Below are positions 1 through 64,000 of a DNA stretch of 64,000 nucleotides, in pieces. Where the stretch lies: contig CM073321.1 of NCBI GenBank assembly GCA_037043015.1, positions 37,282,420-37,346,419 on the forward strand, written 5' to 3'. A program made the translations under genes and the position numbers. Within the stretch, counting starts at the first letter, position 1, and each line of letters opens with the position of its first letter. The DNA is from Bryum argenteum (taxonomy: Eukaryota; Streptophyta; Bryopsida; Bryales; Bryaceae). The notes beneath the pieces are model-generated. The model had not been told where the DNA came from. It saw only the letters and a program-made list of their open reading frames with translations, and searched no databases.

Positions 1-1274
1 ATAAGAGTAGCCGGAGTGGGATCTTCGCCGCCGAAACAACTTCAGGACACTGGCGGCCGTCTTTCTCGATGCCAAGATAGTAATAGTTGTAAGTGAAGTC
101 CGTAAGCGCTAATGGTGAATTTTGGAGTGGTTGCACCACCTCCGTACCCAGTTACCTTGTGATAGTCACCCTTGATAGTAAGTTGTTGTAATATAAAAAG
201 TAGGGGAACGTGACAACCTCTTAGTGACGTGCGGAAGGACTGGATAGTCTAGAAGTAGAGGGTAAGTGCAAGGTAAGAACCTAAGCGGATAAAATAGAGA
301 GGAGACACTGGTAGGGTGACATTTCGGATCTCAATAATAAAAGAAAAAGGTGATCTAATCCCACACCTAACTAAACCAAAGAAAAACCCTTCTGAGGAGT
401 ATACAGAGTTTAACTAAAACCACCCCTTCTAGTAATAGATCAGCATATTCGGGTGCAGGGGCCCCCGACAAGAGAAAGGGACGGTAGTGAGAGACCACAT
501 TGGTCGGGGAGGGTAGGTCAAGTTCGCTCATCGGGTTGGGACTATTGATGTCTTCCACTTTACAAGATCTCTGTAGAATGAGTAATCGGGTTCTTGTTAG
601 GAAAGCCCACTTTTGGGCGTAAGAAAGGGTTACAAGGATGAAAACCAAGATGATGCATTACAATACTGCACCAAGCTCCACTGAAGGTCTTCTGGTTGCG
701 CAAGAGGAGTGCATATCGCCCAAAGAAGAAGAGGCGACAACAGTTTACTGTGTAGAGCGAGTAGTTCAAATTTCACCTGAAGTTCATTCTTCACAGTATG
801 CAGAGATCCTCGACATTGCAAATGGTACAACAGTAGAAGCGGATCCCACTACAACAACATAAATGAATCTTGTTTATTAAGCTTGTTAGAAACTGCCATA
901 TATATAGGGTTAGAAATATTACTGCAGCTAGAAGATCAATTCCTAATAGAAACTTTGGCTACTTAGCACAATGTCATATGCACATCATGTAATTTATTTA
1001 GTGCAATAGAAGCCTAAAAAAATGTTTTTTGCATATTTATCTAAGCCACGAATGTCAATATCTATATGCACTTGGGTATAAAAGTATAATAAATCATTGT
1101 AGTGGGTGGACATGCACTTGCATAGTTTCTCTTGGATAGAGGTATGCTCTGCTTTGGATCAGCAAGTGACATATTTGCTAATAATCTCATTAGTCATTTT
1201 GTAAATAAGTATAATTGGCATCTGTATCTCTTAATAAGAATGCTCCATAAAAACCTAAGTGATATCAAACACAT
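1..1274. other. left flank of hAT element 1, no recognised gene
   Basis: I recognise no gene here. A 74-codon open frame at 638-862 on the plus strand has no known motif and weak coding character. The last bases, read on the minus strand and joined across element 1 to 18188 onward, give a short open frame ending near 1262. The element may therefore have landed near the 3' end of an older, decayed transposon gene (see 18251-18652). Confidence 0.4.
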
Positions 1275-1282
1275 CTTCTATG
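1275..1282. repeat. 8-bp target-site duplication of hAT element 1, left copy
   Basis: CTTCTATG directly precedes the terminal CAGGG. The same eight bases follow the right terminus at 18188-18195. An 8-bp duplication is the hAT hallmark. Confidence 0.93.
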
Positions 1283-1293
1283 CAGGGATGTCA
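1283..1293 (+). repeat. left terminal inverted repeat, element 1
   Basis: CAGGGATGTCA is the exact reverse complement of 18177-18187. Further inward both ends carry GGACGTCC-type motifs. Confidence 0.93.
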
Positions 1294-1379
1294 CAGCGTC
1301 CAGACGTCCGGCAGGGGTCCGGGGACTGTCCGTGACTTAGAGATTCTGGTCTTTTTACTTAGGGTAAATGACCATCGGG

Positions 1380-1680
1380 GTGCGTTCATTGGTCGAACCA
1401 CCCCGTCGACCGGTCCTCCAGCTCGCCGTCGGCCCGACCGACCGGTCGGCTGGCCGGCCGTCGGGGAGAGCAACCGGAGGTCTGCGTGGGCGACCGGCAG
1501 TCGGCCCGGGCGACCGGCTGTCGGCCCGAGCGACCGGTCCTCGGTCCACCGGTCCGGCCTTCAGTCCGGCTGTCGGTCTTGGGTGACCGGCCTTCGGTGC
1601 GGCCGTCGGCCTCGGCAACCGGCCGTCGGTCGCTGCGACCGGCCCTCGCCTCCGGCGACCGCCTGTGGCCGGATGGCCCC
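1380..1680. repeat. GC-rich subterminal repeat cluster, element 1 left end
   Basis: Many degenerate copies of GACCGGTCG, CGACCGGC and CGGTCGG lie about 100 bp inside the left terminus and directly upstream of the transposase promoter. Open frames through this stretch are by-products of its biased composition. Clustered short subterminal motifs are the known transposase-binding architecture of Ac-type hAT elements, and that role is inferred here. Confidence 0.75.
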
Positions 1681-1748
1681 CTTAAGCATCCAACGGTTTA
1701 GGAGCATTTCAATTTCAAATTGCAACGATCATATTCAGAGTTGGATGG

Positions 1749-1756
1749 TATATAAG
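1749..1756 (+). promoter_or_regulatory. TATA box of element 1 transposase
   Basis: TATATAAG lies between the GC-rich cluster and the transposase start, about 200 bp upstream of the ATG at 1957. The equivalent element 2 gene has the same arrangement. Confidence 0.6.
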
Positions 1757-1956
1757 AGAAGAGACATTGAGTCTCATTTCTCTTCCGAATTTCGAACACT
1801 TTCCAAGGGCTTTGAGCTACATAATTCATTTTATGTTTGCATTGCTTGTTAGGTATTGAGTTCGGAAGTGAGGATTTCCGTAAGGAACTCTTGCCATTTT
1901 TTTTCACGTCACGGTCCCACCACTGTTTATGACTTTGAGGCGTCCTATTTATCAAA

Positions 1957-4709
1957 ATGGGCCCTGCTCCATATGGGCCTTGGTTTGGAGACATCGAGAA
2001 AGAAGGCAAAGCATCCGAGTCCTTCATACAGTGCTCACTATGTCATGTAATAGTTTCTAAGAAGAAGAGTCGGAATCTGAGTCATTATGGGTGTGAGAAG
2101 ATTCCAAGACAGAAGGATTCGAGTTCTGCCCTTTGCCCAAAGCTGCCTAAGGAGATTAGGCAGTTATTTTTAAGATGTGGTGGAGAGTTCCCTCCATATA
2201 ACGGAGAATTGGACGTATTTCTTGGTGAATGTTCTCTCACTCCATCCACGGACATTCCACGTGCCTCAAAACAAGACAATCCAGAAACCGCTAGGAGTGA
2301 CTCTTGTGTAGGGTCCTCGCTAGGCACCCCCATGAATTCAACAAATCTTTTGGTTGGGTCAACCTCTGCTTCTTCCATGCTTATGAGGGGAATTAAGGAT
2401 ACTCGCCCGATGTTTGGATCTATAAAGCAAACCAAGCAATCTTCAATTGAAGCTACTTTTGCAGAAGCGGATAGGCGGGAGTTGGATAAACTCTGGGCGA
2501 ATTTTTTCTACGAAGCAAATATACCATTTTCTGTAGCCCGGAATGATGCGTTCAAAGCTGCCGTGATGAAGACTGCTGGATTTCGAAAATCCTATGCTCC
2601 ACCATCTTACCATGACATTCAGACAAGGTTGTTAGGAGAAGTAAAGACGGAGTTACAAAAGAAACTAGATAGTAGACTCTCGGAGAGCCTTCGGAAGTTT
2701 GGAGGAACTTTGACTATGGATGGATGGTCATCTGTGACTAGTCGCCCTTTGGTGAATGCGATGCTCGTGACTCAAGCTGGAGAGCTTTTTCTTGGTGCTG
2801 TGGATACTACTGGCATAGATAAAACAGCGGTGTACATGTCAACTCTCATGTTGAAGTACATATAACAAGTTGGACCAGAGAACATTGTTCAAGTATGCAC
2901 AGACAATGCTTCTGTAATGCTCAATGCCTCAAGAATAATCCTTGAGAAATATCCGCACATTTTCATGCAAGGGTGTGCGACACATGCAATGGACTTGTTG
3001 TTGGAGGATTGGGGAAAGGCTGGATGGATGGCGAATACTTTGGTCATGGCGAAGAGAATGGTCAAGTTTATCAAGAGGCGACAAATGCCCCTAGCTGTGT
3101 TTCGTAAACACGAGGCGAAATTCACCCATCGATGCCTGGGAAAACAAGATTTGCTAGTCAATTCATAATGATAGATCGCTTGTTGGAGGTTAAGGAATCA
3201 TTGGAGCAAGTTGTTGTCGACCCTATGTTCATGACCTATGCCTCGAAGAAGACGATATCTGCTAGAGATAAGCTTATATTCTCCCGTAAGGTCAAGAAGG
3301 TGGTGTTGAGCGATGACTTTTGGGAGCAATGCAAAAGACTACGGGATATGGTTGCCCCCGTAGTGTACGCTCTGAGAGAATTCGACGGCAAGGCTCCTAG
3401 TACGGGCAAGGCTTGGCATATCATGCGTGATCTTGAGAGACATGTCCATACTTTGCACGCACCGCCCATCTCATTGGAACCACTTGAGGTGGCCACCGCA
3501 AAAGAGCAGTTTTACCATCGGAAACGGCTCATGACAACGGATTTACATGGCGCGGCTGCACTTTTAAATCTTTATTTACTACATGACCAAGTGTTAGCTG
3601 ACGATCCCGATCTTACAATAGCTTGCAAGCGTGTTTTACAAAAATTATGTCCCGCGGAGGATTACGCAGACGTGGTGAGTGAATTTCTTGCGTTTCGAGT
3701 AAGGGGTCCACCATTCCATGACATGCTGGAGCCTAATATTCAAAAACTAGCTCCACATGCATGGTGGGAGTTTGAAGGTACTTGTGCTAAGCTCTTCTCT
3801 CCAAGTGCAAAGCGAATACTAGCACAGACCGTGTCCTCGTCGGCTTGCGAACGCAACTGCAGTAGCTACTCTTATTTTCACGACAAGAAACGGAATCGGT
3901 TACTACCGGACAGAGCTGATGACTTGGTCTACATATATTCCAACTCGAAATTGCTTGCGAATGATAAGTTGAGTGACGATGGGCGGTGGTATAGAGAGAA
4001 CCTGGATTTAAAGGAAGACCAAGTACATGATAACGATGAGGAAGCTATCGAGGAGGAATCAGAGTCTGATGACAATGATATTTTTGAATTTGGTGATGAA
4101 GAAGATGATATGACTTTCTTCCCCGCTTCAAATGATGAAGATGCTCCAAATGTTCAGGATGCTAATGGTGATTTTATCGCTCATGGTGTTTCGGCGGATG
4201 ATCTAGATGATGAGCAGCTGTTAGCACGGTTAATGACACAAGGCGGCATGGACAAATCGAATAACGTCCTACCTGTTCTCGCTAGTGGTTTACGGTTGGA
4301 AAAGGAGGCGATAGATGTGAAGACCAGTGCGTGCAATACTACTGCGGCCACTATGAGCTCTGATCCGGTCGCGGAGAATATCGCATCCGGTAGTAAGGAT
4401 CAAGTATCTGATCAATGTGCTACTCCCCGCGCTTTATTTCAACCCTCTACTAGAAGGGTTACGACAACCTTGGAGAAATCCTCTATGGGTTTAGTATCCC
4501 TTTCAAGAGCCAAATATGGGAGCATCTCTAGTTACTCTGATGTATCGTTGGGCAGGTATTTAAAAAATGCCAATGTTCCTCGTACTGCCACGGGGTTACA
4601 GCACATGCTTGGCACTTCCAAGTCGCATAAACAAAAATCTGCAACGGTTCCAATTGTTCCGCCTAAAAAACCGAAGATCCCTGTTAATCTCCCCGAATTT
4701 GATACTTGA
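1957..4709 (+). pseudogene. hAT transposase (BED finger, DUF659, hAT dimerisation), interrupted
   Basis: The gene starts at ATG 1957, encoding MGPAPYGPWF. A BED-like finger (CSLC...H) comes first. DUF659 follows with the first catalytic Asp in DGWSS (about 2718) and the second in CTDNAS (about 2896). Next is the Cys/His motif GCATHAMDLLLED, then the C-terminal hAT dimerisation domain (WWEF, SSSACERN, RNRLLPDRADDLVYIY, about 3757-3960). A long acidic tail ends at 4709. Two lesions are visible. An in-frame TAA at 2863-2865 lies where element 2 reads through (YIEELGPKNIVQ). A one-base frame change near 3134 falls in the region matching PPQTRFATNYLMIERL of element 2. The family moves DNA by cut and paste. 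This copy could make no full-length protein without repair. Confidence 0.9.
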
Positions 4710-5184
4710 CATAAGTATGGGAATATACAATGTCCAGAGAATAAACCCAAGATCAAAGAGGAGGTTCCAAGCGATTATGAATATGATCCTACGGGGTCTA
4801 GTGGAGCTGAAGTGAAGGGAGATAGCGATTATGAGCAATCCTCTGGTCCTGATGAGTAGTTGAATTTGGCATCTTTATGTAGTATAGGTTCATAGAACTT
4901 ATACTTATTATAGAAATTGTAGCTATAGTTTATTGTAGTACTTTATTGTTATACTCCAAATGCATTTGGAGATTCTATTGTCTACATGACTACATTTAAT
5001 ATGTTGAAAAATATTACATATATCTTTACATACTTGTCGTACGATGGTCTTCACTCTCAAGCATAGAGAAGAAATGCACATTAAATCAAAAAGATTGTAA
5101 CCCTTTACTTCAAAAATAAGGCCCCATGGATCAATGGTGGCATTTTCATCACTTTTAAAACAACATCCATACAACCTAGAAAAA

Positions 5185-5279
<95 letters not shown>

Positions 5280-5322
5280 TATACGTGCAACTTATGGTCC
5301 AACATCCGTTCTAACTTCAAAC
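4710..5322. other. spacer between convergent transposase and WCHI-RING genes
   Basis: AT-rich, with no supported gene. It contains the long TA microsatellite. The transposase on the left and the RING gene on the right point toward each other, so this is shared 3'-flanking DNA. Confidence 0.6.
5187..5275. repeat. (AT)n microsatellite, about 44 units
   Basis: An uninterrupted AT dinucleotide run of 89 bp. It generates spurious Tyr/Ile-repeat open frames on both strands. Confidence 0.98.
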
Positions 5323-8300
5323 TTAAGATCCATCCAATTGACCAATCTGAGCTATACTACGAGTACGCGGTCTTGGACGGGCAATTCGACCGCCCTCTTC
5401 ATACTCTCGATCCACGGCTGCAATTTTGCCTCTCATCTCCGCCTGCCAACTATCCTCCCCATCTTCGCCCGATTGCCTCTTCCGCTTTTTGCTAGGATCC
5501 ACTTGTTTGTTACGTAAGATTTCCATGACCTTCTCGATCTTTGCAACGACATCCTGTACAACACCTTCGAACTCATCCAATAATAGAAGTTGTGTGTCTT
5601 TTGGGTTTAAAAGACATTCTCTCCAAACCGAAATGGCTTCATTGATACGCACATCAAACTTCTTCACCGCATCCCAACAAGAGACCTCCACATCTTCAAA
5701 AGAATTTTCCGGTATCGAAGTCCGGTATATTGCGGCCTCCTCCAATTTTACAAGGACAATAGCTCTTCCAATTGGAGTATGATCGTACTTTTTGTACTCC
5801 TCACCAAAGCTGGTTGAAGCGGTTATTTTGTGCCACGAACCATCTTCTCCCTTTTCCACTCTCTTTGGAGGGAATCCAAAGAAACGGTTGTGTTCGACGC
5901 TCCAATGCCCTCCAAAATTACGACAAGACAACTCTCGTTGCTCATCACCTTCAATATTCGTCGCCCTTATCTCTATTTCGTAATCTCGTGTCATCCAAAA
6001 TAACTGATCATGCTCCCCACCAAATTGAATGGCTAGTTGGTGTTTTGATTTGGACGTACTCCAGTTAAGTGCATTTCCCCAATCAGAGTAGTTTAGAAAT
6101 TTCTTTGGGTATTGATCCAGTGGAAGATTCCATCGGTTGAACTCGTGCCCTGGTGGCATAAGATCTCGTATGCCCATCATCTCGTAGATTCTCGTGCTAA
6201 ATGGGGAGCGACATACCGGACATACCGATTTTGTCATCGCATATCGGCATATGCAAGTAACATGGAAGTTATGGCCACATTGGCCCAACGTGTATGCGCC
6301 CTCTGGACCAAAATGATGTAGGCACACCGCACATTTGTCTTTAAGTATTGCGGGAGGAGGGTCGCATGTGTTGATTACATTGCGAGCTGACTCTTGTAGA
6401 TGCGATGAGAATCTACTATACGACGCCCATCCTTCTTCTATCTCTAAAGTCCAATCAACATCATTGTTTCGCCCCATCTTAGAGTAGTTTGTACGCTCCA
6501 TTATCTCTTCAATTTCCCCCCAAAAAGTGACCTCTACAAGGTCATATCGTTTTTTCGATCTGTTTGTACAGAACTTCTCCAATGAAGCATCTACAACTTT
6601 ACGTGATTCTTTTGATGTAGATGCAATCGATTTCAGATCTTCTTTTGCCCTCGAAACCAAGCTCCACCTATGTTGAAGTCGATGAACCCATCCCAACCAT
6701 GGTAGTATGTGTAGGTGGATTGTTGCCTCTGTAGAATCTACCGTTTTGAAGGTTTTCCGTAATGCCTCCAATTCAGCGACTGCCTCATCTCTCTCTTTAC
6801 TTGTAGCCTCCAACTTGATTGACCATGCTTTTGCTTCCTTCTCCAATTTCGCAACTGTAACATCTCTCTCATTCTTCGCTGCCGCGAACTTCATCGCCCA
6901 TGCTCGTTGTCGCTCAACCTATGCATCATCTCTCTCCTTTTGTGATATTTCCAACTTCATTTCCCACGGAAATCATCATCGTCATCATCGTCTATTTCGA
7001 TAATGGTTTTTCCCTTATCTTCTTTACCATCCTCTTCACCAACCTCTTTAAGAGGAGATAAAATCTTGATATAGGCTTGTCCATTATCTTCTTCACCATC
7101 CTCTTTACCACCCGCATCAATTTGTGAAAGAAAAAGTCTATCAAAAGTCCCGATAATGGTCTTCCCCTTATCTTTATTACCATCCTTTTCACCATCCTCT
7201 TTACCACCCGCATCACATTCTGGAACAACATGACTACATGAAGCCCCCCAAGTGTCATTCTGTGATGGAGCAAACTTGTCATTATCTTCTAAGTCTTCTA
7301 ACGCATCCCTTTGGCGCATTGCTTCTTGGTACTTTGCCACATACTCGCTAGCAGGACCTTGGCCAAACAACCGCAATTCCGTGTAAAACTCGTCAAGGAG
7401 ACGTTGAGTAATTTGGTGGTGTTCGTGTATTTTGATAATGATCTGATTATCTTTCACTCGGTCCTTCAGTAGAGGATTATATCGATCTACGATTGCCTCA
7501 TAATTTATGGCAGCCTGTAGAACGTTGGGCATGATACTTGCAAAAGTGTGAGCCATCTCCACAAAACGAGGAGCCATAGCCGCAAGTATTTATGACCCCG
7601 CCTTCAAGTTGATCCCTACAGCACCTATCTTCCAACTACGTTTGCACCTTCGAGCCTATCAATTATAGTTGGTTCTACGATTGGGGCATCCGTGGCAACC
7701 ATATTCCTTCCATCCTCCTGCTGTATCGTGGTTGTTAGAGGAGAATCCTTCACCGCCGTCTCATGAGTTTTCCTCCTCAAGTGCTGCAATAAGGCCTTTG
7801 TAGAGTTTGATTCTGGATCAAACATATCTGGGATATCCTTCTGATTTCTCCCGATTCAAAGACGAAATGCACTACTCGCCGTGAATGTGCTTCAGTTCAC
7901 CTTCTGCTTCAATATTAGCTCAACATACACCATGCTCAAAAGCGTATAGGAAAAGTAACCTTTGTTCTTGGGACGAGTTCCAAACAATGTCACCCAAACT
8001 TCTTCAGCACGATGAAGGAAGTGATCATCCTTGCATGTTTGTGGGTTGCAAGTAAAATTATTGGTATTAACTTTGTGACATTCTCGAAGCCAAAGTTTCC
8101 CAATGTGATACATCTTCACATATCTCTTGCACGTCGCCAATCTCCAGTATTCCTCCGTTTCATTGGCCCAACCGCTCTCAGCTTTGATGGCCTCATTATC
8201 CAAGATCTCGTAGTGCAACTCATGTCTCGCTCCTTTTGGTTTCTCTCTTTGACAGTGTCTCGTGTAAAACCAACTCATTCCCCACCAATCCTACGTTTGT

Positions 8301-8375
8301 GTTTTCTGTCGCAAGTGACCTCAAGGTCTGTTCAGAATCAGCCTTTATGTTCGTGTTATCGGTATCCGTCGCCAT
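5323..8375 (-). pseudogene. WCHI module fused to coiled coil and RING-H2 finger, interrupted
   Basis: Read 5' to 3' on the minus strand from a likely ATG at 8375 (MATDTDN). The WCHI module lies at about 8170-7895: YWRLATCKRYVKMYHIGKLW, then CKDDHFLHRAEEVW, then MVYVELIL. A linker and acidic Lys/Glu-rich repeats follow (7577-6957), then a coiled coil starting MKFAAAKNERD (from 6894). Near 6337-6206 is a complete RING-H2 finger: CAVC, then CGHNFHVTC, then CPVC. A roughly 290-residue C-terminal region follows. RING-H2 proteins are usually E3 ubiquitin ligases. The order matches the 46132-48453 gene of element 2. Frame changes near 8280, 7600 and 6930 and stops near 7890 break it. Whether it was one protein is inferred from the element 2 copy, whose segments are all in one frame. 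Confidence 0.75.
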
Positions 8376-8600
8376 GAAGAATAGGGAGTATTAAAAATAC
8401 CCTGAAGATATCTCAAGTATGCAAAAATTCAATGCAGCAGCCGCAAGTATCGAGCTGACTTCCCCCCGCGACCACGAATGCAGCACACGAGAAGCTAATG
8501 CCCACGGTTGCAGCCCAGTTGAGGTGGATGGATACGAGAAAAAGTGAGGGGAAATGAGGCCCCAAGGGCCTTTTATCCCTTTGTTTTCCCAACTCTAGAG
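8376..8600. promoter_or_regulatory. probable upstream region of the minus-strand WCHI-RING gene
   Basis: About 225 bp between the inferred start codon and a GC-rich cluster. No gene or clear TATA box is seen. The layout (GC-rich cluster, short gap, start codon) matches other cargo genes. Confidence 0.35.
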
Positions 8601-8840
8601 ACTGGCCACACGGACCGGTCGCTCGGCCAATCACAGCCGCGATCGATGCTGGCCGGCCGGTCCGGCCGACGGATCCTCGCCGGTCGATCCGGTCGACCGA
8701 TCGGGGCCAGCCGATCGTGGCCGGTCGTTCGCGCCGACTGATCGCGGCCGACCGCTGACGGCCCACCGATCCTGGCCGCTCGATGTCAGTCGACCAATGC
8801 CGGTCGACCAAGGCAGCCGACCGATCTCGGCGGCCGCTGC
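8600..8840. repeat. GC-rich repeat cluster upstream of WCHI-RING gene
   Basis: Dense CGGTCGACC, CCGATCG and GGCCGGTCG motifs with the same vocabulary as the subterminal clusters. It sits upstream of the minus-strand gene and borders duplicated spacer copy 1. Confidence 0.7.
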
Positions 8841-8849
8841 GGGTTTTTT

Positions 8850-10720
8850 TTTTAAATTTTTTTCAAAAGTTTTTTTTTTTTTTTTTAATATAAAATATAC
8901 TACAGAAATCTTACAAAGTTGCATAGGATCCTTTTTTATTCCTCAAATACTTCTGTTATTCGATTCTCAGTGATTATTACACAATGAAAAAAGGAATTCT
9001 ATGTTGATTTTCGAAATGCTATGTATTCGTTTTTCACGGGTACATCTTAACTTCAAATTTTAAGTTCATAACCATTTCGAGTGGACTCTTTAAAGTATAA
9101 ATCTTCACAAATTCATAGATGTTTCATACATGAGGCATACATTTAGGTCCAATCAGTATCTTTCTTCTCTATTTTCCTTTTGTAAATTAATCGGCCATTG
9201 GCTTTATGAATCAAACTTTGAACCACATGACCTACAACAGTATCTCTATTCCAATATTGCATGGTTGAGAATGTCAATTGGAGTATCCTCAATTTAATGT
9301 AGGACACTTATTTTGGAACAGCGTCATTTGGTAAAAAATAGGCTATGAGATTGAAGATTTTATAATCCTAAGTCCTATGTTGAATGTTCAATGTTCAATA
9401 TTGTACGAGTATATTCTTTGCAATAAACGTGTGATTTATTCCATGTCAATAACATCTTCATGAAAAATGACAAATACAAAATAGATTATTTTGCACATAA
9501 TAACTATGCGATGTAGAGTAGTGCAATTGTTATCCGTTTAAGATATAATTGAGAACTACACCATACATACACGAGTCCAATATTTCCCTTCCACACACAA
9601 TGGTGTTTGCAAAGCTTTGCAGCACCAAAACTAGAATCAAAATGAAATCTATCCCAAAATCCCAAGACCCTAAACCCTAAACCCTCAACCCTATACCGTA
9701 GAGGCCTAAAGAGTTATTCATACATCCTAAACCATAAACCATAAATCCTCTCCACAAGTGATTTTATCCACGAGATACTCTAAATGAAGAAGAGATGTCT
9801 CTTAAAAATATTCTATTCTCAAAACAATCAATCGAAGTAACAGTTAATTCAGAAATTACTAGAAACTGAGAAGATTGTTTTTGTAATCTCTCAAGGCTAC
9901 CCTTGTGAAATTGACAACCTTTTTGACTTGGGTCACTTTGGAACTCAAGTAGTACATTTTTCATAAACATATTTCCAAAAAAGAATTTCAAACAAAGACT
10001 AAATTCAAACGGCCCTTAATGGACTTCAAACCTCAATATTCTGGATGTAGGTTGTAAATTTGGAATTTGGATATGCAAATCTTACCACATGCACTTTGCG
10101 GTGTAAGGTGCACCCAGTAAAAATTTAATAAAAAATTATCACTTTTCACCTCTTCATCTAAGCTGCCCGAAATAGGAAACCTCCACTTTGGTGTCCATGG
10201 GTCTTTAGGGGTTAAGAAGGAATATTTTAACAAAAATAAATTAATGTGTACAATCAAAAACATGGTCTCTAGCTTATAATAAGAATTGGCCCCATGGCCT
10301 TTGCTTTCCTTATAGACAAGGGCATCAACTCCCAATGCCTTCACAAATGAGAAAATTGGCCCACTATATTGATTGTTAAATGTTTACTCCGATTCAAGCC
10401 AATTGGGCACAACAACTCAAAAAGTGAGTGTATTGGCGTGGAGATTTGCTCGCCTTAACTCCCCTTGAAGAGAGTCCCTTATTATGGATTTATTTAAAGC
10501 CGAGAGTATCTTTGTCATAAAACATTCTCGTTTAAGACAAAGAGATATTCCCAACATACTCTTGTCAGAACATTCCCTGTCCATATTTAGACGCCACGTG
10601 GATCATACAAGCTAAATATAGTAATTTTGAAAATGCAAATATGCAACGCAGGGAAGTGATCGAAGTTGTGCAAACGGAGAGTGGTGGGGAGAGGTAAGAG
10701 GAGGAGGGGGAAGGTGGGAC
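8850..10720. repeat. tandem spacer duplication, copy 1
   Basis: This AT-rich block repeats downstream. Segment 8850-9820 matches 10860-11740: both start with poly-T, share GATTCTCAG and ACACAATG tracts, and contain CCCTAAA repeats. Segment 10225-10720 matches 13105-13600: both hold AATAAGAATTGGCCCCATGG and GACGCCACGTGGA. No gene is supported. The two blocks end in GC-rich clusters. Confidence 0.8.
9667..9694 (-). repeat. interstitial telomeric repeat (CCCTAAA)
   Basis: About three to four units of CCCTAAA with one-base variants, inside spacer copy 1. Confidence 0.85.
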
Positions 10721-10724
10721 GCGG

Positions 10725-10855
10725 AAGAAGCGACCGACCGGTCGCCCGGGGGACGTGGTCGATCGCCTGGGCAGTCGGCAGACTAGTCGTCGGTCGCTTC
10801 GACCGCTGACGGCCGATCGATGGCGGCCGACCGATATGGGCGGCCGCTCTGGGGT
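10725..10855. repeat. GC-rich repeat cluster between the two spacer copies
   Basis: CGACCGACCGGTCG and GGTCGATCG motifs close spacer copy 1 and precede copy 2, so the cluster is part of the duplicated unit. Confidence 0.7.
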
Positions 10856-11562
10856 TTTTTTTTAAATTTTATTTTTTTAAAAATTTTTTTTAAACAAATA
10901 TATTACAAAAATCTGACAAAATTGCATAGAATCCTTTTTTTATTCCTCAAAGATTTCTGTTACTCGATTCTCAGTAATTACTACACAATGTAAAAAGGAA
11001 TCCTATGTTGATTTCTGAAATGCTATATATTCTTTTTTCACGGATACATCTTAACTTTAAATTTTAAGTTCATAACCATTTTGAGCGGACTCCATAAAAG
11101 TATAAATCTTCACGAATTCAAAGATGTTTCGTACAAATACTACTGGAGTACTCATACCTTATGATCTATGAGGCTCTATGAATTAAACTTTGAGCCACAT
11201 GACCTACAACAGTAACTCTATTCCAATATTGGTTAAAAACAGGCTATGAGATTCAAGACTCTGGAATCTTAAATCCTATGTTGAATGTTGAATATTGTAC
11301 CTATATATTCCTTGCAATAAACGCTTGATTTATATCACGTCAATAACATCTTCAATCAAAAATGATAAATACAAAATAGATTACTTTGCACATAATAACT
11401 ATGCGATGTAGAGAAGTGCAATTGTTATCCATGTAAAATATAATTGAGAACTACACCATACATACAGGGATCCATTATTTTACTTCCACACACAATTGTG
11501 TTTGCAATACAAAAACTAGGATTAAAATGAAATCTATCCCAAATCCTCAAAACTCTAAACTG

Positions 11563-11599
11563 TAAACCCTAAACCCTAAACCCTAAACCCTAAACCCTA
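11563..11599 (-). repeat. interstitial telomeric repeat (CCCTAAA)
   Basis: About five near-perfect CCCTAAA units at the position homologous to 9667-9694. The tract has expanded or contracted since duplication. Confidence 0.92.
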
Positions 11600-12581
11600 G
11601 AGGCCTAGATAGTAATTCATACATCTTAAACCAAAAACTGAAATCCTATCTACAAGTGATTTTATCCATTAGATACTCTAAATGAAGAAGTGATGGCTCT
11701 TCAAAATATTCTGTTGCCAAATCAATCAATCATAGTATACAAATAATCAATTTTATATAACATCTAATCTTAGTACTAATGTACTTTACGTGTACAATAT
11801 CAAATATGATTAAAAATTTAGAAGTTGATGCCATTATTGCCATATGTTAAAAACTTATAGGGTGGGATATTTTCATAAATTTATTTGTCTCCCTATTTAT
11901 TTCTCTTATTTTATGATCGCAAAATAGTAACAATAGAAATAAGTTTCTATTACCTTTGTAAGAGAAAAAGAAGTAATCATTCAAGTACATACAATAAGAA
12001 TAATGCTACAATTAATTTTTTAAAAAGAATATGTGCAAATTAGTTACAATTATATGTACTAGATTATAAATATACTCCTAGGTTAGTTGAAGGGTGTCAG
12101 ACAAAAAATAGCCAATAATAGAATCAATTGTTCAAGGACAATGTTTTTTTGTAATAAGTACTACTAAATTAGATACACAACGATGGAGTAATTTCCAAAT
12201 GCCCATCAAATAATATAGACCATAAAATGTGGAAAAGTTAAGGCCCAAATAGAAAGTCTAAATATTGACAAACACAGTAATACCAAAGTTATGAAAAGTA
12301 AATGCTCACACATGCTCACCTACATTTCATATATACTTGGATCTCTCCAATGTTAGACATCAATATACTCTCACCAAGGAATAGTTAAAATTTATAAAAT
12401 GTAATCTGAGAGGATTTAAGGCCACCTCAGGGTACACACAAGGGGGCAAGCCATGAATGGGGGCCAAAACATGGCAAAATCTCCTTGTGAGAATGGATAA
12501 CTTTTGACAAAAGTTGGGAGATAGAAGAAATGAATGTGAATCCATGGGAGCTTGCAATACTAGCACTCACCACTATAAACT

Positions 12582-12867
12582 ATGGTGAAACCACCTAAAG
12601 GCGGGAGGCAAAGATTCTTGCCTTTATGAACATCTCATCTCCCTTGCATGTACCTCATGCGTACATATTTAGGGTGCCCGCCTTTAGGCTTCTCCTTCTA
12701 AAATTTGTATTTCTTTATGTGTGTGCTTTAAAAAAGCACATAAATAGGGTTAGCTTGTCTTTTTCTATTCCCTATCCGTGAAAAATAGTAACCCACTCCT
12801 TTCTCACACCAAGTATATAGATTCCTTCAATTTTCCTTAAGTGCACGACAATAGGTGGTTTCACCAT
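12582..12867. mobile_element. MITE-like unit, 286 bp, 16-bp perfect terminal inverted repeats
   Basis: ATGGTGAAACCACCTA at 12582-12597 is exactly reverse-complemented at 12852-12867. The interior is non-coding. Its position within the copy-2-only stretch of the spacer fits an insertion. No clear target duplication is visible, so the superfamily is undetermined. Confidence 0.6.
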
Positions 12868-13599
12868 TAAGGGGCTATGTCCAATATTTTTGGATATATT
12901 TTATAATTTCAACCATAGGATCTTGAGTAGACTACCATCCGTAGTAGTGTGAAATCTTCAACCATTGGATCATCACTAGATGCGAGATCATAACATATGA
13001 AGTTGACTATAAAACATTTTTTGGCCGTGATGGTAAAAGCCGAATCGGTGGCCGTGGTTGTTAAGGTGTTAGGGAAGAATAATTCCAAAAAATAAAAAAT
13101 AAAAATAAATGTGTACAAAAAAAAAACATGGACTCTAGTTAATAATAAGAATTGGCCCCATGGCCTTGGCTCTCCTTCTAAACATGGGCTTCAACTCCAA
13201 AGGACTTCACGACTCGGAAAACTGGCCCCACTAAATTGGTTGTTAAATGTATTGTTCAATTAAAGCTAATTCGGCAACATAACTCAAAAAGTGCGTGAAT
13301 TGGCTTGGAGATTTGTTGGCCTTCCCTCCTCTTGCAAAGAGTCCCTTATTATAGATTTATTTAAAGCCGATAGTATCTTTGTCATAAAACATTCCTGCTT
13401 ATGACGAAAAGATATTCCCGACATTCTCTTGTCAGAACATTCCTTGACCATATTTAGACGCCACGTGGACTATACAGGCTAAAAATAGTACTATTGAAAT
13501 TGCAAATATGTAATGCAGGGAAGTCCTCGAAATTGTGCAAGGGGAGAGTTGGGGAGATGCAAGTAGAAGAGGAAGAAGGGAGGTACGGGGAAGGGAGGT

Positions 13600-13815
13600 A
13601 CGCCGGGCCGGTCGCCGGCACGGTCGCACAGCCGATCGCCGGTCGGCCGACCGGTCGTCGGTCGCTCGGATCGATCAGCCGGCATCGGAGGCCCCGATCG
13701 ACCGATCGGTCGTGCGTCCGATCCAAGCCGCTCGATCGGCAATTTGACCGGTGCCGTCCGGGATCGGACGGCCAGTGCCAGCTAGCCAATGGCGTCCGAT
13801 CCCCGGTCGGCATAT
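13600..13815. repeat. GC-rich repeat cluster upstream of the WCHI gene
   Basis: Dense GGTCGGCCGACCGG and CGATCGGTCG motifs end a few bases before the TATA box of the plus-strand WCHI gene. Confidence 0.7.
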
Positions 13816-13820
13816 ATAAG
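13813..13820 (+). promoter_or_regulatory. TATA box of WCHI gene, element 1
   Basis: TATATAAG followed by a CT-rich stretch, about 145 bp upstream of the start codon at 13958 and immediately after the GC-rich cluster. Confidence 0.65.
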
Positions 13821-13957
13821 AGGGGAGGGGCTCATTCTCCCTCACTCTAGTGAACGGGCTTTACGTTGTGGCATTTTTTAAAGCTGCATCGACTGAGTTG
13901 CTCAGAGTCCGTGTGGGTCACCCACGCCCACAGTGTGCATACTTGTTGCTGCTGAGA

Positions 13958-15174
13958 ATGGCGCCGAAGTTTTCACGTTCGAGGGGCAAGGCCAAGTCTC
14001 CACGACCAAAGGGCGACCCTCGAAAAATGGATTGGGAAGCATGGAGTCACCCAAAGTGTGTTGCAGAGCCGGGTTGGCGAGAGGACTGGGCAGACATTTG
14101 GAATTGCACCATGTGCAAGAAGTACGTGAAGATGTATCACATAATGAAGTTATGGCCGCATCACGAAGCAGAGAAATATGGTCCTCGTCGTGAAGGCCCA
14201 GTGAAGAGTTGCAAGAGCGACCATTTTGCGCACAGATATCATGAAGTCACAATTGCGGTTGGAATCAAGAACACAAGGCCAGAATTGATGCTGTATTCTA
14301 CCATGGCCATGGTCTGGGTGAAATAGTCCTTCACAAGGACATTGACTCTACCACTCTGATAGGTTTAACCGTGTATTTATTGGATCACAGCAACCGATTC
14401 ATTCCCACAAATTGGATGGGACCAAGCGATTGTTATACTACTTATTCAGAACGTACAGCTGATATGGATGCCCAACTTCAACAACATGGAACTCCAAGGG
14501 CATATGGGGGCACTAACCAAGACTCAAACCATGACGATCGTCATGCACCAGTATCCTTTGGCACAGGAAGTGAGGGGTATTACCATGGTAACCACCAATT
14601 CAGTACTCCGGTGAGTTATATGCCACCCCATCAGCAAAACACGTACGGAGCCGAACGCGAGTACGGTAGAGGTGGATCTAGTTCGAACTACCCATCTCCA
14701 ATGTATACAGGAGGTACACATGGTTTAGGAGGTGAGCAGGGTAGCAGATCCAATGCTAAATGCAACTCAAGCCCAACTCATCCTATAAACCCATACAATC
14801 GTGGGAACCAATACGGTACAACATTCGGAAGTCCCGAGTACCGTAGGCCATCACATCCAAAGGAAACATAAAACTATCGAGGTCAATATAATAGAAGATC
14901 AGACATTGTTGGCTACACAAATTATGGATATGGTCAGAATGCATATGGAAGTAATGACATGCCTTCAGCACCTTTACTATCTCTTGAGGACGAAGAGGCG
15001 AGGTACCAACGAGATCTGCAACAAGCCACACTTCTAAGTCAGCAGGAATACATTGAACAGCTTGAAGCCGAAAAAAACTTTAGGCAAACGTACTTGTTTG
15101 GAGAATCTTCTAGAAGACCACCTTCTTACGGCGCTGCGCCAAGTCGTAAACATGATGATGAAGACTCGGATTAA
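13958..15174 (+). pseudogene. WCHI module protein with low-complexity Tyr/Gly/Asn tail
   Basis: ATG 13958 opens a basic N-terminus (MAPKFSRSRGKAKSPRPKGD). The WCHI module follows: DIWNCTMCKKYVKMYHIMKL, then CKSDHFAHRYHEV, then MAMVWV. A one-base frame change near 14322 moves reading into the frame IVLHKDIDSTTLIGLT. That frame continues through a roughly 170-residue Tyr/Gly/Asn/Pro/Ser-rich region, with an in-frame TAA at 14869-14871 (Gln CAA in origin is plausible). It ends in a Glu/Gln-rich helix (EEARYQRDLQQATLLSQQEY) and acidic DDEDSD at 15174. The tail resembles disordered, prion-like regions of nucleic-acid-binding proteins. Function unknown. With the frame change and stop it is probably non-functional. 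Confidence 0.7.
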
Positions 15175-15874
15175 GAGTGACAAATCATCATACATAGTGT
15201 CATTATAGTGAAGGTTATGTAATTTTTTGCAACGGATAATGTCTACACCATTATCGCCTTGCTATGGGCCAATTTTGAGGATCCTATAATTTTTTTATGA
15301 TGGATTATCCGTATATTGGACTATATCATTATATATTAATATACTATGCAATTTGTTATTTCAAGGATTTTATCACGATGTCTTGTATTTTTACTATGAG
15401 TTCACTTGGTGGTAATAATTTCTTTTGTTTGGCTTTAAGCCTTTTTTCACAGTCTCACACTCTCACCTAACATATGATATGTTCATCAATTCATACAAAA
15501 AAAGGCATATGTAAGAAAAGTCATATTATGCTTGACTTGACTTTGGACAAACCATTAATATCGCAACTACGCAAGGTTGATATAATGAAGAAGTTTCACA
15601 ATTCATTATATGTTCGCAAATATTGTTTATGAAGATTTGGAGATATTTCTAATCAAGGTATGAAGTAATAAAATAAAATAACAAACAATGGAGAAGAAGT
15701 CATTCATTGGAATCATTGCAAGGTATATATAAACAAGAATGTACTTGAAGCCGCTACATATAGAAGGCATGTAATACATTTGACTACAAAAAATTTGCCT
15801 ACATCTACATGAGAAGTTTAATGAAGAATCTAATAAAGCCGCAAGAACTTAAATAAATGCGCAGAACTAATTTA
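15175..15874. other. AT-rich spacer between convergent WCHI and kinase genes
   Basis: About 700 bp with no supported gene. It is 3'-flanking DNA for both neighbours. Confidence 0.6.
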
Positions 15875-17320
15875 CTAATCATACTTGGTGCGAAAATGAT
15901 CATTTGGCACCGGCCAATGGAATGATTCCATGGAGCGGTTGACAACGTGGGTCAGCGTATACTTTGCATCAGCCACCATCTCCAAGTATTGATTTGACCA
16001 CCGGTCAGGCCCCGTTGTATTTTGGCAATTCTCGTAGGCCGTCGACATGCTCTTCTTGAGGATGCGTTGTGCTATTCGTGCCGTAGCAAACTCCTCCGAA
16101 GCGCAATCAAAAAGGGGAATAACGTCAATGTCATCACTCCGTTTGTACAAGTACGCCACCCGAGGATCCACCCAATATCGTGCTTGTAGAGTATCAATTC
16201 TCTCTTGGGTTTTGTGAACGTGTACAAGGACCTCATTTTATCATCCATGCTCGTAGTTAGCCCCCAATCACATACTCCAATATACACCCGTGATTCATCT
16301 TGAGGGAAGTGAAGAAGTATGTTGTCTGGAGACACATCGTTGTGGAGGTAGTTCAACCGGTGGACTTCACACATGATATGCACTAAAGCCCAAGCAAGCT
16401 CTGTTCGTTTTTTGCAAAACCGGACCGACTGCCAAGCTCGAATACGCTCATCATCAGACGAGTCCGATCTCTCCATAAACATCACCTCCATATCTTGCAT
16501 CAAGGGCCAACATCGATCGAATCGTGCCGCCATTCCACCAGTACGTATAGCCTTGGAACTTATTTGCATGAATGGCTATAAAACGAATCACACTTGCATG
16601 TTGTATCCGCACAGCAAACGCCTCATTCTGATCCTCCACCTTGGCCAAGTCTGGTCATGTCACAGCATGGTTGGGAGTCTTTGCAGCGAATTCCCAAAAC
16701 TCTTCAATGGCCACAACCCCTCTTATGTGAACTTTGGAAATTGTGCCGTAACCTCCTCTTAGAGTCCTCTTCTCAAGTTCAATGATACGGGCCGTGACAG
16801 GAATTACTATCAAATTATTTATGCGACCCAGCTCCATTAACCTTCCTTGATCCGTGTGCCACCATCCTATGGAGCCGCGCCGGTTTTTATTATTGGAATA
16901 CGGCCTCATCGCTTGTTGAAAAGCCTCGGCCCTCAATATCACATCCCTAAACTCCTCATCAACCGCTCGATTCGTTCTCTCGTACCTCTTCAAAATGTCG
17001 ACAGCGTTCCAGAGAGCATCAATTAATCTATCCTCCATCCAATCCGTAAAGCCACGCTTATCGGTCTCCGGTCTCCACACCGGATCTTGGAGCGCTTCCA
17101 TCATGTCGTCCTTGAATTTGGCCTGAGCTTCCTCTTTGTATCTCACGTATTTGCTGAACAAACATGAAAGACTGTTGGCCTCATAAAATCGCACGATTAC
17201 ATTCTCCCGAAGAAAGTTCTTGCACTTATTGGATGGGTGCTATTACTTCTCAAGATGTCTAAACGCCCCGGGTCTCTGGCCTCGATTCCCCCCACTGCCC
17301 CCAACCCCATGTTTTGGCAT
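15875..17320 (-). pseudogene. protein kinase-like gene, element 1, interrupted
   Basis: A likely ATG at 17320 gives MPKHGVGGSGG. Two adjacent stops (TAA TAG, about 17240) follow, then a helical N-terminal region to about 16790. The kinase-like fold comes next: glycine loop RGGYGTISKVHI (about 16760), YTYWWNGG (about 16535), catalytic loop YLHNDVSPDNILLHF, metal loop IGVCDWGLTTS, and a WVDP segment at the APE position (about 16175). HRD is changed to HND and DFG to DWG. There is a TGA near 16652 and frame changes near 16490 and 16180. The parallel gene in element 2 (43811-45354) shares the same signatures. The family phosphorylates Ser/Thr/Tyr, but the substrate here is unknown and the gene is broken. 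Confidence 0.75.
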
Positions 17321-17474
17321 CTTTTTGGAAAAAAAAAACAAAATTTCCCCCCTTACAAACGGAAAGACTTCTTTCCTCCCCAAGATAAGGAGTCTGTGGA
17401 TGAAAATTAAAAGAATTTCCAACCTACAGCCACTCCGCACCCTGAAAAGGAAGGAAAGAAGTGAGGAGAGTGGA

Positions 17475-17965
17475 GGACCGGTCGGCCTTATGTAGGCCGC
17501 GGTCGCATGACCGACCGGCCGACCTAAATCCGACGGTTGCTGGCCGACCGGCCTGACCGATCGGACGGCCAGTGCCGGCCGACCCGACCGATCGGACGGA
17601 CGCCGCCGATCGGCCGGTTGCGACCGATCGGACGGCCGACGGAGACCGCGACCGATCGAACGGCCGACGAAGAGCGTGACCAATCGGACGGCCGACGGAG
17701 ACCGCGACCGATCGGACGGCCGACGGAGACCGCGACCGATCGGACGGCCGACGGAGACCGCGACCGATCGGACGGCCGACGGAGACCGCGACCGTTCGGA
17801 CGGCCGACGGAGACGCGACCGTTCGACGGCCGACGCGATCGCGCCCCATTCGACGGGCGGATCGAAAACCGCGACCGATTGACGGCTCGCGGCCGATCAG
17901 CGACCGATCCGTCGATCGCGACCGATCCGACGCGTCCGTCGTCGATCGATCGGCCGCCAATCGGG
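17475..17965. repeat. GC-rich subterminal cluster, element 1 right end, with 28-bp tandem array
   Basis: From about 17650 to 17817 a 28-bp unit containing GACCGATCGGACGG and CCGACGGAGACCGC repeats about six times with few changes. Degenerate CGACCG motifs surround it. It lies 220-700 bp inside the right terminus, mirroring 1380-1680. Arg/Asp-repeat open frames on both strands are artefacts of the array. Confidence 0.85.
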
Positions 17966-18176
17966 ACGGTCCTGGGCCGCCCATTACAATCGAATGGTAA
18001 CCACCTACACTCACAAAACAATTTCAACGGCTAAGATGCGATCTCCAATACGATCTGATGGTTTAAAAAATTTACTACTGTCATAGTAATTCCGATTTAT
18101 CCTCCAAACGGACGTCCGAACGGTCCTGGACGAACGGACGTCCGTCCGACCAAAAAAACTCAAAAGACGTCCGGAT

Positions 18177-18187
18177 TGACATCCCTG
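18177..18187 (-). repeat. right terminal inverted repeat, element 1
   Basis: TGACATCCCTG is the exact reverse complement of the left terminus at 1283-1293. Confidence 0.93.
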
Positions 18188-18195
18188 CTTCTATG
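18188..18195. repeat. 8-bp target-site duplication of element 1, right copy
   Basis: CTTCTATG is identical to 1275-1282. Confidence 0.93.
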
Positions 18196-18250
18196 CTAGT
18201 TTGGAAGTCATTGCATCCTCTTTCAACACTACTAAGAGGCTCTTCTATAT

Positions 18251-18652
18251 TTAATGCCTTAACAAGTATATATCTATTGCCATGTCAAATACGACCTCCT
18301 GCCAAGCTTCAGTGGCAGCCTTTGCTTTAGGTGCATGCCATGTTTCACGCTTCCGAGCCATCCCTGCAATGATTGTCGGATGATGTATTGTGTGCTTAAA
18401 TTGAAGAATTTGCATTTGCAATTTTGCAACATATTTGTATTGTATGTTTCTATACCAAATCTCATTCAATTGCAGAGTAACACTTGTCTTAGCTCTTGTC
18501 CCTCCATGTTGTCCATGGTACTGGCTAGATGCTTTAGCAGCATGGAGAGATTTCTCCATCCCTTGAGAGTTCGAAACAGATAAACTTCCATATTTCTCCA
18601 CAAACCAGGGTCTGTCCTTCACCAATACATATTGCAAGCATTGGGAGCACAA
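18251..18652 (-). pseudogene. ORF fragment, probably C-terminal part of a transposon protein
   Basis: A 133-codon open frame. The motif NSQGMEKSLHAAKASSQYHG and a downstream HGGTRAKTSVTLQLNEIWYR stretch resemble, from memory, C-terminal parts of DDE-type transposon proteins seen in algae and invertebrates. I cannot name the family firmly. There is no start context, so it is a fragment. After a one-base shift it could continue leftward (KALNIEEPLSSVERGCNDF) to the element 1 insertion point. Confidence 0.4.
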
Positions 18653-18719
18653 GCAGAAACTTTATTAAATTTTTTGTTTTACTATGTGCAATGAAGACTT
18701 TGCTGCAGCGTGGAATTCC

Positions 18720-21700
18720 ACTTAATTAGGAAAACATGTCGCAACATACCACTTAATTAGGAAAGCAATATATATCACAAAAAACACATCATAATATGAA
18801 TCACATCCAACCATCAATGAATTTACAAAACAAACACATGTCAAGATCCCACTACCCCCAAATGATGACGTAATTATTGAATCATGGAATAAAGACATAG
18901 CAACTCTAGCCAAGACTGCAAACAAAGAAGCAAGAAAAATTACATTAAAATACACAAAATATTGTATTAAAAAGGCTATATCCAAATATAGACATTTATA
19001 CGAAATAAGCCCAAAAAAGATAAACAATAAGGCACTCAAAAATCAAGAAACACCACCATTAGACTGCATCACACACTTCAATAACACCATACTAACAAGC
19101 CCACAAGACATTGTGAAGGAAATTTACATACAAAAATCAATTATCAATAAACCCACTGTCTCAACATGTTATTAATTTCTAGACCACCCTTGCAAATGCA
19201 CATGCGGTGTTAGACAATACCCATGACATGACCTAGAAGGTTTTGTAATAGATAAAAGAGGACACCCACAAATTCCGTTGCATACATATTTTGATAAAGA
19301 AACCTTTGATTTATGTCTGAAAAACCTTGAAAACAACAAAACTCCAGGACCGGACAAGATAACAAACTCTATTCTGAAGAACATGCCCACAAACTTTCAC
19401 TGCATCTTATTCTTGTTTGTTTAACATTGCTATGAACAAAAATAAATTCCGGCATCATGGAAAATAAGCCTCACCATACTATTATACAAAAAAGACTATC
19501 CATCTCAACTACCAAATCATAAACCTATAGCGCTAGCCAACACTACATATAAGTTTTTCACAAACACATCAGCATCAATAGTCTCAACGTACGGAGAAAA
19601 ACACCAAATTCTACATGACATCAAGAGATATTCCGTGCCAAAACATGCACATCTAGACAATTACAATTACTACTAGTAGCTTTAGCGGATGCACAACTAA
19701 CAACACAAGACATTTATTTACTCTATATAGATTTTAAAAATGCATTTGGCTCTATCGACCACCCTTGTTTCCTCGCTATTATGAAAGATTTAGGATATCC
19801 TGAAGACGCGGTAATGCTAGTAGGAGATATCTACTCACAATCAAACACCATTTCAACTGATGAATATTTTGGCCAAACACAAAATATAGACATACAAAGA
19901 GTCACAATACAAGGAGATATGCTTAGCCGTTATCTCTTTCTTATTTTTCTAGAACATTTCTATGGTGGTTACCAAGAGGAAAATATGGCTATATCTAGGG
20001 GACCTCAAAAACTACAACGAATACACCAGCATATGCAGACAATCTTGCAATCATAACAAACAAACTTCCTCCATTTTAACATCAACTTAATAAACTAGAC
20101 AAGTTTTGCGAATGGGCTGAAGTGGACTTAAAAATTCCAAAATGCACCATCACTGGATGCCCAAACAAATCCAGAAAAAATCAAATAGTTTTTAAAGCGC
20201 TAATGCAAGCCGCAAATATATCATATATAAACCAACCAATTCCCATTCTACATAAAAACGAGCCATTTGTATTTTTAGGAATACAACTAGTTCCATCATT
20301 AAATTGGAAAATATTGACCCACACAACAACTACGAAATTAATTAAACAATGCAACCAGTTTGTAAATTATCCGGCTACTATAAATAAAAAGTTAGCATGG
20401 TAGACACAGTTATAAGAGTATGCTTTGCATATAGTTATTACCCGGTCCCATACTCACTACCCACTATTAAAAAACTAGACAAAAAAATTATAACAATTCA
20501 AAAGAGAATTTGTGGGCTACCAAATTGCACCTCTAACATAATTACTCAATCGCCACACGATATGTTTACTCATATATGTTTGGCATAGAAGCATTCTCAC
20601 TAAAAAATGCATACCTAAGATGCATATGTGAACAAGTACGCAATGCCCTTAATGACACACGAAAATTGGGAAGAATCTATGGAGGACTTACACACTTTAT
20701 ACTTGCTAAGAACGCTGGAGCACATGAGATTCTCGGAATCAAACAACACAATTGTTTAAACACAACAAGAACACTTTATCTTAGCAAAAAATGTGGAGGT
20801 TCAACCTCAGAAGGACAACAAGAATTTTTCCACTAGAAGCTACACCTCTTGAACAAATGTGGCTAAACCTATCAACAGAAGTCTTACCACATTTCACCCC
20901 CAAGCAAAATTTCAAACTTCTTAACAAATTATTACTTCAAAACATATACGAGATAAAACTTTTAACACTTCCAAATCATGTAAATCTAATGTCACATGAA
21001 GAATTCAAAAGTCACTACACTACACCAACTAAAACAATCAAACAAGCCCTTCACATAGCTCAACAAATCTTTCGCTACCCTACATGTAATCCACAATGTC
21101 AAAATCCATGGAACGAACACCTTCTACCACGAACACTAAAACATGGATATAGAACAGACAATCATCATATTTCACTTAACCTTGGTACAAAATCTATACA
21201 CTTCCTACAACACAACATCCCCTTATCCAAAACCACCAATCAAAATCACCAATAACCTCATAAAATTTCCCATACACTTGATATTAGACTACAAAGAAAT
21301 ATTAGACTACAAATCAAAAGACAAATACAAAATTTCAAAAACATATCACACCTACCTATGCCAATGGAAATTACCAAACCATATTACATATAACAAATGG
21401 ATACCACAAAGAGACCTCTTTCCACTAAACATACCAAAAACTACATGACACAACACTTTTTTGCTTACCTAATATTACACCATAAAACAACATACACTAC
21501 AAACTTTATAGAAATGTAATAAATACGTATTTTAAAGAAGAACAAGCCCAAGATACAAGGTACATACTTCCAACCATGTCTCTCCTTTTTGTACATATCA
21601 ATGTAAATTAATGTAATCCTTCAAAAGATATCAACACCAACCAACCTACTATACAAATAAAAGACGAAACAACACATCTTTATGAGGACACAGACAAGCA

Positions 21701-22080
21701 TCTCATAACTATACCTATAACCTATTACTAGACTAAATTGGCTATGGAATCAATTCTTTAAAGCAAAATATTCTCCACACGGATTAACATTGTCTACACA
21801 ACCTTTCGAAACAGAAATAATATGGCTATACCAAAGATACATATATAAAATCCCATAAACCGACCCGCTTAAACTCGCAAACTGCTTTTTGCCAAAAATA
21901 GTACTCGACTACATCATGACATCGTTTAATATAACACACTCGTATTTTTTGTCACCGGTAACTTGCTCCACTCAAATAGAAGGGGATATTAAGTATTTTG
22001 CGACAATTTGCAATCTCAATTTAGAGCAGTGGTTAAAAATAGTAAATCTAGTGTCAAGTAAAATGAGACAATAATGAAAA
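18720..22080 (+). pseudogene. decayed LINE-type reverse transcriptase element
   Basis: An A/C-rich strand with broken reading frames. Recognisable RT pieces are: LTILLYKKDYPSQLPNHKPI (about 19468-19530), LYIDFKNAFGSIDHPCF (about 19720-19775), VTIQGDMLSRYLFLIFLE (about 19900-19955), and AYADNLAI (about 20028) where an active RT has YADD. Downstream pieces at 20122-20403, 20791-21255 and 21143-21448 look like the C-terminal region. Many stops and frame changes make it inactive. Its ends are not resolved. The A-rich codon use differs sharply from its neighbours. Confidence 0.7.
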
Positions 22081-22089
22081 TGAGACTCC

Positions 22090-22690
22090 AATCTACTCAA
22101 CAAAAGAATGTTAGATGAACCCTGAAATCCTAGAAATTCTATTAATATATTTGTTGATCATTATTCTTAATTATTTTGAGACATAAAGTATATTGAGACT
22201 ACTTTACAAATCATTACCCGGGTCATGGATTGCAAGCTTTAAGGACCAAAAAAGTATTTTGCATGAAGAAAATAATTACTTCAAAGAAAAATATATACAA
22301 GAAGTAATCCGACAAAAGGACAGATTTAGTATCTATACATCTATAGATAAATAAATTTATCACAAAACCAATGGAAGGAAATAATTCCATTGAAGTACAC
22401 TGAAATGGATATAAACATCTTACTATAAATAGATAAATCATGTTCAATAGTAGTGTCATACTACTCTAATTTGTGTAGGCTACATTGCAATGAGAAAGGG
22501 TGTACTATTGAAAGTAGTATAATCTAATATAACGTGAAAACTACTCATCAAAATCGATAATTGAATCCTTAATAATTGAAATTTGTAGCTCCGGTATGCA
22601 CATCTTGGGATTAATGGTTTCAAGACAAAATCTTGGCTTCCAAGCTCCCATGATTGATATCGTAGCCACCCAAGTTGGATCATAATCCAT
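22090..22690. other. spacer, no feature seen
   Basis: AT-rich sequence between the LINE remnant and the truncated end of the Ty3 pol. No gene, terminal repeat or LTR is recognised. Confidence 0.5.
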
Positions 22691-22694
22691 ATCT

Positions 22695-24105
22695 TTACAC
22701 CAAGAGGTACCTCTCCTTGTATCCCTCTTGACACTCACGGGTCCACTCAAATTTGACCTCCTTCCTTGTGAGGTTGGTCAAGGGTATCGCGGCCGTGGCA
22801 TAATCGGCCATGATGTCCCGATACCACCCAAAATGGCCAAGAGCATGTTGTACGCCCTTGACCGAAGTTGGGGGTTCAAGGTTGAGGATTACTTCAACCT
22901 TTTCCGGGTCCAGTTCCTTGCCAGCCTTGGAAACCACGTAGTCCAACAATACCCCTTTTTGTACCCCTAGGTACATCTTGGCGAGATTTAAGGAGAGTCT
23001 GTTTCGACGGCACCGCACAAAACACGCACGCAACATTGCGTAGTGTTCTAATGCACTCGTTTGGGTGCTAAAATCGTCAATAAAAATCGACATAGACTTA
23101 TGGAGGAGATCAAAAAATATAGAAGTCATGACTCGTTGGAACGCTGAGGGTGCGTTGCACAACCCGAAGGGCATGACCACATAGATGAATGTCCTCCAAG
23201 GGGTTGTGAAAGCGGTTTTGTGATAGTCGTCGGGATGGATGGATACTTGGTTGTATCCCGAGTATCCATCTAGGAAGGTGTAGAGCTCATGTCCCGCCAC
23301 CTCATCCAAGATTTGGTTCACAAATGGAAGAGGGAAATGATCCTTTTGGATGGCTTTGTTTAAATGACGATAGTCGATGCACACCCTTAACTTCCCATTT
23401 TTCTTCTTCACAAGCACTATAGGAGACACCCAATCCGTGATTTCCACCGGGTTAATGAAGCCCGCCTCTAAGAGTTTTTCCAACTCGGCTTTCACCACGA
23501 GATAGAGGCGGGGGTTCATCCGGCGTTCCTTTTGCCGGACCGATATGGATCCCGAAAGTAGGGGGATTGTGTGTTGGGCAATCTCCGGTGGGATGCCCTT
23601 GAGGTCTTTATAGGACCAAGCAAAAATGTCCCGGAATTCAAAGACAAGACCTTTGAACCTCTCAATTTCTTCCGGGGATAATTGAGCCCCCATTTTGATG
23701 GGGCGGGGCTCTTTGCCCTTTAGAGACACATCCACATCTACGCAATCGTTGATTGGGACCGTGACCGGGTTGGTAGGGCCGTGATACCAATCACTTGGCA
23801 CCGCGGGGTAAATAGGTAAATCGGAACCCACCTCCAAGTTAGTGGAGGTTTTGCGGAAATGAAGGGGAGGAGGGAGTATTTCCTCCTCTTTCATTAGCCC
23901 TTCAGAACCGAGGCTTTAGGTCCCATCTATTTCGAGGTTGTAAACCACCTCATAGTCAACCTCATCAACCAAGGTTGTTAGCCGGGGGTATAGGCCTACT
24001 GGTTCTTCCAAAACCCTCATGGTAGTGATGACATTCACCGATTGTAACTTAGGGGGTTCAAGGTCCCCCGGATGATCCCGAAGCCATGAACCTCGTATTC
24101 GTTAT
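22695..24105 (-). pseudogene. Ty3/gypsy pol fragment (reverse transcriptase)
   Basis: The open frame 23894-22695 encodes a plant Ty3-type RT region. Motifs in order: LEAGFINPVEITDWVSPIVL, KLRVCIDYRHLNKAIQKDHF, ILDEVAGHELYTFLDGYSGY, MPFGLCNAPSAFQRVM, catalytic IFIDDF, and the connection VVSKAGKELDPEKVEVILNL. Coding similarity continues upstream to about 24105 through a stop. The RNase H and integrase domains are missing downstream and no LTR was found, so this is a truncated copy. Several substitutions in otherwise fixed positions (DWVSP, FIDDFS) fit an old insertion. Confidence 0.88.
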
Positions 24106-24422
24106 ATTGGGAAATATGCAAGATTTTGGGAGATTAAAAGGGATTTATGAGGCCTAAAAGCTGTACGATTGGCGCGTAAATTGTAGAATTTAAATGACTT
24201 GATAACCTAAATATGATAGGGAGATGCTATAAACGTGGGTTTCGTACTTGTATTGAGTGCGAGGTGTTGTTGAAAAGTGCTGATCGACACAAAAGCCATA
24301 GTATAAGAGGAGAGTTTGAGAATATTATTGAAATTTCCAAACTTTATATATGATAAATTACTCAAAGAGTAATTAATACATAGTTTATTCATTGTATTCA
24401 ACAGTAATCCAGCTATCACTAC

Positions 24423-25215
24423 CTAAGGCGTTCCACCATATGCGATGATACGAGACTTTATGAACGCACGTTGACGCTGACGTGTCCATCCGTAATCATT
24501 ATCTTGCATCATAGGGCTATCCAGCAGTCGTTGCAACCGTCGTCTTCGATTATCCTCGATGCATGATTTAGAAAGCGAGTGGCGGTGCGTTTCGGAAAGA
24601 CTCCTTGTCGCTTCTTTTACATCAGTCGAGAAACCAAGAGGGGACTAGGGCTCTGAAGGTCCCTCCTGCACATAATGAATTCAACTCCGTCTTAGAGATC
24701 AATTCCGCAAATTAAGGAAATTACAAGCGCGTAACATACCTATTCATGTATCTTGGGCGGGCATCGAAGTTAGCTTGACTCGAGCTAAAATAAGCTCTCG
24801 TATTGAAAGCATTGTACTTCATACTTTAGGAACCTAAAACCATTTTCATAGCACAGATTACAGCGAAATCGGAAACAATGCTTCGAAAGAGAGAAGAAAA
24901 CTAACCTTTGGTGACAAATCTTGAGTAACGTCCACCTCGTCATACAACACGCGATTGGTTTGCCCACATCTATTCTCGATCTGTTTAACATTATGACCTA
25001 TTGAAAGTGACCTCACGGGCGAAGGCGACTTATCCAAGTCACGTATTTGACAGGTCACCACGGGACTGTTTACCACTCCATCGTCCACAGCCATGGTGGA
25101 GAAATCCATGGTTGACTGAGCCGTTGCAGCTGACTGCATTAATAGACCTCTACTCCGGAGTGTTGGCCCTACTCCCTCCCCATTGATAAACGAATCTACC
25201 GAAGCACGACAACCC
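24423..25215 (-). CDS. unknown gene with SAATAQSTMD motif, left copy, multi-exon
   Basis: I do not recognise the family. The first visible exon (about 25215-24905) encodes GCRASVDSFINGEGVGPTLR then SAATAQSTMDFSTMAVDDGV. A last segment at 24603-24423 gives SKSCIEDNRRRRLQRLLDSP and ends FIKSRIIAYGGTP before a TAG. The two are not in one frame, so at least one intron is implied. A palindrome (arm TCGAGCTAAA, about 24770) lies in the gap. The gene at 61410-62347 on the plus strand has the same motif (SAATAQSTMDYSTMAIDDGV) and the same upstream context (ASVDS). The gene sits just downstream of the FCP1-like gene on the same strand and may be its neighbour or later exons. Confidence 0.5.
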
Positions 25216-25456
25216 TCCTGCGGAACCTATTATAAATGATTGACACAATAATCGACAGATAAACAGTTGTCAGTTGAGCTCATTTAGAACACACAATATT
25301 CAAAATTAGACTCCTAATTACACTTCACTCTGATCTATACAGTTAACAAAACTTGTTAATTACAATGTAGGAAAAACGAAACCAGGGTGAAAAAAAACAG
25401 AACAAAAACAAAAATGGATGTACAGCACTCAGTAGACAAGAAGAATAGAATCGTTG

Positions 25457-26620
25457 CTAATCTGACATGGCCCTTCGGATGTCAGCATATATAGAACAAG
25501 TTGCTCTATCATCGTAAAACATAGGTCGCCCAAAACGATGGGATGTGCGGTACTCCTTGAGTGATCCTGGGAACTCGTGTAGCTCTATGAGATATGGCAA
25601 AATCTCGTCTAGTAAAACGGAGTCCTCTTCAGCCCTATTGACCTTGGAAGTCCACGAAGGCAGTAAAAGAACATTCTCACTAAGATTTAACATGTGCTTA
25701 ATCGGACTATCGTCAATAAAGAGAGTATTGGCCTCTGTATATAGACCATCATAGCTATTAAAAAGATGGGTAGACATGGTCTTAAGAAAAATATCTTTTT
25801 GGGTTCCAGGTTCCTTCATGAAGAAAGTTCGGCCCCCAACATTCCGCACGGGCACTCTATCACAGTCTTCTTGACCGAGAATTCGTAATGGCTTAATAGG
25901 TTTTATCGGACCAAAGAGATAATCACAAATTGCTTCAGTCGTTGTTGTCATCATAGAACTCCAAACCGTGATAGTGGCGAACGCTGCCAACCCGGAGAGG
26001 AAGTCTTTACAACCGGGCCTTACCCACACAAGTTTCTTCCCCACCTCAGTTGGCACCGCGGCCGAGTGCACTTGGATGTCACGATTTCTGGATCCCTTAG
26101 CTTCCCATGTTGGGGAACAATAACAGAGGATCCCATTGATGTCAATGACAACATTTAACCAAGCTTTGTCTGACTCTCTTGGAATAAAACCTATTTCTTC
26201 ACTAGAATTTCAGAGACCGTGGCGTTCCTAACCTGGATAGCAAGCACATCGCAGCAGGACAACATTACTGAGGTTTCTCTGCGAGAGGTTTAATAAATTC
26301 AAAGACAACATCTTCTAGTACAAATATTCGATGAACTCTAAAGATCAGAATGGATTGATGAAAAGTACCTGGATATCGTCATTGCTCATCTCGTCATCAT
26401 CGTGAAGGCCCATTGATCCTAGCGACTGTTGGGTGCAATCTACATTATCACCCAATGTAGGATTATTGCCGAGAAGCGATACTTCAGTGTATTCGGGTGT
26501 CTCCTCGGGAGGATGCGAGTCATGGCGAACAAGATCAACAAATACATCTTCCAGGACCGGAGTATCGATATTTTCATCCTCATCCTCTACATCTGTTCAA
26601 CGCAATACAAGGTCATTGAA
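25457..26620 (-). CDS. FCP1/NIF-like HAD phosphatase domain protein
   Basis: An acidic upstream exon (about 26600-26370: EDENIDTPVLEDVF...DDDEMSNDDIQ) ends at a good donor, CAG|GTACTT. The main exon reads EEIGFIPRESDKAWLNVVID, then INGILCYCSPTW, then VWVRPGCKDFLSGLAAFATI, TVWSSM, NTLFIDDSPIKHML and VNRAEEDSVLLDEILPYL. This order (DxDx nucleophile motif, RPG, FTAS-like, IDDSP) is that of FCP1/SCP/NIF-type phosphatases, which act on RNA polymerase II CTD and other phosphoproteins. Oddity: the nucleophile motif is D-I-N rather than D-x-D, so the acid/base Asp is Asn and activity is doubtful. Exon joins between 26370 and 26200 are not resolved. It ends at 25457. Confidence 0.65.
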
Positions 26621-26828
26621 ATCAGGCAAACACAATGAAGTGTGGTGGAAGGAGGAGTGTGAATCCGAACAGAATGCCTATGTGGCTGATGGGCAATTTA
26701 GCTCGAGTCGAGCTAAAATGAACGTGGTAACGCTTGTATTAATTACAAAAAAATGTTTGAGAGTTTGTATCAAAAAAAGTGTTCTACCGGTTTTTAATAA
26801 CTCAATAACTATACAGTATACCCATTAT

Positions 26829-29800
26829 CTAAGAAGAAGTGGGACCTGTGGTATTCTCTTGCACCTCAGCCTCAGAGTCAGTATTCTGCGGAATTGACGT
26901 AGGTGGATGCGCTGCTGGCTCGACGTTAGCAGTGGCTGGAGGTGCAGTGTCAGGAAGAGGGCGTTGCTCCCCATGAAAAGTACCTGTATCTAAACTTTGA
27001 GTACTAGGCACTGCAATTGCAGAAGGCAGAGGAGGAGGAGGAAGTGCAAATGGATTTAAGCCACTTAGTGCTCTACTAAACATATCCATCATATCCAGGT
27101 GTCTTCTCTTTGCCTCCTGTTCGCGCTGAGCGTCGCGAGCGCGAAACTCATCAGCCATTCTGACAATCGCGGCTTGCTCTTCCTCAAGTTTCTTCTGCAG
27201 TGAAGTAATCACCGCTGCTTCGGAGAACCTTGACTTCGGAGATTCCTTGACAATTGCAGAGCCTTTCCGCTTTTGACTTGCGGAACCCCTGCCACGCGCT
27301 GAACCGCTAGGCGATTCCGGTGTATTGCGCAGATTGTCGGAGCTGTCTTGTGGGAGGTTCTGGAAATCGGGCTGTCGAATCCGCACAGGAGAGGCGTCTG
27401 CCTCAGCCGACCCTGTTAGGCGCGCACTGCCTTCCGCTTCGTCTTCCTCGGCGCTAGAGGCAACTTCTTCCACATCATCATCTTCTTCTCCTTCACCGTC
27501 ATCGCCCTTAATACTGTCGTCATCAGCTTCCACCTTAGCTTTCCCCTTCAAGAGGGCTCTGCCGATGATAGGGAAGGTATTAGCATCGACAGGATATCCG
27601 TTGATGCTGAAGTCATTTGGATCAAGATTAACACCGATCTGATATGCCTGGTGTATGTCAACGGAGTCATCCTTGTCGGCTATGACAAAAGATTCAGACG
27701 CTATCATCTGTACGACGACGATGAGAAGTCAGACTAAGCCATTTAGCTCGATTCGAGCTAAACTACATGCTACGAAGGAAATCAACGAGTTCATAACTTA
27801 GAAGGAAATCAGAAGTATCAGAGGTATCACGTACTTTTGCTCGACTCGAGCTAAAGTACATGTGAAGGAATCCATTCATGTTTGGAAGCATGCAACTATC
27901 TGAGTTTAGCTCGATTCGAGCTAAACTTCATTCTCAAGAATGCAATCAAGGTTAGGAAATAAATGCGGCCTGAAGGACATGGAATGACATAGTTTAGCTT
28001 GACTCGAGCTAAACTATATTACGAGCAGAACAGACCGAACCGGACTTCAATGATTTCAGAGGAATTGAAATGATTCAGGGAAGGGAAGGGTAATGACACC
28101 GTTTAGCTCGAATCCAACTAAATTGGGCTGTATCTTACCATGCTTGCTGTAACCGCTTTTGTCCCGGAATAGACAAGGCAGACAACCTCGTTGGGGCCGT
28201 AGAAGAGCTTGATGACTTGAAGGAAGAATTCCATTCTCAACTCGTTGAGAAACATGCTGTACTCCACCTCATTGTACTTTCGGGGCTTCTCGTACAGTAT
28301 GTGTTTGGGGGCTGTGTAGAGAGGTTTTATTTCCCCGACGATCCTTACGGATGTGTGCTCGAGGAAGAGAAGTCGCACGGGCTCTATTGCCTGCCTACTC
28401 TTAGCCGCAAACCCTCCAAGACGCTCGTTAACGGCAGGCTCGTAAATGGATTGGATTAACTCGTAATCCACACCATCGAAGAAGGTACTGGTTCTGGCGA
28501 AGTGCTGTACATGATCAAGGTCTTTCTCATCCCCACATATGAACAGCCAGACAGGAACAGCCTTGAGAGAAGGCTTATCTTGTCCCCCGAGAACGTTCAT
28601 GAAAATCTCAAAGAACGGTTTCTCGACAGTAGATTTCGCCTTTCCAGCAGCTCCAGGAATGAGTCTGAAGTCGATGATCCCGAAATTGATGTCCTCGCCT
28701 TCTTTACTCCAGGAACCGGATTCCCAGTCCAAGAGCTTCATCGGGTTCTCCCTTTGGAAGAACCGAGTATGAGCGATTCCACTCGAAGGTTGGAATTTCT
28801 TTCGGACTTCAAGGAATACGCGGAAGAACTCTTTCGCGTATGGCGAGAGATCCTTGCAGCTGCTGTTCCGGTGCATAGTCGCCTTCTGGTTGGCGTAGTA
28901 TGACTCCGGAACACCCCAGTCGAGAAGCACTCGCTTCGACGCTTTTGTGACGTGGTAGTCCTGCTTAAACTTCTTCAACGCCTGAACGTCAAGTTCGTCG
29001 CCCTTGAAAATACCGAGCGTAGGATCGATCTTGTGAAGCTGGAGCTGGGCGATAGCTTTGCGCTTCAATCGTTCTACGTAATACTTCCACACGTAGCAGT
29101 CCTCGAGATGTGACTTAGATTGCTTGAAAACAACCTTCGGGTATTTCAGGGTCCTCGATGGCCCTGACTCGTTCAAAATGTGCCTGCAGAGCTTCTTGTG
29201 GTCTCTCTCGGAGAGGTTGCCAAGGAATTTAAAAAACTCTGGATTGAGAGTTGTATCTCTGTCCGGAAGAAAGCCCTCCTTGTCCTTGAACTTGGATCCG
29301 TCCATGGACTCGGGGTCGACGAGGTCTCCTTGGGCGGCGCATGTAATCACCGATTCCCAGAACTTATACAGGTTCTCTGGTGCAGTGATGATCTTGATCT
29401 CGTTTGTAAGGGTAAGCAATTTCTTGCCGCCCTTCTTGTTTAGTTCCCTTTGATGATTGACAACGTCGATCATTGAGAACCTCTCGCTTACAGCTGCGAA
29501 GAATTTCTGCAAAATCGAGTACAGGTAATTAGAGTTAGATTCGAATGCGGCTATACATTTTAGCTCGAATCGAGCTAAACCAAAGGGATCCTTGTTCACA
29601 ATACTGCATGTTAAGTTTAGCTCGATTCAAGCTAAACAGTACTGCATGTGCAGTTTAGCTCGAATCGAGCTAAACATTGACGCATTGGTTGAGAAAGGCT
29701 TACATCGTAAGCGATTGCTTGGCTAGCAGCTCGCATTGGCTTAATTCGAAGCCCTGCCACCCCAGTTGCATCGCGTTTTGGTGGAGGACACCCGAACTCT

Positions 29801-31130
29801 ACCCACACTTTCCGAGCGGCGAGGATATTCGTTGCCCACGTCGGCTTAAACTGAGCGAAGTGATTCACTCTGTTATAAAAAGCTGAAATTTTTCGCAGCT
29901 TGTCCACATCTTTAGTCCAGACTATGTACGCATTCCAAGTTCGGAAGTCCTTCTTAATAGGCTCGGGGACGGTGTCTTTCTGAATCATCTCCTTCGACGC
30001 AGCGACGCTGTGCTGGTCGTTAATGATGTAGAATTCGCAGTCCGTCATATCCCCTTCGTCCTTGGGCTTGAACTTCAAGTCGGGCATGACGCACAGAGTC
30101 TGCTTGTGTGACCGGTCCGGCAAATTGATGAGGTAGTTCAGGAGGCTGGTTTGCCCCCTCTTCTCGAAGGCTCGGATTGTCCACGACGCTGGTGCTTCCT
30201 TCATCTTCATGGTGTCAATCTCCAATTTCCGCTGGGGATTATTTTCGAAGACGAATGCGTCTTGGCAGTCCGAAAAGAATTTCTGGTATATGACATTGCA
30301 GTTAGTGTAGTCAATGTCTTCTACCTTGTCAAGAATCATAGGGATCTCCGAGACGGCGTCGTTGATAGCGTTTGCCTAGTCCTCTTCTGATATGAGCTTG
30401 TTGCGTTTCCTCGCGTCATCAGCTAGCTTCCTCGACCGTCTCTTTTGAGGCGATGACAATCCAGGGGTTCCAGAACTATTCTCCCTGTGGATGTTACCCT
30501 GGGGGTTGACGGCTGGACTCGTGTGGTGGTCCTGCTATCTATGGGACTCCCTGTCCCGGTAAGGCCTGAACGCTCGAAGAGAGGTTGCTAAGCTACTTGT
30601 TTGGCTTTTGTGCAACCGATGCCTGAATAATGGAGTTGAGGACGTTCCTAAGCTTGAAGGACAGAGCTTTAGCTTTGATCGGCCCATCGTTCTTCGACCT
30701 CCACTTCCCTTCAAGGATTTCAGCTGTGAGAGTGGATTTGACTTCGTCGAAATGTGATGCCTCTAAACTCTCGACCATTGCTACAGCATCGAAGGGCGTC
30801 GCTACTGTGTTCACGGCTAGGGTGAAATTGTAAGGGGTCGACCCTGGAGCCGAACAAATGATCCTGATCACCTCTGCTGACTCGCAATCAAGCTCGGTGA
30901 TTTTCATGTCGACATGGATTGTCATCGGATCAGACACAGGCCCCTGGTAGCTTACAGCAACCGTAAGGTTTTGCGTGTGCGCAGCCCAAAGCGCTGTCCA
31001 GTTTTTGACCTTGGTTGCGTCTTTGAATTCGTAGCAATCAAGGTTCATGGTATCATCGCCATCATCGTCTTGATCCACCGGTGCCCTTGGCTTGAAGAAG
31101 TGGGCGAGCAAGCCCTTCACCCTCTGCTCA
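26829..31130 (-). CDS. multi-exon unknown gene, possible methyltransferase-like core
   Basis: At least four minus-strand exons: about 31130-30593, 30531-29704, 29506-28139 and 27707-26829. Two introns are clear: 29703-29507 (GAT|GTAAGC...TTTTGCAG|AAA) and 28138-27708 (ATG|GTAAGA...GTACAG|ATG). Both are phase 0 and give in-frame joins AIAYD|KFFAAV and VTASM|MIASES. The joined stretch EVVCLVYSGTKAVTASM then VIADKDD resembles an AdoMet-binding motif I followed by an acidic motif II, but no catalytic motif is recognised. The last exon is acidic, then Ser-rich, then coiled coil (LQKKLEEEQAAIVRMADEF), then Pro-rich. An in-frame TAG at 30376-30378 (EED*ANAIND; CAG likely) breaks exon 2. The first intron-exon join at 30.6 kb and any 5' exons beyond 31130 are unresolved. 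Confidence 0.55.
27735..28120. repeat. five odd palindromes inside an intron
   Basis: Palindromes at about 27740, 27838, 27904, 27995 and 28098, with central bases T, C, T, C and A on the plus strand and some arm decay. All lie between the donor at 28138 and acceptor at 27708 of the multi-exon gene. Confidence 0.85.
29555..29676. repeat. three odd palindromes inside a 197-bp intron
   Basis: Palindromes at about 29559 (A), 29613 (T, one arm change) and 29653 (A) fill much of intron 29703-29507. Confidence 0.88.
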
Positions 31131-31184
31131 CTGCATTAGTCATGAAATATTTGAATTTAGTAATGTGCGCAAGTTCGATGCCAT

Positions 31185-32840
31185 AGTTTAGCTCGACTCG
31201 AGCTAAACTGAATAGATTTCATTAATCTCCTATGTTAACGTTTAGTTTAGCTCGAGTCGAGCTAAACTACATAGTCGAAGGTCTGAAATATGAACATTTT
31301 ATCTCGTTTCTTTTAACATTATATCTAGTTTTGTAGGGTCACAGCTAAACTGAGTTACAGGATGTGCGAGTTAGAAAATTAGTTTAGCTCGACTCGAGCT
31401 AAACTCAATAAATAGCAATTGTCTCATGTGAACAATAGGTTTAGCTCGATTCGAGCTCAACTAATTTACAAAGGTTTGCTATTAAGTTAGATTGTCACAT
31501 ATTAAGGGCCGCAGTTTAGCTCGAGTCGAGCTAAACTGAGTTACAGTTTGTGCAAGTTAGTACCTTAGTTTAGCTCGACTCGAGCTAAACTCAACAGCTA
31601 GCAATTGTCTCATGTGAACATGAAGTTTAGCTTGATTCGAGCTAAACTTACTGGACTAAGGTTAGATGTTAATTTTAATGTTAACTTACTATACTAAGGG
31701 TCACAGTTTAGCTCGAATCGAGCTAAACAAGATTAGAGTATGTGCGAGATATTACCTTAGTTTAGCTCGAGTCGAGCTAAACTCAAGAACTAGCAATTGT
31801 CTCATGTGAGCATTATGTTTAGCTTGATTTGAGCTTAACTTTGGAGACTAAGGTTAAATATTAAGGTAAATTCTAACTTTATAAGGGTCACAGTTTAGCT
31901 CGAGTCGAGCTAAACTCAACTGAGTTACAATATGTGCGAGTTGGATGCCTTAGTTTAGCTCGACTCGAGCTAAACTCATTAAATTTCATTACTCTTAGGC
32001 GAACATTTAGTTTAGCTCGAATCGAGTTAAACTTCATAGCTTAAGGTTAGATATAATTACGTTTACTATCATTTTTAAAACAGGTAAATTCTAACTAATG
32101 TAGGTTACAGTTTAGCTCGAGTCGAGCTAAAGGCGAACTACAATTGGTGCAAGTTGGCTGCTTTAGTTTAGCTCGGCTCGAGCTAAACTTATAATATTTT
32201 AATAGTCTCTTATATAAACGTTTAGTTTAGCTCGATTCGAGCTAAACTTTATAGTCAAAGGTTAGATATAATTACAATTAGTACAATTTTCAATAGTAGT
32301 TCACATCTTAAGTAATGTTTGGTCGTGAGTTTAGGGTCACGAGTTTAGCTCGAGTCGAGCTAAACTGGGTTACACTTTAGGCGATTTGGATGCCTTAGTT
32401 TAGCTCGACTCGAGCTAAACTGAATAGATTAAAATAGTCGCTTAAGTGAACGTGTAGTTTAGCTCGAATCGAGCTAAACTTTATAGTCTAATTATCATTA
32501 CGTTTTTTATGTCTTTCTATTAAGGTACATTTTAAATTATTTAGGGCCACAGTTTAGCTCGAGTCGAGCTAAACTAAGTTTATATTATTTAGGTCCACAG
32601 TTTAGCTCGAGTCGAGCTAAACTTAGTTACCATTTGCCCGGGTTGGATACTATAGTTTAGCTCGACTCGAGCTAAACTAAATAGAATTCAATATTCGCCC
32701 ATGCGAACGTGTAGTTTAGCTCGAATCGAGCTAAACTTCATACTCTAAGATTAGATATTATTGCGTTTTTTATCTCGTTCTTAACCAGGACAATTCTACA
32801 TACTGTCAGGAGCTTAGTTTAGCTCGACTCGAGCTAAACT
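31185..32840. repeat. palindrome array 1: about 24 odd palindromes in higher-order units
   Basis: Each palindrome has arms AGTTTAGCTCGA and TCGAGCTAAACT around one variable base. By eye the central bases run C G C T G C T A G T G C A G C T G C A G G C A C. From 31893 on they group as triads G, C, then A or T. Members of a triad are about 55-60 bp apart, with a longer gap before the next, giving a unit of roughly 210-235 bp. Spacer sequences repeat too (GGGTCACAG before the G form; GAGTTACA after it). The array lies upstream of the first visible exon of the minus-strand gene, possibly in a long intron or its promoter side. Confidence 0.93.
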
Positions 32841-32844
32841 TTCA

Positions 32845-33835
32845 GCCTCTCACTATCCATTTCTACAGAGTTAGAGGTGGTTTCAGCTTTGCGAGTGATT
32901 TCAATTAGCACCTTCCTCCCATTCCAGCCATTTCTGTGAGCTGGAAGGTCCAATTTTCTGATGGTCGTCTTCGGCCTTGTCGTATGTCTGCACTACATAC
33001 GAGCCTACGGTTTAAAAACAAAAGCAATAACAATCTACAAACTTTGCTGCGATTCTTAGTTTGCAATCTACACTGTCATTGCAAACTGTTTTCTGAATAC
33101 TATTACTAGAATCTCAAACTACCAAGTCTGCTGGCACTGAATTGAGCACATCAAAGCTTCTTAACAGCATTTCAAATGTCTGATCATTCACAATATTGAA
33201 AGAATTCAATCTAGCTTCAATCTAGCTACTGACGACATCCTTGGATAATATTCCAGGCAAGCCACATATACAATACACATTGCAGCCGCTTGCAATATTG
33301 GAATACTGTGCACAGCACTACTACACCTGCATGTCGAAAAATTCAAAGATCTATTAAAACAAAGCTCTAAAACATCAGAACGAAATAATGTGCACAGCAT
33401 TGCTATTCCTGCATGTCTAAAGAATCAAAGATCCAGTAGACGGAAGCTCGAAACATGAAATCATCATCGTCACTTACACCAGACGGACCTCTTCATCAAT
33501 CATCTGTCTTTCGACTTCATCGACTTTTCTACTCGCGAAACTATCTATCGGAGCGCAATTAGATTTTTATATGCTAAAACAACAAGATCGTGTAATCAAG
33601 CACTGTGCAGTACAGAAAAAAGTCCACATTTTAGCAGTGGTTGAAGAACGAGCTGATCGGTACAGAGGAGAACAAAAAGATTCAAAGACCTGTTAGACGG
33701 AAGCTCAGATTGAATTATCCAACGATGCCTAAGGATGTCGTCCGGAGGTATCCATACCATTCCAACCCATAAAAACTGCAAACACTACATTCTTTCCAAT
33801 TAGCTCGACTCGAGTATGTGCGCGATATTACCTTA
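32845..33835. other. non-coding stretch left of centre, no gene assigned
   Basis: No convincing gene. A partial palindrome occurs at 33795 and a half-site at 33834. Possible 5' exons of the minus-strand gene could hide here, but none is supported by a splice-consistent open frame. Confidence 0.4.
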
Positions 33836-36800
33836 GTTTAGCTCGACACATTACTTGACGCCCTAAACCCTAAAGAAAAAGCTTGAGCAAATTGCAAACT
33901 TGGAAAGAGACTTGAAAACCTAACGTACCTCAATGGAGAAAAAAAACCCCACCAATCGAAGCTGTGGAACTCCTCCTCCGACACAGCAAATGTACTTCGA
34001 CAGCGCTTCCCTCCACAGCGCTCACCTTGAAATGCGACCCTCCTAGCACTGCGACGCTCCTCCAACAGCGCTCCACTCCGAAAGCGCTCACTCAAACACC
34101 AACCTCCTTGAACAGTGTTGCTCCAAAAGCGCCTCCTCTCTTCCAGCAGTGCAAACCCCAACAACTAAAACGCAAAACTCCGAAAATAAAATGAACACCG
34201 AAAAGCTAACTCACTACTGTAACCACGAGCTGCAAAAATACTCTACACCGAAATCGCTGCTACTCGCGCGCAACGCGAAGCGCCCTAATCGAGACAAAGG
34301 ATAAAACAACTTTGCGAAAAGCAGAGAGGAAGAAATTGACATGCAAAGCGAAAATGCATGAGCGAAATTGCAGGAGCGAGACTGAGCAGAGGAAAAGCAA
34401 AAAGACGAAACTCAGAGTGAGAGAAAGGGAGTGGGAGGTGAAAGGCGGCGCTGGTCGAATAATGATTAATATCTAATCATTTTAACTACTGCCAAGGCCA
34501 TCATTTTTACTGCCGAGGCTATCATTATTGCAGGACACTCATTTTTAAAAAATTTGATTTCTGAAACCATTTTTCACTTTAAGTTTAGTACCATAATTAT
34601 ATTTTTTCACTTCTAAAATTAATTCATTCACTTTATCTACTCATATTTTTTTGAGCAACATTAGAATGCTAATTCGTAAACACGCTAAGTTTGATTTTAA
34701 GTGTAATAATATAAGTTTCCATTCACTTTTATTACTCATCTTTTTTTGAGCTACATTAGAATGATAATTTTAACACGCTAAGTTTAAATGTAGTTGTACT
34801 AATATTAGTTTTCATTCACTTTTATTACGCCTATTTTTTTGAGCAACATTAGAATGCCAATTCAAACACGCTAAGTTTAAATCTAATTGTATTAATATTA
34901 GTTTTCTATTTAGTCTTGTCAATTTTTTGAAACTAAGTTGATGTTAATATTGTATACTCTATTTTCAGTATGTGAACTTTACATTGCAATTCTTCTCACC
35001 ATTTTCAACCAAGTTCATTTTCAACCAAGATGATTTTAGACGCGTCTATTTGCCAAGCGCTTCAAGTTGCTGTGTGAATCACCGTGGATGAGCCGTGTCC
35101 ATGGCGGGCATGCTCAAGCACCGTGCGCAATTTTGTTACCACAATTGGGTAAAGTAGGAGCGGAATCACTACAACCCTATCGACACGTAAAGAGGTAGAT
35201 GTCACACCAAGAATTGGCCCGTGCGTGGCAAATCAAGCACTTGGAGGCTCCTCCCCTAGGCGAGTTGGTGCTACAACCGTTTCATCAAATAGTTCATCGT
35301 ATGATTGATCAACATGATTCCGCTCCGCACTTGGTTCCTCCATTGAATCAATCAGGTAGTTGCTAATGTAGACTGTCGGCAAATGACACATGAAGTTTTT
35401 TTTGAAGTTTTGTATATTAAGCTATAAGAATTGAGTTGAGGTTTAAATTTTAAAGATTTCGATGTGTTTTAAATTTTAAATTTCGTTATTCCTTGATATG
35501 TGCCTTGTTTACCCTAGCACAATACTTAATATGTGAAATCATTATTATTTATTTATTCGTATATCCTATACGTAAGTATTATTTTTTAATTAAAGATTTA
35601 AGTGTTTAATTTCCAAGATTTGTCCAATCATTTTAATGTACATAAGTATCACTCTTGATTTAAAATCTTCATATTGGTTTATTTTCCAAATTTTGTAAAC
35701 CATAGAATACATAAGTATTGCATTCAAGTATAATAGGTTTAGTTTCTAACTTTTGTCCATATAAAATCACTACATATTTCTAAATAATGCCATGTATTCC
35801 AAATATACCTTTACATAGAAATTACATGTACAAGTATATGATTTGTTACAAATATATAATATTCTCTATATTAGTAATTATGCCGATTGAATACATTATT
35901 ATATGAATACATTATGTATAGTAATATATAGTACATTATTTAACATCATTATGAATATAGTGCAAAATTTAATCATAATTTCGAACGTTATGATTCTTAT
36001 AGCATGGTTATAGGTAACTACAATTAGAATGTTATTATTATTTATTACTAATAACTATTTACGATCGTATATAATTTAAACTAAATAGCTTAGAAGAAGA
36101 GAAAGTGCTTAAAATATTAATTTGGAATAAATAGCACATTTCACATTAAGGGGTGCCCATAATACATCAGTGTCCGTTATAGATAAAAGGATCTATTTAA
36201 CTGAAGATGATTATTTCATTTCAAGTTCTATATTTGAAATTTTTGACATAAGTTCACCTACAAGTGAGCAAATACTTTGGTATATGCTTTGATGTAACAT
36301 AGCATGCTATTCTCACTATTTGCACACAAATTGATAGATAATTTAAGGCTTTCCATCAAAGTTACTTATCTTGGAGCATAAAACCTAGCATAAATAATTA
36401 AGAATATAGACTTGCTCATGCAAGTTGATTAGATGAACAAAAGCCTAAAATTCTGAGTGATAGCAAACATACAAAGTAAAGTGTTCGTAATGCTGTAGAT
36501 GTTGTATGTGATGTTTAGCAATTCAAGTTAAGTATTGAAGATTCACAGTATAGTGTTTAGGATTGAGAGTTTCTGGGTTTAGGATTTAGAGTTTATGGTT
36601 TAAGATTTAGGGTTTAGGGTTTAGGGTATAGGGTTTAGGATTTAGGGTTTAGGGTTTAGGGTTTAGGTCTCCGTTGTGGAGACATTTGGCAATTTAGTTA
36701 TCTTTCCATGCTGTTATCACCTGAAGCTAACCATTTTGTTAAAATGTTGATTATACATTTATACTGTTCAAAATATTTCCCGTTAAATACATTATATTCC

Positions 36801-38185
36801 ATACATTCATACTTTGATTTTGATGTAATAATATATGATCTATATTATTTGTTTCAAAGCATGTTGAGAGCTTTTTATGAAATAGCATATTTATTTGGAG
36901 TGTTACATTTTAATACATTTTTGTATGCACTTAAGTTAATATCGTCTTGAGATTGGTAATCAGGTTATTTCAGTTCATCATTTCTGAGAATTCAATATTT
37001 CTATGATTTTGAGGGAACTCTTTCTTATTGACAATGAATCATATATAAAACCAAATTTCTTACAAAGCATGGCACACTATGAATAATACTCATATTAAAT
37101 GTATTCAATATGAGGGACTTTGAAATGCCACAAAACGCTTAAGAAACAACCAAGTGGAGAAGATGAATAATTAAAATCTTTTATATACAATATATCCATT
37201 TAGGTTGAAATGCGAAACAAAACCATATCCACATGCAATATAACCCCATATAGTCAGACTAATGAATCCAATCACATTAAGCAATAAACATAATCATCAA
37301 TGTCCATAAAAACAATTAAATTACTTGTTTCTCTATATAATGAACAGAACATTGTAAATTTATTTCCTACCTACGGTGAAAATGAGTATTCAAAACTTAG
37401 AAGAATATATCTTTCAAACTTAAACTATTTGAGTATGCCTAACTTTTAATTGCATGGTCAATATTGGCATGATAACTTTGAAATGCATGCCTTCATTGGA
37501 AGCCTATTTCGGCCAATGAGTGTAATATTACGATTGATCTCGTAGCAGGGATGTACAGAATTCGTCAAAGTAGGCAGGAATGGCGGGTGTATTCCCGCTT
37601 GAATTCGCGGATGCTACTTCTATGCAGAAATATAGAGAGAAGAAATTTTCCCGCCGGAATCTCACCATCGAGTTTCCTGACAAATCACATTTGTATTTCC
37701 CGCCTCATCTCGAGATAAGGTGGAGCAGGAAAGGCCAGACGAATCTGAATGACCTTCGAGAACGTAACCGTGTTGATTTCTTTTTCCTCATTTTTTGAAG
37801 GTGCTGCTCCTCCTTCAGGGTTTTCGGCTTCGTCGGCGTTTCAGATTCCAGCGCGCTGTACGTAGGGATCAAGATGAGCTCCACACAAGCGTCAAGGTAA
37901 GACTCCACGCATATGGCAGTAAAATGAATTCTGTCTCTGTTATCGTACGTGCTTCTTGCATTCTACAATTCAATTTCGGGGTCATAAACCCTAAACCCAG
38001 AGTAGCGTTCCACATACGTCGTGGACGCCTTTATTGTGATGCTTACATTTGTGTGTTTTCAATGTAAGTGCAGGCAAGCCTTCATTTTCATTGCACTCTT
38101 CTCGAGTGCAAACCTTTTGCTTTCAGAGAATGAGGAGAAGCGGTACTCCGGAATATGCGCTGTAATTATCGGGAGAGAAAGAGTG
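33836..38185. other. central AT-rich non-coding region between divergent gene sets
   Basis: About 4.3 kb with no supported gene. The edges are less AT-rich. At 33,960-34,440 the sequence resembles an untranslated leader or promoter. At 37,580-37,798 a 72-codon plus-strand frame (MAGVFPLEFADATSMQ) could be a 5' exon but has no recognised motif. The middle (34.5-37.5 kb) is AT-rich with a TTTAGGG tract. Confidence 0.45.
36605..36668 (+). repeat. interstitial telomeric repeat (TTTAGGG)n
   Basis: About eight to nine TTTAGGG units with a few variants (TATAGGG, TTTAGGA). The orientation is opposite to the tracts in element 1. Confidence 0.93.
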
Positions 38186-38187
38186 AA

Positions 38188-38950
38188 GACATTTAGGTCG
38201 AGTCGAGCTAAATAGCAGGACTATCACAGTGAAGCAGTTTAGCTCGATTCGAGCTAAATTGCATGGCTTGTACAGTCAAGTAATTTAGCTCGACTCGAGC
38301 TAAAGTATGACTAACCATAGCCATAAACGTTTAGCTCGATTCGAGCTAAACTACACGTTAAATAGAGATTGTTAATATTTAACCAGTTTAGCTCGAGTCG
38401 AGCTAAACTACGGAATCCAAATGGCGCAAACTGTGGTTCAAATTAGCTCGACTCGAGCTAAATTAGACGTTTACTTTTGAGAGAATTGAAATCCATTCAG
38501 TTTAGCTCGAGTCGAGCTAAATTGAGGAATCAACCTTCGACCAATATGTAACTCAGTTTAGCTCGACTCGAGCTAAACTGTGACCTCAAGTAAGACAAAA
38601 TATACCTAAAGCAAGAATGTTGATGTAATCATTTAAATCCTTAGACTGTACTGTTTAGCTCGATTCGAGCTAAACTAAACGATTAAATTACGGACTTTTG
38701 AAAATCTATTAAGCTAAACTGAGGAATTAACCTCGACCAATATGTAACTCAGTTTAGCTCGACTCGAGCTAAACTGTGACCCTAAGTAATCCAGAATTTA
38801 CCTAAAAAGAAAATAGAGCTGATTTACTCTATTAAATCCTTAGACCGTACTGTTTAGCTCGATTCGAGCTAAACTAAACGATTACATCACAGACTATTGA
38901 AATGTGAGGCTTTGCGAACTCGAGCAATTTAGCTCGACTCGAGCTAAATT
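38188..38950. repeat. palindrome array 2: about 12 odd palindromes, inverted relative to array 1
   Basis: Central bases in order by eye: G T C T G C G C T C T C. Segments such as GTAACTCAG before the C form and GTGACCC after it are the reverse complement of the array 1 spacers (GGGTCAC...GAGTTAC). The array is thus an inverted relative of array 1. It ends about 120 bp before the start of the DUF7869-like gene. Confidence 0.92.
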
Positions 38951-39070
38951 ACATGACCTCACAAAGGAGCTGTACTGTACAAGGAGTCCTTATATCAATA
39001 ATTTCAGAGACTTCGATGTGATTGATAGCCTTTCTTATCGCTTGTTTCTATGTTCATGTGCATCTGCAGC

Positions 39071-42000
39071 ATGGACACCTCATCCGCTAAGGAGGAGTCT
39101 GTTGTTCCTCCAGTGAACCCGGATATTCCAGATTTTGAGGTTGTTCCACCTCGGCTCTGGTCGGGAAGAACGGTGGCGTTGCACAACAGCGATGGTCTCA
39201 AAATTGCAGAAGGTTTACCTTGGAAATTACGATCCAGTGCCCTTACTAATTCTTCAGGACCCCTCGGTGAATCTGTTATTGTGGTGCAAGTTTCAACTTT
39301 GTTTGTGCCTGTGGACAATCCTGACGACTGGATTTACTCCTTCAAGTCGTGGCCCATTGATCGAGTTCTTTTGGACGGTGTTAGTCTTTTGCACCATACC
39401 CAGCGAGATGTGTACAACCGATGGGTTAAAGAACAGGGTCGGGTCAATGGTAGACGCACTCGTACGTATGACAATTCCAAAAGGAATGTTCCTACTCCAG
39501 CACCTCGCAGAGCAAAAAACTTGTTGACTCAGCAGTCAATTAACGAAGTGGCATCGAATACCTGTTGTAGCCGAAACTATGTCCAACACTACCCTAGAGA
39601 CAAGATAAAGGTTCTTAGGTCTCGCATGTATGAAAACACAACAGTGCAGTTCAGAAATCACATCAAACTAGATGTTCATCGACAATTCCATACAAACGGT
39701 AATGGGCGGAATGTGGTGACATTTGAAGGCATAGACGTATGTCCGTTAGCATGGATGCAAATTATGGGTGTTAGTTCTAGCATCTTTTATCGCAACGCTT
39801 TGAACGCAGCTGCTGGGTTCGAAGCCCAACATCATGGGAATACTGGAAAACGAAAGCCCAGAGGTCATACTGTTGTAGCTTCTGCTGTCTTGGGCGCATT
39901 ACTTGCTAGGCATGCTGACCACATGCCTCACAGGTCTCATAGCCTCTCCTCAGGGGAGAAGGTTGTAACGAAGATACTTCCTGCAAGTTTTAAGTGGAAA
40001 AATCAGATTCCGCCTATATGTGAACATCTTGCTGAATGCGGGCTTCCACCAGTGTCAGCTTCAAGCATTAGCAAAATCCGCCGAGAGGACTACGCGAAGA
40101 GGGCATGAGACAATTTCGCACGGTGCTCAAAGTGTGATGAGTTTGACTCTTTGATGAAGCTCACCTTACCACGAAGTCAATCTGTACTTTTATGGTCGAG
40201 GAAGCTAAGTGCGCACTTGGACTCGGCGTTTGCTCACAGGGATTTGTATTACCTCAATCGTTTTAGGTCGAAGACGATGCCTCATGAGGTTCTTACTATT
40301 ATGCATGACAAGATGGACCACTCGAAGACAGCCTCCCCTGCCTTATCCCACAAGGTGAAGAACTTAGATGGTCTCATGAAATTGCCTTTAGCAGTAACAG
40401 GCATTTTAGCTCATGGACATGTGGATCAGCGCTATGCGCATTTTGGATTAGATATTTTCTCACATGATGCAAATTACACTGTGGGGTCATTTGCGAAGCT
40501 CCTACGCGATCTGGAGGCTCCGCCGAAATCCTCCTCCAGACAACTTTTTACAGAGGCATCTTCGCATCCTCTTTACGCAGCTCTTCTTCCTTTCATCTCG
40601 AGCTGCCGTGACTTGGGCTCATCATGCTATATTAGCTGGATTCAAAAAACAAGTTGTTTATGCTTTAGTAGCTACCAGGCGACCCTCCGTCGTACGAAGA
40701 AGACGCTATGATACTTCATTCGAGTCTTGCCTAATGCGCTCGGGCTAATATCTCACCTACACCTCACGTTTACGAATGAAAAAAAAGAAATAAATTTTTT
40801 TCCCCGTTCAACTGCGTTTGAAAGACATGGTTCAGAGATGTGTTTGGATCCACTTGGCCCGATTCCAGACATTTTGGTTCCACCTAGGCCATTGCCCCCC
40901 ATATTAAATGTACAAATGGACAATGCTGTTAGTAATAACAAAAATAGGTTTGTCTTCAGTTTCTGGTCCCTTCTCGTAGCCAAACGGGTATTTCGAGAAG
41001 TATATGTTAATTTTATGCTAGTTGGTCACACTCATGATGACATAGATGCATTATTTGGTCGTTGGAGCATGGCTTTGCATAAGGAGGATTATCCTACTAT
41101 CCCTCTTCTCATGAAATCTACCATGAAGCTAGAGTCACTTCCTGTCATTCCTCACCTCGTTCAAGAGGTTCCTAACTTCAAATCTTTCATTCAAGAGTGG
41201 TTGCTAGAGGGTGATGAAGCATTGGTTGGACATACAAAAGCGCATCAGTTCAAGTTCTTCCTCGATGCAAGTGGGTGCCCTGTTATGAAGTACAAAATTC
41301 TTTGCCATGACGATGAATGGCTTCCTAGAGGTGATGAGGGGGACATTAAGTTATGGAAGGAGGATTCAGAGGATAGATCGCTATGGCCTAGGGGGGTACC
41401 ACAAGCTGTGCAGCCAATGCAGATGCGTCATTTGCCCGAGATTGTGAAAGGAGTTTCAGGATTTGTTGACCATTGGGAGCGATTATCACGTGAGTTAATC
41501 GAATCACGGCGACTGTATGAGCCTCTCTCATACTATTGGAGCAACGTGAAGGATGCTCTTTGTATACCTATGGATACACTAATATCCCAGCAGTCTGGTA
41601 TCCCGTCAACTCTTGAAGAAGCTCTAGAGTTGGAACATGGGTTTTGGCCATCAACTCGTCTCGCGCATGCTGTAGAAGATGAGTTTACATTGGAGGGGAC
41701 ACTTCGTGAAGAGTACGGCGAGGACGACCACTTTGTTGGTCAAAGAGGTGATCGACCAGCTCCGTCATTCCGAGTTGGACGTGACCTTTACAAGGGATAT
41801 TTTGTTGCACTACGTCCATGTGGCACAGATGGCCGTCCTTTTTGGATAGGGCGTGCTATGTCTGATCCAAATTCAAACCCACACTTACCTAATACCGTAG
41901 AAATCCAGTTCTTGCGTCCCATATCACGGGATAGGGATGTTCAAAAGTATTGTACAGGTTGGGATGTAAACAAAAAGCTACGTTGGACGGTGGAGATAGG

Positions 42001-42175
42001 CGTCGACGTTTCATCTCAAAGTACGGATGCCATTTTCACAGCATGGAAATCTAGAACAAGGCAACCTAGGGGGGGCAACGGAATGGTGCAAGATTTGACT
42101 ATTTCAATACCTGAGATTCAAATCAATATCATAAAGGCCTCTCTGGGAGAACTTGCCACATCTACAGAAGAGTAG
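39071..42175 (+). pseudogene. DUF7869-like protein, putative transposon-associated nuclease
   Basis: Start chosen at ATG 39071 (MDTSSAKEESVV), directly after a possible acceptor CTGCAG at 39061-39069. An N-terminal unknown region is followed by a zinc-knuckle-like FARCSKCDEF (about 40110-40140). Next come CIIHDKMDHSK-type sequence (IMHDKMDHSKTASP, about 40300), PLAVTGILAHGHVDQRYAHF, then LNVQMDNAVSNNKNRFVFSF (about 40905) and FMLVGHTHDDIDALFGRW (about 41015). A long C-terminal part ends at TAG 42175. The last motifs are diagnostic, from memory, for the DUF7869 family, thought to be a DDE-like transposon protein. An in-frame TGA at 40106-40108 (RA*DNF, CGA likely) interrupts it. The 40,590-40,830 stretch does not fit the family and may be an unspliced intron or insertion. 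Confidence 0.75.
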
Positions 42176-42534
42176 TATTCCATCAATGATGCTCTACGCA
42201 TCCGATAGCCGGCTGTTAGACCCTTTAGTTTGTATTCTAATGTATAGTCGTAAGTGAATTACATATCATACTGTACTTTGTTCATTTCCTATTATATATT
42301 CAAATTATGGGTTGATGCAATCCAATTCTTCATATTACGATGTTGGTCCTAATCACTTTGTTTTATTTTCTTCATCTCATGACATGCTTTCTACATAATT
42401 TTTTGATCTAAGTGGACCTCCCAATTTAATAGAAATTTTATTTTCATTATACATATGCTTACGGTGTGGCCAATAACTGAGTGAATTTTAGCTCGATTGA
42501 ACTTCATGTATTAATTTGGGAGATTGTACTTCTC

Positions 42535-42882
42535 CCATTATAACGAATACTGGGTTATAAGCTTTTCAATGGTCTAAACTCAAAGTTTAATGAGCATGGC
42601 ACGATCATCATCAACAATAGCCGTGAGAAGCACGTCGTGAATGAACCAAAGAATGTCGTACTGCCAGTCTCGTCGTCGAAGCATGACGTATCTGACAGAT
42701 TCTTGGTGGAGGAGCTCCTCCCTTGGATTCAACGTATACATCAAAGCCGTGGTCAGGGCTTGTTGTCTTTCCGTAGGGAAGACAACATTGGGCGTAGAGT
42801 GCTCTCTGAAGAGCTCGATACTTCAGAATACAAAGAGCTTAGTAGCGCCTTAGAGGCTTCTAGGAAGCTAGTGCTTGATTAG
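42535..42882 (+). pseudogene. 5'-truncated second copy of FCP1/NIF-like gene
   Basis: The frame encodes LFNGLNSKFNEHGTIIINNS, then NEPKNVVLPVSSSK, then LVEELLPWIQRIH and a C-terminal ELSSALEASRK. It aligns with the end of the left gene: LFNSYDGLYTEANTLFIDDS, SENVLLLPSWTSK, LLDEILPYLIELH. IDDS is replaced by INNS, so the conserved acidic pair is lost. Nothing matching the nucleophile region is present upstream before the DUF7869-like stop, so the 5' part is missing or highly diverged. Element 2 begins 130 bp downstream. Confidence 0.6.
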
Positions 42883-43004
42883 GCTAGTTAACCATGATTG
42901 GTCTCACCAGACATGATTCAAATTTGTCATGTATATTGTGTAGATTATAATGAATGATTTCAATAATAATGTTTCCTCTCGGACTGATTACATTTCAGAG
43001 CGGG

Positions 43005-43012
43005 CTTGTGTC
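43005..43012. repeat. 8-bp target-site duplication of hAT element 2, left copy
   Basis: CTTGTGTC precedes the terminal CAGGG and is repeated exactly at 61290-61297. Confidence 0.94.
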
Positions 43013-43032
43013 CAGGGTTGTCTTATTAGACA
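43013..43032 (+). repeat. left terminal inverted repeat, element 2
   Basis: CAGGGTTGTCTTATTAGACA; 18 of 20 bases match the reverse complement of 61270-61289 (differences at positions 3 and 7). Confidence 0.93.
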
Positions 43033-43194
43033 TTGTCGGACGTCAGAGAGACACGACATGTCAGACAGATATTGAGCCTCAGAATGTCTAATAGAATCTA
43101 CAGAATCTTTTTTTACAGAAAATTTACCCTTGATTTACCCTGTCCACTTTGAATCCTACGTGGCTGCCACGTGGCTTGTACAACTCAGCAATAT

Positions 43195-43420
43195 GGTGCG
43201 CGATTGCGCCACGTAGGACTGGACCGGCGGTCGCCTCGTTTGGACCGGCGGTCGCCTCGTTTGGACCGGCGGTCGCCTGAGCTACCGACGTTCGCCCCTG
43301 GGCTACCGACGTTCGCCCATGAGCTACCGGCGTTTGCCCCTGGGCGACGGGCGGTCTTGCTGGACCGGCGGTCGCCTACTGTCGCCCCTGGACCGGTGGT
43401 CGCCTAAAGTCGCCTAACAT
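43195..43420. repeat. GC-rich subterminal cluster, element 2 left end
   Basis: Three perfect copies of GGACCGGCGGTCGCCT followed by GCTACCGACGTTCGCCC variants, 180-410 bp inside the left terminus. The motif vocabulary (CCGGCGGTCGCC, GACGTTCGCCC) recurs throughout element 2 and differs in detail from element 1. Confidence 0.85.
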
Positions 43421-43429
43421 TGGAGGCTT

Positions 43430-43810
43430 CCCCCGAGTAGAATAAGTCATTTTGCTATCCAACTTTACCCAAAATTCTTCCGTTCACGTTATCCAAACAT
43501 AGATGAAGCATAAAGAATTTAAGATGAAACAAATTACAACAATCCACGAACCTCTGAAGAAAAGGCTAACATCAACCATGAGGTTTGAAACTCATGTAAC
43601 AAAAAATGTGGTGACATACATATGTGACTAGTGTAAATAGCGAACATAACCATAAGAGTTGCAAAAATCTATTAAAACTGGAACAATATGTCAAAAAGTA
43701 GATTGTATATATTGCAAGTATAATTTGTGAATTACATGGCTAAATGAGCTCTCAATGACGTGAGATGGTCATCCATAGGAGTCTATGAATTGCAAGAAGA
43801 AATACTGATA
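43430..43810. other. spacer, no feature seen
   Basis: AT-rich sequence between the left subterminal cluster and the 3' end of the kinase-like gene. Confidence 0.5.
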
Positions 43811-45354
43811 TTATAAACTAATTACTGTCCTTTCTAAATATAGACTCTGGTGGAAGCATATGATATGGTTTCCCATCAAGCGGTTCACCACCTCCCCACA
43901 AGTCATTCTCTTCTCCGATTCATGTCTGGTCAGTGATAACACTTTCGATAGGAATTATTCTCGCACCGTTGAATTCGGGAATAATTCTTTGTCAAATTTG
44001 TTTTGCGCACCAATCAGCTGAATGAGCTTGCCAACCGCATACGAATCTGATGCTACTGTGGTTGGATGTCGAAGTTCCTGGACGTTCAAATTTATATCAG
44101 AACTTTCTGGTCCATAAGTATAGAACATCTCGGGTGCCACCCACCATCGATGTGCCATATCGTCATCTTTTTTCTTCTCCGTCTGGTATCCGTAACGTGA
44201 AGGCTGTTGTTCTACTATACGAGATGCCATCCTCGAGTCACACACTCCAATACAAATCTTGCCTTCTCCGAGAGTTGGGAAATGCAATAGTATGTTTGAG
44301 GGGGATAGGTCGTTGTGAAGTACTCCTGTCTTATGCACCAAATTCATGATGTACACTAAACCCCAAGCTAACTTCATCCTATGACGACGGAAAAGGCTAA
44401 TTTGGACAGCCTCCTGTGTAGTGAGACTCAAAATGACGTTTACTTTCGACCAGTGAAGATGTTTGTCGCCGACCTTCTCATCCAACTTCAGCATTTCGTG
44501 TAGTGATCCTCCATTCCACCAATATGAGTAAGCCTCGAATGACCTTGTATGCAACGCCCAAAACTTGATAATATCTGGATGATTCAAAGGACATACAAGA
44601 GCTTCTGCTGCAGTCTCTATTCTTCTCTTCTTAATATTCATATTCTTGGAAAGCTTTGCTGCAAACTCGATATGACCTGGAACGTGGTCTACTCCAACAA
44701 TCCGCACCTTCCGCACCAGTCCATGTCGCGGGCTGATAGAGCTTCTATCGTAGTGTCTTGAGGAATCCACACCATCCCCGACCCTGTGTCTCGTTCAAAT
44801 GTGGCGCGCAAAGCGGTTTTTTCCCATGACTTCCCTCGGCTTTTATTTTTGCTAAGCTTTTGGACATAGAGTTGCCACCAATCCATCTTGCGTTTAAACT
44901 GGTCCTTCTCTTGTGTTAGACGCCTTTGTCCAAATCGCTTCTTCCACAACTCTTTTATATTGAAGATGCATTGTTCAATTGTATTCTCCATCCGCAACTA
45001 GTACTGCGAATGATAATCCACATGTTGGAATTCTTCCGATTCCGCCATGGCCTTCAAAATTGCCGTCTTTAATTTCTTCTTCAGTCTCGCTTTACCCGTG
45101 CTAACATTCTTCAAGTAGTTGTGCTCTAGGAATTGAGCCTCCGTTTTCTCATACCAATCCAAACATGCTTTTTCCACAAACCTAGTATAATCTGATGTTG
45201 GGAATCCGGGAGCTACTTCTCTTTGGTGTCTCCTCTTCCTCCTATGGCCTCCGCTTCCACTAGGTTGTTGCATACCAAGGTCTGCTGCAAATGCTTCGGG
45301 GGCATCAAGATCCCATGTTCGCTCTCCCTCATGGTGCTTTCTGGATTTACTCAT
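43811..45354 (-). pseudogene. protein kinase-like gene, element 2, interrupted
   Basis: Start chosen at ATG 45354 (MSKSRKHHEGERTW). A basic Gly/Arg/His stretch and helical region precede the kinase-like domain. Visible motifs: SPRHGLVRKVRI at the glycine loop, IEFAAKLSK (candidate ATP-binding Lys), YSYWWNGGSLHEML, VLHNDLSPSNILLHFP (HND for HRD), IGVCDSRMAS where DFG should be, and WWVAPEMFY (APE present). The change of DFG to CDS removes the Gly. Metal binding by the Asp could remain, but activity is doubtful. Lesions: TAG at 44998-45000, a frame change near 44760, and TAA at 43955-43957 with open frame continuing to 43811. Both stops would be Gln before a C to T change. Same family as 15875-17320. 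Confidence 0.75.
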
Positions 45355-45530
45355 CGTCGAACTTCTTGAAAAAACCGGCAAAAAATCTCCCCCCTGCTAT
45401 CAATGTGCACCAAACCCCCAAAAACTCCTCAGACGACCCGGCAGTGCGCATAAAGACGAGCGAAGACACAGGGCGGAGGAGAGTTCGGTAGCGGTTTGGG
45501 AAAAAGTAATATGAAACTCGCGGGTTCGGG

Positions 45531-45539
45531 TTTATATAT
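45531..45539 (-). promoter_or_regulatory. TATA box of kinase-like gene, element 2
   Basis: On the minus strand ATATATAAA lies about 180 bp upstream of the ATG and directly next to the GC-rich cluster. Confidence 0.6.
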
Positions 45540-45544
45540 CCTTG

Positions 45545-45975
45545 GAGACCGGCGGTCACCCCACAGTCGCCCACCGCCCGCCGCCCACGCCCCATTGTCG
45601 CGACAATTGGGTGGCGATCGCTTCCACATCCATTGCCGCATCATCCCGCACCGTGGTCGCCCCACGCCCCCATTGTCATGAACAACAGACCGGGCGTCGT
45701 CGCCCACGCCCCATTGTCATGAGCACCTGCAGACCGTGGTCGCCCCACCTCCCCCCCGCCGCATCACCGCACCGGCGGTCGCTCACCTCTTTGTCGCCGC
45801 GACACCGTGACCTGCGTCGCCTCACCTCCATTGTCGCGCGCGACCTGTGACTGCTGATCGTCGCCTCACCTCTCATTGTCGCGACACCAGACTCGCGGTC
45901 GCGCCCTCACTGAACCGCCGGTCGCCCACGCAACGTCGTAGCACTATCTGGACCGCCGGTTGCCTTGATTTTGAA
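45545..45975. repeat. GC-rich cluster in a divergent promoter region
   Basis: Motifs such as GACCGCCGGT, GACCGGCGGTC, CGTCGCC and CATTGTCGCGAC lie between the divergent kinase-like and WCHI-RING genes, with a TATA box on each side. This suggests a shared regulatory region. Confidence 0.7.
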
Positions 45976-45997
45976 GTCGCCCCGACGCGAGGTTGCC

Positions 45998-46006
45998 TTA
46001 TATATT
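45998..46006 (+). promoter_or_regulatory. TATA box of WCHI-RING gene, element 2
   Basis: TTATATATT about 130 bp upstream of the ATG at 46132, immediately after the GC-rich cluster. Confidence 0.6.
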
Positions 46007-46131
46007 CCCCCATCGTGCAAAAACTTCTTATTTGGGTTTACTGGCCTGGCGCGCTGTCTTACATCCATTAAATTGGCTGCTTGCTCGTTCCGGGTAAGTA
46101 ATAACTATTCGCCATTTTGGCTATTTCATCT

Positions 46132-48453
46132 ATGGCTACTCTCGGGCAACTTAGGAAGGCAGAGAACGACAAAAAGAGGAAGAGGAGGGGCGCTCCACAA
46201 CAGAAAAGATTACACGTGCTCCAAAATCCGAATAAGCTTGCCTTCAGAGGTTGGGAAGATGAACCAGATATGTGGACGATGGCCACTTATGAATGGTGTC
46301 ACATTGATAAGAAATTCCCTCTGTCTCGTCACCATTTTCATTGGCGCACCAACAAGGCAAATCTTAAGTTTTGCAATTGCCCAAACTTCAAACAACGAAG
46401 AATTGAGGTTTACCAAGTCTTGTATGGCACGCCATGTGTGGAGCGCAACGAGGTTCCATTGTTTCTTGCTCGTTGAGTATACGCTGAGGTTGCTCTTGGT
46501 AAACGAGTGGATTGGACAACTGTCAAAGAGGAGAAGCATGTAACACGACCTTTAACAAGTGACATTCCGACAGACATTCTAAGATTCCCTGACGCTTCTA
46601 ATGGTGGCATAGGAGTGACGAGGTCTATTACCAAGGCTATGGAAGAGGCTTCCTATCATAAAGCTACATCGGAAGAGGACGATGACTCACATGGTTCTCG
46701 GCCTCGTAAGGCGGTGCGTCAAGTACAACAACCTCTTCCTCCCTCCAGTGTTGTGATTAATGCGGATCATCGTTGTAATTTACCTGGCCGCGTTCCTCAA
46801 ACAAGTGGCTCTCGCCCTCCAATAGCAAGTAATCATTCACCCGTAGTAGAGCCCCATGGTACTAGCATCTTACCATTGGAAGAACTTGACACATCTTCTG
46901 ATCTCAAAGCTCTTCTGAAGAGCAAAGACGATGTCATAGCAAGATTGCAAGCAGATCTCGAAAAAACACGAGCAATGTATGAAGAGAAGGTGAAAGAAGG
47001 GGACCAGCTTTCCGTGGAATATGCACGCATGCGCAAGAAGATGCAAGAACTATCTCACGCACGTAACATTCGTGGAGATATAGAGAAATCAGACATGGCG
47101 GATGTTGATAGAGTTGTCTTCAACCTTACAGAAGACTTGGCATTTTGAGAAATGTCACCGTAACGGCCTAAATTGCGCCGTCTTGTGAAAGCTCAGCCAT
47201 GTGTTGTTAATATGTGTCGCTTCGAACGAGAAGAAGATGTACGAAGTGATTCTCAAGATTCTTTATCTTTACCTTTGTTTCCCCCTATTCGTAATCCCCA
47301 TTTCATGTCCTCTGATGGATACAACTCCTTACTAAAAGAAAAGCAACAACTGTAAGCTCGTTTGGAGCAGTTGTCAGCCACTTACTACCATTGGAAGGTG
47401 GCATGTATACTTTCGGTGGACAGAGGGAGACAAGTTGCAGCGGAGCTGGAGAAGATCGATAAGAATTTTACTAGTGGAGCTGGTCGAAAAACGTTCGGTA
47501 TGACCTCGTGGCCGAGTGTGGATACATTGTTTGATAATCTTCCTATGATGGACATCAAGATGCAAGATGACAGTTCTACAGAGGTTGTAGATTGGAGCAA
47601 GGCTGGGTGGAATTTCAAACACCACATGTCGGCACATGTTGATGTAGCATCCAGGACATTATTGTGGCCCAACCCTCCGCAGTTTGTATTGGATCACTCT
47701 ATGTGTCCCATATGCCTAAATCCATTTGGACCTAAGGGTGGATGGGCTTTAGGCTCCTGTGTCCATATGTATCATCCGCAGTGTCTCTTAGTTCATTGTT
47801 TGACTCAAAGTCGTTGTGCTATATGCAAAGCGCCTTTTCACGAGCGGTTTTACGAGATGTTCAATCTAAGAACTTATATGCCGCCTTCTTGGGAACACAA
47901 TGCTGAGACTACTGACGAGGTTCGATTCTGGGCTAAAGACCTTATTTGGAGTTGGCGTAGAGGTGAACATGATCTCGAGAAGAGTACTCCTAGCTCCCAT
48001 TTGAATTGGGAGACTGACCCAAACGAGATTCTAAGAGTTGCACCAATACTTGCCGGACAAAGTCCACAGCATGAGGGTAATCGGATGTTCTTCTTCCAAT
48101 GCCTTGGAGGCTATTTTGATGTGAGCTCTAATACATTCAAGTGGGGGCCCCACCCAATGGGACATTGATGGAATCAATATGGGAAGAGAGTAACCGACGG
48201 TGAAGGTCATGCCTCCATGGAAGATTTGGGAGAGTATCAATATGCTGAGTCTACTTGGGGGCCACGATACCAGTCTCAAGCTCTAGACTATTTACTGGAT
48301 GTACATAGTCCCCTCACAAGAAGGACTTTGCAGGACATGAAAGACTCTAGAGTCTTAGATCTGATCTTAAATGCAGATGGTCCATTCAATCGAACTCGTG
48401 CAAAGCGTAAACTTCTTGTTGGAGAATGCTCCAACCCTCAGCCTAGTGAATGA
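46132..48453 (+). pseudogene. WCHI module fused to coiled coil and RING-H2 finger, in-frame stops only
   Basis: ATG 46132 (MATLGQLRKAENDKKRKRRG). One reading frame runs throughout. The WCHI module is at 46240-46520: WTMATYEWCHIDKKFPLSRH, FCNCPNFKQRRIEVY, NEVPLFLAR, VYAEVALGKRVDW. A Ser/Pro-rich linker follows, then a coiled coil (KDDVIARLQADLEKTRAMYE, about 46926), a second helical stretch (ARLEQLSATYYHWK), and RING-H2 at 47701-47830: CPIC, CVHMYHPQC, CAIC. The C-terminal domain starts ERFYEMFNLRTYMPP, like the element 1 gene (TRIYEMMGIRDLMPP). Stops are TGA 46474, TGA 47146, TAA 47161, TAA 47353 and TGA 48166, with no frameshift. All fit CGA or CAA origin; TAA 47353 reads QL*ARLEQL. Likely role if intact: ubiquitin ligase with the WCHI module as targeting part (inference). 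Confidence 0.8.
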
Positions 48454-48880
48454 TAATTACGATATTGTGAATCCATACACTCCAGCATAGCGTATGGTTT
48501 TAGCTATATAGGACTACGTTTTATTATAGTATTATCGAGTGGCAGCTTTTTGCAACAATGTATCTCATTTCCTATTGTACTACTTTTTGCATCGATTAAA
48601 TCAATGGTATGTACTTGGTTCGCTCGTTTGCTTGTGGTCTATCGATTGTACTTTGTCAGATATTATTGTATCTTACATCTTCATAGTCCATATAACCCGC
48701 CCAACCCCTTGTACCAATGCACAAACATGTACTTACGCATGATGAAAGGTAAAAACAAACTTCCATATATAAAGTGTATGCGAAAAAGTACATAGAACAC
48801 GCACACTTTCCCTACACCTAATTAACGTAAATCAAATATCGTTTGGTGAATGTTGGGGGTGTAAGTCCATCGTCTCTACG
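48454..48880. other. spacer between convergent genes, no feature seen
   Basis: AT-rich 3'-flanking DNA of the WCHI-RING gene (plus) and the WCHI gene (minus). Confidence 0.55.
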
Positions 48881-50188
48881 TTAAGAATCTTCAACTTTGT
48901 CCTTGCCATTTGAAAAATGTGATTGTTGCGGTTCCAAATCAACGTTGATTGCGTTTATGTTGATGTCAAGTTTTGTGTAATTTTTACGATGAGCCCACTC
49001 TGCCCATGCGTCCTCGAATCGAGCATCCTCCTCAGCTACACGTAGTTGCTTCGCAAGTTTTACATTCTGGTCTTCACTCCATTTCACCAGCCTCTTTAAT
49101 TTGTCAACTTCCTCTGGAGTCTTGCCATACTTACCCGCAAATGCCAAATCACGAATGCGTAGCATCTCTTTATCTACCTCTAGAGCAATAGATTCTTCAA
49201 TATCCGTCAATTGATTCCTCCTCTCAGCTAGGACCCATTCCAAGTAAGTATGTTTCGCTGTTCAGAACTCTACGTAGTCTTCTATGGAAAGGTTGTTTGA
49301 ATGTTTCTTCTCCAAAAACTTCTCACGAGCATCTTTTCGTAGCACAAGTATGGTCTCCATGTAAGCTATGCTGTCTAGAACGTTTTCCAAAGTCTCCCGA
49401 CAGTCCTCTTGTACATCGTATGGTTCAGTGGCAGAAAGGGCTCTTTCTTTGAGGGCTTCCAATTCCTTTCTATGTTGCAGTACTTCCTCCAATTGCATGC
49501 ATGTTCGTATACTGAAATTGTACAACATGATAAAATTATCCATGAATTTGGATAATCTTCCACCCACTGTTCGGAGTGGATTTGTCTCAAAGGAAATCCC
49601 CTCCGCCCAATTTATTGGAGGACCAGTTCGTTCACTGAGTTCACTGAGCTCGTATTCGTGTGTGTGTTCATCCTCTGAGGATTTGGAAGAAGACCCTGCT
49701 GTGTAAAATTCTGCGTTGGCCTTAGGACTCATAGGTGTAGTTCCAATTCCATCTCCTTCAATAGTCTTTGATGTCTCTCCAACCTCTATTGGTTCGGTCT
49801 TCTCTTGTATAGACAAACTTGGATGCGTCGACCAATCCACCTCCTTCCCGAGAATCATTTCCGCATATGCCATTCTTGCCAAAAAGTAGGGAACCTCATA
49901 TTTAAAATTATGGTTGTTACCGTATATCAAATGCCAAGCATATATGCATCTTCCTTTAAATAGGTCATGATGGCACTCTCGGAGGTTTGCTTCATTTTTG
50001 TGCCGATGAATATTGTGCCGATGTAGAGGAAAGAGCTTGTTGATGTGGCACCACTCCACATATCTCACACATATGGCAAAAGATCACGGCTCTGTCTCTT
50101 CCTCCCATCCTCTAAACGCTAATATCTTCGGATTCTTCAAGATGTCTATGCGCTTCTTCTCAATCCGACCTCGGTCATGTGGCACCAT
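48881..50188 (-). pseudogene. WCHI module protein with C-terminal helices, minus strand, in-frame stops only
   Basis: ATG 50188 (MVPHDRGRIEKKRIDILKNP) is preferred because a TATA-like run (TTTATATAG) lies just upstream at about 50216-50225. An in-frame upstream start at 50266 is possible. The WCHI module reads AFRGWEEETEP*SFAICVRY, VEWCHINKLFPLHRHNIH, NLRECHHDLFKGRC, YEVPYFLARMAYAEMILGKE then VDW. An acidic/Ser linker follows, then long predicted coiled coil to the end (LAERRNQLTDIEESIALEVD). Stops TGA at 50084 and TGA at 49262 are both in frame with open sequence on each side and fit CGA. No RING is present. Function unknown. Confidence 0.72.
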
Positions 50189-50334
50189 GGATGTACCCGC
50201 TACAACTGGAAGTGCCTCTATATAAAAAAATCCGTAGAAACGCAAAGTCCCTCTACGAGCAAGCAAGCAGCAACACTAAAGTCAATACTAGTCAATGCGC
50301 GAAAAGAAGGGACTCGCAAAGAGTGAAAATGGAC

Positions 50335-50675
50335 TGCCGGTCGCGTTCTTAAGCACAGTAATAAGGCGACCGGCGGTCTACAGAATCTGCACCGCCGGTC
50401 GCTCGCCGGTCCAGCTATCGCCCTATCTGTACCGCCGATTGCCCCAGCGACCGACGTTCGCCCATGAGCTATACCGGCGGTCGCCCTGTGACCGACGTTC
50501 GCTCATCGACTGGACCGCCGATCGCCCCAGCGACCGACGTTCGCCCATGAGCTACCGACGTTCGCCCATGAGCTATACCGGCGGTCGCTTGTGACCGACG
50601 TTCGCTCATCGGCTGGACCGCCAATCGCCCCAGCGACCGATGTTCGCCCATTGGCTGAATCGGCGGTCGCCCTAT
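50335..50675. repeat. GC-rich cluster upstream of minus-strand WCHI gene
   Basis: Alternating GGCGACCGGCGG, GACCGACGTTCGCCCA and ATGAGCTATACCGGCGGTCG units, some nearly identical over about 60 bp (50,460-50,520 against 50,530-50,600). Confidence 0.8.
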
Positions 50676-50679
50676 TTGC

Positions 50680-52060
50680 AATCGGTAAGTCCCCTGTTTA
50701 TGTTGAATGCGAGGGCATGAGGTTACGTAGCAGCTCATACGATGATCAGATGAGGATGAATATTGGATGGGGGAGGGGTAAAAGAGCCCTATAGTTTATA
50801 ATGTATTAGTTTAAAAATTAAGAAGGTACGCATAGGGTAGGAATTTCGGATCGTGGGTCCCATAATTCTCATTTTATGATCATTCAATTCATAAGAAATG
50901 GACAAGAGAGGTCTAAATGGATGATAATGAATGGGAGGAAGGATGGGGTGAGAGTTCCTCGTCCTCTTTGTAGGCATCCATGGTATATATTATTTTGTAT
51001 GATGTATATTTTAACAAGTCATATTGTGCCTAACCATTTATAATAAGTGATAAAAAGTAAATTCATTTATAGAGCATCAGCCTCTTCAATGCATGAAACA
51101 ATTTAATGCATCTAACGATTTAATAGCTACAATCTTAGAATGTAATCCAAGGTAGTCAATTTCTAGCATCTAGATAAGATACCATTTTCGCACCAAAACT
51201 GCACCTCATATTCTAACATCACATTCAAGAACAATTTCTAGTTTCTTTTTATATCAGTGGAGCCCTTAATAAATTATAAGATCTCCATATACAATATCCG
51301 AGTATATGTATGCTAATAGATTATCCTTGCAATGAGTTTATTGCCTCATAACATTATAAAATTGGTTAAATTGAGAGGGGGGAGGATTTTGAAAATTTTG
51401 GCAAATCAAATAATAACGCCTTGAAATACAATTAAGTGTAAGGCTTAGTGCATATAGCCTAGTAAGCACTGAGAGAAATAGTTGCTTACCAAATTAAAAG
51501 GTGATATATCATGACATATTATATGTTTGGAGAAAAAATGAGTGACCACCATATGAAGGTAAATATTTGAAGTCAAGAAGACTAATGATTTGCGGACATT
51601 CTAATCAACCCATTACTGAGGGTACTTTTGGAACCAATATTTGATGAGAATTTTATATTGAGAATTTTGAGAATGTTGAAAATTATATTTTAAAATTGTG
51701 TTTAAACTTGTATCGATCTAAATCCATATTACACCACAAGAGTATCCAATGAGCTTAAAATTACATTTTTTATGTATCATGGTCACCGCTCTTGGCAAAA
51801 TGCCCATGACCATGGGAATCATTTTCATTTTGGGAATGAGAAATACGAAGAACCGAGTGGGAATGAGAGGGAATGAGGGGGAATGAGGGGGGATGAGGGG
51901 GATTGAAGGGGGGAATGGGGGAGATGCTTGAAGTGGTTAATTCAAAATTTGAATATTGCATAAAGAGGATCCAAGAATAAGAGCAAGAGCTCTCGGGATG
52001 TTGCCCCTGCAGAGTGTCGGTTGCCCCGAAGCGCTACTCTGAGGCTGGAGAGAAACTCTT
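50680..52060. other. AT-rich spacer with a G-rich repeat
   Basis: No supported gene. At 51,850-51,925 a GGGAATGAGG / GGGGGATGAGG run repeats about seven times on the plus strand and could form a G-quadruplex. Otherwise the sequence is unremarkable. Confidence 0.5.
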
Positions 52061-52064
52061 CTGA

Positions 52065-52200
52065 AGCTGCACCGCCGGTCGCCCCGGAGGTCTGCTGCAG
52101 CTGGACCAGCGGTCGCCCTGGAGCGAGTCTTGCAAGAAACACTAGACCGGCGGTCGCTCTAACGATGTCGCCGTGACACTGCCGGTCGCCCTGCCACAGG
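52065..52200. repeat. GC-rich cluster upstream of WCHI gene
   Basis: Degenerate ACCGCCGGTCGCCCCGG, GACCAGCGGTCGCC and ACTGCCGGTCGCC copies, about 200 bp before the start codon at 52393. Confidence 0.75.
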
Positions 52201-52392
52201 AGGTTAAATACAATCGTTATTGGCCGAAGTCGTCACTTTTCAGTCCACGTGCCGTGTTGTTGCGCATTGTCTGGTGTCGACTCAAAGTTGCCACTTGCTT
52301 GCTCGATTGGTCCGTCAACGTGGACTGCACTATTTTTGGTGTTTTGTATCTAACATCACATCATAGCCGCATTTCCGTGATCGGAGGTAACA

Positions 52393-53892
52393 ATGACTAC
52401 AATTGCGGAACGTAAAATAGTACTCAGGTAGAGACGCAAGAAGAGAGGAAAAACACAGAAGAGGAATCACCGTATTCTCCAAGATGCCACTCTACGCGCT
52501 TTTCCGGAGTGGGAGACCGAAGAGGGTGTGTGGAGTCAGACAACAGTGAAGAATTACATCGCTTGGAGCCACATCAGCAAGTTGTTTCCACACTTTCGAC
52601 ATGAGACGCACTTGAAATTAAATGCTGCAAATCTGCACTATTCTAAGCATGACGAATTTGTACAACGATGTATTGAAGTGTGGAGGTTCCTTTATAAAGG
52701 CAAGAATGTCACCAAGAACGAGGTTTCGTATTATATTGCTCAAATGGTGTATGCAGAGGTAATATTGGAGAAAGTGGTGGATTGGAGCTCATTGAAAAAA
52801 TCGTCTCAAATCTTCCTTCCAACCAAGCAAGACATTCCAAGAGCTCCATTGACAGAAAACCCACGAGAAGGACTTACGGCAGCAAGGCATCGGAAAGATG
52901 GGGATGCCGATGATGTGTATATTTGGGAAAAGCCTAATTCTGATGAAGAAGAGGTTCACGAGAGGGAGCATCATACTCCTCTTTTAGAAGGTTCTATTGG
53001 TGACGTAGAACACTTTCATGTGGGTGAAACAAGCATGCGGGATTCGGATGTGATTAATGCACCTCTGAAGCACGTCGAGGACCCACGAACAGAAAGAGAA
53101 GCCGATGTCATTGAACACATGGAGGTTGAAGGAATGTTTGGTGCTTGTACTTTGGGTCCACCTGAAGCTATAGTTGGGCCCACTATGAGCGCCCCTCCTC
53201 AAACAAATGTTAGCGTAGAGGAGGGGACTCAAGAATATCCAATGGAAACGACTAAACGGCCACAAAGAGAAGGAAATCAAGACGTAGAGCTGGAGAAGGA
53301 AGGTCAAGTAGTCTTCAAAGAGAAACACCCAAAGGAAGTCGAAGATTCGTGGATAAAGGAGATGAAGAGGGCTTATGAGTGTTATGAATATTTGTTTCAT
53401 TCTTTGTCATCCAAACGGACAAAGTGTGTTGAACTCCAATATGACATTTAGGAAATCAAGGATGCAAAAAATAAGATCCAAGACGTGGCGACGAATGTTT
53501 TTCTAGCTCTAGATGCATCGGATCAGGTCGATTATGAGAAAGAGCTCATAAAGGAGGAATTTTTTTTTGAAGATGTGCGAAGGAGATATAATCACGTCGA
53601 CGAATGGTTTGTGGTCAATGATTGGGGTCGCGAAAAGGATATTATGGTTGAAGGAGCCAAGGACTAAGGTCATTGTGAAAAGAAGCTAAAGGAATTCATT
53701 CCGGCATGCGATGCCTTGAGAGCTGAGATTGAAAGGGTGAACCTAGCATCAAGAAGATTGAAGGAGAACAATGAAAAGCTAGTACTTAATAGAATAGATG
53801 GAACCGTGGATATTGCAGAAGAGGGTCAAAGTTCACAGCGCAATGAAACAACTGAGGAGTTGGTCAAAAAGCTACTTGCAATTCAAAAATAA
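52393..53892 (+). pseudogene. WCHI module protein with coiled-coil tail, in-frame stops only
   Basis: ATG 52393 (MTTIAERKIVLR). The WCHI module reads VKNYIAWSHISKLFPHFRHE, LNAANLHYSKHDEFVQRCIE, NEVSYYIAQMVYAEVILEKV, VDW. An acidic and Pro-rich linker and a C-terminal helical region (KKLKEFIPACDALRAEIERV) follow, ending at 53892. Stops TAG 52429, TAG 53449 and TAA 53665 interrupt one continuous frame. The first aligns with a CAG Gln in the neighbouring paralogue (ARDQNRKRKG). The other two read DI*EIKDAKN and KD*GHCEKK. The gene is a tandem relative of 55704-56405, and the two share upstream DNA (GCGCATTGTCTGGTGTCGAC). Confidence 0.75.
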
Positions 53893-54544
53893 AATAAAAT
53901 AAATGGATATAACCAACACACGAAAGCCTTTCTAAAATTTGATTCCGCTTACTCTAATCTCCTTCAATCTTCTTGATGTGTAAGGCTGGATGTTATACAG
54001 TGTACCTTTTTGATTATATGATATGTTTGTACTAGTAAGATACCCGTTGAACGATGTTATGTTTAATATTTGTATATATGCCCACGGTGTTAGTTTTATC
54101 ATCGTCTTTATTCTATTTATTTTTTTATTTTCTATTTTACATGCATGATTTAGAAATATGTAAAAAAAGGTTCGTAGAATGGTATGTAGGTTGGTAATTA
54201 TTTAAGTTGGTAGGTTTGTATGTTGGTAGGTTGGTGGATACTTTGGATAGTGGTATTTTAAAAAAGTATGTCGTCTATACCATTCCATATGTATATATAA
54301 TGATATTGAATTTTGGAAAGCTTTGATTAGCCTTAATCCACAATTAAGTAATGATAAATAATTTGTAAAAATTTGGAATCGTAACTAAGTTGTTGAAGTT
54401 ACGTATCAATATATGGTGGGATTTACTTGCAAGTATCTAGAGTCGATGGATATTTTGACAAACTCCCCAAAACATCTAAATGTAATGATTCAGTATAATC
54501 GTACATGATTTCAAATATGCAGATTAAGATTTGTAGCAAAAGGG
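53893..54544. other. AT-rich spacer with short GGTTGGTAG repeats
   Basis: No gene seen. Around 54,180-54,245 a GTAGGTTGGTA motif repeats four to five times. Confidence 0.5.
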
Positions 54545-55460
54545 AGGGAAGCAGATATTCGCGCCCATCATGTAGACGGCCAATCGCCTCTCAACGACGT
54601 TCGCCCATCATCTGAATCTGCGGTCGCCCCAGTGAGCGACGTTCGCCCGTCCGCTGTATCGGCGGTCGCGCAATCTGGAGGGTTGAATCAAATTAACACC
54701 AGGTATTTCCTTCCATATTGCTTATATATTTACATATGCCCCCTTACTTCAAACCCTTCCGATTCAAATATCCCCATATAAACTCAAGCACATAGTTCGC
54801 ATTCTCCTATGGTTTTATGAACACTTCCATTACATTCATAAGGCCCTTATTACCTAATTCAAGTATTAGTATCACCTCCTATACCCTTTTAATCTCTTTT
54901 CCCATATCATTCGAAGTTGTAGTAAGTGCACCTAAATTATGACATATGGATGCGATTTCCCTATGGTTTTTTTTATGAGTCCATCATTTTCATAGGGTCA
55001 TTATTAGGAAGTCCAAGTATTAAAATCACATTATTGCCCCATTTATCTATTTTATCTTTTTTTTTTATAGTTTTGATGGTTCCAAATACTTGCTACCAAA
55101 AGCTATTATATAAATTCGTTACTCCTTTGATAATTTTGACAAATACACTGAGAGGAAGATTAGTCCTTGCCCATGAGCTGGACCGCCGGTCGCACAGTGA
55201 CCTACGTTCGCCCACCAGCTGGAACGGCGGTCGCCCCAGTGACCGACGTTCGCCCGTCCGCTGCATCGGCGGTCGCGCGATCTAGAGTTTGAGCCCCCAG
55301 ACATACGTCACGCAGTGTCGTTTGGAGGTCGCGCCCTCTGACCGACGGTCGCCCACCAGGTGGATCGGCGGTAGCCCCAGCGACCGACGTTCGCCTATCC
55401 GCTGGATCGGCGGTAGCCCCAGCACCAGGGTTACAAATACGCGCGCGGACACCGGCAGTC
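54545..55460. repeat. tandemly duplicated GC-rich plus AT-rich unit upstream of WCHI gene
   Basis: The cluster 54,575-54,680 is repeated at 55,180-55,290 (shared GACGTTCGCCCGTCCGCTG and ATCGGCGGTCGCGC). A third related block lies at 55,320-55,430. The AT-rich interval also repeats: 54,805-54,880 against 54,950-55,035 (CCTATGGTTTT, AAGTATTA, ATCAC). No gene is supported. Confidence 0.7.
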
Positions 55461-55703
55461 GCCATTTTTCACCTCCACGTGTCGGGCCTTGCGCATTGTC
55501 TGGTGTCGACCTCTGGTTGCCGCGTGCTTATTCGAGCGCTAGAGCGTGCGGTGATTGGCACACACGTGCGACACGTTTACATTTTACACATACGTGCTGT
55601 TGGATTTTCAAATTTTTCAAATTCTGTGTTAGTCCACGGAATAGATATAACTTTGTTGTGAGTTATTTTAAAAATTTCTTCGTTGGTTAGCATTTGGGTG
55701 TCG

Positions 55704-56405
55704 ATAACGCCTAGCCAGGAGCGAAAGATAGCGAGAGACCAGAACCGCAAGAGGAAAGGAAAGAAGCAAAGAAGATTTCACAAGATTCTTATAGATCCCA
55801 CGCAACATGCTTTTCCGAGGTGGACGACAGTAGAGGGACCGTGGACCCTTAAGACTTGCAAGTGGTTCATTGCTTGGTGCCACATCGGCCATTTGTTTCC
55901 ACACTATCGTCACGAGTTTCATTGCCGCTTGAATTGCGCAAATTTGCACTATTGCAATCACGATGAATTTGTGCAACGATGCATTGAAGTGTGGAAGTTC
56001 CTCTACGCCGGTGTGCATGTGGTGAGCAATGAGGTTTTGTACAACATAGCACAAATGGTGTACGCGGAGATAATTTTGCAGAGGGAGGTGGATTGGAGGA
56101 CGTTAAAAAAATACCCTCAAACAATTAAGCCAACAGAACCGCATATTCCGCGAGCTCCTTATCTAGCGGCCAACCCACGAGAAGGTCTTACAACGCCTAG
56201 GGGTTACAAAGGAGGAATCCTTGATGAGGACATAGTTTGGTCAGATTCGGAAGACGAAAGGACCGAAAGGCGCGAAGTGGATGGGGAGCCAAACCAAACC
56301 ATGGAGGAAGATGAAGCACATTTGGATGAAGGGGGGCCAAGCCAAGTTTGTACAGAAGGGGGGCCAAGCCAACTTTACAATGAAGGGGGCCCAAGCGAAG
56401 AATGA
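55704..56405 (+). pseudogene. WCHI module protein, open frame but start codon apparently lost
   Basis: An unbroken frame with basic N-terminus (ERKIARDQNRKRKGKKQRRF). The WCHI module reads CKWFIAWCHIGHLFPHYRHE, LNCANLHYCNHDEFVQRCIE, NEVLYNIAQMVYAEIILQRE, VDWR. The protein ends early with three GGPSQ-type repeats (EGGPSQVCTEGGPSQLYNEG). No ATG precedes the module. The codon aligned with the paralogue's ATG (52393) is ATA at 55704-55706, a single G to A change. This is the cleanest WCHI copy and shows the conserved Cys/His set best (C, C-H, H, H, C, C-H). It lacks the C-terminal helices of its sister, so it may be 3'-truncated. Confidence 0.7.
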
Positions 56406-56965
56406 CTGGTAGATAGTTAATCACGTTTTTTTAGCAGTTGTAGAAAAGTAGTATACTCAATATCAAACACTAAGTGCAATTGCCATTTTGTATGTAAAAA
56501 CGTTGAATGTGAATATGAAGTTTTTGATTTTCTTCAATTTAAATATTCTTGGTGAATCAAATCTCACTATTGCATTTGGTATAAGCATAAGGGAAAAACC
56601 TTCAATGTCCAAGGTACCTTGATTGATGTATGGCAATTTTTACCATTCTTAATTATTTAGGGAATGTGGATTGAGCAATATTGATCCCTTTAATTTTTGG
56701 ATTTGGAGCAAGAGAAGTTAAAACTCTATTTTCTAATATGAGTCCTTATTGTTCTCTCTCTTCCCTTCCCATGTCCCCTTTATTTGTTTTTTTTAAAAAA
56801 AAAAAGGAAAGCACAATTGCCAATCAAACATTTTTGAGCCGCATGGTCTCCGGGACTGTAGTTCAGAGTCGTTGAATTCCGTGGACCATGGATATTGACC
56901 ATTGCCCTCTACAAATTTGTGGTTGGGGAGTAAAGTGCTTTTTGTCGAAAAAATCCGTCATCGCT
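56406..56965. other. AT-rich spacer, no feature seen
   Basis: Between the WCHI gene and the GC-rich cluster of the transposase. No gene is supported. Confidence 0.55.
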
Positions 56966-56969
56966 AGGG

Positions 56970-57110
56970 CAACCGGCGGTCCAGCTAGCGCGATGAAGTC
57001 AAGGCCAGGGCGACCGGCGGTTCATATGGCGCGACAGCATTGTTGTTAGGGCGACCGCCGATCAGGCTGTGGCGACCTAGCCGAACCGCCGGTTGCCTTC
57101 TATGCACATT
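56970..57110. repeat. GC-rich cluster upstream of transposase, element 2
   Basis: Four copies of AGGGCGACCGGCGGT-type motif, spaced about 35-50 bp, end 27 bp before the TATA box. Confidence 0.75.
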
Positions 57111-57136
57111 CGCCCCCGACTTACAGAAGTATGGAG

Positions 57137-57144
57137 TATATAAG
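57137..57144 (+). promoter_or_regulatory. TATA box of element 2 transposase
   Basis: TATATAAG, 178 bp upstream of the ATG at 57315. Same layout and sequence as element 1 (1749-1756). Confidence 0.65.
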
Positions 57145-57314
57145 GAGTCGTTCACGGGCTTGAAGCCACTTTCCTTTGTGCTTTGCCCGTAGTCTTGGGT
57201 CTCCCCATGAGAAGCGCCCTGCTCGGTCTATATGTGCAAAGAGTAACTTGAGCCCTTGTAGTGTGCGTTGTCGTCACCAGTTTCATTGCACCGGAGGGGG
57301 TGCGATTCCGGAAC

Positions 57315-60300
57315 ATGGAGCATTCTTCCCAATTCAACGGGGTAGCAGATAATAGAAGAGAAACTCGCAAATGGGACGATTGGCTACAAGTATCTAGGGA
57401 ACGGAACGACAAGCCAAATACTCGCGTGTGCTTATTCTGTGGGAAAAGCACAGTCTTTGTAAGGCAACGAGCATTTGCTCATTTCGGATATCCTCAGAAT
57501 TCCCCATTACCCCGGTGTACGAGGTTACCCCGTGGAGTTCTCGAGCTATTCCGTGACTGTGGAGGGATGGTTCCAAAGAACAACATTCCTTATGCGGATG
57601 TTGTTCCTGACTCACGAGTGTATGCCGACATACCGTATGTGGCAAGGGAAACTATAGAGAACATAGATTCCCCTCGCATCAAGTCTGTACAAGTGCCATC
57701 CCCTAACCTAAGGTCAAATCAGGTGCCATCCTCTAACAAGGGGAGTCATGGCAGCAATGGACAAAGGATCTCTACACTCTCTGGCGGACGGGGACATGGG
57801 CAAAGGAGTATGGAGGATAGTTTTGATCTTGCCACCAGACAAAATTTGGATGCAAAGTGGGCTTCATTGTTCTATGAGGCAAACATTGCATTCAATGTCG
57901 TACGACATCTAGCATTCATAAGTGCCGTTCAAGAGACAGCAAAGGCCGGTATTGGTGGATATCAACCACCCTCGTATCATGCTATTAGGACTGCGATGCT
58001 CGTTGCGAAGAAGGCAGTTGTGGAAAGGTCGGTTGAAGATCAAACAAAACTATCTATCGAGAAGTACGAAGGAACAATATGCTCAGATGGGTGGTCTATC
58101 GTCACAATTAGACCACTCATTAACATGATGCTCGTTTGCCCAGTGGGAGAGGTGTTTCTGGGATCAGTGGATACTACAGGGAAGAAAAAGGACATCGCTT
58201 ATGTGGCAAATGAAATGACGAAGTACATAGAGGAGCTTGGACCAAAAAACATCGTGCAGATATGCACAGACAATGCAAGCTCCATGTTAGGTGCTGTCAA
58301 GAAGTTGCAGATAGACTATCCTCACTTATATGGACAAGGTTGTGCGGCACATATTCTAGACCTCCTTCTAGAAGATTGGGGGATAGAGGCATGGGTTGAA
58401 CATTTGGAGGAGCAAGCCAAGAGAGTGTGCACATTTATTAAAGGGTCGCACGTCCCACTTGCTCTATTCAAGAAGTACTTGCCGAAGCTGCAGCTCAAGG
58501 TACCACCTCAAACTCGATTTGCAACAAACTACTTGATGATAGAGCGGTTGTTAAAGCTACAACAACCTCTGAACAACATGGTGATCGATGCGGAGTGGCA
58601 TGTGTTTGTCCAAACATTGTTCAACAGGCAAAACAGGCACCAGTTACAGACAAAGGCAAGGAATGTGCGGAATAGCATTAGGAGCGATGAGTTCTGGGAG
58701 AATTGTACGAAGTTTGTGAAAGTAGTTGAACCAATACTCATAGCTCTTCGGGAGTTTGACGGGGAAGTACCAGCCATGCCTAGGGCATATGTGATCATGT
58801 CGGACCTTAAAGAACACGTGTTCTCTTTGCGTGAACCTCCATTCGAACTATTCCCCGACATTGCTACAAAATACGAGGATGCATTTCAAAAACAATGGGA
58901 AATGATGCTCACAGACCTCCACTATGCACCAGCTTTGTTGAACCCTTATTTGACAAATATGGGAGCAATTGAAAACAACGGAGAAGCAAAAAGAGCTTTA
59001 AACCGGGTCATAAGGAAGCTTAGCGCCCCAATGGGAGTAGTCTATGAAGAAGTGGTGCGGGAACTCATACAATATGAGGAGAGGACGGGTCCATTTAACA
59101 CCAATTCAGAGGCCCCTGATCCGGCTCAGTGTGACTTGTGACCACATCAATGGTGGCATCAAGTTGGGGGGAATGCCTTGCCAAAAATTGCGAAGAGGAT
59201 TTTGGCATTGACATGTTCAGCTTCATCATGTGAGAGGAATTGGAGCATGTACTCTTTCGTGCACAACAAAGTGAGGAATCGTTTGTCAACTTCCAAAGCA
59301 TAGGACCTTGTGTACATCTATGCGAACGCCAAACTCGAGCGCCACAAACGTACCAAATCGCCGAGAACGTGGTATGGAAATTATTTAGAAGAAGAGGACT
59401 CTGAAGAAGAAGAGTATATACCGGACAATGAACGGGATGATGGTGTATTCATGGATAACCCGAAGGCAGATGACGACAATTATGTCAATGACGGTAGCGA
59501 ACACGATGACCTAGAGAATTGGAACGACAACGAAGGAAACATGACTATTCATGTCAAGGATATGTTTGAGTTCGATGACGACCAGGATGTTCCACAACTC
59601 CCTCGCTAGTTTGCGGTGTTCGCCAATGACACAGAAGGAGAAGGAGTGGCAAATTTACAGCTCCAAGAGAGTACCTGCCTCGCGAAACAAGACTTGGTAA
59701 ACCAGATGGATGAAGAAAACATTGGTAACAATAAAGGCAGCCCTCACTCTAACAACGACGATAAACTTGAGAGTGTGAAGTGCACGGTTACCACGGCATG
59801 AGTTGAAATGGACCAAATTAAAGTGGAACTGACAATGTATCCAATTCAGGTTGCATAGAAGTGGGGTCACCTAGAGTTTCAACCATTTGATCAAGGAATT
59901 CAACTCTTAACGGAGATGACTCCGATGTACCTCTACAACAATTGTTCCCAAGGGTTACCCAACCTAAAGGGCCTCATACAACTCGTATGGTATTGCCGAA
60001 GACGGAGGTCAAGATAGAACCAACAAGTCCGACATGCACTCGAGCATTGGCAGTGTTACGAGACGTCGGGCCATCTTCACAACCTCGCAATCGTATTACA
60101 CAAGGCCAGAAGCGTTTGAGGAAGGCACACAACCGACGATGTCGGAAAGCAGCACGCATACATGAAGAAGTCCATGCGGGGATTGCTTCATCCAATAATC
60201 CGAATACACGTACAATGCGACATCTATCACTGAACGCAAACGGGATCACTAATGCTTTACGGCCCTTGAAGCGCCTCGTTACAGTGAACAAGAAAACAAC

Positions 60301-60472
60301 TACGAACACGAAATTGCGCAATTTGGCGAGTGAGGTTGAGTGTAAAGTACGCAATAAGAGAGAGGATGAAGACGAGGATGGCAACCAAAGCACAGATGAC
60401 TCTCTAGGTGAAACCGATCCAAACGCAGATGAAGTATCAAGCGACGATACGTATACATTGAAGGATACCTAA
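57315..60472 (+). pseudogene. hAT transposase (BED finger, DUF659, hAT dimerisation), in-frame stops
   Basis: ATG 57315 (MEHSSQFNGVADNRRETRKW). BED finger CLFCGKSTVFVRQRAFAHFG at about 57430. DUF659 has DGWSIVTIRPLINMMLVCPV (first catalytic Asp, about 58087) and ICTDNASSMLGAVKKLQ (second, about 58263). Next is the motif GCAAHILDLLLEDWG. The hAT dimerisation domain lies at 59142-59330 (HQWWHQVGGN, SASSCERNWSMYSFVH, DLVYIYANAKL), followed by an acidic tail and a basic region (RKAHNRRCRKAARIHEEVHA). Stops TGA 59139, TAG 59301, TAG 59607 and TGA 59799 are in frame. A frame change lies between 59,800 and 59,940. TGA 59139 falls exactly between the core and the dimerisation domain, so any product would be truncated. 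It is clearly homologous to 1957-4709 but diverged. Confidence 0.88.
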
Positions 60473-60795
60473 AGACGTGTTATTGGAATTCTGTTATTTT
60501 GGATTGGAAGCACAAAGTTTGTTGTTAGTACTCAGTACAATACTACAATGTACTGCAAGTAGGGCAACTATTAGCTTACAATATTTTGGTATCCTAGTAT
60601 GTTTCGGAGTATAATACACAAAGTTCGGTATACATAGTAGTTACATCATATATATATATATATATACTATGATTATAGACATGGACAAATTTGTACTATG
60701 AAATGCACTATTGATCTTGTTTTGGATAAAAAGGTATTCATAAATTGCATTGGTGCTCATTTTGTACCAATATGAAATTATCTTGCTTGTTTTGT
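60473..60795. other. 3' flank of transposase, no gene
   Basis: AT-rich, with a short (TA)n run near 60,648-60,667. Confidence 0.55.
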
Positions 60796-60799
60796 ATTC

Positions 60800-61075
60800 A
60801 ACCAACCCAAGGCGACCATCGATCGCCACATGCGCGCTACCCCCAGGGCGACTGCCGATCGCTATAAGCTACCGATGATCACCCAAGGCGATCGTCGGTA
60901 ACTCACTGACAACTGGCGGTCGCCTAGAAGCGGTTGCCAGGGCGACCGCCGGTCTCCCTATTGGACCCCCGGTCGCCTAAACGCGGCAGCCAGAGCGATC
61001 GGCGATCGCCGCATGTCACCGACGTTTGCCCCTATGCTACCGTCGGTCGCCTAGCGAGGTCGCCCACCCGTGGTT
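60800..61075. repeat. GC-rich subterminal cluster, element 2 right end
   Basis: About ten degenerate copies of GGCGACCGCCGGTC, GGCGATCGTCGGT and ACCGACGTTTGCCCC, 210-490 bp inside the right terminus, mirroring 43195-43420. Confidence 0.8.
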
Positions 61076-61269
61076 GCTCAATGTGACGTGTATTTTTGTT
61101 TTCCACGTCATTATCGACTCTACGCCACGTAGGAAAATAGCTTTATACCTCAATGTCAATCTCAACAAGTTTTTTACTATGCAATTTTTGGAACGGTCGA
61201 CATTCTCGTCGATTGGACGTCTAACAGAAATGTCCAATATGACAAATCAGTCAGAAATTCTGAAAAGTG

Positions 61270-61289
61270 TGTCTAATAAGACCACCTTG
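61270..61289 (-). repeat. right terminal inverted repeat, element 2
   Basis: TGTCTAATAAGACCACCTTG; 18 of 20 bases match the left end in inverted orientation. Confidence 0.93.
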
Positions 61290-61297
61290 CTTGTGTC
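61290..61297. repeat. 8-bp target-site duplication of element 2, right copy
   Basis: CTTGTGTC is identical to 43005-43012. Confidence 0.94.
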
Positions 61298-61409
61298 CGA
61301 CCTTACATTTTATCGTCGTATTTGATGGCGCTAGTTCTCTCAGCATTGGTTTAACTCGAGTCGAGCTTATTTGGCTATATCATATTGCATAGCAATCTTG
61401 TTGATGATT

Positions 61410-62347
61410 CCTCTAAAATGAATTTGTATCCTGGTGTCCAATTCCGTCTCGGTTTCGGACAATGATTTTGATTTCCGTTGCGCTGCTTCTGTTGATTCGA
61501 TTTTGGACTACGGACAATACACAATTTTACACACTGTAATGGGCCATATAATGTACTCAGCAGCTACTGCACAATCAACTATGGACTACTCGACAATGGC
61601 AATCGATGATGGTGTTGTGGATAGTCCTCCTTTTGGCGGTAAACGACCACACTCTGCATATTCTCCTTCCCCGCTGAAGAACCGTACCATGATAGACAAA
61701 TCAAGTTGAGGTGGCGCTCCGCAAAGAAAGCTTTATGATGATTCTGAGTTCGTTGAGGATGCACTTCCGGTACACGTATGTAATACATGAAGCAGTTCAT
61801 CTATGAATTTTACTTTGGTTGTTAACTTCAATCCTAGTTTGATTTACTTACATTTCTCTATCTCTTTTCATGGACTTAGGCGACAACTGCAACAGTCGTG
61901 CCCATACCAGTCATCTTTGAGTCCCCGGCTCTTTGCGTATCACCTCATAAGGCATCGGTGCTGAAAATATCTCGTGGTGCGACAACACATTCTCTCTCTA
62001 CGCCTTGTCCATTGAAGTCTTTGGAGCCGGCAGCAGAACTTGGAGACTGCATGACAGAATTAATGGGGCCACCTAAACCGTCTGTTGCCCACGCTGTTGA
62101 TACCTCGCGTTTGCTCTTTTGTACTATGCGCCCGCCATTACACGAGGGTCACCGCCAGACTCAATCACACGATGGATTTCAGCCTAGCGTTACTTGTCCT
62201 CCAGTTCGTGATGCATGGGAGCAACAAATTTTGAAGCTTCAAAGACAGGAAAAATCAAGTTCGCGTTCGTCACCATTGACAAGCTACAGTCGTCGACCAG
62301 AAGTGTGGAAGGCGCTAGGTGAAATTCGAAGCCGTTCGCACTTGTGA
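61410..62347 (+). pseudogene. unknown gene with SAATAQSTMD motif, right copy
   Basis: The first exon reads CAASVDSILDYGQYTILHTV, then SAATAQSTMDYSTMAIDDGV, an in-frame TGA at 61707-61709 (KSS*GGAPQ; CGA likely), then RKLYDDSEFVEDALP. The left copy has RVLYDEVDVTQDLSP at the same place. A probable intron runs from about 61770 to 61880, with an acceptor-like TTAG before GCGACAACTGC. A second exon from about 61883 encodes VVPIPVIFESPALCVSPHKA and ends WKALGEIRSRSHL at 62347. It is Ser/Pro/Thr-rich with no recognised domain. In the uninterrupted locus it would follow the FCP1-like fragment at 42882 by a few hundred bp, as on the left side. Confidence 0.5.
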
Positions 62348-62349
62348 TA

Positions 62350-62950
62350 CGACAACAGTCTTGATATGATTTAAAGGACATTGATCAGCGTAGTTCTTCA
62401 TAGATAGCCCACGTTCAACAGGATACTATATTGTTCTATTGGTATAGAACTATCGTATTTACCGTTGTACATTCAGATTATTCATATGTAACTAGAGCTC
62501 ACATTTATATCTGGATCAGCATATTTCCTTTGACGGTGTCAATTGGTGTATACAATGTCTATAAATAAACATACATTCATGTATATTCCATTCTGGTATA
62601 CAATTAATCATCCATCTATATCTACTTTATACTATTTTTAATGGCCTATATGCATCATTTAACTAAATATGGACTTTAAAACATGGGGAGACCCCTCCAT
62701 CCATGACCTTAAAATCTACATATTTAAAGAGTATCTTCATAGAACCTAGATTCTAGAACTCATTTTGCAACTATTGTTCTTAATTGTAGACCGTGGATTG
62801 TCCATGTTTAGTTAAATATGTCATCTATTTGGCTTTTTATCATTACTTCTGGGACTCAACAATACTCTCATTATTGAGGGATACTTTCAAAATAATGAAT
62901 ATGGTGTTTCTTACATATAACAGATCATCAAGCAAACCTCAAAGCATTTG
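62350..62950. other. AT-rich spacer, no feature seen
   Basis: Non-coding sequence between the unknown gene and a run of degenerate palindromes. Confidence 0.5.
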
Positions 62951-62954
62951 TATG

Positions 62955-63455
62955 TAGATGATCATTTAGCTCGACTCAAGCTATATGAACATCTTCAATT
63001 TGCTCAGCAAGACAGACTCGAATCATTTGAACGCGGATGACCATTTAGCTCGACTTGAGCTAAATGATCTACCTACAATCAGCTCATCAAGACGAACACA
63101 AATCAATTATTTGTGGATGATCATTTAGATCGAGTTGCGCTAAATGGTCTTCCTACAATTAGCTCAACAAGATGAATTCAATGAATTAGCGTGAGGATGA
63201 CCATGTAGCTCGAGTCGAGCTTAATGAACATCGTCAATTTGCCCATCAAGACGAACTCGAATCATTTGAACGCAGATGACCATTTAGATCAACTCGAGGT
63301 TAACGAACTTAGTGCAAAAAACGCATCAAGAACTCGAAATATTTGAATGTAAATGACTATTTAGCTCGACTCAAGCTAAATGAGCTTGTCCGTATCAGCG
63401 TCTTATATTATCAGCGAATGATGTAATATGAGGGTTTCCCTCGACTCGAGCTAAA
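62955..63455. repeat. degenerate palindrome array 3
   Basis: About seven decayed copies (62,966; 63,050; 63,123; 63,205; 63,285; 63,360; 63,440) about 75-85 bp apart. Each keeps one good arm (TTTAGCTCGA or GAGCTAAA) and repeating spacers (CGAACTCGAATCATTTGAACGC). This is the oldest-looking array. A further single decayed palindrome lies at about 61,354. Confidence 0.8.
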
Positions 63456-64000
63456 ATGACATGCGTTCGAGATCAGAAATTGCCTCAAAATTTGTGCACA
63501 ATGAATTGTGAGAATGATTCTTGGGAACCGTGCACATGTAACAGTTTGTTTGCCTCGATTTCCGTGCACACCAACTCCGACAAAATCCACTTTGTCATCA
63601 GGAATGCACCACGATGAAGGCAACATGTGACCAATCAACAACAAATTCTTGTTACACATTGTAATTGAGGTTATTGATCAGACTCACCTTCACGCCGACA
63701 GCTGCAATAATTTAACGAACGCCGAGAGCATCCTCAAAAGTAGCATGCACAACAACTCAAGAGCTACTAAGAATCTCAAACCCTATTCAGAATCTACTAA
63801 ACCAAAAGCACAATTGAGAAAATTTTTGACCGTGTGCTGCGTCAAAGCTGAAACGTAGTACAGTGACGGCTAAGGGCAAAGGTGCGGAGGTGCGGAGAAG
63901 CAGATGAGCGGAGGAGGGGGGCAGTCCGCACAGAGAAAGAAGAGCGAGCAACACCAAGCGGAGGAGAAAAATGGCGCCAAGAAAGGGCACCAAATCAGCA
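63456..64000. other. right edge of window, no recognised gene
   Basis: No motif is recognised. The last 150 bp are purine- and GC-rich. Any gene here would continue beyond the window. Confidence 0.4.

Follow-up and report, generated by a model that had tools for sequence, protein, structure and literature searches.

Boundaries and ends of the element

Are the five genes that accompany the transposase in a giant hAT element of the moss Bryum argenteum a stable part of that element, or were they captured by chance? The question comes from an earlier note on the window, which is the whole stretch of 64,000 nucleotides analyzed here (contig CM073321.1, positions 37,282,420 to 37,346,419). The element, family A in what follows, occupies 18,277 bp (window 43013-61289), and its inverted ends, CAGGGTTGTCTTATTAGACA at 43013 and CAAGGTGGTCTTATTAGACA (reverse complement) at 61289, are identical at 18 of 20 positions. 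A perfect 8-bp duplication brackets them, confirming in the sequence the 18.3-kb hAT that the note had described.

43005-43012, no strand: left target-site duplication, 8 bp (CTTGTGTC)
43013-43032, plus strand: left terminal inverted repeat, family A
61270-61289, minus strand: right terminal inverted repeat, family A
61290-61297, no strand: right target-site duplication, 8 bp (CTTGTGTC)

A scan of the window for such ends, allowing up to four mismatches, returned these two and no others. Terminal inverted repeats with a CAGGG-like start are characteristic of the hAT superfamily, and the short repeats found here begin in this way. The note had also called the ends intact, which they are; the genes of the window copy are not, as its transposase, WCHI_52 and WCHI-RING are broken.

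Genes carried by family A

Six genes lie between the ends and the transposase is one of them, as the note had read; "WCHI" is a label given by that earlier sequence reading.

43955-45396, minus strand: gene for a protein kinase with AAK and HND; CDSR here where other copies have CDWG
46105-48453, plus strand: WCHI - coiled coil - RING-H2 gene (WCHI-RING), interrupted in the window copy
48881-50275, minus strand: WCHI_49 gene; 5' limit from the open frame, constraint not seen
52432-54050, plus strand: WCHI_52 gene; right limit approximate, by analogy with the C7 copy
55662-56405, plus strand: WCHI_55 gene; N-terminus basic, C-terminus acidic
57252-60472, plus strand: hAT transposase gene with DUF659; broken in the window copy by a stop at 59141 and, further downstream, by a change of frame

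The window copy is decayed and longer open frames are found in other copies. In the window copy the transposase frame ends after 629 codons, whereas it is open for 1073 codons in a copy on contig C7; the corresponding open frames of WCHI_52 are 339 and 548 codons, and WCHI-RING is a single protein in other records (P0005, 777 aa; P0007, 824 aa). The C7 copy was used for its genes only, because its left and right ends do not pair by a matching duplication (attctcgg versus ctccacat).

The transposase of the C7 copy carries both DUF659 (136.4 bits) and the hAT C-terminal dimerization domain Dimer_Tnp_hAT (28.1; cut-off 21.4), as expected of a hAT transposase. The kinase of family A scored 34.2 with Pkinase (cut-off 31.7) and matched one kinase-type chain in the PDB (3n9x, E 4e-4). 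Counting open frames in nine copies, AAK was present in seven and HND in six, five of which also had CDWG; together with the domain match, the catalytic Lys, the HxD Asp and the DxG Asp identify a eukaryotic protein kinase. The RING-H2 domain is present with its Cys/His ligands: the ligand spacing was found in six of nine family A copies with a pattern that is too strict for family B (see below), and the zf-RING_2 scores of family A, 25.9 in the window copy and 24.8 in the C7 copy, fall just below the cut-off of 27.3. A Pfam scan of the WCHI proteins gave zero matches above cut-off, a WCHI profile matched solved structures weakly and in the coiled-coil part only (E 0.07 or worse), and a single scan of viral contigs with WCHI_52 for a viral source found no relative.

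Dispersed copies, target-site duplications and empty sites

Searching the whole genome for the 20-bp end pattern with up to two mismatches yielded 1,023 matches (509 + 514), and the reversed control none (0 + 0). Duplications were examined in 12 end pairs, ten of family A and two of family B, one pair with a cut-off right end being excluded; ten of the 12 had perfect, mutually different 8-bp duplications, one had a duplication with one mismatch and one had none. Module genes in unchanged order were present in seven of the ten fetched family A pairs, and two of the ten held all six genes and were flanked by perfect 8-bp duplications other than that of the window copy. The other three were ends only, with none of the genes and with other filler between the ends. 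The paired-end search that the note had proposed thus returned further copies with different duplications and the full gene set, and its second proposal, a search for a site lacking the element, was equally productive. The joined flanks of the window element gave 104 candidate places, and at all 40 that were scored the match crossed the junction (34 of them matching over all 300 bases), indicating that empty target repeats exist. As is typical of hAT elements, insertion was precise and into an intact site, the empty sites being paralogous. Insertion was of the cut-and-paste type with an 8-bp duplication, and the copies are many and dispersed. Accidental pairing of unrelated ends was ruled out by the perfect duplication, the empty sites and the many copies.

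Among the matches listed, 52 of 70 transposase places had WCHI_52 upstream on the same strand, 2-25 kb away. On contig C1 alone this was the case for 41 of the 54 listed places, against a random mean of 1.2 and a maximum of 5 in 200 trials. C1 is repeat-rich and holds these 54 of the 70 listed places, as might be expected if segmental duplication, and not transposition of the entire unit, had multiplied a cluster of genes lying near hAT ends; however, the different duplications at different places, the precise empty sites and the presence of family copies on several contigs, C7 and C2 among them, render this exceedingly improbable. Stops were found inside 53 of the 74 transposase matches listed. 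Sampled copies were 4-10% apart, so that any recent movement is conjectural.

A second, diverged family with the same kinds of genes

The note had further stated that another element of the window, element 1, carries the same set. This element, with the terminal inverted repeat CAGGGATGTC, represents a second family (family B).

1283-18187, plus strand: family B element, diverged second family; duplication CTTCTATG on both sides
1939-4709, plus strand: family B hAT transposase, interrupted; Dimer_Tnp_hAT above cut-off (36.9)
5323-8290, minus strand: family B WCHI - acidic/coiled coil - RING-H2 gene, interrupted; zf-RING_2 above cut-off (35.7)
13820-15174, plus strand: family B second WCHI gene, C-terminal part low-complexity
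15875-17239, minus strand: family B kinase gene; AAK, HND and CDWG motifs all present, Pkinase score 21.0, below cut-off

The claim stood for the kinds of genes and not for the stand-alone WCHI genes, of which one was found here versus three in family A. Family B is also present on C2, in a copy with its own perfect duplication. Protein identity between the two families is 35-39% for the transposase, 28-31% for the RING part, 31-34% for WCHI and 29-55% for pieces of the kinase. That so distantly related an element carries helpers of the same kinds suggests that they act on behalf of the jumping gene. A WCHI protein of a different record, P0004, was tried as a third close family and rejected, as among 97 scored places of the genome the best-scoring one was 46% identical and the highest identity, 56%, extended over a shorter stretch. 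Telomere-type repeats of the plant kind (AAACCCT), in keeping with a plant genome, were seen both within element B and in other parts of the window.

Repeat islands at the ends and near gene starts

The family A element of the window contains 56 matches to a repeat motif, in eight clusters of 3-12.

43207-43414, no strand: left subterminal repeat island, RACCGRCGKTCGCC-type, ~21-bp unit
45544-45964, no strand: internal island between kinase and WCHI-RING, which are divergently oriented
50365-50671, no strand: internal island upstream of WCHI_49
52070-52158, no strand: internal island upstream of WCHI_52
54592-54647, no strand: internal island, more than 500 bp from any identified gene start
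55181-55463, no strand: internal island upstream of WCHI_55
56968-57097, no strand: internal island upstream of the transposase
60811-61051, no strand: right subterminal repeat island

Family-specific repeats lie within 500 bp upstream of all ten genes identified in the two families, and five of the six internal islands of family A and two of the three of family B are close to gene starts. With a motif derived from the element itself and gene starts set in this analysis, this closeness differed from random placement anywhere (P 0.003 for A, 0.019 for B) and was not significant against random non-coding positions (P 0.13 and 0.10). An origin of the internal islands from one nested element per gene was rejected, since the element contains no internal relic of a terminal repeat at up to four mismatches, a limit that leaves room for relics in a more decayed state.

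Constraint on the helper genes

Most helpers have dN/dS values near those of the transposases (0.27-0.65 versus 0.30-0.46). In family A, dN/dS was 0.46 for the transposase, 0.53 for WCHI_52, 0.46 for WCHI_55, 0.44 for WCHI-RING (approximate, as over the first ~180 codons the C7 copy was read in a shifted frame) and 0.65 for the kinase (over no more than the N-terminal part that is open in C7). In family B, it was 0.30-0.36 for the transposase, 0.36 for RING, 0.35 for WCHI, 0.27 for WCHI2 and 0.33-0.42 for the kinase. WCHI_49, at 1.10 and 1.17, gave no sign of constraint, and neither did two stretches of low complexity in family B genes (0.75 and 0.72). Read in its truncated frames, the window copy gave 1.52 for WCHI_52 and 0.75 for one part of WCHI-RING. 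Removal of CpG contexts raised dN/dS to 0.56 for the transposase, 0.63 for WCHI_52, 1.50 for WCHI_49, and 1.00 and 1.05 for the two low-complexity parts.

These values bear on whether a hAT element took up host genes or pieces of them by chance, as Pack-hATs or by transduplication, and amplified them as passengers. Such capture has precedents, as two papers describe Pack-hATs and a hAT of a fungus that took up pieces of histone H3 (PMC8903248, PMC6710886), and the three ends-only copies with other filler and the unconstrained WCHI_49 would fit it. Nevertheless, the same kinds of genes recur in two families whose transposases are so far apart, most module genes resemble the transposase in dN/dS, and the C7 copy has long open frames and not pieces, so that we regard chance capture as very improbable. 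Pack-hATs are non-autonomous and carry host gene fragments and no transposase, whereas family A has a transposase and, in the C7 copy, long module frames. The genes of the second family, the dN/dS values and the repeats upstream of genes together indicate, with a probability that we put at about 0.88, that family A consists of giant hAT elements of autonomous type, in which the five genes other than the transposase form a conserved accessory module. The note's view of a stable cargo is supported by the recurrence of the set in a diverged family and the constraint on most genes; we prefer "conserved accessory module" to "cargo" because the constraint on most of it resembles that on the transposase.

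A possible role of the module

One or more of the WCHI proteins, with a basic N-terminus, the conserved WCHI domain and an acidic or coiled-coil C-terminus, may bind the repeat islands. TnpA of En/Spm and VANC of VANDAL elements are models for such binding and its effects. By analogy, island-bound WCHI might act as a TnpA- or VANC-like activator or anti-silencer that would switch on all genes of the element together and/or ready its ends for transposition. WCHI-RING could supply ubiquitin ligase activity, and the kinase phosphorylation, at the element or on silencing factors of the host located on it, with proteins of the host or of the element as targets.

It is quite conceivable, at slightly under even odds, that the module serves transposition only, with WCHI proteins as TnpA-like end-binding cofactors and with kinase and RING tuning the activity or turnover of the transposase; the presence of the same repeats at both ends and inside the element, and the retention of kinase and RING motifs in most open-frame copies, point that way. 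This account overlaps with our best explanation, and sequence does not separate the two. More tentatively, family A may represent a hAT lineage with self-contained counter-defence and control, in which the WCHI proteins would form a novel family of DNA-binding proteins, evolving in step with element-specific islands at the ends and at the promoter of each gene, and would recruit the element's own ligase and kinase against silencing. The multi-gene cargo of fungal Starships can be adaptive, and by that example the module might benefit the host and spread thereby. We find this hard to credit, as about a thousand termini, the stops in the listed transposase matches and a cis motif that the module has in common with the element ends fit selfish regulation better.

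Comparison with known systems

With members of the hAT superfamily such as Ac, Tam3 and Tip100 family A shares the 8-bp duplication, short inverted ends of the CAGGG type, subterminal repeats and a transposase with DUF659 and Dimer_Tnp_hAT. Unlike usual hAT elements, the two families measure 16.9-18.3 kb, with six genes in family A and four or more in family B. The VANDAL elements of Arabidopsis, which encode the VANC anti-silencing proteins, likewise combine a transposase with accessory genes, but their transposase is Mutator-type and that of family A is hAT; VANC and WCHI are likened by role only, not by sequence, and an anti-silencing role of WCHI is conjecture. Our literature searches, whose coverage of subscription journals was thin, found no multi-gene plant hAT.

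One paper gives ~5 kb as the typical length of hAT elements and has Gulliver, at 7,144 bp, at the long end of the range that it lists (PMC6710886). It also describes a hAT of Pseudocercospora that is similar in its extra coding sequence, length (~9.5 kb) and high copy number, but differs in that the captured sequence comes from one host gene, is inactivated and forms no conserved module. ToxhAT/ToxTA of wheat fungi, a 14-kb element with cargo formerly called a hAT, differs in its 2-bp TA duplication, its 74-bp inverted repeats, its present assignment to Tc1/mariner and in being single copy and non-autonomous (PMC12506042). CACTA families of Chondrus crispus are enlarged cut-and-paste elements as well (16-20 kb, 4-5 ORFs; PMC6431247); they belong to the En/Spm superfamily and are likened here by size and ORF number, not by gene content.

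Most hAT elements are familiar as transposons with a single gene, and the present families indicate that simple cut-and-paste elements can grow into multi-gene systems in which a kinase, a RING protein and an undescribed protein family are kept under constraint through deep divergence. The motif common to ends and gene starts offers a testable handle on self-control or on escape from silencing, an escape that, if present, would follow a route independent of VANDAL elements. If the counter-defence reading is true, silencing would be stripped from all members at once, and this would allow a hAT of 18 kb to multiply to hundreds of copies.

Element A transposed as a single unit

Inspecting the hAT element at 43013-61289 (element A, 18,277 bp, type copy of family A), we found that the ends and target duplication proposed in an earlier note are correctly placed: 18 of 20 end bases are identical, CTTGTGTC flanks both sides, and the ends are matched at only two places within the window (up to 4 mismatches). 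Across the assembly (258.8 Mb, 25 contigs) the 20-bp end pattern has 1,023 matches with up to 2 mismatches, while its reversed control has none. Ten facing end pairs, a subset of those visible, were chosen by eye from places on contig C1. The duplication test covered 12 pairs, i.e. the fetched pairs without E_14449, whose right end is cut off, the window copy and two copies of family B, a diverged second hAT family. Further copies with other 8-bp duplications were indeed found, as 10 of the 12 pairs carried perfect duplications differing between places; E_38127 had one mismatch and E_21435 no duplication. The predicted empty site was recovered as well: the flanks of element A, joined with one duplication copy, matched uninterrupted across the junction in all 40 places scored of 104 candidates (identity 90-94%; 34 of the 40 spanning all 300 bases; all of these best 40 on C1). 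Element A thus inserted in an older repeat of which empty versions survive, and it transposed as one unit. The window copy is decayed. The sampled copies are 4-10% apart, suggesting that movement may be old.

C1 (44.1 Mb, 17% of the assembly) holds 54 of the 70 best-scoring places of the family A transposase and 58 of the 82 listed family B places. The repeat flanking element A also had 40 of 40 scored matches there, among best-scoring places. C1 looks like a repeat-rich chromosome and is possibly a non-recombining (sex) chromosome. Outside the two elements the window also carries:

22698-23894, minus strand, reverse transcriptase ORF (RVT_1), between elements B and A
25460-26071, minus strand, NLI-interacting-factor-like phosphatase ORF, between elements B and A
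40151-42175, plus strand, two DUF7869 ORFs, one over and one under the cut-off, directly left of element A

The DUF7869 pair probably represents pieces of a single broken gene.

The gene set recurs in other copies

The expectation that further copies carry the same six genes held in part: module genes were present in 7 of the 10 fetched pairs, in the window copy's order and orientation, and absent from three. E_31294 and E_24530 carry all six and are, besides the window copy, the only fetched copies so complete. The others are:

E_14449, transposase truncated, WCHI-RING broken
E_32988, without WCHI_55
E_21435, without most of the transposase
E_38127, without WCHI_55 and most of the transposase
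E_30627, internal deletion removing WCHI-RING, WCHI_49 and the initial portion of the kinase gene
E_18326, E_25349 and E_28060, no module genes (ends-only derivatives)

The ends-only derivatives (6.5-11.8 kb, perfect duplications) have long internal repeats in common and are perhaps a separate non-autonomous lineage. A copy on contig C7 retains open frames, stop to stop, of 1073 (transposase), 789 (WCHI-RING, shifted at its start), 548 (WCHI_52) and 245 (WCHI_55) codons. The window copy is missing about 1.35-1.5 kb at 54648-54718 that is present in several family A copies; in the C7 copy this stretch starts with a further motif island and contains no long ORF.

Genome-wide, WCHI_52 lies upstream on the same strand, 2-25 kb away, at 52 of 70 listed transposase places, and on C1 at 41 of 54, where 200 random trials gave 1.2 on average and never more than 5; these lists hold the best 70 of 1,068 transposase and best 119 of 1,307 WCHI_52 candidates, not the whole family. 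Stops interrupt 53 of the 74 transposase matches listed.

Most module genes are under constraint

In family A, eight other copies were compared with the C7 copy, whose reading frames served as the reference; dN/dS was 0.65 for the kinase, 0.44 for WCHI-RING, 0.53 for WCHI_52 and 0.46 for both WCHI_55 and transposase; without CpG contexts it was 0.63, 0.46, 0.63, 0.55 and 0.56, respectively. WCHI_49, one of the five helper genes, showed no constraint by dN/dS (1.10; 1.50 without CpG). These values, like those for family B below, take in post-insertion decay, so that true constraint is likely stronger. The window copy's own frames as reference gave 1.52 for WCHI_52 and 0.75 for one WCHI-RING part. 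The kinase motifs AAK, HND and CDWG occur in 7, 6 and 5 of nine family A copies, and the spacing of the RING ligands is present in 6 of them.

The claim that the window's other element (element B, 1283-18187; terminal repeat CAGGGATGTC, duplication CTTCTATG) has the same set is right as to the kinds of genes, but one further WCHI gene was found versus three in A. Another family B copy lies on contig C2 from 3727397 (16,862 bp, duplication ATTGCTCT), and the 14-bp left end has 266 genomic matches (up to 1 mismatch) versus 30 for its control. Between the two copies dN/dS was as follows:

dN/dS in family B (all sites; without CpG)
Transposase: 0.30/0.36; 0.37/0.51
RING: 0.36; 0.29
WCHI: 0.35; 0.19
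WCHI2: 0.27; 0.21
Kinase: 0.42/0.33; 0.53/0.35
Two low-complexity parts: 0.75/0.72; 1.00/1.05

The family B kinase has AAK, HND and CDWG. Protein identity between the families is 35-39% (transposase), 28-31% (RING part), 31-34% (WCHI) and 29-55% (kinase pieces). Both share the order WCHI, then coiled-coil or acidic part, then RING on one strand, and these parts make up a single polypeptide in P0005 (777 aa) and P0007 (824 aa), which come from other records. In family A the tails are acidic or coiled-coil, whereas family B's second WCHI gene runs into a low-complexity tail with abundant Q, Y, G and N (14245-15174, plus strand). Plant-type telomere repeats, (AAACCCT)n, occur inside element B (11550-11599), in its C2 copy (L040:422-442) and once more at window 36644-36664.

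A probable accessory module and its possible control

WCHI proteins matched no Pfam family above cut-off. A search of about 5.8 billion proteins, part of which scored only about 8,000 candidates, turned up 13 different relatives; they come from sources marked jgi, lgn and ena, and none of them carries a functional name. The best-scoring match of one WCHI protein from another record, P0004, in this genome is 46%, suggesting that another organism has members of the family too. As far as the consulted parts of these sources go, typical hAT elements are near 5 kb, ranging up to 7.1 kb, and a 9.5-kb one with captured histone sequence is on record (PMC6710886); ToxhAT has been moved to a Tc1/mariner-like class (PMC12506042), and Chondrus CACTA elements reach 16-20 kb with 4-5 ORFs (PMC6431247). 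Our literature search found no multi-gene plant hAT. We consider the helper genes to be an accessory module of the hAT element with a probability of about 0.88, slightly lowered because the full set of six occurs in only two fetched copies besides the window copy and one helper of the five shows no constraint.

The subterminal motif of family A, RACCGRCGKTCGCC, derived from element A itself, has 56 matches in the element (up to 2 mismatches), 8 elsewhere in the window and between 0 and 2 in five mononucleotide-shuffled versions. Those in the element group into eight clusters (islands), one at each end and six internally. Family B has a distinct motif, RACCGATCGSNCGS, with 41 matches and none in 1-1282 or 18188-43012. 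With gene starts set by us, an island lies within 500 bp upstream of every gene, six in A and four in B; for the family B transposase and kinase it is the island of an element end. No identified gene start accompanies one of the internal islands of A (54.6 kb) and one of those of B (10.7 kb). Closeness of internal islands to gene starts was significant against random placement anywhere (P 0.003 for A, 0.019 for B) and not significant against random non-coding placement (P 0.13 and 0.10). The islands resemble the VANC targets of VANDAL elements, described in the available text of PMC5735166 as a family-specific motif tandemly amplified in non-coding parts.

The simplest interpretation is a control loop in which an element-encoded protein would bind the islands and so act on the element ends and all promoters together. 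WCHI proteins are the best candidates for the binder because each element encodes several, which combine a basic N-terminus with tails that are acidic or coiled-coil; alternatively, the transposase itself may bind. A role of the accessory module specifically in anti-silencing is less likely than not. In the control loop, the RING and kinase proteins would modify the transposase or host silencing proteins.
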